This document shows positions 1 to 35,190 of a DNA stretch of 35,190 bases, piece after piece (position 1 is the stretch's first letter; every line of letters begins with the position of its first letter). Source of the stretch: an uncultured Halieaceae bacterium (GTDB taxonomy: Bacteria > Pseudomonadota > Gammaproteobacteria > Pseudomonadales > Halieaceae); the NCBI GenBank assembly GCA_913048495.1, contig CAJWWA010000004.1, positions 1-35,190 on the forward strand, given 5' to 3'. The notes under the pieces are model-generated. The model was not told the origin of the DNA, searched no databases, and worked only from the letters and a program-made list of their open reading frames with translations. A program made the translations under genes and the position numbers.

Positions 1-641
1 GCCGCCAGTTCGGGCTGTTCGCGGTAGACGTCCTCGACGCTGCGCCACCGTCGCTCCCGCTCGTCGTAGCAGCGGATATCGCCGTGCCCGATGTCGTAGA
101 TCCAGCCGTGGAGTTCGAGAGCATCGCTGGCAATGGCGGCAGCCACCGCAGGATGGGTCATCAGGTGGCGCAGCTGCAGCACCACGTTCTCCTCCGTCAG
201 CTCCGAGAGGTGCTCGCCGCGGAGGCCGCCGTGCCGCGCCCGCACCGTGGCAACCGCTGCCAGCGTGTGCCCCAGCCAGTCACTCGTGTGCGGGAGTTCG
301 CCGAGGTCCTCCGGCGCCATGGCGCCCTTGATGGCGCCGCAGTCCGTGTGACCACAGACCACGACGTGCTTTACCTTCAGCGCAGAAACAGCGTACTCGA
401 TAGCGGCGGTCGTCCCGCCCGCATGGCGCTCGTGCGGCGGCACGATGTTACCCGCATTACGGATGATGAACAGGTCGCCGGGGGCTGCCTGGGTCACCAG
501 GTTGGGGTCGATGCGCGAATCGGAGCAGGTAATGAAGAGAATGCGCGGATTCTGCGCGCTCGAGAGCTCCGTGAACAGCTCCTGCCGCTCCGGGAAGATC
601 TCTGTCTTGAACTTGTATACCCCGGCCAGCAGCTTGCGCAT
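1..641 (-). CDS. beta-carbonic anhydrase, C-terminus truncated by the window edge
   Basis: Reverse-strand reading from ATG at 641: MRKLLAGVYKFKTEIFPERQELFTELSSAQNPRILFITCSDSRIDPNLVTQAAPGDLFIIRNAGNIVPP...HVVVCGHTDCGAIKGAM. Contains the beta-CA zinc motifs CSDSR and HTDCGA. Absent from the ORF track because it runs off the edge. Confidence 0.95.
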   Translation of the reverse strand, partial: MRKLLAGVYKFKTEIFPERQELFTELSSAQNPRILFITCSDSRIDPNLVTQAAPGDLFIIRNAGNIVPPHERHAGGTTAAIEYAVSALKVKHVVVCGHTDCGAIKGAMAPEDLGELPHTSDWLGHTLAAVATVRARHGGLRGEHLSELTEENVVLQLRHLMTHPAVAAAIASDALELHGWIYDIGHGDIRCYDERERRWRSVEDVYREQPELA

Positions 642-688
642 TCCGCCCCCTGAAACCCCGCGGCCACCTGTTGCTCCTTATGGTCGCG

Positions 689-697
689 AGTATAACA
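689..697 (-). promoter_or_regulatory. possible extended -10 promoter (TGTTATACT) of the carbonic anhydrase gene
   Basis: Reverse complement of AGTATAACA gives TG-T-TATACT about 48 nt upstream of the start codon; no convincing -35. Confidence 0.4.
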
Positions 698-843
698 GGG
701 GCGCGGCAGCGGCTGTTCTCTTGCGCTGCCTGCCGGGTTATCCTGCGTGCCGCTTCAGGGGGCGGCCGACATTACGATCCATCATGCAAATCGCTAGAAG
801 CCGTGCCAATGGCGGTCGTGCTGCGCGAGCCGCGGAAAGTCGC

Positions 844-3762
844 ATGCGCTCATCGCGGCGCGCCAGCTGCGCGCTGCTGATCCTGCTCGTCCTGCCGTCC
901 GCCGGCAGCCTCGCGCTGCATCACGAGCGCAGCCCCAGCCAGTTCCTCGTGCGCCAGTACGAACGGGAGCACGGCCTGCCCTCCGAAACCGTCTGGATGG
1001 CGCGCCAGGGGCCCGCGGGCTACCTCTGGCTGGCGACCCGCCGGGGCCTGGTGCGCTTCGACGGCCTCAATTTCACCGTGTTCAACGCCGAGAACCACCC
1101 GGCTTTCGCCAGCAGCGATGTGCGGGTGATCGAGTGGACGACCGACGGGCAGCTGTGGATCGGCACCTACGGTGGCGGCGCCCTGCGCATGAACGGCGAC
1201 CGCTTCACGCCGTTCACCCGCGAGGACGGCCTCGCCAGCGACACCGTCTACGACATTCACGTCGCCGACGACGGCACCGTCTGGTTCGCAACCGGCAGCG
1301 GCGTGAGCCGCTACCGGGACGGCGAGTTCCGGACCCTGGGCGAAGCGGAAGGGCTGGCCACCAACCGGCTGTTCCAGATAGCGGAAGGCGGCGATGGCGT
1401 GCTCTGGTTCAGCAGCCTCACCAGCGGCCTCTCGGTCCTCGACGGGAAAGGCTTCCGGGCCGTCGGCGTTGACGAGGGGCTCGACTCGCCACAGGGGCTG
1501 CTGCTGCACCGCGACCCGGACCTGGGCATCGTTGCCGGCACCCAGCCCGGCGGCCTCTATCGCCTCGGCGACGACGGCGGCATCGACGCGCTCAGCCTCG
1601 GCGAGCCGCTCCCGGTGCAGTCCATGCTGCGGGACGACGAGGGAACGCTCTGGCTGGGCACCTATGGCAGGGGGCTCTGGCGCCAGTGGGCGGACGGTCG
1701 ACGGGAGCGCTTCCCGCTGCCGGGTGCCGGGCTGGTCTTCGACCTGACCGAGGACCGGGACGGCAATCTCTGGGCGTCCACGGTACGCGGCCTGTTCCGC
1801 ATCCGCGACAGCGCCTTCATGCCCTTCGGCGAGGCAGAGGGCGCTTCCGACGCCGTCTTCGTCGTCGCCGTCGACAGCGACGGCAGCGTCCTCGCCGGCG
1901 CTGAAAACGCCGGGCTGTTCCGCATCACTGCGGACGGCCGCAGCAGCGAGCCGTGGCCCATGCTCGCCGGGCAGAGCGTGTCATCGCTGCTGCTACGCGA
2001 CAACGGTGAACTCTGGGTGGGCACCTTCGGCGATGGCCTCAAGCGCTTCGCGGACAGCGCGGGCGGCCGGCTTATCGGTACCGTGGACGGCCTCGCCGGC
2101 GGGCACATCCTGGCGATGGTCGAGCGCGCGGACGGCAGCGTCTGGATCGCCTCCGACGGCGGCGTCGATCGCTGGCAGGATGGCGCAGTCGAACCGGCAC
2201 CGCTGCAGCAGGCTGTGTCCGGGACACTCGTGCGCCATTTCCGGGAAACGCGTGACGGCACGCTCTGGCTGGGAACCAACGACGGGATCCTCGCCTGGGA
2301 CGGGGAATCGGTTCGGCGCTGGAACCGCGACGACGGCCTGGCAGGCAACATCGTCGTCGCCATCCACGAGGACCCGCGGGGCATCCTGTGGATCGGCAGC
2401 CGCGACGGCGGCCTGACCCGTCGCGAGGGCGACAGGCTGTTCGCCTTCGGGGCGGAGCAGGGGCTGCCCCAGCCATCCGTGCTGGCGATTCTCGACGATG
2501 GTGATGGCGGGCTCTGGCTGCCGGGCGGTGAGGGGCTCACCTGGGCGGACCGCGACAGCCTGGATGTCGTGGCCCGGGGCGAGGCCGCACAGGCGACCGC
2601 CCGGTTGCTGCGCGAGAATGACGGGCTGCGCTCGGCGCAGTTCCAGGGCGGCTTCCAGCCCGCGGGCGCCGCGGGCCCGGATGGGCGGCTCTGGCTGCCG
2701 ACCAACGGCGGCGTCGTCGGCTTCGACCCGGACGCCGTGCTCGCGCCCGCGCCCCGGCTGCAGAGCTATGTCGAGGCCGTGCGGGTCAACGGCGAACCGG
2801 TGGCGCTCAGCCGGCCGCTCACCCTGCCGGCCACGCTGAACAGTCTCGAGATCGATTATACCGCGCCCCAGCTCTCCAACGCCGAGAACGTGCGCTTCCG
2901 TTACCGGGTCGGGGATGACGGGGAATGGCAGGACGCCGGCACCCGGCGGACGGCCTACTTCACGTCGATGCCGGCGGGCGAGCGGGTATTCACCGTGCAG
3001 GCGAAGACCGACGCCGGCCCCTTCCCCGACCCCAATGGCGACAGCGCGCGGCTGCTCCTAAACCGTACACCGCACTGGTACGAAACGCCCTGGGCCCCCG
3101 TCGGCGTCACGCTGCTGCTGGTGCTGATGGCCGGCCTCGGCTACCGGCTCCTCGACCGGCGGGCCCGGGGCCGGGAGCAGCGCCTCGAACAGCTGGTTAA
3201 CCGCCGCACCGAGGAACTGCAGGCGGCGCTCGCCAAGGTAGAGGAGATCTCGCGTATCGACAGCCTCACCGGCGTCGCCAACCGGCGCTACTTCGAGGAG
3301 CGGCTGGCGGCGACCTGGAAGATGGCGGCACGGGCGGTACGGCCGGTGAGCGTGATCATGCTCGACATCGACCGCTTCAAGCAATTCAACGACAGCCTCG
3401 GCCACCAGGCGGGGGATGAATGCCTGCGCCAGATCGCCGAGGGCCTCCAGGGCGGCCTGCTGCGCGACAACGACCTGGTGGCCCGCTACGGCGGCGAGGA
3501 GTTCGTGATCCTCCTTTATGATGCCGACGCTGACGGTGCCGCTCGCGTGGCGCGGCGGATCATCGAGCAGGTGGACGCCCTGAAACTGCGCCACCCCGAG
3601 AGCGACGTCTCTCCCTACGTGACCGTCAGCCTCGGTTGCGCCACGGCCCGCGCCGGCGAGCTGGAAGACCCTTACGTCCTGGTGGACCGGGCCGACCGGG
3701 CGCTCTACGACGCCAAACGCGCAGGCCGCAGCCAACTCAAGGTGTTCGCGACCTCGGCCTGA
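844..3762 (+). CDS. Periplasmic two-component-regulator-propeller sensor with Y_Y_Y-like domain, TM helix and GGDEF diguanylate cyclase
   Basis: Repeated propeller motifs (DGTLWLGTNDGILAW, DGQLWIGTYGGGALR etc.), TM near PWAPVGVTLLLVLMAGLGYRLL, then SLTGVANRRYF...RDNDLVARYGGEEFVILLY (GGEEF plus RxxD I-site). Start placed at 844 (signal peptide MRSSRRASCALLILLVLPSAGSLA); 784 is an alternative. The ORF-track start at 445 would overlap the carbonic anhydrase gene. Confidence 0.9.
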   Translation: MRSSRRASCALLILLVLPSAGSLALHHERSPSQFLVRQYEREHGLPSETVWMARQGPAGYLWLATRRGLVRFDGLNFTVFNAENHPAFASSDVRVIEWTTDGQLWIGTYGGGALRMNGDRFTPFTREDGLASDTVYDIHVADDGTVWFATGSGVSRYRDGEFRTLGEAEGLATNRLFQIAEGGDGVLWFSSLTSGLSVLDGKGFRAVGVDEGLDSPQGLLLHRDPDLGIVAGTQPGGLYRLGDDGGIDALSLGEPLPVQSMLRDDEGTLWLGTYGRGLWRQWADGRRERFPLPGAGLVFDLTEDRDGNLWASTVRGLFRIRDSAFMPFGEAEGASDAVFVVAVDSDGSVLAGAENAGLFRITADGRSSEPWPMLAGQSVSSLLLRDNGELWVGTFGDGLKRFADSAGGRLIGTVDGLAGGHILAMVERADGSVWIASDGGVDRWQDGAVEPAPLQQAVSGTLVRHFRETRDGTLWLGTNDGILAWDGESVRRWNRDDGLAGNIVVAIHEDPRGILWIGSRDGGLTRREGDRLFAFGAEQGLPQPSVLAILDDGDGGLWLPGGEGLTWADRDSLDVVARGEAAQATARLLRENDGLRSAQFQGGFQPAGAAGPDGRLWLPTNGGVVGFDPDAVLAPAPRLQSYVEAVRVNGEPVALSRPLTLPATLNSLEIDYTAPQLSNAENVRFRYRVGDDGEWQDAGTRRTAYFTSMPAGERVFTVQAKTDAGPFPDPNGDSARLLLNRTPHWYETPWAPVGVTLLLVLMAGLGYRLLDRRARGREQRLEQLVNRRTEELQAALAKVEEISRIDSLTGVANRRYFEERLAATWKMAARAVRPVSVIMLDIDRFKQFNDSLGHQAGDECLRQIAEGLQGGLLRDNDLVARYGGEEFVILLYDADADGAARVARRIIEQVDALKLRHPESDVSPYVTVSLGCATARAGELEDPYVLVDRADRALYDAKRAGRSQLKVFATSA

Positions 3763-3781
3763 CCCGCCCCCCGGGGGCGGG
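3763..3781. terminator. GC-rich hairpin between convergent genes
   Basis: CCCGCCCC-CCG-GGGGCGGG: perfect 8-bp stem, 3-nt loop, directly after the TGA of the propeller-GGDEF gene; no U-tract. Confidence 0.5.
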
Positions 3782-3789
3782 CGGTTGCC

Positions 3790-4803
3790 TCAGCGACGGG
3801 CGATGGCCGTGCTGTCGACGGTATAGCGGCGCAGCGTCTGCCGCGCCTCGACGACAGCTGCAGCGAGGGTCCGCTCGCCACTCGCCAGCGCATCGGCGTG
3901 GCCGAGAAAGTCCGCGTACATCGCCTCCGGTTCGCCCTCGAGCGTCAGGCCGATCTCGCCCTGCTCACGCTCCAGGCGCGTCCACAGCTCGCGCACCGCT
4001 GCCCAGTAGTCTGCGGTTTCACGCCAGTAGTCTTCTGCAATTGCCACCGCAAAGTCGCCGTTGTGTTGGTAGCGATTGACGCCGATTTCCCGCACCAGCG
4101 GCGCCGGACCCGCGGCGCCGACGCGCAGCTTGGTGTTGTCCTGCTCGTGCACCCAGCCCTCCGGCGTGAGCGCGTGACGGTTCACCGCGCGGATCGCATC
4201 GTAGTCGTCGCGCTTGGTCGCGTCGCGGCGCGGCAGCGGGCGGAGGGCCGGTTCGGAGGTCCAGGCGGCCGTGCCGCGGTCGTGGCGCCAGTCACCGAGA
4301 GCGGCATAGCGGGGGCTGTCATCGACCTGGTAAACGAACTGCGCCCAGCGGCCATCGGCTTCCCCGGGGTCGAGATCGCGGCGGCGCCAGCGGTTGGCGC
4401 CCAGGTAGTCGAAGACGTAAGCGGGCTCGTAGACCCACTTCTGCCGCCAGTGCTTGACCGGCAGCTGCTTGCCATCGGCACCGACGACCAGGATGTGCTG
4501 CAGCTCGATCAGCCCGGGTTCGTCGCGGATGACCCGCACGACTTCAAAGGCCCCGGAGTGATAGGGCTCCGCGGGCGTGTAGGCTGCGTCGAAGCTCACC
4601 GTCTCTTCGAAGTCGAAGGTCACGGCGTAGTCCCCGGCCATGGCGAGAATCGCCGCGCGGTCCGCAGCAGGCGGCGCCGCAGTGATAGCAGCGCTGCCGG
4701 GACCGCCGCTCGCGCAGCCGCCGAGGGTAGTGAACAGCAGCGTTGCCAGCAGCCCGGCCGCCAGCTTCAGGGGACACCGGGTCCCTGTGGTGGTTTGCAT
4801 CAT
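3790..4803 (-). CDS. DUF6607-like lipoprotein
   Basis: 337 aa with signal peptide and lipobox (LLFTTLGGCASGG), then DRAAILAMAGDYAVTFDFEETVSF...YHSGAFEVVRVIRDEPGLIELQHILVVG...PVKHWRQKWVYEP; resembles my recollection of DUF6607. Confidence 0.7.
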   Translation of the reverse strand: MMQTTTGTRCPLKLAAGLLATLLFTTLGGCASGGPGSAAITAAPPAADRAAILAMAGDYAVTFDFEETVSFDAAYTPAEPYHSGAFEVVRVIRDEPGLIELQHILVVGADGKQLPVKHWRQKWVYEPAYVFDYLGANRWRRRDLDPGEADGRWAQFVYQVDDSPRYAALGDWRHDRGTAAWTSEPALRPLPRRDATKRDDYDAIRAVNRHALTPEGWVHEQDNTKLRVGAAGPAPLVREIGVNRYQHNGDFAVAIAEDYWRETADYWAAVRELWTRLEREQGEIGLTLEGEPEAMYADFLGHADALASGERTLAAAVVEARQTLRRYTVDSTAIARR

Positions 4804-4873
4804 TATCGATCTCCCTGTTGCCTCTCTGTCGCAGCCACCGAGTATCCGGCGGCACCCATAAACGAACTGTAAA

Positions 4874-4892
4874 AGTAATGCGAATCATTATT
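4874..4892 (-). promoter_or_regulatory. probable Fur box
   Basis: AGTAATGCGAATCATTATT matches the 19-bp GATAATGATAATCATTATC consensus at 14/19 positions. Confidence 0.75.
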
Positions 4893-4915
4893 GTTCGTGT
4901 TTCTTGTTTTTGCAA
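4887..4915 (-). promoter_or_regulatory. sigma-70-type promoter of the DUF6607-like gene
   Basis: Minus strand: TTGCAA (4915-4910), 17-nt spacer, AATAAT (4892-4887). The -10 lies inside the Fur box. Confidence 0.65.
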
Positions 4916-5055
4916 CAGATCCTGTTCCTTCCCTGCAGGCTGTCTGCGGCTGACCGCCCGCGGGCGGGATGAACGCGACAAAACACTGACAGGGGTCATG
5001 CGCCGGCCGGGGGCGCCGTGGGAAAATAGCGCTCCGCCATGCACAGGGAGGACCT

Positions 5056-5475
5056 ATGGACAGCTTCGCGAAGAAGTATCTCGTCGGCCTCGTCGCCGTG
5101 GTCATCATCGCCACCGGGTATTGGTACCTGAACCGGGACACCCGGGTTGGGGACATCAACGCCATGCTCGCGGCGGACGCGGAGCTCGCCGGGTACCCCT
5201 ACCCCTTCCGCGTAAAGAGCCTTGCCAACGGCGTCGCGATCATGGGCAGCCCGCGCTCCGCGGAAGTGCCGGTCATGCAGTTCCTGCGCACCGCCTTCCC
5301 GGCCCTGCGCAACACCCCGGTCGATGACCCGGCCATGATGGCCGCCCAGGACACGCTGGTGGACAAGCAGTCGCGGGCCGCGAAGCTGGTCGAGGCCGAA
5401 GAGGATGTCCGCGCCGTGCGCTGGGAACTCGACGAGCGCTGGTACAACGAGCACGGGGTGTTCCTGAACCGCTGA
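5056..5475 (+). CDS. small membrane-anchored hypothetical protein
   Basis: 139 aa; N-terminal TM helix (YLVGLVAVVIIATGYWYL); SD-like AGGGAGGA upstream of ATG. Confidence 0.75.
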   Translation: MDSFAKKYLVGLVAVVIIATGYWYLNRDTRVGDINAMLAADAELAGYPYPFRVKSLANGVAIMGSPRSAEVPVMQFLRTAFPALRNTPVDDPAMMAAQDTLVDKQSRAAKLVEAEEDVRAVRWELDERWYNEHGVFLNR

Positions 5476-5502
5476 CGCCGGTTAGCACTCAACGTGCAAT
5501 TA

Positions 5503-5515
5503 CGGGGCGACCCCG
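5503..5515. terminator. weak hairpin between convergent genes
   Basis: CGGGG-CGA-CCCCG between stops at 5475 (+) and 5534 (-). Confidence 0.25.
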
Positions 5516-5533
5516 GGGAATCGCGGCTTTCCG

Positions 5534-6487
5534 TCAGCTGCCCGCAAAGGCCTCCATGGCCCAGGCCACGCGCTCGGCAGGTTCCGGCAGGCGCCGGTCG
5601 CCGAGGGCCTCGACGCGGCGCAGCCGCGGCAGCAGGCCACAGCCGTTGGCGATCTGGATCGCGAGGCCCGGCCGGGCATTGAGCTCAAGGAGCAGCGGGC
5701 CCTGCTGCCGGTCCAGCACCAGGTCCACCCCCAGGTAGCCGAGGCCGGTCATGTCGTGGCAGCGTGCTGCCAGCACCAGCAGTTCGCGCCAGCCCGGGAC
5801 GCGGATGGCGTCCAGCGGACGCCCGGTGTCCGGGTGCAGGGTCAGCGGCTGGCCGAACTGCACGGCGCGCAGGCAGCGGCCGCTGTCCAGCGCGAGGCCC
5901 ACGCCCACCGCGCCCTGGTGCAGGTTGGCCTTGCCGTCCGAGTCGTGGGTGGACAGGCGCAGCATGGCCATGACCGGGTAGCCCCGGAAGACGACCACCC
6001 GGATGTCCGGCACCCCCTCGAAGGAGTAACCGCTGAAGCAGTCGTCGGCACTGATCAGGTCCTCCACCAGCACCGCGTCCGGGTTGCCGCCGAGGGAGTA
6101 GAGCCCCGCGAGCGTGTTGGACAGGTGTCGCTGCAGGTCGGCGAGGCCGACCCGGACCCCGGAGGCCTTGACCCAGGCGTCCTCGTCCCGGCGCTGGATC
6201 ACCCAGATACCCTTGCCCCCCGACCCCTTGGCGGGCTTCATGGCGAAGCCCTCGAGGGCCGCCAGCCGGCTGCCGACGCGCTGTACCTGGTGCTGCGCTC
6301 GGAGCACCAGGCGCAGGGAGGGCGTTGGCACGCCGTACTCCTCCGCCAGGAGCTTGGTGCGCAGCTTGTCGTCTACCAGCGGGAAGCGGGAGCGCTCATT
6401 GTAGCGCTGGATGAAGGCGAGGTTGCGCGCGTTCATGCCGAGCATGCCGTAGCGCTCGAGACGCTGCGGCGTGACCCAGCGCCTCAC
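5534..6487 (-). CDS. rloC: alpha-L-glutamate ligase-like (RimK-related ATP-grasp) protein, RloC type
   Basis: MLGMNARNLAFIQRYNERSRFPLVDDKLRTKLLAEEYGVPTPSL...EGFAMKPAKGSGGKGIWVI...GYLGVDLVLDRQQGPLLLELNARPGLAIQIAN (ATP-grasp signatures). GTG start at 6487 overlaps the upstream stop (GTGA); the 591-aa track ORF is an upstream extension into another gene. Confidence 0.85.
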   Translation of the reverse strand: MRRWVTPQRLERYGMLGMNARNLAFIQRYNERSRFPLVDDKLRTKLLAEEYGVPTPSLRLVLRAQHQVQRVGSRLAALEGFAMKPAKGSGGKGIWVIQRRDEDAWVKASGVRVGLADLQRHLSNTLAGLYSLGGNPDAVLVEDLISADDCFSGYSFEGVPDIRVVVFRGYPVMAMLRLSTHDSDGKANLHQGAVGVGLALDSGRCLRAVQFGQPLTLHPDTGRPLDAIRVPGWRELLVLAARCHDMTGLGYLGVDLVLDRQQGPLLLELNARPGLAIQIANGCGLLPRLRRVEALGDRRLPEPAERVAWAMEAFAGS

Positions 6488-8001
6488 CGCCAATCCTCCT
6501 CGATGGCGTGGAAGCGGCGCAACTCCGACAGCTTGTAGCCCGTGTACTGACCCATGGCGAGGATCGCCGCGAGCAGCACGAGGTTCAGCTCCGGGAAGTT
6601 GAAGGTGAGGTGCTGTACGAGGGGCCAGCGCATGAGTGCGTAGGCCGCTATCGCCACGACGAGACTGCCGGTGCCCTGGATGAGAACCTCGCGCACGCCC
6701 TCCTCCTCCCAGAGAATGCTCATGCGCTCGATGGTCCAGGCGATGATGATCATCGGGAAGAAGGTGATGATCATGCCGGTGCTGTAGCCGAGCTGGTAGC
6801 CGAGGATACTCAGCGCCGAGATGATGAAGATCACCAGCACGATGAGCGTCGCGATACGGGCGACCAGCAGCAGGTTCAGCCGCGACAGGTAGCCGCGCAT
6901 CATGAGGCCGAGGGCGACGACGGAAATGAAGCTCGCCAGTCCCGGCAGCAGGGAGGTCTGCAGGAACGCCAGGGCAATGAGAATGGGCATGAAAGTGCCT
7001 GCGGTGCGCACCCCCACGAGGACCCGCATGAACACCACGACCATGGCGCCCAGCGGCAGCAGCAGGAGCATCTTGAACATGCCCTGCTCCTCGATGGGCA
7101 GGCTGTGCAGCCCCACCTTGTAGAAGGCGCTGTCGCCGGCCGCCGCCCGGGCCAGCGTTTCCGCCGGCACGGACTGGCGCAGCATGGAGAAGTTCACGCG
7201 GGACTGGCGGGCGCCGCTCACGTCGATGAGCGAGCGGCCCTTGCGGTGCCAGAGGAGCAGGTCTTCCGGCACGCCGGCGGCCCCGGTCTGGGGGTCGATC
7301 AGCGTCCACTCTCCGGCGTGGAAGACCTCCACCATGGGCTTCAGGTCCTGGCGCCGGCGCGCATCCTCCAGCTGCAGCGCGAGCACCTGCCGCGCCGGGA
7401 CGTCGGCATCATTGAGCAGCTTGTTGAGGAGCGCGGCGCGGGACTCGGCCTGGTTCAGCAGGAGCGCGGCATTCTGGTCGCCCTGGCGGGTCGCCATCAG
7501 CTTGACCAGCTCCCGCGCCAGGCTCAGCGGGTCGCTGCTCGTCTCACCGGCCCGGGCGAGGAGTTCCGCTGCGGCGGTGCCCTGCACCTCGCTCCAGAAC
7601 ACCGGCTCCGCCCTCGGCAAGCGCGGCGGCGGCGCCGCGGGCGCGCGCGGGCGCGGCAGGAACTGCGCCGAATAATAGAGAGACTGCGGCCCGCTGGCCT
7701 CGCGCCGGGTCCACTCGGCGCGCCGGTCTCCCCCGTCCTCCACGATGGAGAAACCGAAGCCCGGCGAGGCGGCCTGCTCCTGGGTCACGGAGAACTGCGG
7801 CAGGTCCTCGGGAACGGAGAGGCTGACCGAGACCGGGCCACCGAGGGCGACGAGGTCCACCCGCGCTTCCACCTGCCACACGGAGCGCTCCTGCCCGGGC
7901 AGGAAAGGCGTGCCCGTTTCGAGGAAGCGCAGGATGGCGACAAGAATGCCGGAGGCGGCAAGCAGCGCCACCGTGGCGAAGAAGGTGGCGCGGGGGTTCA
8001 C
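6484..8001 (-). CDS. rloB: inactive transglutaminase fused to 7 transmembrane helices, RloB type
   Basis: 505 aa: N-terminal TM, transglutaminase-like segment (VPARQVLALQLEDARRRQDLKPMVEVFHAGEWTLIDPQTG) lacking a recognisable catalytic Cys/His, followed by multiple TM helices. Located between ATP-grasp and retropepsin-like genes as expected for this system. Confidence 0.85.
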   Translation of the reverse strand: MNPRATFFATVALLAASGILVAILRFLETGTPFLPGQERSVWQVEARVDLVALGGPVSVSLSVPEDLPQFSVTQEQAASPGFGFSIVEDGGDRRAEWTRREASGPQSLYYSAQFLPRPRAPAAPPPRLPRAEPVFWSEVQGTAAAELLARAGETSSDPLSLARELVKLMATRQGDQNAALLLNQAESRAALLNKLLNDADVPARQVLALQLEDARRRQDLKPMVEVFHAGEWTLIDPQTGAAGVPEDLLLWHRKGRSLIDVSGARQSRVNFSMLRQSVPAETLARAAAGDSAFYKVGLHSLPIEEQGMFKMLLLLPLGAMVVVFMRVLVGVRTAGTFMPILIALAFLQTSLLPGLASFISVVALGLMMRGYLSRLNLLLVARIATLIVLVIFIISALSILGYQLGYSTGMIITFFPMIIIAWTIERMSILWEEEGVREVLIQGTGSLVVAIAAYALMRWPLVQHLTFNFPELNLVLLAAILAMGQYTGYKLSELRRFHAIEEDWR

Positions 8002-8795
8002 TGTGCGGGCGGCTCGGGCGCGCGGTAGGGTGCGATATTGGACTGGCCCACGTCGACGACCATCAGGTCCTTGAGAATGTTGCGGCCGACGAGCATCTGG
8101 AAGTCCAGGTGGCTGCGGTCGCTGAGCGTGAACTCGGCCATCTGCCGAACCTCGCCTAGGACAATGCCGAGCTCGATGACCGCTCGCCGCTCCGCCTCCT
8201 CGGACGTGGACTGGAGAATACGCACGACGCGGGCCACCGGTCGCTCCAGGGTCAGGGGCTCACCGGTCTCGGGATGGACGATATCGAAGCGGACCCATTC
8301 ATCACCATCGCGCTCGAACTCGCGGATGTTGCGCGCGTCGAGGGAGGCCGTCTCGGCACCGGTATCGATGCGGGCCGGGAGTGCCAGCTGAAGGTCTTCA
8401 ACCCAGACGTCCTCACGGCGGCCGACCAGCTGCTTGCCCTCCAGGCCGTCGGCGTTCTCCGCGGGTTCGCAAGCGGACGCCGGCACCAGCGCCGGCGTCG
8501 TCTGCTCGGCCGCGACGGACTTCTCCATCGCTTCGAGCATCGCGGGCACACCGGCGAGGCTCGCCTGCAGGGTCGCGACATTGCCGGCCAGCGCCTGCTG
8601 TTCCTCGCGTGCCGCCTCCAGGCCCGTTGAAAGTCCGGCCAGTTCCTCCGCCAGGCGATCGATGCGCTCGCTCACGCCCTGCCGTTCCGGTTCCACCGGC
8701 GGCAGTTGCGCACAGGCCGTCGTCAGTGTCAGCAGGACCACCACCCAGGGCAGCCGGGAACGCGCCGGCTGCTTCCCGGAGTGCGATGGCCTCAT
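7998..8795 (-). CDS. rloA: retropepsin-like aspartic protease lipoprotein ('ATP-dependent zinc protease' family PF05618-like), RloA type
   Basis: MRPSHSGKQPARSRLPWVVVLLTLTTACAQ (lipobox), coiled-coil stretch, then GKQLVGRREDVWVEDLQLALPARIDTGAETASLDARNI (DTGA active-site motif)...LVGRNILKDLMVVDV. Start corrected from 8921 to 8795. Confidence 0.82.
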   Translation of the reverse strand: MRPSHSGKQPARSRLPWVVVLLTLTTACAQLPPVEPERQGVSERIDRLAEELAGLSTGLEAAREEQQALAGNVATLQASLAGVPAMLEAMEKSVAAEQTTPALVPASACEPAENADGLEGKQLVGRREDVWVEDLQLALPARIDTGAETASLDARNIREFERDGDEWVRFDIVHPETGEPLTLERPVARVVRILQSTSEEAERRAVIELGIVLGEVRQMAEFTLSDRSHLDFQMLVGRNILKDLMVVDVGQSNIAPYRAPEPPAQ

Positions 8796-8826
8796 GCTGT
8801 TCCAAAGGATCAGGCGCAAAACAGAC

Positions 8827-10347
8827 TCAGGCGACCGCCTTGACCCGAGTGCCCTCGAGCTTCTTGGCGTCGTACATGGCTTCATCTGCGCGCGCCAGGG
8901 CGGTCTCCATGGTGTCGTCACCGTCGAGTTGCGTCACCCCGCAGGAGATAGAAACGTCGAGCGGACGGCCGTTGTCATTGAAACCGGCATGCGCGACTTC
9001 CTGGCAGACGCTGCGGGCGAAGATCTCCGCCCCGGAGAGCGGCGTATCCGGCAGCAGCAGCAGGAACTCGTCGCCCCCGTATCGGCATACGATATCGCTC
9101 GCGCGGGAGCGCTCGTGAAGGATGTCGGCGACCTTCATGAGCACGAGATCTCCGGCCGCATGGCCGTAGGTATCGTTGATTTCCTTGAACTTGTTGCAAT
9201 CGACGAACACGATCGACAGCGGCGCCGCGGCCCGCTTCCAGCGCGCATAGAGCTCGGGCGAGCGCTCCTCGTACCCGGCCCGGTTGTAAACCCCCGTGAG
9301 CGGGTCCTTCAGCGCGAGGTCCGCCTTGTCGCGGATCTCGTTGCGCAGGCTGTCCGCCTCCTGCTCCAGCGTTTCCACCTGCTGGGAAAGTTCCTTCACC
9401 CTTGCCTGGGCCGCCTCGTACTGCTCCCGCTCCTCGGCGACGTGCCGGGCGAGGCGCTCGGTGATGCGCAGCAACGAGCCGTGTACCGCCTCCTGGTCGA
9501 CTCCGTGGGTCACGGCCTCGGACAGTCCGCTGACATCGGCGCCGACATCGACTTCCAGGGCCTCCGACCGCTCCAGGGAACGCCGTCCCTCGTCCGCCAC
9601 GGAAGTGACGGCGTCTTCAAAGGACTCGAGCCGCTCGCGCAGGCTGCCGAGGAAACTGGATGCGTGCGCGCGCTCCTGCCGAATGCGATCGTCGATGCGA
9701 TCGATCTCCCGGGTGACCTCCTTGAGGAGGGTCTCCGCCTGCTCCAGCGCCTGCAGCCCCTCGAGGCGCTGCCGGAGCTCGCCCCCGCGGGACGGCGAGC
9801 CGTTGAGTACGTCGATGTGATCGACAAGGCGCGTGAGCAGCTCGACGAAGAGCATCACCGAGCGGTCCCGCTGCCCTTCCTCGCGGTCGGTCCGCCGGCG
9901 CCCGAAGAGCCCGCGGGCCCCGCTCTCGCCGCGGCCGCGGGCCGCGACCTCGATCAGCGCCTCCGCCGAGGCCTTCAGCAGCGAGCTCAGGGCGGCCTGG
10001 CGCTCCAGCGCACTCTGGCCTGCGGCGATCCGGCGTACGAGGCCGTCGAAGTGCTGCTGGTCCTCGGAGCGTACCGGCATGCGCTTGACGAGCTGGCTGA
10101 GCCCGGAGACATCCAGGGCGCCCGGCATGGCATCGCTGCTATCGACACTGACGCCCGTCGCCGAAAGCACATAGTGGGCCAGTTCCTCGGAGGCTTCACC
10201 GAGCCGGTTGCCGTCAGCCCCCTCACGCACGAGACCCCGGATCTTGCCCAGCACCGCATCCACGTCGGCGTCTACGCCCTCGGCCATGCGCAGCAGCCTG
10301 AGGGTCAATCGCGCAAGCGCCTCGTCCCGATCCATGGTTGATGTCAT
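8827..10347 (-). CDS. GGDEF diguanylate cyclase with long helical/coiled-coil N-terminus
   Basis: DPLTGVYNRAGYEERSPELY...RASDIVCRYGGDEFLLLLPD: GGDEF with RxxD I-site. N-terminal about 330 aa predominantly helical with no TM. Confidence 0.92.
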   Translation of the reverse strand: MTSTMDRDEALARLTLRLLRMAEGVDADVDAVLGKIRGLVREGADGNRLGEASEELAHYVLSATGVSVDSSDAMPGALDVSGLSQLVKRMPVRSEDQQHFDGLVRRIAAGQSALERQAALSSLLKASAEALIEVAARGRGESGARGLFGRRRTDREEGQRDRSVMLFVELLTRLVDHIDVLNGSPSRGGELRQRLEGLQALEQAETLLKEVTREIDRIDDRIRQERAHASSFLGSLRERLESFEDAVTSVADEGRRSLERSEALEVDVGADVSGLSEAVTHGVDQEAVHGSLLRITERLARHVAEEREQYEAAQARVKELSQQVETLEQEADSLRNEIRDKADLALKDPLTGVYNRAGYEERSPELYARWKRAAAPLSIVFVDCNKFKEINDTYGHAAGDLVLMKVADILHERSRASDIVCRYGGDEFLLLLPDTPLSGAEIFARSVCQEVAHAGFNDNGRPLDVSISCGVTQLDGDDTMETALARADEAMYDAKKLEGTRVKAVA

Positions 10348-10360
10348 CCCTTGTTCATGT

Positions 10361-10391
10361 GCTGCGGTCGCAGCCGGCGCCCCGGCGCCGG
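10361..10391. terminator. two adjacent perfect inverted repeats between fhlB-like and DGC genes
   Basis: GCTGCG-GT-CGCAGC (10361-10374) and CCGGCGCC-CC-GGCGCCGG (10374-10391) in a 53-bp intergenic gap. Confidence 0.4.
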
Positions 10392-10400
10392 ACGCTGGCG

Positions 10401-10682
10401 TCAGGCGCGCTCGGACAGCGCCATTTCCAGTCGGTAGACGAACGCCAACACCTCCGCCACGGCAACATACAATGTTTCCGGTATTTCGTCACCCAGCGGG
10501 ATTTCGCAGAGCAGCGTCGCGAGCCGCTCATCCTCGTGCAGGGGCACGCCGTGCGCTTCGGCAATGGCGCGGATGCGCTGCGCGACATCACCCTCCCCAC
10601 TCGCGACCACCCGCGGGGCGCCGACACCCGCGTAGACCAGTGCCGCGGACCGGGGCGGTACGCTGTGGCGGTCGTCGTTCAC
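10401..10682 (-). CDS. FhlB-type protein: free-standing FlhB cytoplasmic (C-terminal) domain
   Basis: PPRSAALVYAGVGAPRVVASGEGDVAQRIRAIAEAHGVPLHEDERLATLLCEIPLGDEIPETLYVAVAEVLAFVYRL aligns by eye to the FlhB segment after NPTH in this window. Confidence 0.88.
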   Translation of the reverse strand: MNDDRHSVPPRSAALVYAGVGAPRVVASGEGDVAQRIRAIAEAHGVPLHEDERLATLLCEIPLGDEIPETLYVAVAEVLAFVYRLEMALSERA

Positions 10683-11767
10683 GCCTTCCAGCCCGTCACG
10701 GCGCCGCCGATGCTCTGCTCCCCGGCTGCGCCCTGCTCCACCCCCAGCCGCACCTCGAGACCCTCGAGGGCGAGACCCCGCGCCTTCATCGCATCGCCGA
10801 GCTGATGCAGGCTGCCGCCCAGCAGGGCACCGCTGTCCGGCTTATCCACCTCAATGCTCACCCGCGCCTGCGCCGGCCCGGCGTGCACGTGTACAACCAG
10901 CGGGCCCAGCCTAGGCAGATCCAAGGACAGTACCGCGTGCCAGCGACGGGTGTGCTCGTCGCCGTCGGGCCGTTCTCGCGCCTCCTCCTCGTTGATGGAC
11001 AGGCGGGCGCTGTGCATACCCTCGCCGAGGAAGAAAGGCAGATCGATGCGCCAGCTGCGCCCCGCCCCCGCATCCCCGGGCAGGGAGGCGAGCTGGTTGA
11101 GCTGCAGGGCACCGAGCATGGCCTCGAGTTCGCGTGCGAAGGCGCCCGTCCCCCGAGCAGAGGACGCTTCCTCGCCCGCTCCGCCAGCGCCGCGCAGTAC
11201 CAGGAGCAGGCGCTGCACGAGGACCTTGAGATCGCGCTCCGCCGACTGGCCGCCGCTCGCGAGCAGGCGAGCCTCGGAAAACGTACCGGATTGCTCGACG
11301 GCCCGCTTCAGGTTCTTCGCCTCGCCCAGCTGCGAGAGCCGGGGCAGCAGGTCCAGCAGCTGGCCGATGAGCGCCTGGGCATTGCCCGGGAGCCGCGCGA
11401 TGCCCTCGGCACCCAGGGCCTGCAGGGCGGAAACGAAGGAGGGTGCGCCCGGCGTGCTTGCGGCGCGAACCGCGCCGCCCGTTTCCACGGCCTGTCCCGC
11501 CGGCGGCGGCACGGCGCGCAGCACCCGCAGCACCGGCACGGGTTCGAGTTGCTTCACCTCGAGCAGCAGCCGCGTACCCGGCTGCACGGGCACATCGGTG
11601 GCGGCAGTCAACTGCTGCCCGCCCACGCGCAGCACCAGTTCACCGCTCGGCCGCTGCGAGGCAACCAGTGCATTGAGCACCTGGCCGACCTGCCAGTTGC
11701 GCAGCCAGATGCCGAAGTTCTTCTGGTCGACCCGGGTTGCAGTGAGCGCCAGCTGGACGTCTTCCAC
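10679..11767 (-). CDS. FliK-like flagellar hook-length control family protein (second copy)
   Basis: C-terminal LSLDLPRLGPLVVHVHAGPAQARVSIEVDKPDSGALLGGSLHQLGDAMKARGLALEGLEVRLG resembles the FliK C-terminal domain. ATG/stop overlap with the FhlB-like gene. Confidence 0.75.
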   Translation of the reverse strand: MEDVQLALTATRVDQKNFGIWLRNWQVGQVLNALVASQRPSGELVLRVGGQQLTAATDVPVQPGTRLLLEVKQLEPVPVLRVLRAVPPPAGQAVETGGAVRAASTPGAPSFVSALQALGAEGIARLPGNAQALIGQLLDLLPRLSQLGEAKNLKRAVEQSGTFSEARLLASGGQSAERDLKVLVQRLLLVLRGAGGAGEEASSARGTGAFARELEAMLGALQLNQLASLPGDAGAGRSWRIDLPFFLGEGMHSARLSINEEEARERPDGDEHTRRWHAVLSLDLPRLGPLVVHVHAGPAQARVSIEVDKPDSGALLGGSLHQLGDAMKARGLALEGLEVRLGVEQGAAGEQSIGGAVTGWKA

Positions 11768-11890
11768 GACACCTCCGACACGGTCTTTCGGCCCAGTCTA
11801 GCACCGGGAAAACCGGCGGGCTGCTAGGCAACCGCCACGCGCGTTGGATACACTCTGCGTTCCGCGTTTTGCGAAGGTAGACCACAGCGC

Positions 11891-12655
11891 ATGGATCTGG
11901 CCACGCTCCTCGGCCTGGTGGGCGCCATCGGCGTCGTCATGGCGGCGATTCTCACCGGCGGCTCTGCCATCGTCTTCTTCAATATCCCCTCGATTCTCAT
12001 CGTGCTCTGGGGCACGGTGCTCGTGGTCATGGTCAAGTTCTCACTGGCGCAGTTCTTCGGCGCCTTCCGCGTTGCCGCGAGAGCCTTCGTCTTCCGCCTC
12101 GATGATCCCGAGGCGCTCATCGCGCAGATCGTCGAGCTGTCCAACATCGCGCGGAAAGAGGGCATGCTGGCGCTCGAGAACCAGGAGATCGACAACGAGT
12201 TTCTCGACGACGGCATCAAGATGCTCATCGACGGCAACAGCCGGGAGGTCGTCAGTACGGTCATGCACAAGGACCTGCAGCAGACCATCGAACGGCACAA
12301 CTGGGGCATGAAAGTCTTCAGCGCGACCGGCGACGTCGCGCCGGCCATGGGCATGATCGGTACCCTGATCGGCCTGGTGCAGATGCTGTCCTCCATGGAC
12401 GACCCCAAGGCGATCGGGCCGGCGATGGCCGTCGCGCTCCTCACGACGCTCTACGGGGCAATGCTCGCCAACATGGTGGCGCTGCCCATCGCCGACAAGC
12501 TGAAGCTGCGCAAGAGCGAGGAGGGACGCATCAAGGCCATGTGCATCGACGGCGTGCTCGCCATCCAGGAGGGCCAGAACCCGCGCATCGTCGAGTCCAT
12601 GCTCAAGGCCTATCTCGAGCCGAAGAAGCGCAACAACGGTGACGGCGAGGAATGA
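11891..12655 (+). CDS. pomA: flagellar motor stator protein, PomA/MotA family
   Basis: MDLATLLGLVGAIGVVMAAILTGGSAIVFFNIPSILIVLWGTVLVVM...SATGDVAPAMGMIGTLIGLVQMLSSMDDPKAIGPAMAVALLTTLYGAMLANMVALPIADKL. Confidence 0.93.
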   Translation: MDLATLLGLVGAIGVVMAAILTGGSAIVFFNIPSILIVLWGTVLVVMVKFSLAQFFGAFRVAARAFVFRLDDPEALIAQIVELSNIARKEGMLALENQEIDNEFLDDGIKMLIDGNSREVVSTVMHKDLQQTIERHNWGMKVFSATGDVAPAMGMIGTLIGLVQMLSSMDDPKAIGPAMAVALLTTLYGAMLANMVALPIADKLKLRKSEEGRIKAMCIDGVLAIQEGQNPRIVESMLKAYLEPKKRNNGDGEE

Positions 12656-13575
12656 TCGACTTCGAGGACCAGGAAGAGGAGCAGCAGGGCGCGCCGGCCT
12701 GGATGGCGACCTTTGCCGACCTCATGTCCCTGCTCATGTGTTTCTTCGTTCTCCTTCTCTCCTTCTCGGAGATGGATGTCGAGAAGTACAAGCAGATTGC
12801 CGGCTCCATGAAGCTGGCCTTCGGGGTCCAGAACCGGGTCAAGGTCGACGACATCCCCAAGGGAACCAGCGTGATCGCCCGGGAGTTCAGCCCCGGTAAG
12901 CCGGAGCCGACGATCATGGACACCATCAACCAGGTCACGCAGCAGAATACGGAGAACTCCCTGCAAGTCGGCAACCCCGATGCGCCGCAGCTCGACGAGG
13001 AGCGAACGCGGGAGCTGCTCGAGCAGAAGGTGGAAGCGCTCCTCGAAGAGACGAAGGAAGACGCGGAGGAGCTGCGTGAGATCCTCGCGCAGGAAGTACA
13101 GACCGGGAAGGTCGACATCGAGACCGAAGGGCGGTCCATCATCGTCAGGATCCGCGAGAACGGCTCCTTCCCCTCCGGCTCGGCGACCCTGAACGCCGAC
13201 TTCCTGCCGGTCATGGACCGCCTGCGGGACGCGCTCGTGGAGATTCCGGGCACGATCGCCGTCGAGGGCCACACGGACGATGTACCGATCAGCGGCGGCC
13301 GCTTCCGCTCGAACTGGGATCTCTCGGCGAGCCGGGCACTGTCCGTGACCCACGAGCTGCTAAAGAGCGGCGAGCTGTCCAATGACCGCCTCATGGTCGT
13401 CGGCTACGCCGAGACCGAGCCTTTCACGAACAACGAGAGCCCCGAGGGACGCGCGATGAACCGGCGGGTGGAACTGGTGATCAGGCAGTCGCTGGAGGAC
13501 AGCCGCCAGGATGACCTGGATGTCATCCGCGAGGCCAACTCGGACGTCGTCGACGTGCTGGAGCTGGATCGATGA
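12652..13575 (+). CDS. pomB: flagellar motor stator protein, PomB/MotB family (OmpA C-terminus)
   Basis: APAWMATFADLMSLLMCFFVLLLSFSEMDVEKYKQIAGSMKLAFGVQN is typical of Na+-type PomB; OmpA-like VEGHTDDVPISGGRFRSNWDLSASRAL. ATGA overlap with pomA. Confidence 0.93.
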   Translation: MIDFEDQEEEQQGAPAWMATFADLMSLLMCFFVLLLSFSEMDVEKYKQIAGSMKLAFGVQNRVKVDDIPKGTSVIAREFSPGKPEPTIMDTINQVTQQNTENSLQVGNPDAPQLDEERTRELLEQKVEALLEETKEDAEELREILAQEVQTGKVDIETEGRSIIVRIRENGSFPSGSATLNADFLPVMDRLRDALVEIPGTIAVEGHTDDVPISGGRFRSNWDLSASRALSVTHELLKSGELSNDRLMVVGYAETEPFTNNESPEGRAMNRRVELVIRQSLEDSRQDDLDVIREANSDVVDVLELDR

Positions 13576-14156
13576 GCGGGGGCGCTGACCGGAGCCAGGG
13601 CGAGCGCCGCCAGTTCTATCGCATCGCGGACCGGATCAAGCTGCGCTACGAGACCATCGAAGCGGGCTCGGAAGGTACCGGGCAGGCAGGCGGGGCCATC
13701 GGCCTGAGTACAGGGCAGCTGCTGGGCGAACTCGACGACGAGCTCGCGGAATGCATCAACCTGCTCGGGCGTGAAGACCCCCTGGCCGCGCGTGCGCTGG
13801 GCCTGCTGAACCGCAAGGTATCCCTGCTCGCCACCCTGAGCCTCTCCCGGGACGGGGAGGAAGCCGCCAGCTACAAGGAAATGCTGGTCAGCCTGAGCGG
13901 CTGCGGCCTTGCCTTCGAGGCCGGCGAGCAGCTGCCGCCGGGCACGGCCCTGAAGCTCTGGCTGATCCTGCAACCCTCGCAGCTGGAGGTGAGCATCACC
14001 GGCCGGGTGGTCGATGCGGCGCCTGCCGGCCCCCCCGGGGAGTCACGCTTCTGGACGCGGGTAGACTTCGATGACGAGGCCTGGGCTCGCGAGGAGCTCA
14101 TCCGCCACGTGGTGCAGAAGCAGGGCCTGCTGGTCGCGGAGCGCTCGGAGCACTAA
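13572..14156 (+). CDS. PilZ-domain protein (possible tetrameric/atypical PilZ type with internal helical insert)
   Basis: RRQFYRIADRIKLRYE (RxxxR) at the N-terminus; MLVSLSGCGLAFEAGEQLPPGTALKLWLIL (degenerate [D/N]xSxxG strand) about 95 residues later. ATGA overlap with pomB. Confidence 0.75.
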   Translation: MSGGADRSQGERRQFYRIADRIKLRYETIEAGSEGTGQAGGAIGLSTGQLLGELDDELAECINLLGREDPLAARALGLLNRKVSLLATLSLSRDGEEAASYKEMLVSLSGCGLAFEAGEQLPPGTALKLWLILQPSQLEVSITGRVVDAAPAGPPGESRFWTRVDFDDEAWAREELIRHVVQKQGLLVAERSEH

Positions 14157-14200
14157 CAGCCCCGGCTTCCCGGCCTGGAAGTCCCGGGTCAGCAGTGCTC
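14148..14200. terminator. long imperfect inverted repeat spanning the convergent stop codons
   Basis: GAGCACT (14148-14154) / AGTGCTC (14194-14200) outer stem, with CCCGG-CTTCC ... GGAAG-T-CCCGG inner stem. Confidence 0.5.
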
Positions 14201-14362
14201 ATCGATGCGCCCGCGGCGCTTGCCGCCGTCGCGGGGCCGGCCGTCATCCTGCTCCGCGGTCTTGTCCCGCTCGGCGCGCCGTCGCTTTTCCCCGGCACCG
14301 CGCTGCACCGGCCGTGCCGGCCGCAGCGGCTTGATGCCTTTGGGATCGATGGGATCAACCAT
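14189..14362 (-). CDS. small basic hypothetical protein (57 aa) downstream of motD
   Basis: MVDPIDPKGIKPLRPARPVQRGAGEKRRRAERDKTAEQDDGRPRDGGKRRGRIDEHC, preceded by strong SD AGGGAGGAGGG-6nt-ATG; 22 bp after the motD stop. Confidence 0.6.
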   Translation of the reverse strand: MVDPIDPKGIKPLRPARPVQRGAGEKRRRAERDKTAEQDDGRPRDGGKRRGRIDEHC

Positions 14363-14384
14363 GGGTCCCTCCTCCCTAATCCGC

Positions 14385-15245
14385 TCACCCTGCGGCGCGA
14401 TTCCGCCCCGCCGCGAGCATGATGCCCGGCAGGCGCTCCCCGGAGGCCGCGGATGACATGACCACCAGGACGACGCGACGGTTCCGCGCCCTGCCCTCCG
14501 GCGTGTCATTGCCTGCGATGGGCCGGTGCTCACCGTAGCCGGTGGCGGAGAGGCGCTCCGGGGCGATGCCGTTCTCCTCGAACAGCCGGACCACCGTCGC
14601 CGCCCGCGCCGCGGACAGCTCCCAGTTCGAGGGGAAGCGCCCGTTCCTGATCGGGACATTGTCTGTAAAACCCTCGACGTTGACCAGGTTGGGCACATCG
14701 CGCAGCACGCTCGCAAAATTCTCGAGCACCGGCACGGCATCGGAGAGCAGCACCCGGCTCCCCGAGGCGAAGAGCAGCTGCGCCTTGATCTCGATCTCGA
14801 GCCAGTAGTCGTTGCGCTCGACCTTGATGAGTTCCTCGTCGATGAAATCGGACACGCGGTTCTCGACCGCCCCGGCAAGGCGATCGATCTCGCCCCGTGA
14901 CTCGGCGGCGGCGTCACCGGGCTCTGCCCTAGACAGCCCCCGGTTCAGAAGCTCGGGCTTGAGCGGAATCATCGCCTGCGAGGAGCCGGTATCGGGCGCG
15001 CCGGCGGACCAGGCGTCGGGCATCTCCACCCCGCCGGAACTCTCCCGCTTGAGCGCCAGCAGCGGCGTGTTCAGGGCGCGGACGATGGAATCGGAGAGCA
15101 CACGGTAGCTGCCCTCCCGCGCCGTGGAAATCGAGTACATGACCACGAAGAAGGCGAACAGGAGCGTGATGAAGTCGGCATAGGAGACCAGCCAGCGCTC
15201 GTGGTTGTCGCTGTAGTCGAGCTGCCGGCGGCGGCGCCCCTTCAC
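14385..15245 (-). CDS. motD: flagellar motor protein MotD (MotB family)
   Basis: NHERWLVSYADFITLLFAFFVVMYSISTAREGSYR (stator TM with conserved Asp) and OmpA-like VEGFTDNVPIRNGRFPSNWELSAARAATVV...GYGEHRPIAGNDTPEGRARNRRV. Confidence 0.92.
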   Translation of the reverse strand: MKGRRRRQLDYSDNHERWLVSYADFITLLFAFFVVMYSISTAREGSYRVLSDSIVRALNTPLLALKRESSGGVEMPDAWSAGAPDTGSSQAMIPLKPELLNRGLSRAEPGDAAAESRGEIDRLAGAVENRVSDFIDEELIKVERNDYWLEIEIKAQLLFASGSRVLLSDAVPVLENFASVLRDVPNLVNVEGFTDNVPIRNGRFPSNWELSAARAATVVRLFEENGIAPERLSATGYGEHRPIAGNDTPEGRARNRRVVLVVMSSAASGERLPGIMLAAGRNRAAG

Positions 15246-16015
15246 CCCAGATAGCCCTCGAGCTTGCTCTGAATCGCGCGCGGGTTCTCGCCCTCGGCGA
15301 TCATGATGACGCCGTCCAGCATCATTTCCTGGTACTGCAGCTGTTCACCGTAGAGCGCCTTGAGCTTGTTGGCGACAGGCAGGAACAGGAGATTGGCGAA
15401 GCCGACACCGTAGATGGTTGCCACGAACGCCACCGCGATGCCCGCTCCGAGGGCAGAGGGATCGGACAGGTTTCTCATGACGTGGATCAGCCCGATGACC
15501 GCGCCGAGGATGCCCACCGTCGGCGAGTACCCCCCCATGGACTCGAACACGCGCGCGCCGCGCTCCTCGCGGGCGAGCTTGCTGTCGATCTCCACTTCCA
15601 TGATGGCGCGGATCTCGTCGGGCTCGACGCCGTCCACGAGGAGGGTCAGGCCCTTGCGGAGGAAGGGGTCGGCCACCCCCTGTGCCTGCTTCTCGAGGGA
15701 AAGGAGCCCGTCGCGGCGCACGCGCCGGCTCCACTCGAGCACGTCGTTGATCAGGGGCTGCCGGTCGAAGCGCGGCGCGCGCAGCACCCACTTGAGCCGG
15801 CGCATGGCGAAGAGGAAATCCCCGAGGGGCGTCTGCACCAGCACCGCGCCGAGTGTGCCGCCGACGACGATGACGAAGGCGGTAAGCTGCAGGAGGCTGG
15901 TGATGCGCCCGCCCTCCAGCATGTTGCCGCCGACGATGGCACCGACCGACAGCGTAACGCCGATGAGCGTGAGGTAGTCGAAGGCCGACCCGGCCGGTTT
16001 GCCCTTGCGCGCCAT
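15242..16015 (-). CDS. motC: flagellar motor protein MotC (MotA family)
   Basis: FDYLTLIGVTLSVGAIVGGNMLEGG...FESMGGYSPTVGILGAVIGLIHVMRNLSDPSALGAGIAVAFVATIYGVGFANLLFLPVANKLK. Confidence 0.92.
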   Translation of the reverse strand: MARKGKPAGSAFDYLTLIGVTLSVGAIVGGNMLEGGRITSLLQLTAFVIVVGGTLGAVLVQTPLGDFLFAMRRLKWVLRAPRFDRQPLINDVLEWSRRVRRDGLLSLEKQAQGVADPFLRKGLTLLVDGVEPDEIRAIMEVEIDSKLAREERGARVFESMGGYSPTVGILGAVIGLIHVMRNLSDPSALGAGIAVAFVATIYGVGFANLLFLPVANKLKALYGEQLQYQEMMLDGVIMIAEGENPRAIQSKLEGYLG

Positions 16016-16022
16016 CCTTACA

Positions 16023-16730
16023 TCAACCCATCCAGGCAGAGAGCTTGCCGCGCAGCCGGGCGATGGCCTGGCCGTGCAGCTGGGAAACGCGTGATTCGGT
16101 CACCTCGAGCACGCCGGCGATTTCACGAAGATTCAGGCCCTCACTGTAATACAGTGACATCATCAGCGCCTCCCGTTCGGGAAGGCGGGCGATGGCATCG
16201 GCGAGCGCCCCGCGGAAGGCCTCGCGCGTGGCCTCGCCGGCCGGGTCCGCTTCGGCCGACCCGACGGCGTCGTCGCCGCCGAGTTCTTCCAGCGTGGTCA
16301 TGCGCGCACAGGCGAGCTCCGCCGCGAGCTCCCGGTACTCGTCCACCGGCAGTTCCAGCTGCCGGGCGATGGCCTCATCCGTGGCGACCTGCCCCTGCGT
16401 CTGCTCGACGACGGTGATCGCCTCGGAGACCTGGCGCAACTTGCCCTGGACCGAGCGCGGCAGCCAGTCGTGGCGACGGAGTTCGTCCAGCATCGCACCG
16501 CGGATGCGGATGCCGGCGTAGGTCGCAAAGCTGGCGCCGCGCGCGGCATCGTGATCTTCGCTGGCCTTGAGGAGGCCGATGAGCCCCACCTGGATGAGGT
16601 CGTCCGTGTCCACCGAGGCGGGCAGGCGCGCCGCCAGGTGCAGGGCGATCTGCTTCACGCGGGGGAGGTGTTCGAGCACGAGGGCCTGCTTCGCATCCTC
16701 CGCCGCGCCGGATCTCGCCACTTCAGCCAT
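16023..16730 (-). CDS. fliA: flagellar sigma factor 28
   Basis: EHLPRVKQIALHLAARLPASVDTDDLIQVGLIGLLKA...GASFATYAGIRIRGAMLDELRRHDWLPRSV...LPEREALMMSLYYSEGLNLREIAGVLEVTESRVSQLHGQAI. Confidence 0.97.
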   Translation of the reverse strand: MAEVARSGAAEDAKQALVLEHLPRVKQIALHLAARLPASVDTDDLIQVGLIGLLKASEDHDAARGASFATYAGIRIRGAMLDELRRHDWLPRSVQGKLRQVSEAITVVEQTQGQVATDEAIARQLELPVDEYRELAAELACARMTTLEELGGDDAVGSAEADPAGEATREAFRGALADAIARLPEREALMMSLYYSEGLNLREIAGVLEVTESRVSQLHGQAIARLRGKLSAWMG

Positions 16731-17544
16731 GCTCGGCCTCGATCAGGCGCTCGAGAAAGAACCCGATTCCCCCGGAGACCGCGGTCGCGCGCAGGGTTTT
16801 CTGCACCCGCACCGCGGCGCGACGGAACGCCTGTGCGGAAGGCGCACGGGGGTAGGCCGTCATGACGGCCTGCTGCTGTCGCACGGCCCGCCGGAGGTAA
16901 TCGTCCCGCGGAATGTGGCCGAGGTAGCCCAGGTGAACGTCGAGGTAGCGGTCCGCGACCCCGCAGACCTTGTCGAACAGGCGGCGCCCCTGGAGCTCGT
17001 TGTCGACCATGTTGGCCAGCAGCTGGAAGCGCTTGACGCCGTGATCGCGGCTCAGGACCTTGATCAGCGCGTAGGCATCGGTGAGCGAGGTCGGCTCGTC
17101 ACAGACGACCACGATGATCTCCGGGCAGGCGCTGGCGAAGGTCAATACGGCGCTGTCGATCCCGGCGCCGGTATCGACGAGGAGGGTGTCGAGGGGCCCC
17201 GGCAGCTCGCTGAAGGCGCTGACCAGGCCCGCCTGCTCTGACGCGCTCAGGCTGGCCATGCGTGCCACGCCGGACGACGCCGGCACGATGCGGATACCGG
17301 CCGGCCCCGCCACGATGGTTTCGGCCAGGGTGCACTCGCCGGCCAGCACCGCGCTGATATCCCGCTCGGGTTTGAGCCCGAGCGCCACGTCGACATTGGC
17401 GAGACCGAGGTCGGCATCGAACAACAGCACGGCCTCGCCGGCTTCGGCGAGCGCCACGGCGAGATTGACCGCTACACTGGTCTTGCCAACGCCCCCTTTA
17501 CCGCTACTGACTGCAATGACGTTGATAGGGGCTCCCTCGCCCAT
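16723..17544 (-). CDS. flhG: MinD/ParA-like flagellar number regulator FlhG/FleN
   Basis: INVIAVSSGKGGVGKTSVAVNLAVALAEAGEAVLLFDADLGLANVDVALGL; adjacent to flhF and fliA. Confidence 0.96.
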   Translation of the reverse strand: MGEGAPINVIAVSSGKGGVGKTSVAVNLAVALAEAGEAVLLFDADLGLANVDVALGLKPERDISAVLAGECTLAETIVAGPAGIRIVPASSGVARMASLSASEQAGLVSAFSELPGPLDTLLVDTGAGIDSAVLTFASACPEIIVVVCDEPTSLTDAYALIKVLSRDHGVKRFQLLANMVDNELQGRRLFDKVCGVADRYLDVHLGYLGHIPRDDYLRRAVRQQQAVMTAYPRAPSAQAFRRAAVRVQKTLRATAVSGGIGFFLERLIEAEHG

Positions 17545-17597
17545 AGTGCGCCTGCCTCCAGCGCCAGTGACCTTAACCCCCGTTCAGGACGGGAGGC

Positions 17598-18704
17598 TCA
17601 GCTCGCCACGGCCCCGGGCAGGGTGCTCCGACGCGACCGCGCATCTGTCAGGGCCATGGCCACCCGGACCAGTTCCCCCGCCTTTGCCGGCTCGATATCG
17701 TCCGGCACACGCTGGCCGTCGCAGGTCAGCAGCGCCGGCAGTTCCGTGCGGACGAGCGCCTCCAGGACGCCGCCCAGGCTGGTCGCTTCATCCATCTTCG
17801 TGATGATAGCACCCGCCAGCTGCTGTCTTCCAAAGGCGAGTACCACTTCCTTCGTCTGCGCGGCCTGGGCCGCCGCCGAGAGCACCAGGCAGAGGGTCAC
17901 CGGCGCTATCCGGCCAGCCAGCATCTCGCACTGGTCCAGCAGGCGCCGGTCCCGCTGGCCCATGCCGGCGGTGTCGATGAAGACCCGCCGGTCGCGGAAG
18001 CCCGCCAGGGCCTCGTCGAGCGCCTCGCGGGTGGTGGCGCTGACGTGGGGGATGCCGAGCAGGCGGGCGAAAGTGGCGAGCTGCTCATCCGCGCCGATGC
18101 GGTAGGCGTCCGCGGTGACCAGCGCCACGCTGTCGCGGCCGTGACGCAGCGCGGACAGGCCGGCCAGCTTGGCGACCGTCGTCGACTTGCCGACCCCGGT
18201 CACCCCGACGCAGGCCAGCGCCTCGCCGGGCTCGATCGCCGGTGGCCGCGCCGTGCGGATCCGGTCGGCGAGCACCTGCATGGCAATCCGCCACTGGGCA
18301 TCGAGCCCCCCGCGCTGCGGGACCGCGTCGAGCAGGCTCCCGCTGATGCCCCGGGACAGCCCGAGCCGGGCCAGGCGCTGGCCCACGGCGGCACGCACCG
18401 GCGGCACGCCCGCGCTGTCCTTCCAGCTGCGACCCTTGAGCTGCTGTTCGAGCACGCTGCGCAGCTCCACCAGCTCGTCCTGAAGGCGCTGCATGGTGAG
18501 TTCCCTCGCCGGGTCGGCCGCGACCCGCGGCCCGGCCCCGCCAAGCGCCTCGATCTGCTCCTCTCCGAACTCCAGCGCCGCGACCAGTTCCACGCCCTCT
18601 GCCGAGCGGCGGGAGGAGAGGATGACCGCCTCGGGCCCCAGCGCCTCCCGGACCTGGGCCATGGCTGCGCGGCTGTTCTTGCCTCTGAAACGCCTGATAT
18701 CCAC
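17598..18704 (-). CDS. flhF: flagellar SRP-like GTPase FlhF
   Basis: MDIRRFRGKNSRAAMAQVREALGPEAVILSSRR...GVTGVGKSTTVAKLAGL...VALVTADAYRIGADEQLATFARLLGIP. GTG start overlaps the flhA stop (TAGTG). Confidence 0.96.
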   Translation of the reverse strand: MDIRRFRGKNSRAAMAQVREALGPEAVILSSRRSAEGVELVAALEFGEEQIEALGGAGPRVAADPARELTMQRLQDELVELRSVLEQQLKGRSWKDSAGVPPVRAAVGQRLARLGLSRGISGSLLDAVPQRGGLDAQWRIAMQVLADRIRTARPPAIEPGEALACVGVTGVGKSTTVAKLAGLSALRHGRDSVALVTADAYRIGADEQLATFARLLGIPHVSATTREALDEALAGFRDRRVFIDTAGMGQRDRRLLDQCEMLAGRIAPVTLCLVLSAAAQAAQTKEVVLAFGRQQLAGAIITKMDEATSLGGVLEALVRTELPALLTCDGQRVPDDIEPAKAGELVRVAMALTDARSRRSTLPGAVAS

Positions 18705-20824
18705 TATTGACCTCCTTCAGCGGTCGCCGTCGCCGCGGGGGCGGCACTGCCGATCGTTGCCACGACCCTGATTGACTTGTTGGGGGGAATCTCCTCGTAG
18801 GCGAGGATGTAGAAGTTCTCCATGCGCCCGCGCAGCAGGCGCGACAGGAAGGCCCGCAGGCCGCTGGACACCAGCAGCACGGGCGTGCGGCCCTCGGCCT
18901 CGAGCTTCTTCGAGCCGTCCATGACCTGGCGGATCACGCTGTCGACGAGCGTCGGCTCGAGGCCCCCGGCCCCGCCCTGCAGCGAGTTGTTGAGGATCTG
19001 CTCCAGCTGCGAGTCCAGCACCATCACCGGCATCTCCCTCGCCGTGCCGTTCACGGCCTGGAAGATCGCCGGCCCGAGCGCCACCCGGACCCGCGCGGTC
19101 AGTTCCTCGACATCCTTCTCCTTGCCCGCCTGGGCGGCGAGCGCCTCGGCGATGGTGCGCATGTCGCGCACGGGAACACCCTCCTCGAGCAGGTTCTGCA
19201 GCACGCGGGTCACCTCCGCCAGGCTCATGGTCGCAGGCACCAGGTTCTCGACCAGCTTGGGCGAGGAGCGGGCCAGCTTGTCCAGCAGCTGCTGCGTGCC
19301 GTCCTGGCCGAGCAGCTCCCGGGCATGGTTCTTGAGCAGCTGGCTCAGGTGCGTGGCGATGACCGTGCTGCTGTCGACCACGGTGTAGCCCTTGGACTGG
19401 GCGTCATCGCGCTGCGACGGGTCGATCCATACCGCCTCGAGACCGAAGGTGGGGTCCCGGGTGGCCACGCCCTCGAGTTCGCCGAAGACCTGCCCGGGGT
19501 TGATCGCCAGCTCGCGACCGGGGAACACCTCGCCCTCGCCGACGACGACGTCGTGCAGGCTGATCCGGTAGCTGTTGGGTGACAGGTCGAGGTTGTCGCG
19601 GATGTGCACCGAGTGCACGAGGAAGCCGAGCTCCTGGGACAGCTTCTTCCGCACCCCCTTGATCCGCGCGAGGAGATCCCCGCCCTGGTTGCGGTCGACC
19701 AGGGAGATAAGCCGGTAGCCGACCTCCAGGCCGATCTCGTCCACATCACTGACATCGTCCCAGCTCAGCTCCGCCGGTTCCGACGGCCGCGCTTCGCGCT
19801 CCTCCACGGCCGCCGCGACCGGTGGCGCCTGGCTGCGCTGCCAGCGCAGCCAGGCGACGCTGCCGAGGATCCCTGCAATGCTGAGGAAGACCAGGTTGGG
19901 CATTCCCGGCACGAGCCCCATGAGGCCGATGCTGCCCGCCGCGACGATCAGCACCCGGGGGTTGTCGGTCAGCTGGCTGGCCACCGCCTCGCCCATGTCC
20001 TGGGCGCCGGACATGCGCGTCACGATGATCGCCGCCGCGGTCGACAGGAGCATGGACGGTATCTGGGCGACCAGGCCGTCACCGATGGTCAGCAGGGTGT
20101 AGTTCTGCGCCGCCTGGGCCGCGCTGAGATCGTGCTGCAGGGTGCCGATCGCGAAGCCGCCGATGATATTGATGAACAGGATCAGGATGCCGGCAACGGC
20201 GTCGCCGCGGACGAACTTGCTCGCACCGTCCATGGCCCCGTAGAAGTCCGCCTCGCGACCGACCTCCTCCCGCCGGGCGAGGGCGTCCTCCTGGGAAATG
20301 AGGCCGGCGTTCAGGTCGGCATCGATCGCCATCTGCTTGCCGGGCATCGCGTCCAGGGTGAAGCGGGCGGTCACCTCGGAGATACGGCCGGCGCCCTTGG
20401 TGACGACCACGAAATTGATCACCACCAGGATGGTGAACAGCACCAGGCCGACCGCGTAGCTGCCGCCGACCACGAATTCGCCGAAGGCGCGGATCACGTT
20501 ACCCGCGGCGTCCGTGCCCGTGTGGCCCTGCAGCAGGACCACGCGCGTGGACGCCACGTTGAGACCGAGGCGCAGCAGGGTCGCGATGAGCAGCACCGTG
20601 GGAAAGACTGCGAACTCCAGGGGGCGGGTCGCGTAGACGGCGGCGAGCAGCACGATGATGGCGAGGGCGATATTGAAGGTGAACAGCAGGTCCAGCGCGA
20701 GCGGCGGCAGCGGCAGGACAATCATCACCAGCATCAGCAGCAGCACGAGCGGCGTGCCCACGCCGCTCAGCACCATGCCGATACCCGGCGCTGTCGCGCC
20801 CTCGACCGCGTCACTGGTCGCCAT
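18704..20824 (-). CDS. flhA: flagellar export apparatus protein FlhA
   Basis: FIPEP family sequence ...VVTKGAGRISEVTARFTLDAMPGKQMAIDADLNAGLISQEDALARREEVGREADFYGAMDGASKFVRGDAVAGILI. Start at MATSD (20824) or upstream 20839. Confidence 0.97.
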   Translation of the reverse strand: MATSDAVEGATAPGIGMVLSGVGTPLVLLLMLVMIVLPLPPLALDLLFTFNIALAIIVLLAAVYATRPLEFAVFPTVLLIATLLRLGLNVASTRVVLLQGHTGTDAAGNVIRAFGEFVVGGSYAVGLVLFTILVVINFVVVTKGAGRISEVTARFTLDAMPGKQMAIDADLNAGLISQEDALARREEVGREADFYGAMDGASKFVRGDAVAGILILFINIIGGFAIGTLQHDLSAAQAAQNYTLLTIGDGLVAQIPSMLLSTAAAIIVTRMSGAQDMGEAVASQLTDNPRVLIVAAGSIGLMGLVPGMPNLVFLSIAGILGSVAWLRWQRSQAPPVAAAVEEREARPSEPAELSWDDVSDVDEIGLEVGYRLISLVDRNQGGDLLARIKGVRKKLSQELGFLVHSVHIRDNLDLSPNSYRISLHDVVVGEGEVFPGRELAINPGQVFGELEGVATRDPTFGLEAVWIDPSQRDDAQSKGYTVVDSSTVIATHLSQLLKNHARELLGQDGTQQLLDKLARSSPKLVENLVPATMSLAEVTRVLQNLLEEGVPVRDMRTIAEALAAQAGKEKDVEELTARVRVALGPAIFQAVNGTAREMPVMVLDSQLEQILNNSLQGGAGGLEPTLVDSVIRQVMDGSKKLEAEGRTPVLLVSSGLRAFLSRLLRGRMENFYILAYEEIPPNKSIRVVATIGSAAPAATATAEGGQ

Positions 20825-21974
20825 CGTCGGACTCCTCATCCGTCGTGTCAGTCGCCGCCCACTCCTCGGGGACCTCGAGGTCCACCGGTGGCGGCACGTA
20901 GTCTGTCGGCCCCGCGCGGCGCAGCTGCAGCAGGTAGGCGAGCACGCGCGCTACAGCCAGGTAGAGTTCGCGCGGGATCTCCTGCCCGATCTCCGTCGTC
21001 GCGTAGAGCGCCCGGGCCAGGGGCGGCGCCTCGAACACGGGCACTTCGGCGGCGCGGGCAACGCTGCGGATCTGCAGCGCGACGAGATCCCTGCCCCGGG
21101 CGACGACCGTCGGCGCCCCGGCCCCGGCCTCGTCGTAGCGCAGCGCAATGGCAACGTGCGTGGGGTTGGTGATCACCACGTCCGCCTTCGGTACGTCCTG
21201 CATCATGCGGCGCTGGGCCACGTCCCGCTGCAGCTCGCGGATGCGCTGGCGCACCTCCGGGCGGCCGTCGGTCTCTTTCAGCTCCTCGCGCACTTCCTGC
21301 CGGGTCATGCGCAACTGACGGTTGAAGTTCCAGAGTTCGAAGGGGACGTCGAGGGCGGCGATGAAGACCAGCGTTCCGGTCAGCAGCAGGAGCCCCCAGA
21401 GCAGCACCTGCACCGCCGCGCGGCTGGCATAGCCGGGCTCGTAGGCACCCAGGGTCAGGATGTCGCGCTCGAAGAGCACGAACACGACCAGCGTGGCACC
21501 GAGCAGCAGCAGGAACTTGCCCAGCGCCTTCAGCATCTCGACCAGCCCCTTTGCCGAGAAGACCCGGGCGATGCCCTTCACCGGGTTGAGTTTCTCCAGG
21601 CTGAAGGCGATCGCCTCGCCGCTGAAGGTCCAGCCACCCATGGCCAGGGGGCCGGCGAAGGCGGCGACGATGGCCACCGCGAACAGCGGCAGGAGGAGCA
21701 GGAGCGCCTGCGCCAGCATGTAGCCCAGGTGCACGGGCAGTCGCTCACTGGCGAAGACCAGTTCCCGGCTCACCGAGAAGCCGTCGGCGAGCAGCGCCTG
21801 GAAACCCTGCACGAGCGTGCCGCCGAGCACCAGCAACCCGAGGGACAGCGCGAGCAGCGACAGCAGCGTGTTGAGCTCTTTCGAACGCGGCACCTGGCCG
21901 CGGCGCCGGGCCTCCTGCTTGCGGCGCTCTGTCGGCTGTTCTGTGCGTTCCTGACCGGTCTGCTCCTCTGCCAT
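20811..21974 (-). CDS. flhB: flagellar export switch protein FlhB
   Basis: EEQTGQERTEQPTERRKQEARRRGQVPRSKELNTL...DVVITNPTHVAIALRYD: NPTH autocleavage motif present. Confidence 0.97.
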   Translation of the reverse strand: MAEEQTGQERTEQPTERRKQEARRRGQVPRSKELNTLLSLLALSLGLLVLGGTLVQGFQALLADGFSVSRELVFASERLPVHLGYMLAQALLLLLPLFAVAIVAAFAGPLAMGGWTFSGEAIAFSLEKLNPVKGIARVFSAKGLVEMLKALGKFLLLLGATLVVFVLFERDILTLGAYEPGYASRAAVQVLLWGLLLLTGTLVFIAALDVPFELWNFNRQLRMTRQEVREELKETDGRPEVRQRIRELQRDVAQRRMMQDVPKADVVITNPTHVAIALRYDEAGAGAPTVVARGRDLVALQIRSVARAAEVPVFEAPPLARALYATTEIGQEIPRELYLAVARVLAYLLQLRRAGPTDYVPPPVDLEVPEEWAATDTTDEESDDGDQ

Positions 21975-21983
21975 GGCGCCCCC

Positions 21984-22754
21984 TCAGCCGAACACGAGCA
22001 GGGTGCGCTGCAGCCCCGCCTCGATGAAGCGCCGGAGCGTGTCCAGGAACCCGGGCAGCGCGAGCAGCATGAAGAAGAAACCCGCGAGGATGGTCACGGG
22101 GAAGCCGACGGCAAAGATGTTCAGCTGCGGCGCCGCCCGCGTGATGACGCCGAAGGCGATATTGATCATCAGCACGGCGGTGAGCGCCGGCAGCGCCAGC
22201 AGCAGCGCCGTGGCGAAGATCTGGCCGCCGAAGGCGGCGACGTTGCCGAAGCTGTCGAAGGCGAGGCCCGGCTGCGCCACCGGCAGCAGCCGGAAGCTCT
22301 CGCCCAGCGCCATCAGGAGCACCAGGTGCCCGTCGATGGCCAGGAACAGCAGCGTGGCGAGGATGACATTGAGCTGGCTGACCACGGGCACCTGCACACC
22401 GTTCTGCGGGTCCACGGTCATAGCGAAGCCGAGGCCCATGCTCATGGCGACCGTTTCCCCGGCGACGATCACCGCGGCGAACACCATCTGCATGATGAAG
22501 CCGATGCACAGGCCGATGGCCACCTCGCGCACCGCGAGCAGCAAGCCGATACCGCTGATCGCGTCCGGCGGCGAAGCAGGCACGGCCAGCGGCGCAAGCA
22601 GGGCCGCCACCACCACCGCCAGCGCGATGCGCACGCGCACGGAAACGGTGCCGGCGCTGAACACCGGCGCGACCAGGAGCAGCGCGGACAGGCGCAGGAA
22701 CGGCCAGTACCAGCCGCGCAGGGTCGAAAGGATCAGGTCGAGGTCCAGCGCCAC
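21984..22754 (-). CDS. fliR: flagellar biosynthesis protein FliR
   Basis: GTG start at 22754 overlapping the fliQ stop (TAGTG): VALDLDLILSTLRGWYWPFLRLSALLLVAPVFSAGTVSVRVRIALAVVVAALLAP...; TM-rich. The 652-aa track ORF is an artefactual upstream extension. Confidence 0.94.
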   Translation of the reverse strand: MALDLDLILSTLRGWYWPFLRLSALLLVAPVFSAGTVSVRVRIALAVVVAALLAPLAVPASPPDAISGIGLLLAVREVAIGLCIGFIMQMVFAAVIVAGETVAMSMGLGFAMTVDPQNGVQVPVVSQLNVILATLLFLAIDGHLVLLMALGESFRLLPVAQPGLAFDSFGNVAAFGGQIFATALLLALPALTAVLMINIAFGVITRAAPQLNIFAVGFPVTILAGFFFMLLALPGFLDTLRRFIEAGLQRTLLVFG

Positions 22755-23023
22755 TAGCCGAGCAACCCGGGTATGTCGCCGTAGAGGCGGCGCGCAAAGC
22801 TGATCGCCACCTGCAGCATCCAGGGCCCGGCGATGAACAGGGCCGCCACCAGGGCGATGAGCTTGGGGATGAAGCTCAGCGTCATTTCCTGGATCTGGGT
22901 CGCCGCCTGGAAGATGCCGATGAGCAGGCCGATGGCCAGTGCAGACAGCAGCAGGGGCGCGGCGAGCAGCACCGCGAGCCAGAGGGCGTCGCGCCCGACA
23001 TCGAGTACCTGCTCGGGTCCCAC
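22754..23023 (-). CDS. fliQ: flagellar biosynthesis protein FliQ
   Basis: MGPEQVLDVGRDALWLAVLLAAPLLLSALAIGLLIGIFQAATQIQEMTLSFIPKLIALVAALFIAGPWML. Confidence 0.96.
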   Translation of the reverse strand: MGPEQVLDVGRDALWLAVLLAAPLLLSALAIGLLIGIFQAATQIQEMTLSFIPKLIALVAALFIAGPWMLQVAISFARRLYGDIPGLLG

Positions 23024-23026
23024 GGC

Positions 23027-23782
23027 CTACACCGCGAAGCTGGAGACGAGCGTCGCTGCAATCAGCGACCAGCCGTCGATCAGCACGAACAGCATGAGCT
23101 TGAAAGGCAGCGATATCAGCATGGGGGAGAGCATCATCATCCCCATGGACATCAGTACCGCCGCCACCACCAGGTCGATGACCAGGAAGGGCACGAACAT
23201 CAGGAAGCCAATCTGGAAGGCGGTTTTCAGCTCGCTGGTGAGGAAGGAAGGCAGCAGGACGACCATCGGCACGTCGTCGGGCGTCGCGAAGGGGTCGTAG
23301 CCCCCCAGCTCGCCGAACATGATCAGGTCGTTCTCCCGGGTCTGGCTGAACATGAAGTCGCGGAAGGGCCGCTGCGCCGTGGTCAGCGCCTCCTCGAACC
23401 CGACGGTCTCCTCGAGATAGGGCTTCAGGGCCTCGTCGTACGCCGTCTGCAGCACCGGTGCCATGATGAACAGGCTGAGGAACAGCGACAGGCCCAGGAT
23501 GATCTGGTTCGACGGTGTCTGTGCCGTACCCAGCGCCTGGCGCAGGATGGCGAGCACGATCAGGATCCGCGTGAACGAGGTCATGGTGATCAGCGCCGCC
23601 GGCAGCAGCGTGAGCACGGTCATCAGCAGCAGGATCTGGATATTGAGCGCGTAGCTGCTGCCGCCGCCCTGTGCGGGCTGCACGGACACCAGCGGAATCG
23701 TGGCCTGGGCCTGCGCGACTGCCGGCAGCAGCCCGGGCAGGAGCGGAAGCAGCGGCAGCAGGAGCCGCAGCCAGCGTCTCAC
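23027..23782 (-). CDS. fliP: flagellar biosynthesis protein FliP
   Basis: LQILLLMTVLTLLPAALITMTSFTRILIVLAILRQALGTAQTPSNQIILGLSLFLSLFIMAPV...FRDFMFSQTRENDL. Confidence 0.97.
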   Translation of the reverse strand: MRRWLRLLLPLLPLLPGLLPAVAQAQATIPLVSVQPAQGGGSSYALNIQILLLMTVLTLLPAALITMTSFTRILIVLAILRQALGTAQTPSNQIILGLSLFLSLFIMAPVLQTAYDEALKPYLEETVGFEEALTTAQRPFRDFMFSQTRENDLIMFGELGGYDPFATPDDVPMVVLLPSFLTSELKTAFQIGFLMFVPFLVIDLVVAAVLMSMGMMMLSPMLISLPFKLMLFVLIDGWSLIAATLVSSFAV

Positions 23783-24213
23783 CGTCCCCCTCCCCGCTGC
23801 CCGGCGAGGCCGCCGAGGAGGCCGGCGAAGTCCCGCCCCGAAGCGGCGGCGGCCGCGTCTGCGCCGTCGGCGACCGGTTCGTCGAACACGTGCAGCGTGC
23901 GCACGGTCCCCGGGGCGACGCCGAGCAGCAGCTGCCGGTCACCCGCAGCCAGCAGGACGACCTTCTCGCGAACGCCGACGCTGGCAGTCGCGAGCACCCG
24001 CAGCGACCCGCCCCGCCCGCTGCCCACGCGGTTCACCCGCCGCAGCAGCCAGATAACGACGGCCAGGCAGAGCAGCACCAGCAGCAGCGAGCCGAGCACC
24101 TGCGCCGCGTACCCCGGGCTCAGCACGTCCGGTGCCGATGGCGCCGCGGCGGCGCCGGGGGAAACGGCGGCCAGCGCAAGGAGACGGAAGCGGGCTGGGG
24201 ACACGTCGATCAC
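23779..24213 (-). CDS. fliO: flagellar biosynthesis protein FliO
   Basis: Single TM (VLGSLLLVLLCLAVVIWLLRRVNRV), then LRVLATASVGVREKVVLLAAGDRQLLLGVAPGTVRTLHV; position between fliN and fliP. Confidence 0.9.
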   Translation of the reverse strand: MIDVSPARFRLLALAAVSPGAAAAPSAPDVLSPGYAAQVLGSLLLVLLCLAVVIWLLRRVNRVGSGRGGSLRVLATASVGVREKVVLLAAGDRQLLLGVAPGTVRTLHVFDEPVADGADAAAAASGRDFAGLLGGLAGQRGGGR

Positions 24214-24566
24214 TTCAGTTTCTTCAGCCTCTCCGACGGGCTGACCACGTCGATCAGGCGCAGGCCGAAGCGACCGTTGGACTCGACCACCTCTCCCCGC
24301 GCGATCAGCGTGCCGTTGACCATGAGATCCAGCGGATCATTGATGTCGCGCTGCAGCTCGACGACCGTGCCCTGGGTCAGCGACAGCAGCTCCTTGATCG
24401 GCATGCGGGTGCGGCCGATCTCCACCGAGAGCGTCACGTTCACGTCGAGGAGCAGGTCGAGGCTGACCTCGCCACTGCCCCCTGCTGCCGACGACTCGCT
24501 TTCGAGGGGCTCGAGGGCAGCTGCGTCGCCGCCTGCAGCCGGGTCCTGCCGCTCTTCATCGCTCAT
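24210..24566 (-). CDS. fliN: flagellar motor switch protein FliN
   Basis: LDLLLDVNVTLSVEIGRTRMPIKELLSLTQGTVVELQRDINDPLDLMVNGTLIARGEVVESNGRFGLRLIDVVSPSERLKKL. Confidence 0.97.
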   Translation of the reverse strand: MSDEERQDPAAGGDAAALEPLESESSAAGGSGEVSLDLLLDVNVTLSVEIGRTRMPIKELLSLTQGTVVELQRDINDPLDLMVNGTLIARGEVVESNGRFGLRLIDVVSPSERLKKLK

Positions 24567-25528
24567 GACTTACCTCCGTTGCTTGCGGCCTTTGCCAGGG
24601 CCAGCCGCGTGATCTTGATGGCCTTGCGACCCTCGTGGCTGCCGTAGCTGCCGCGGGCAAAGGGTTCTCCCTCGACCAGCAGTTCCACGTCCGCGGGCAT
24701 CTCGAGGGGCAGGACCGAGCCGACGCGCAGGGCGAGCAGGTCGGCAAGCGCGTAGTCGCGCGTGCAGAGAACACCGGTCAGCTCCAGGGGAACGGCGCGC
24801 AGTTCGCGCCGGAAATAGGGCTCCCAGCCGGGGCCGGTCTCGGCGGAACGCCGCGGCGGAGCAAAGCGCTCCCGGTGCGATTCCAGGGCGGCGAGGGGCA
24901 GGGCGAGCTGCAGCTGGCCCCGGAACTCCCCGGCGGTGATGTCGAAGCCGATAAGCAGCGCCACATCCCTGGCCGGCTGCGCCTCAAGCTTGTCCGGCGT
25001 CGGCGCCACGGACAGCTCGCCGGGCTGAAGCGCGAGCTTGTCGGCCCAGGCCGCCGCCATGGTGTCGAGGGTGAGGCCGGCGACCCGCTCGGCGAGGCGC
25101 AGCTCGCTGGGGGTCAGGACACTGCGCTCTCGGGCGGCGGGGGGGCCGCTGCGGCCACCGCCGAAATAGTCGTTCACCAGCAGCGACAGGAAAGCCCCGG
25201 CCATGAGCACGTGGCAGTGGCCCGCCAGGGGCGCGACCTCGGCGCTGGCGACGCCGACGACGGGGCCGACAGAGACGGCGAGATCGCCGTAGCTGGAGAG
25301 CCGCAGCGACTGGGGCTGCAGCTCGAACTCGATGGAGAAGGTGGCGGAGAGAGCGCTCGCGAGCAGGTCGGCGTGGCGCTGGTTCATACCGGCCAGTGCG
25401 GCGAACTGGCCGAGCACCGAGCGCTCGCGGGCGGTGAAGTCGAAGGGACGATAGCTCCCCTCTGCCGCGCTGTCTTCGCGGGTCAGGGCATTGATCTCAT
25501 CCTCATTCAGGATCTCGCTATCGGCCAT
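24563..25528 (-). CDS. fliM: flagellar motor switch protein FliM (divergent)
   Basis: N-terminal ILNEDEINAL CheY-binding-like motif; FDFTARERSVLGQFAALAGMNQRHADLLASALSATF; LVNDYFGGGRSG; C-terminal SpoA-like domain; between fliL and fliN. Confidence 0.88.
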   Translation of the reverse strand: MADSEILNEDEINALTREDSAAEGSYRPFDFTARERSVLGQFAALAGMNQRHADLLASALSATFSIEFELQPQSLRLSSYGDLAVSVGPVVGVASAEVAPLAGHCHVLMAGAFLSLLVNDYFGGGRSGPPAARERSVLTPSELRLAERVAGLTLDTMAAAWADKLALQPGELSVAPTPDKLEAQPARDVALLIGFDITAGEFRGQLQLALPLAALESHRERFAPPRRSAETGPGWEPYFRRELRAVPLELTGVLCTRDYALADLLALRVGSVLPLEMPADVELLVEGEPFARGSYGSHEGRKAIKITRLALAKAASNGGKS

Positions 25529-25541
25529 AGTCCCTCATCGG

Positions 25542-26069
25542 CTACTGCAACACGAACGCAGTGAAGTAGACCTCCTGCACGGCATCCTTGCCGGACGCGC
25601 CCAGCGCCTTGTTGACCGCAGCCAGCGCATCGCTGCGCAGCTGCTCCTTGCCTTCGACCGTGCGCAGGGCATCGAAGTCCTGCCCGCTCAGCAGCATGAT
25701 CACCTCGTTGCGCACGGCGGGGCGGTTGCGCTCGGCGCGATCAATCGCGTCCTGGCTGTAGGCCATGAGCTCCATTTCCGTCTGCACGTAGCGAATGCCG
25801 CCCTTGTAATCGAAGTTGACCAGGAAGCGCCCGAGGTCCAGGTACAGCGCCTCGCGTTCTTCCTCCTCCTCCGGCTCCGCCTCTGCCGCGGTCTCGGCCG
25901 CTGCCGGATCCTCGCCGCCCGCCAGGAAGAACCAGGCGCCGCCGGCGCCCCCGCCAAGCAGAAGCACGGCAAGCACCACCCAGAGGAGAAGCTTGCCCTT
26001 GCCACCAGCGCTCTTCGCCTGCGCTTCCTCGCCGTTCCTGTTCAGGTTCAAATCGTCGTTGCGTGCCAT
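25542..26069 (-). CDS. fliL: flagellar basal body-associated protein FliL
   Basis: GKLLLWVVLAVLLLGGGAGGAWFFLAGG...EALYLDLGRFLVNFDYKGGIRYVQTEMELMAYSQDAIDRAERNRPAVRNEVIMLLSGQDFDAL. Confidence 0.93.
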   Translation of the reverse strand: MARNDDLNLNRNGEEAQAKSAGGKGKLLLWVVLAVLLLGGGAGGAWFFLAGGEDPAAAETAAEAEPEEEEEREALYLDLGRFLVNFDYKGGIRYVQTEMELMAYSQDAIDRAERNRPAVRNEVIMLLSGQDFDALRTVEGKEQLRSDALAAVNKALGASGKDAVQEVYFTAFVLQ

Positions 26070-26126
26070 GTTCCTTCCTCACCATCGGCCATCCGGTCGG
26101 GTGCAGCGACACGCGCCACCCCTCCC

Positions 26127-26142
26127 AGCAAGAGCTGTACCA
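26127..26142 (-). promoter_or_regulatory. sigma-54 (RpoN) promoter upstream of fliL
   Basis: Minus strand TGGTACAGCTCTTGCT: GG/GC elements at canonical -24/-12 spacing, about 58 nt upstream of the fliL start. Confidence 0.8.
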
Positions 26143-26331
26143 CCGTCGTTTTTTCTATTCAAAACAATGCATTAAGGGATCCCCGGGGACGCCGCGACAA
26201 CATTTTGACGCACCCTTCGGGCGCGCCTGACAGCGGACCGGCGTCAGCCGGGGAGTCTAGACGTATTCGGCAGTGAGGACTATCCGCGAAGCGTGAGCGG
26301 GCGCACGTCCCGGGCCAGACATTCGGAACCG

Positions 26332-26350
26332 GTTTTCCTGCCAGGGAAAC
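26332..26350. terminator. possible hairpin downstream of fliK
   Basis: GTTTTCC-TGCCA-GGGAAAC, 7-bp stem with one G-U pair, about 70 nt beyond the fliK stop. Confidence 0.25.
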
Positions 26351-26420
26351 GGGACCCGGGTAGCGGATTCAGGCCGTGCTACGAGGCGGTGCTGTGAGGC
26401 GGTGTTGTCAGCCGCTGGCG

Positions 26421-27761
26421 TCAGGCAAAGGTATCGAGGAGCCCATCGACCCGCAGCGCCAGCGACCCGGCGTCCCGTCCCTGCGGCGCTTCTGCGGCGG
26501 CGAGGCCGGACGGATCGCTGCCGCCGGGGGTGCCGGGCAGGCCGTCGCGCTCACCCCCATCGCCCCGGGCATGCTGCTGTGGTTCCCGGTAGCTCACATC
26601 GCCCTCGGCGAGATCGAGCCCGCTCTGCTGCAGCAGTTCCCGCAGCCGGGGCAGGGACTGTTCGATGGCATCGCGGGCATGGGCCGTGTCCGTGACGAAC
26701 ATCACCCGGGCCTGATCACCATCGGTGTTGATGGTGACGTGCAGGCGGCCGAGTTCCGCAGGATGTAGCTGCACCGTGGCCTCGCGCGACGCCGTGCCGA
26801 CGAGGATCCTGACCTGGCCGGCCAGACCCTCGGCAAAATCGGCCTGCGGGCCCGACAGGTTGTAGGCCAGCGCCGTCGGCCGCGTCGCGGCGCCGCTGTC
26901 GGCAGACGAATGCGCGGCAGACAGGTGCGACAGCGCGGGGAGCGCCGCGCTGTCCGCCCGCTGGGACGCGGCGCCCTCGCCAGCCTGCGCGGCGGCGACC
27001 GGGCTACCCGGCAGCGGCGACCGCCGGGTGTCGGCGTCCGGTGATTCCGCTGCCGCCGCCATGAGGTCGCGGGCCGCCACGGCAGCCGAGGGTCCGGGTG
27101 CCGGCGGTGCGTCGGGGGCGCCCGGCGCGCCGGCACCCGGGCGGATGCCGGGACGGCTGCTCGCACTGTCCGCCTCGCCCGCGGCCATACCGGTCGCGGT
27201 GAATGGGAAGGGGATTCGCGCTTCACCTTCTGCTACCGGGTCCGCGCCCGCGGGCAGGGGGACCGCCCGCGAGGGATCGGCCGCAGGCAGCGCCGGTCCA
27301 CGCGTCAACGGGCCGGCCTGGGAAGCCGACTGCCCATCGGCAGCGTTGCCGACTACGGCTCTATCACCAATCACCGTACCGGGGGCGGCAAGGGCGATAG
27401 AGAGGTCCGGAGCCGCGCGCGACGATGCCGCCAGGCGTTCCTGTACCGAAGAGTTCGGCGGCGCCGCTTCTGCAGGCAGGGCGGCTACCGCTGCCGGCGT
27501 TACCGGGCCCGCCACCGGTACGGTGATGACCAGCGCCTCCAGCGGGCCCTCCGCCGGCGGCAAGGGGCTGCCGTCGGACGGCAGGCCCTTGCCGCCGGCG
27601 TTGGCCTGTGTGCCGGCGGCAACCCGGAGTCCCGCTAGCAGGCCGGCAAAGGGATCGGCGGGCGCCTCGCCCGCCGGGCGCCGCGGCGCCGCGCTGTCAG
27701 CGGCAGCGCTCTCGCCGACGGAAACGGCGGGCCCGACGGTCAGGGGCAGCTGTGGCAGCAT
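26421..27761 (-). CDS. fliK: flagellar hook-length control protein FliK
   Basis: Ala/Pro-rich N-terminus; C-terminus VRILVGTASREATVQLHPAELGRLHVTINTDGDQARVMFVTDTAHARDAIEQSLPRLRELLQQSGLDLAEGDV (Flg_hook). ATG at 27761 preferred over the TTG at 27776, given the promoter position. Confidence 0.93.
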   Translation of the reverse strand: MLPQLPLTVGPAVSVGESAAADSAAPRRPAGEAPADPFAGLLAGLRVAAGTQANAGGKGLPSDGSPLPPAEGPLEALVITVPVAGPVTPAAVAALPAEAAPPNSSVQERLAASSRAAPDLSIALAAPGTVIGDRAVVGNAADGQSASQAGPLTRGPALPAADPSRAVPLPAGADPVAEGEARIPFPFTATGMAAGEADSASSRPGIRPGAGAPGAPDAPPAPGPSAAVAARDLMAAAAESPDADTRRSPLPGSPVAAAQAGEGAASQRADSAALPALSHLSAAHSSADSGAATRPTALAYNLSGPQADFAEGLAGQVRILVGTASREATVQLHPAELGRLHVTINTDGDQARVMFVTDTAHARDAIEQSLPRLRELLQQSGLDLAEGDVSYREPQQHARGDGGERDGLPGTPGGSDPSGLAAAEAPQGRDAGSLALRVDGLLDTFA

Positions 27762-27796
27762 TGGGACTTCCGTCAATGAAACGTCGGGAAGGAATC

Positions 27797-27812
27797 AGCA
27801 AAGGCCGTGCCA
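27797..27812 (-). promoter_or_regulatory. sigma-54 (RpoN) promoter upstream of fliK
   Basis: Minus strand TGGCACGGCCTTTGCT: full match to TGGCAC-N5-TTGCW, in the fliJ-fliK gap. Confidence 0.9.
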
Positions 27813-27832
27813 GCTTGCCCGGCCCGGCGTAT

Positions 27833-28291
27833 TCACGGCTCGCCGTCGTGCTCCCCCGGGGCGGCCGCCTGGCTGGCGTGCTGGTCGTCGGCAACGCGCT
27901 GCGCCCGGCGCTCCTCGGCCTGGCTTGCCTCGAGGCGCCGCCGCGCGAGGTAATCCTCGAGCCCGTTGCTGCGCTGGCGCTGGCGGGCCATGACCTCGCG
28001 CTGCTGCTGCAGCTCGGCGCTGCTTCGCGCGACCTCGCCGTCCTGCGTGGTGATGGCCCGGTTGAGGTTGGCGAGAAAGCGCCGGTAATCCTCCAGCTGC
28101 CGCGGGCTGATGCCGCCCGCGGCGACCTGCGCCAGGCGCGCCTCGTACTCGGCCTTGAAGCGCTGCAGCTGGTCGAGCTGTGCGGAGCTCGCTTCGTGGC
28201 GCTCGCGGGAGGCATTCAGGCCGCGCGCCGCGCGCGCCTCATCGGCGCGCGCCTTCTCCGCCACCTTGTCGAGCTTGTCAATCGGGTTCAT
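27833..28291 (-). CDS. fliJ: flagellar export protein FliJ
   Basis: Coiled-coil 152 aa (MNPIDKLDKVAEKARADEARAARGLNASRERHEASSAQLDQLQRFKAEYEARL) directly downstream of fliI. Confidence 0.9.
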   Translation of the reverse strand: MNPIDKLDKVAEKARADEARAARGLNASRERHEASSAQLDQLQRFKAEYEARLAQVAAGGISPRQLEDYRRFLANLNRAITTQDGEVARSSAELQQQREVMARQRQRSNGLEDYLARRRLEASQAEERRAQRVADDQHASQAAAPGEHDGEP

Positions 28292-29670
28292 GCGTCACTC
28301 CCGATGCCGCAGGCGCGGGCGGTGTCGACCAGGTCCGCCAGGCTTCGCGCCATGTCTACGCGCTGCTCCCGAGGCTGGCGCACCAGCTCCCGCAGCGGCC
28401 CGACGGCGGCCAGGGCCCGGTCGACCAGGGGATCCGCACCACGCTCATAGGCCCCAATATTAAACAGGTCGCGGTTCTGCCGATAGGTGCTGTACAAGTT
28501 CTTGATCTCGTGGACGATGGACAGCTGTGCCGGGTCCACCAGCCCGGGCATGGCCCGGCTGATGGACGCCTCGATATCGATGGCGGGAAACAGGCCGCTG
28601 TCCGCCACTTCACGTGACAGGACGATGTGGCCGTCTAGGATGGCCCGCGCCGCATCGGCAATCGGGTCGGCGGGATCATCGCCCTCGACGAGCACCGTGT
28701 ACACGGCGGTGATCGAGCCGCTCGCCACGTTGCCCGCGCGCTCGACCAGACTGGGCAGCAGCGAGAAGACCGAGGGCGGGTAGCCCTTGGTCACCGGCGG
28801 CTCCCCGGCCGCCAGGCCGATCTCGCGCTGGGCCTGGGCAAAGCGCGTGAGCGAGTCCATGAGCAGGAGCACGTTCCTGCCCTGGTCGCGGAAGTACTCG
28901 GCGATCGCGGTCGCCCGCCAGGCCCCGTGCACCCGGCGCAGCGGCGGATCATCCGCGGGCGTGGCAACGATGACGGCGCGCGCAAGACCCCCGGGGCCGA
29001 GGATCTGGTCCACGAACTCTCGAACCTCCCTGCCCCGCTCTCCGACCAGGGCAATCACCACGACGTCGGCGGCGGTATGGCGGGTGAACATGCCGAGCAG
29101 CGTGCTCTTGCCCACCCCGCTGCCGGCGAACAGGCCGATGCGCTGGCCGCGACCGAGGGTCAGCAGCGCGTTGACCGCGCGGACGCCGACATCGAGCGGG
29201 GTGTCGAGGGTGCGCCGCTCCAGCGGGTTGATCGACTCGCCGCGCAGGGGCACGTGCTCGCGGTACTGCGGCACCGGCCCGCCGTCGAGAAAACGACCCG
29301 CGCCATCGACGATGCGGCCGATGAGCTGCCGGTCGACGGCCACGCGCTGGCTGGGGCCCAGGGGCTGCACGCGGGCGCCGAGCATGACACCGGCGACATC
29401 GCCCTCGGGCATGAGGATCAGGCGGCCCACGGAGAAGCCCACGACCTCGGCCTCCACGGAACCGCCTTTCTCTGTGCCATCCTCGGTAATGATGCGACAA
29501 CGGGAGCCGACGGCGCCACGGCAACCCTCCGCCTCAAGGCGCAGGCCGACCATGCGCACGAGGCGCCCCTCACGCAGCGGCGGCGGCACCGAGACCGCGG
29601 CGCGCACGCGGGAGAGGCCGGCTGCGAGGCGCTCCCGGCGCCCGGCGAGCTCCTCCGCCGCGGTGCTCAC
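28288..29670 (-). CDS. fliI: flagellum-specific ATPase FliI
   Basis: GQRIGLFAGSGVGKSTLLGMFTRHTAADVVVIALVGERGREVREFV...DSLTRFAQAQREIGLAAGEPPVTKGYPPSVFSLLPSLVERAG. GTG start at 29670 overlaps the fliH stop. Confidence 0.97.
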   Translation of the reverse strand: MSTAAEELAGRRERLAAGLSRVRAAVSVPPPLREGRLVRMVGLRLEAEGCRGAVGSRCRIITEDGTEKGGSVEAEVVGFSVGRLILMPEGDVAGVMLGARVQPLGPSQRVAVDRQLIGRIVDGAGRFLDGGPVPQYREHVPLRGESINPLERRTLDTPLDVGVRAVNALLTLGRGQRIGLFAGSGVGKSTLLGMFTRHTAADVVVIALVGERGREVREFVDQILGPGGLARAVIVATPADDPPLRRVHGAWRATAIAEYFRDQGRNVLLLMDSLTRFAQAQREIGLAAGEPPVTKGYPPSVFSLLPSLVERAGNVASGSITAVYTVLVEGDDPADPIADAARAILDGHIVLSREVADSGLFPAIDIEASISRAMPGLVDPAQLSIVHEIKNLYSTYRQNRDLFNIGAYERGADPLVDRALAAVGPLRELVRQPREQRVDMARSLADLVDTARACGIGSDA

Positions 29671-30257
29671 GAGGGATCCTGCAGCCCGTGCTCGGCCTCG
29701 CGGCGCAGGCGGGCGAAGAGTCCCTCCAGCGCCTGCTCGACCGACGCGTCGATGTAGGATACGGGGGTGTGCAGGCGCAGGCCGCCGCGGGCCAGCGATG
29801 CGTTCTCCCTTAGCCGCCACTGCGCTGGCTCACCCCGGCGGCCGAGCAGGTCGTTGACGAGCTCTGCATCGGCGGGGTGAAGCTCCACTTCGAGCAGCCC
29901 TTCGATGTCGCCGAGCTGGGCCAGCGCCTCCGACAGCACCGCCTCCACATCGGCGCCCCGGGAGAGCTCCCGGTGCAGGATCGCCTCGGCGGCGGCGAGG
30001 GCAATGCCGGTCAGGTCGCGAAGCAGGGTTTCCTCCTGTTCCGCCAGCGGCCTGGCCATGGCCTGCCAGAGCGCGCTCAGCTCGGCGACCATGGCCTCGC
30101 CACGGGCCCGGCCCGCGGCCAATCCCTCGGCATAGCCGGCCTCGAAGGCCTCGCGCCGCAGCGCATCCGGGTCCGGCCCCGCCGGTTCCTCCCGCTTCAG
30201 CGCGCGCCCGGAGAGGTTGGGCGGCTGCCAGGGACGCGTATCGGCGGGGTCAGACAA
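29667..30257 (-). CDS. fliH: flagellar assembly protein FliH
   Basis: REAFEAGYAEGLAAGRARGEAM (GxxxG-rich helix), LGDIEGLLEVELHPADAELV; between fliG and fliI. Confidence 0.93.
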   Translation of the reverse strand: MSDPADTRPWQPPNLSGRALKREEPAGPDPDALRREAFEAGYAEGLAAGRARGEAMVAELSALWQAMARPLAEQEETLLRDLTGIALAAAEAILHRELSRGADVEAVLSEALAQLGDIEGLLEVELHPADAELVNDLLGRRGEPAQWRLRENASLARGGLRLHTPVSYIDASVEQALEGLFARLRREAEHGLQDPS

Positions 30258-31254
30258 AATCGTCGCCTCCCTTGCCCAGGGCCAGCTCGCCCTCGTCGGC
30301 CAGCCGGGTGGCGACGGAGAGCACCTCCTTCTGCGCCAGCTCTACTTCCGACAGCTTCACCGGCCCCTTCGCCTCGATGTCCTCCTTGAGCATGTCGGCC
30401 GCGCGGCTGGACATGTTGCTGAAGAACTTCTCGCGCACCGCGTCGTCGACGCCCTTCAGAGCGATCACGAGGTTGTCGACGGCGATCTCCCGGATCAGCC
30501 GCTGCATGCCGCGGTCGTCCAGGTCGAGCAGGTCCTCGAAGACGAACATCAGTTCGCTGACTTTCTCGCCGAGGTCGTTGTCCGCCTCCCGCAGCGCGGT
30601 GAGCAGCACCGACTCCATGTCCGTATCGACGTTGTTGAGGATGGCCGCGGCGCTGGTCATGCCGTTGACGGAGCGCGGCGGCGACTTGCGCACCTTGCCC
30701 AGCTGGCGCTCGAGGACCTGGTCGAGCTCTTCCATGGCCGCGGGGTCGATGATCTCCAGCCGCGCCACCCGCAGCATCGCCTCCGGGCGCAGCGCCTCGG
30801 GCAGCGCGGCCAGCACCTGGGCCGCGTGGTCGTCATCGAGGGAGGCCAGCACGATGGCGATGATCTGCGGGTGCTCGTCTTCGATGATCTCCGCCACCGC
30901 GCGTGCATCCATCCACTTCAGCGCCTCGATCCCGCGGGTCTGCTGCTTGCCCGGCAGGACCTTGGAGAGCATGGTCCGCGCCTTGCTCTCCCCCAGGGCC
31001 TGCACCATCACGCGCTGAGTGAAGTCGCTGGCGCCGATGGCCAGCGGGTTGACGTTACCGGCTTCCTGGTGAAACTCCCGCAGCACCTCCTCGACCTGGG
31101 CATTCGATACCCCGGCGAGCGAGGCCATGGCCTCGCCGACCCGCTGCACCTCCCGCGGCTCCATGTGCCGCATGATGGCGGCGGCCGCTTCCTCGCCCAC
31201 GCCGAGCAGGAAGATGGCCGCGCGCTGCGCGCCCGTGAGCGTGGCCTCAGCCAT
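30250..31254 (-). CDS. fliG: flagellar motor switch protein FliG
   Basis: LTGAQRAAIFLLGVGEEAAAAIMRHMEPREVQRVGEAMA...IIEDEHPQIIAIVLASLD...MFVFEDLLDLDDRGMQRLIREI. Start at MAEATLTG (31254); 31272 alternative. Confidence 0.97.
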   Translation of the reverse strand: MAEATLTGAQRAAIFLLGVGEEAAAAIMRHMEPREVQRVGEAMASLAGVSNAQVEEVLREFHQEAGNVNPLAIGASDFTQRVMVQALGESKARTMLSKVLPGKQQTRGIEALKWMDARAVAEIIEDEHPQIIAIVLASLDDDHAAQVLAALPEALRPEAMLRVARLEIIDPAAMEELDQVLERQLGKVRKSPPRSVNGMTSAAAILNNVDTDMESVLLTALREADNDLGEKVSELMFVFEDLLDLDDRGMQRLIREIAVDNLVIALKGVDDAVREKFFSNMSSRAADMLKEDIEAKGPVKLSEVELAQKEVLSVATRLADEGELALGKGGDDFV

Positions 31255-32890
31255 CGGCAGAAACCCAGCCACGCACCACCTGCGCGGCCCGCTGCGGTTC
31301 TCCCTCGGCCAGGTTGCGCGCCATCTGCAGCTGCTGCTGGTAACCGCCGCCGGCGCCCTGGCCGCCGAGGGTCACCCGGTCGTCGCCCAGCTCACCCGCG
31401 CGCTCCTCGGCGAGCAGCGCCTGCTGCCCGCCGGCGGCGGGCAGTGCCGCGGGCAGCGGTGCCGCGGAGAATTTCATCAGCGGGCGCAGCACGACGAAGA
31501 TCAGCGCCGCCAGTGCCGAGGCCGCCAGCACGCCGCGGCCGACGCGCCAGGGCCACTCGGCATCGAGGAAGGACGGCTCCTCCAGCGGCGCCAGTTCCGG
31601 CGGCGGCGCGAAGGAAGCGTTGATCACGCTCACCGTGTCGCCGCGCTCGGCGTCGAAGCCCACGGCCTCGCGTACCAGCGCGCGGATTTCCTCCAGCCGT
31701 TCCTCGCCGAGGGGAACCCGGCCGTCGCCACCGTCCTCGCCCTCACCCTCGATGTAGTCCACCACCACGGCCACGGAGAGCCGGCGCAGGTTGCCGGGCT
31801 GCTCGCGCACGTGGCTGATGGTCTTGTCCATCTCGTAGTTGCGCGTGACCCGGCGGCTCACGGGCTGCAGTTCCTCCACCGCAAGGGCCGGATCCTCGGG
31901 GTTCGCGGGATTCCCGGGGGGTGCGGCCTGCACCTGCGCGTCCGGCGGCGGCTGGTTCGCCAGCGTGCCGGGGACGCCGCCGGTGTCGAGCAGGCTGCCG
32001 CGCTCCTCCGCCGTCTGCTCGCTGCGCACGACCGTCTCCGGCGCGTACTGCTCGCTGGTGCGCTCGACGCGCGTAAAATCGATGTCGGCCGCCACCTGCG
32101 CCCGGACCCGGCCGGGGCCGAGGATCGGCTCGATGATGTCGACGATGCGCTGGCTGTAGCGCTGCTCCAGTTCCTGGGCGAGGCGGTACTGTTCCTGGGT
32201 GTAGCCCAGCCCGTCATCCACGGCCTTGCGCGACAGCAGCCGGCCGCGCTGGTCGACCACCGAGACCTGCTCGGGCTCGAGGTTGGGCACGCTGGAGGAC
32301 ACGAGGTGCAGGATGCCCGCCACCTGGCGGTCGCTGAGCGTCTGCCCGGACAACAGCTGCAGCATGACCGAGGCGGCCGGCTTCTCGCGCTGGCGGAGGA
32401 AGGCCGACTGCTTGGCCATGGCCAGGTGGACCCGCGCCGCGCGCACCCCGTCCATGGCGGAGATGGTGCGCGTCAGCTCCTGCTCCAGGGCGCGGTGGTA
32501 GCGCGCCTGCTCCATGAAGCTGCTGACGCCCAGTTCCTGCTCCTCGTAGAGGGTCTCGAAGCCCAGCCCTTCACCGCGGGGATAGCCGTCGCTGGCAAGG
32601 GCGAGGCGGGCGCGATGCAGCTCCGAGGCCGGCACCGCCACCATGCCGGTGCGCGGGTCGAGGCGGTAGTCGAAGCCGTTGGCTTCCAGGGCGCTGATCA
32701 CGCCGTTCGTGTTCTCACCGTTCATGCTGCCGTACAGGGGCTTGTAGGCCGGCGCGAAGCCCCACTGTACGAGCCCGATACCGAGCGCGATGCTGGCCGC
32801 AAGACCGAGCAATAGCGCCAGCTGCCGGGCCACGGGCTGGCGGCTGTAGTTGAAAAAGCGGTTGACGATGGGGTTGGCGCTCTCGGCCAT
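31247..32890 (-). CDS. fliF: flagellar MS-ring protein FliF
   Basis: LALLLGLAASIALGIGLVQWGFAPAYKPLYGSMNGENTNGVISALEANGFDYRLDPRTGMVAVPASELHRARLALASDG...GLGFETLYEEQELGVSSFMEQARYHRALEQELTRTI. Confidence 0.97.
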   Translation of the reverse strand: MAESANPIVNRFFNYSRQPVARQLALLLGLAASIALGIGLVQWGFAPAYKPLYGSMNGENTNGVISALEANGFDYRLDPRTGMVAVPASELHRARLALASDGYPRGEGLGFETLYEEQELGVSSFMEQARYHRALEQELTRTISAMDGVRAARVHLAMAKQSAFLRQREKPAASVMLQLLSGQTLSDRQVAGILHLVSSSVPNLEPEQVSVVDQRGRLLSRKAVDDGLGYTQEQYRLAQELEQRYSQRIVDIIEPILGPGRVRAQVAADIDFTRVERTSEQYAPETVVRSEQTAEERGSLLDTGGVPGTLANQPPPDAQVQAAPPGNPANPEDPALAVEELQPVSRRVTRNYEMDKTISHVREQPGNLRRLSVAVVVDYIEGEGEDGGDGRVPLGEERLEEIRALVREAVGFDAERGDTVSVINASFAPPPELAPLEEPSFLDAEWPWRVGRGVLAASALAALIFVVLRPLMKFSAAPLPAALPAAGGQQALLAEERAGELGDDRVTLGGQGAGGGYQQQLQMARNLAEGEPQRAAQVVRGWVSADG

Positions 32891-32921
32891 GGCGCAATGC
32901 GACTCCTCAGTACCCTAGTTT

Positions 32922-32937
32922 AACAAACCGTGTGCCA
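32922..32937 (-). promoter_or_regulatory. sigma-54 (RpoN) promoter upstream of fliF (GT at -12)
   Basis: Minus strand TGGCACACGGTTTGTT: perfect -24 element, correct spacing, -12 is TTGT rather than TTGC. Confidence 0.75.
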
Positions 32938-32976
32938 CGAACCCTGTACGGAACAGTGCGAACGGTGCGACGGGCA

Positions 32977-33300
32977 TCACACCTGCATGTTCATGATTTC
33001 CTGGTACGCCGTCAGCAGCTTGTTGCGGACTTCCGTGAGAGCCTGGAACTCGATGTTGGCGCGCTGCGCGGTCACCATGAGCTCGGTGAGCGAGACCTCC
33101 GGGTCGCCGCTCTCGAAGCGCTCGGCGAGGTGCTTGGAGTCCTGCATGGCCCGGTTGACCTCGTCGATGGACGCCTTCATCAGCTCGCCGAAGGCGGGCT
33201 CGCCCGCCGCGCCGCCCGCGTTCCCGGCTTCCTCGCCGCGCGCCGCCGCGGCCATGGCCCGCATCTGCGCCAGTACTTCCCCGATGGCGACATCACTCAC
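32977..33300 (-). CDS. fliE: flagellar hook-basal body protein FliE
   Basis: GTG at 33300: VSDVAIGEVLAQMRAM...FGELMKASIDEVNRAMQDSKHLAERFESGDPEVSLTELMVTAQRANIEFQALTEVRNKLLTAYQEIMNMQV. GTGA overlap with fleR. Confidence 0.95.
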   Translation of the reverse strand: MSDVAIGEVLAQMRAMAAAARGEEAGNAGGAAGEPAFGELMKASIDEVNRAMQDSKHLAERFESGDPEVSLTELMVTAQRANIEFQALTEVRNKLLTAYQEIMNMQV

Positions 33301-34676
33301 TCTGCACCTCCTCCACGTAACTCCGTCCCCGGTACGGGCACGCCCTGCTCCTTCATCCGCGCCAGCTTGTAGCGCAGCGTCCGCGGGCTGATGCCCAGGC
33401 GCTCCGCCGCGGCCTTGCGGCTGCCGCCGCTCGCCGACAGCGCGCCGAGGATCACTTCCTGCTCGCGCTGGCGGAGGTCCCCCTCCAGCTGGGGACGCTC
33501 GGGCGCCGGGGCGGCGGCCGCCACCGCATCCCGGGGGGTCTCCCCGAACTCGATGTCCGCAGCGCCGATCACCTCGCCCGGGGCGAGGATGGCCGTGCGC
33601 TGCATGCAGTTCTCGAGTTCGCGCACGTTGCCGCGCCAACCGTGCGCCAGCAGCCGCTCCCGCGCGCCGGGTGCCAGCGAAAGCTCGCGGCCACGGGGGC
33701 TGTAGCGGGCGAGGAACGACTCCGCCAGGGCGAGGATGTCGCCCGGCCGGTCGCGCAGCGGCGGCACGGTCAGCGGCAGCACGTTGAGCCGGTAGTAGAG
33801 ATCCTCCCGGAATGCCCCCTCGGCGACCGCGTCCGCGAGCCGCCGGTTCGTCGTCGCCAGCACCCGCACGTCGAGGGGAATCAGCCGCTGGCCGCCGAGC
33901 CGCTCCACCTCGCGCTCCTGCAGTACCCGCAGGAGCTTGGCCTGCAGGGCGAGGTCCATCTCCGAGACCTCGTCGAGGAGCAGCGTGCCGCCGTTGGCCT
34001 GCTCGAACTTGCCGGGCCGGGACTGGTGGGCGCCGGTGTAGGCGCCCTTCTCGTAGCCGAACAGCATGGACTCAAGCATGTTCTCGGGGATCGCCGCGCA
34101 GTTCACCGCGAGGAAAGGCGACGACGCCCGGGGAGAGCAGTGGTGCAGGTAGCGGGCCAGCACCTCCTTGCCCGTGCCCGATTCGCCGCTGATCAGCACC
34201 GTCGCATCGCTCGCCGCGATGCGACGGGCGAGGTCGAGGAGATCGCGCGTGGCCGGATCCGCCGAGACCGGCTGCCCCGTCGGCGGCGCCGGCTGCAGCC
34301 GCTCCACCATCTCCAGCAGGGCTTCCGCGGGAAAGGGCTTGAGCAGGTAATCGGTGGCGCCGCCGCGCATGGCGTGCACCGCGTCCTCGACGGAGCCGTG
34401 CGCGGTGATCATGACGAAGGGCAGCTCGGGGCGGCGACGGCGGACCTCGCGCAGGAGCACCTGCCCGTCCATGCGGTCCATCTGCACGTCGCTGATCACC
34501 AGGTCGACCCGCTCCTCGTCCATCGCCAGCAGTGCCGCCTGGCCGTCGGCGGCGGTGACCACCTCGTAGCCCCCGTCGAGCAGGGTGTCCTGCAGGGCCT
34601 CCCGCAGCGTGGCGTCGTCCTCGACCACGAGGATGCGCCCCGGTTCGCCGTGGGCCAGCGCCTGCGGTGCATTCAT
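33297..34676 (-). CDS. fleR: sigma-54-dependent response regulator FleR/FlrC
   Basis: Receiver (ILVVEDDATLREALQDTLLDGGYEVVTAADGQ...DLVISDVQMDRMDG), AAA+ with GESGTGKEVLARYLH and GAYTGA, C-terminal Fis-type HTH (ASGGSRKAAAERLGISPRTLRYKLARM). Start at MNAPQ (34676). Confidence 0.95.
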   Translation of the reverse strand: MNAPQALAHGEPGRILVVEDDATLREALQDTLLDGGYEVVTAADGQAALLAMDEERVDLVISDVQMDRMDGQVLLREVRRRRPELPFVMITAHGSVEDAVHAMRGGATDYLLKPFPAEALLEMVERLQPAPPTGQPVSADPATRDLLDLARRIAASDATVLISGESGTGKEVLARYLHHCSPRASSPFLAVNCAAIPENMLESMLFGYEKGAYTGAHQSRPGKFEQANGGTLLLDEVSEMDLALQAKLLRVLQEREVERLGGQRLIPLDVRVLATTNRRLADAVAEGAFREDLYYRLNVLPLTVPPLRDRPGDILALAESFLARYSPRGRELSLAPGARERLLAHGWRGNVRELENCMQRTAILAPGEVIGAADIEFGETPRDAVAAAAPAPERPQLEGDLRQREQEVILGALSASGGSRKAAAERLGISPRTLRYKLARMKEQGVPVPGTELRGGGAE

Positions 34677-35190
34677 GCCCTGCCCTCCTGCGGGGCCGCC
34701 TGCCGCGTCATGTCCCGGGAAGAGGCACACAGCGGTAACTCCAGCGTGAATTCCGCGCCACCGCCGGGCCGGTTCGCCGCCACGACGGTCCCGCCGTGGT
34801 CGGCGACCGTGCGCGCGACCACCGCCAGGCCGAGACCGGTGCCCTGGGCGCGGGTCGTGAAGAACGGGTCGAAGACCTTGTCGAGGTGCGTCTCGGGAAT
34901 GCCCGGGCCGGTATCGTAGACCCGGAGCTGCAGGGTGTGCGCATCGGTGGCACCGGCCCAGAGGGCGATCTCGACACCGTCGCCGCCGTTCTCCACGGCA
35001 TTACTGACCAGGTTGGCCAAGGCGCCCGCCAGCTCTTCCCGGGCGCCCTCGACCACCAGGCTCCGGTCGACCGGCGTCACGGCCAGGGCGGCGCCGGCGG
35101 CCAGTGCGTGGTTCAGTAACGCCTTTTCTCCCGTGCGTTGATAGGCCTCCAGCAAAGCCATGCCCACGGCCGGGGTTCCGGGTGGTTGCA
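34673..35190 (-). CDS. fleS: sensor histidine kinase FleS/FlrB, N-terminus cut by the window edge
   Basis: HATPase_c: ELAGALANLVSNAVENGG...VYDTGPGIPETHLDKVFDPFFTTRAQGTGLGLAVVARTVADHGGTVVA; reading frame stays open to the window edge; overlaps fleR. Confidence 0.9.
   Translation of the reverse strand, partial: QPPGTPAVGMALLEAYQRTGEKALLNHALAAGAALAVTPVDRSLVVEGAREELAGALANLVSNAVENGGDGVEIALWAGATDAHTLQLRVYDTGPGIPETHLDKVFDPFFTTRAQGTGLGLAVVARTVADHGGTVVAANRPGGGAEFTLELPLCASSRDMTRQAAPQEGRA

Follow-up and report, generated by a model that had tools for sequence, protein, structure and literature searches.

A Soluble Diguanylate Cyclase Gene Conserved Behind fliK2-fhlB in Two Families Probably Forms a Module Separate from the Adjoining rloABC Genes

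Six co-directional genes in the DNA of an uncultured Halieaceae bacterium probably represent two functional modules that are joined by a lineage-specific junction at positions 8796-8826 of the window, by which we mean the entire 35,190-nucleotide stretch analyzed here. The first module would be fliK2-fhlB-DGC (DGC, diguanylate cyclase), a conserved unit that borders the flagellar gene cluster in Halieaceae and Porticoccaceae and is divergent from motA-motB-pilZ, while the second would consist of rloABC. FliK, FhlB and diguanylate cyclases are each already known kinds of protein and rloABC is a known system; the fliK2-fhlB-DGC trio, however, seems to be undescribed. In the open-licence PMC literature, we found neither a fixed association of these three genes nor a paper that brings together three or more of fhlB, fliK, diguanylate cyclase and ATP-grasp.

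Results

Layout of the Gene Block

The minus strand carries fliK2-fhlB-DGC-rloA-rloB-rloC in succession from position 11767 to 5534, at the edge of a flagellar gene cluster (Table 1). Their identities, assigned with Pfam and NCBIfam profiles, bear out the six-gene co-directional block described in an earlier note on this DNA. Overlaps of 4 bp each connect fliK2/fhlB, rloA/rloB and rloB/rloC, and intergenic gaps of 53 bp and 31 bp lie between fhlB and DGC and between DGC and rloA, respectively. The fliK2 reading frame starts with GTG and comprises 362 codons for amino acids; its start codon, together with a GAAGA/GAGGA sequence, is conserved in most relatives.

Table 1. Features of the window discussed in the text, with the profile matches that support them.
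Feature	Position	Strand	Profile match
Two-component-propeller GGDEF protein, other side of rloC	445-3762		
DUF6607 protein, other side of rloC	3790-4803		
Gene without Pfam match, other side of rloC	5056-5475		
rloC (RimK-like ATP-grasp ligase)	5534..6487	-	TIGR02291, 413.7 bits (cut-off 314.2); PF14397
rloB (inactive transglutaminase fused to seven TM helices)	6484..8001	-	PF14400, 167.9 bits; PF14402, 340.8 bits
rloA (secreted retropepsin-like peptidase, putative lipoprotein, DTGA motif)	7998..8795	-	PF05618, 121.7 bits
Soluble DGC, helical N-terminus + GGDEF, 506 aa	8827..10347	-	PF00990 GGDEF, 138 bits
fhlB (stand-alone FlhB cytoplasmic C-domain, 93 aa)	10401..10682	-	PF01312 Bac_export_2, profile positions 264-335
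fliK2 (second FliK-type hook-length/export-switch protein)	10679..11767	-	PF02120 Flg_hook, 47.5 bits, residues 270-346
motA/pomA-type stator gene, divergent from fliK2	11891..12655	+	PF01618
motB/pomB-type stator gene	12652..13575	+	PF13677, PF00691
PilZ-domain protein, candidate c-di-GMP reader	13572..14156	+	PF07238, 29.6 bits (cut-off 22.5)
motCD-type stator pair	15242-16015, 14385-15245	-	
flhA	18704-20839	-	
Full-length flhB	20811-21974	-	

FhlB corresponds to the C-domain of FlhB alone. It is 49% identical over 72 amino acids to this domain of the full-length FlhB encoded in the window and aligns just after the NPTH motif, but as a stand-alone protein, which we liken to FlhX-type proteins, it carries neither the membrane domain nor the NPTH autocleavage motif. 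FliK and FliK2 have the FliK C-terminal domain in common; FliK2, however, is a second FliK that is encoded together with FhlB, with DGC as the next gene. The PilZ protein encoded behind the divergent stator genes retains the RxxxR motif and reads SLSGCG in the window where several relatives have NLSGCG.

Conservation of the fliK2-fhlB-DGC Trio

Using the N-terminal 330 residues of the DGC as the query, we recovered 14 orthologues (that of the window included) among 118 related genomes; they belong to six genera of Halieaceae, and all 14 lie directly 3' of fliK2-fhlB. The same 14 genomes were found when 140 genomes of the family were searched. Four Porticoccaceae-type genomes from an order-wide search and three Porticoccaceae MAGs from a scan of named genomes bring in seven more, each with the same trio order. 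Hence, DGC directly follows fhlB in 21 of 21 orthologues (14 from Halieaceae and seven from Porticoccaceae) from at least eight genera and two families, a count whose members are not all independent, since the DGC of one Porticoccaceae MAG is nearly identical to that of one of the four order-wide genomes. The trio DGC proteins are mostly 31-56% identical, and DGC is missing wherever fhlB is missing. Wherever we read the flank of a trio locus, motA-motB-pilZ runs divergently from fliK2. The connection of the DGC to the flagellum that the earlier note had proposed is thus conserved well beyond the window, as seen in collections that hold one genome per species, contain many draft genomes and have neighbor genes called by simple ORF rules that are unreliable at some loci.

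Stand-alone fhlB genes are present in many other genomes of the order, and in those read no GGDEF gene directly follows fhlB. Both the fliK2-fhlB pair and the PilZ protein also occur in genomes of other genera that lack the DGC (L039-L041); the DGC is therefore an add-on to fliK2-fhlB.

Features and Relatives of the DGC

The DGC of the window contains RASD...GGDEF, an intact I-site and A-site, and the relatives shown have R..D...GGDEF, with RxxD upstream of GGDEF. The trio DGCs are predicted to be active enzymes with both sites intact. The N-terminus matches the DGCcoil profile PF20975 with 25.5 bits, just under the gathering score of 26.7, and is all helical in an AlphaFold model whose confidence is low (mean pLDDT 70, pTM 0.38) and which is too weak for a fold search. 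Solved structures related to the DGC were found for the GGDEF part only, none for the N-terminus.

The phylogenetic tree, whose branches beyond the trio DGCs are long, groups all 21 of these in a single clade (support 99/98, recovered in 98% of bootstrap trees) that is distinct from the order-wide coil-DGCs and, as judged from these sequences, of single origin. Nearly all other coil-DGCs that we compared carry GGEEF, whereas the trio DGCs carry GGDEF. A second coil-DGC is encoded further downstream in four genomes of one genus (g14). Class-wide, the relatives of the DGC are GGEEF coil-DGCs that start with a WKxKY segment, which the trio DGCs lack, and none of the 11 loci read adjoins fhlB. These class-wide relatives may be DgcP itself. 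DgcP of Pseudomonas aeruginosa works at the pole of the cell, and swimming decreases when it is overproduced (PMC7033161). The trio DGC resembles DgcP-like coil-DGCs (DGCcoil, PF20975) in being soluble with a long helical N-terminus; it differs from them by its separate clade, its GGDEF motif, the absence of the WKxKY start and its position in a flagellar cluster. Polar localization through FimV is a criterion of the DgcP/DGCcoil family.

These relationships bear on the most viable alternative, namely that the DGC performs a housekeeping role in c-di-GMP metabolism and merely hitch-hikes in a flagellar operon, unlinked to FliK2 and FhlB, with the gene order kept by shared timing of transcription. 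The nearest relatives elsewhere in the class, coil-DGCs in other contexts, and the fliK2-fhlB pairs without DGC in other genera would fit such a scenario, and a sigma-28-like promoter in front of fliK2 would suffice for co-expression. A box of this type is indeed present upstream of fliK2 in two genera (g14 and g2), in five of 10 intervals where 0.02 would be expected from simple shuffles; it was not found in the window or in genus g27, and we therefore set it aside as evidence. What speaks against hitch-hiking is that the adjacency has been retained in every orthologue despite the divergence of the proteins and a changed N-terminus, and that no DGC occurs where fhlB is missing. We consider this alternative rather unlikely.

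rloABC Is Found Without the DGC

The rloABC operon, which the earlier note had regarded as part of an under-described system, was already named and studied genetically in P. aeruginosa in 2025 (PMC12239564). There, loss of rloB or rloC rescues an rloA triple mutant, so that the RloA peptidases oppose an RloB/RloC-dependent activity; the role of rloABC in hypo-osmotic tolerance, morphology and biofilm formation is known only from this organism (PMC12239564). The P. aeruginosa genes and those of the window encode the same three families in the same order (retropepsin-like, inactive transglutaminase-7TM, RimK-like ATP-grasp). In the window, however, rloABC lies 31 bp after a flagellar DGC, while the text of the P. 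aeruginosa study mentions neither c-di-GMP nor diguanylate cyclases (PMC12239564). RloA of the window has the DTGA motif and a hydrophobic N-terminal stretch whose last residues are LTTAC, by visual inspection a putative export signal. The PF14400 and PF14402 matches of RloB exceed their cut-offs by a wide margin. The NCBIfam families RloA1-3 are among its best matches, but neither RloA nor RloB reaches the narrow cut-offs of the corresponding NCBIfam families.

Among the 118 genomes, 74 contain rloB. In all 53 rlo loci read outside the window, rloA-rloB-rloC is intact and in the same order, and in none of these 53 does a DGC orthologue lie beside it. In the trio genomes, rlo sits on another contig; one of them (G036, a single contig, 99% complete) has the trio, and no rloB was found in it. 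In the other sampled species of the window's genus (G001), RloB and RloC are 92-93% identical to those of the window and rloABC is followed by the same downstream genes, but it is preceded by a NADH:flavin-oxidoreductase-like gene and, beyond that, a photolyase-like gene (both named from reading the sequence). Neither FlhA nor any FlhB/FhlB was found in this genome, and seven more rlo-bearing genomes are without FlhA. Therefore, rlo needs no flagellum, and the DGC needs no rlo. The earlier note had itself named the absence of a DGC-rloABC adjacency in related genomes as an observation that would refute its proposal, and this absence is what the 53 loci show.

On these neighborhood data, we reject the single six-gene system of the earlier note; it is improbable that the six genes function as one operon in which c-di-GMP from the DGC regulates RloC and thereby ties motility to envelope modification. 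There is real precedent for a c-di-GMP link to an ATP-grasp/retropepsin system: RimK, to which RloC is similar, binds c-di-GMP, which stimulates it, and in some pseudomonads the rim operon includes rimA, the gene for an EAL phosphodiesterase (PMC4741518). Like the block in the window, RimA-RimB-RimK pairs an ATP-grasp ligase with a retropepsin-like protease, and its operon can also encode a c-di-GMP enzyme; unlike the rlo block, the Rim system is cytoplasmic and modifies the ribosomal protein RpsF, and its c-di-GMP gene is of the EAL type and a true operon member. The precedent stands as an analogy, then, while the DGC-rlo unit of the earlier note is left unsupported by the loci compared.

In three other genomes (L162, L127 and L160), rlo does have a non-orthologous c-di-GMP enzyme gene as its immediate neighbor, in L162 a GGDEF-EAL gene 78 bp upstream. 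About 0.7 such flanking enzymes would be expected in the ~106 slots, as estimated from 25 GGDEF matches in ~3.5 Mb, and the three unrelated cases are a weak, post hoc hint, too slight for us to retain a recurrent GGDEF/EAL enrichment beside rlo. A fourth candidate, L141, was rejected; it encodes a sigma-54 activator with a sub-threshold GGDEF match.

The earlier note had also considered that hairpins at 10361-10391 split the block into two operons. This is the wrong place for a split: the hairpin near these positions is G+C-rich and without a T-run, and a terminator scan, in which terminator-like sites were fewer than in shuffles, returned none there. As far as the sequence shows, the block is not divided at 10361-10391, and the relatives place the split at the DGC-rloA gap. 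This 31-bp gap contains no terminator-like site, and co-transcription of the trio and rloABC in the window's genome is therefore plausible, as the six-gene operon would require; with two modules, it would be incidental, although co-transcription of DGC with rlo could matter in the window's species.

That two contigs were wrongly joined between DGC and rloA during assembly is very improbable: the genome is fragmented (424 contigs), the junction rests on one assembly and homology with G001 ends at the 5' part of rloA, but the rloA reading frame is intact, includes a plausible signal sequence and lies behind a short non-coding gap, and the genes on both sides are complete.

Discussion

Under the two-module reading, FliK2 and FhlB would act together in an accessory role when export switches from hook to filament, and FhlB would resemble an FlhB C-domain that is already cleaved. 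The cell would make the soluble DGC together with them, and the state of flagellar assembly or export might control it via its helical N-terminus; the c-di-GMP formed could then be read by the neighboring PilZ protein, which would tune the motAB stator. Taken on its own, this signaling mechanism, which we infer from gene content and order, is tentative and rather doubtful. A stricter version is unlikely in our estimate: here, the trio would be specialized to tie c-di-GMP synthesis to the export-specificity switch, and the DGC would sense FhlB/FliK2 or the export gate and signal to the PilZ protein encoded with the adjacent motAB stator genes that the hook is complete or that export has stalled. 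In the second module, the periplasmic retropepsin-like peptidase would oppose the RloB/RloC activity, with a role in the envelope and in osmotic tolerance that is independent of the flagellum.

As we propose for the trio, the V. cholerae FDBR (PMC7098655) and PilZ proteins such as MotL (PMC8203827) connect flagellar assembly or the flagellar motor with c-di-GMP; an operon with a FliK-FhlB pair, in contrast, is not described in the abstracts of these two papers.

Collectively, these comparisons correct a tempting but false link between c-di-GMP and rloABC and put a conserved flagellar link in its place. A DGC so firmly tied to a FliK-FhlB pair across two families would give a simple genetic handle on a question posed for several bacteria, namely how the state of flagellar assembly is converted into c-di-GMP, because a few gene deletions could test both export switching and c-di-GMP output.

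The region upstream of fliK2 and the stator genes

Boxes resembling sigma-28 promoters (TAAAG-N15-GCCGCTA, at most one mismatch) are present upstream of fliK2 at five loci from two genera of relatives (L020, L021, L023, L075 and L076); the window's own fliK2 upstream region contains none. A TGTATACT-like element oriented toward motA recurs in genera g14 and g27. The motCD-type and motAB-type stator pairs (Table) are arranged back to back, with the PilZ gene belonging to the motAB-type set. In genus g14 (L020, L023, L075 and L076), a second coil-type diguanylate cyclase (DGC) with a GGEEF motif is located downstream of the DGC of the fliK2-fhlB-DGC trio.

Features outside the trio and rloABC
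Feature	Location	Strand	Context
motCD-type stator gene pair	14385-16015	-	
motAB-type stator gene pair	11891-13575	+	
Two-component-propeller GGDEF protein	445-3762	+	near rloABC in window
GGDEF-EAL gene	L162:1353-3392 (G060)	rloA's strand	78 bp upstream of rloA
Distant second 7TM_transglut protein, about 630 aa	L034 (G000:C188:3815-4417)		elsewhere in window's genome

The surroundings and 5' end of rloABC

A two-component-propeller GGDEF protein is likewise encoded near rloABC in G001, the other sampled species of the genus, and one of this architecture adjoins rloC convergently in G004 (L160). The GGDEF-EAL gene of G060 is unrelated to the window DGC. The distant second 7TM_transglut protein also occurs in several other Halieaceae; at L034, neither an rloA nor an rloC relative was observed next to it. 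Between the genus's two species, the N-terminal part of RloA has diverged (window 8500-8795, minus strand, versus L018:11900-12175), while RloB and RloC are >90% identical, a pattern that places the rearrangement point near the 5' end of rloA.
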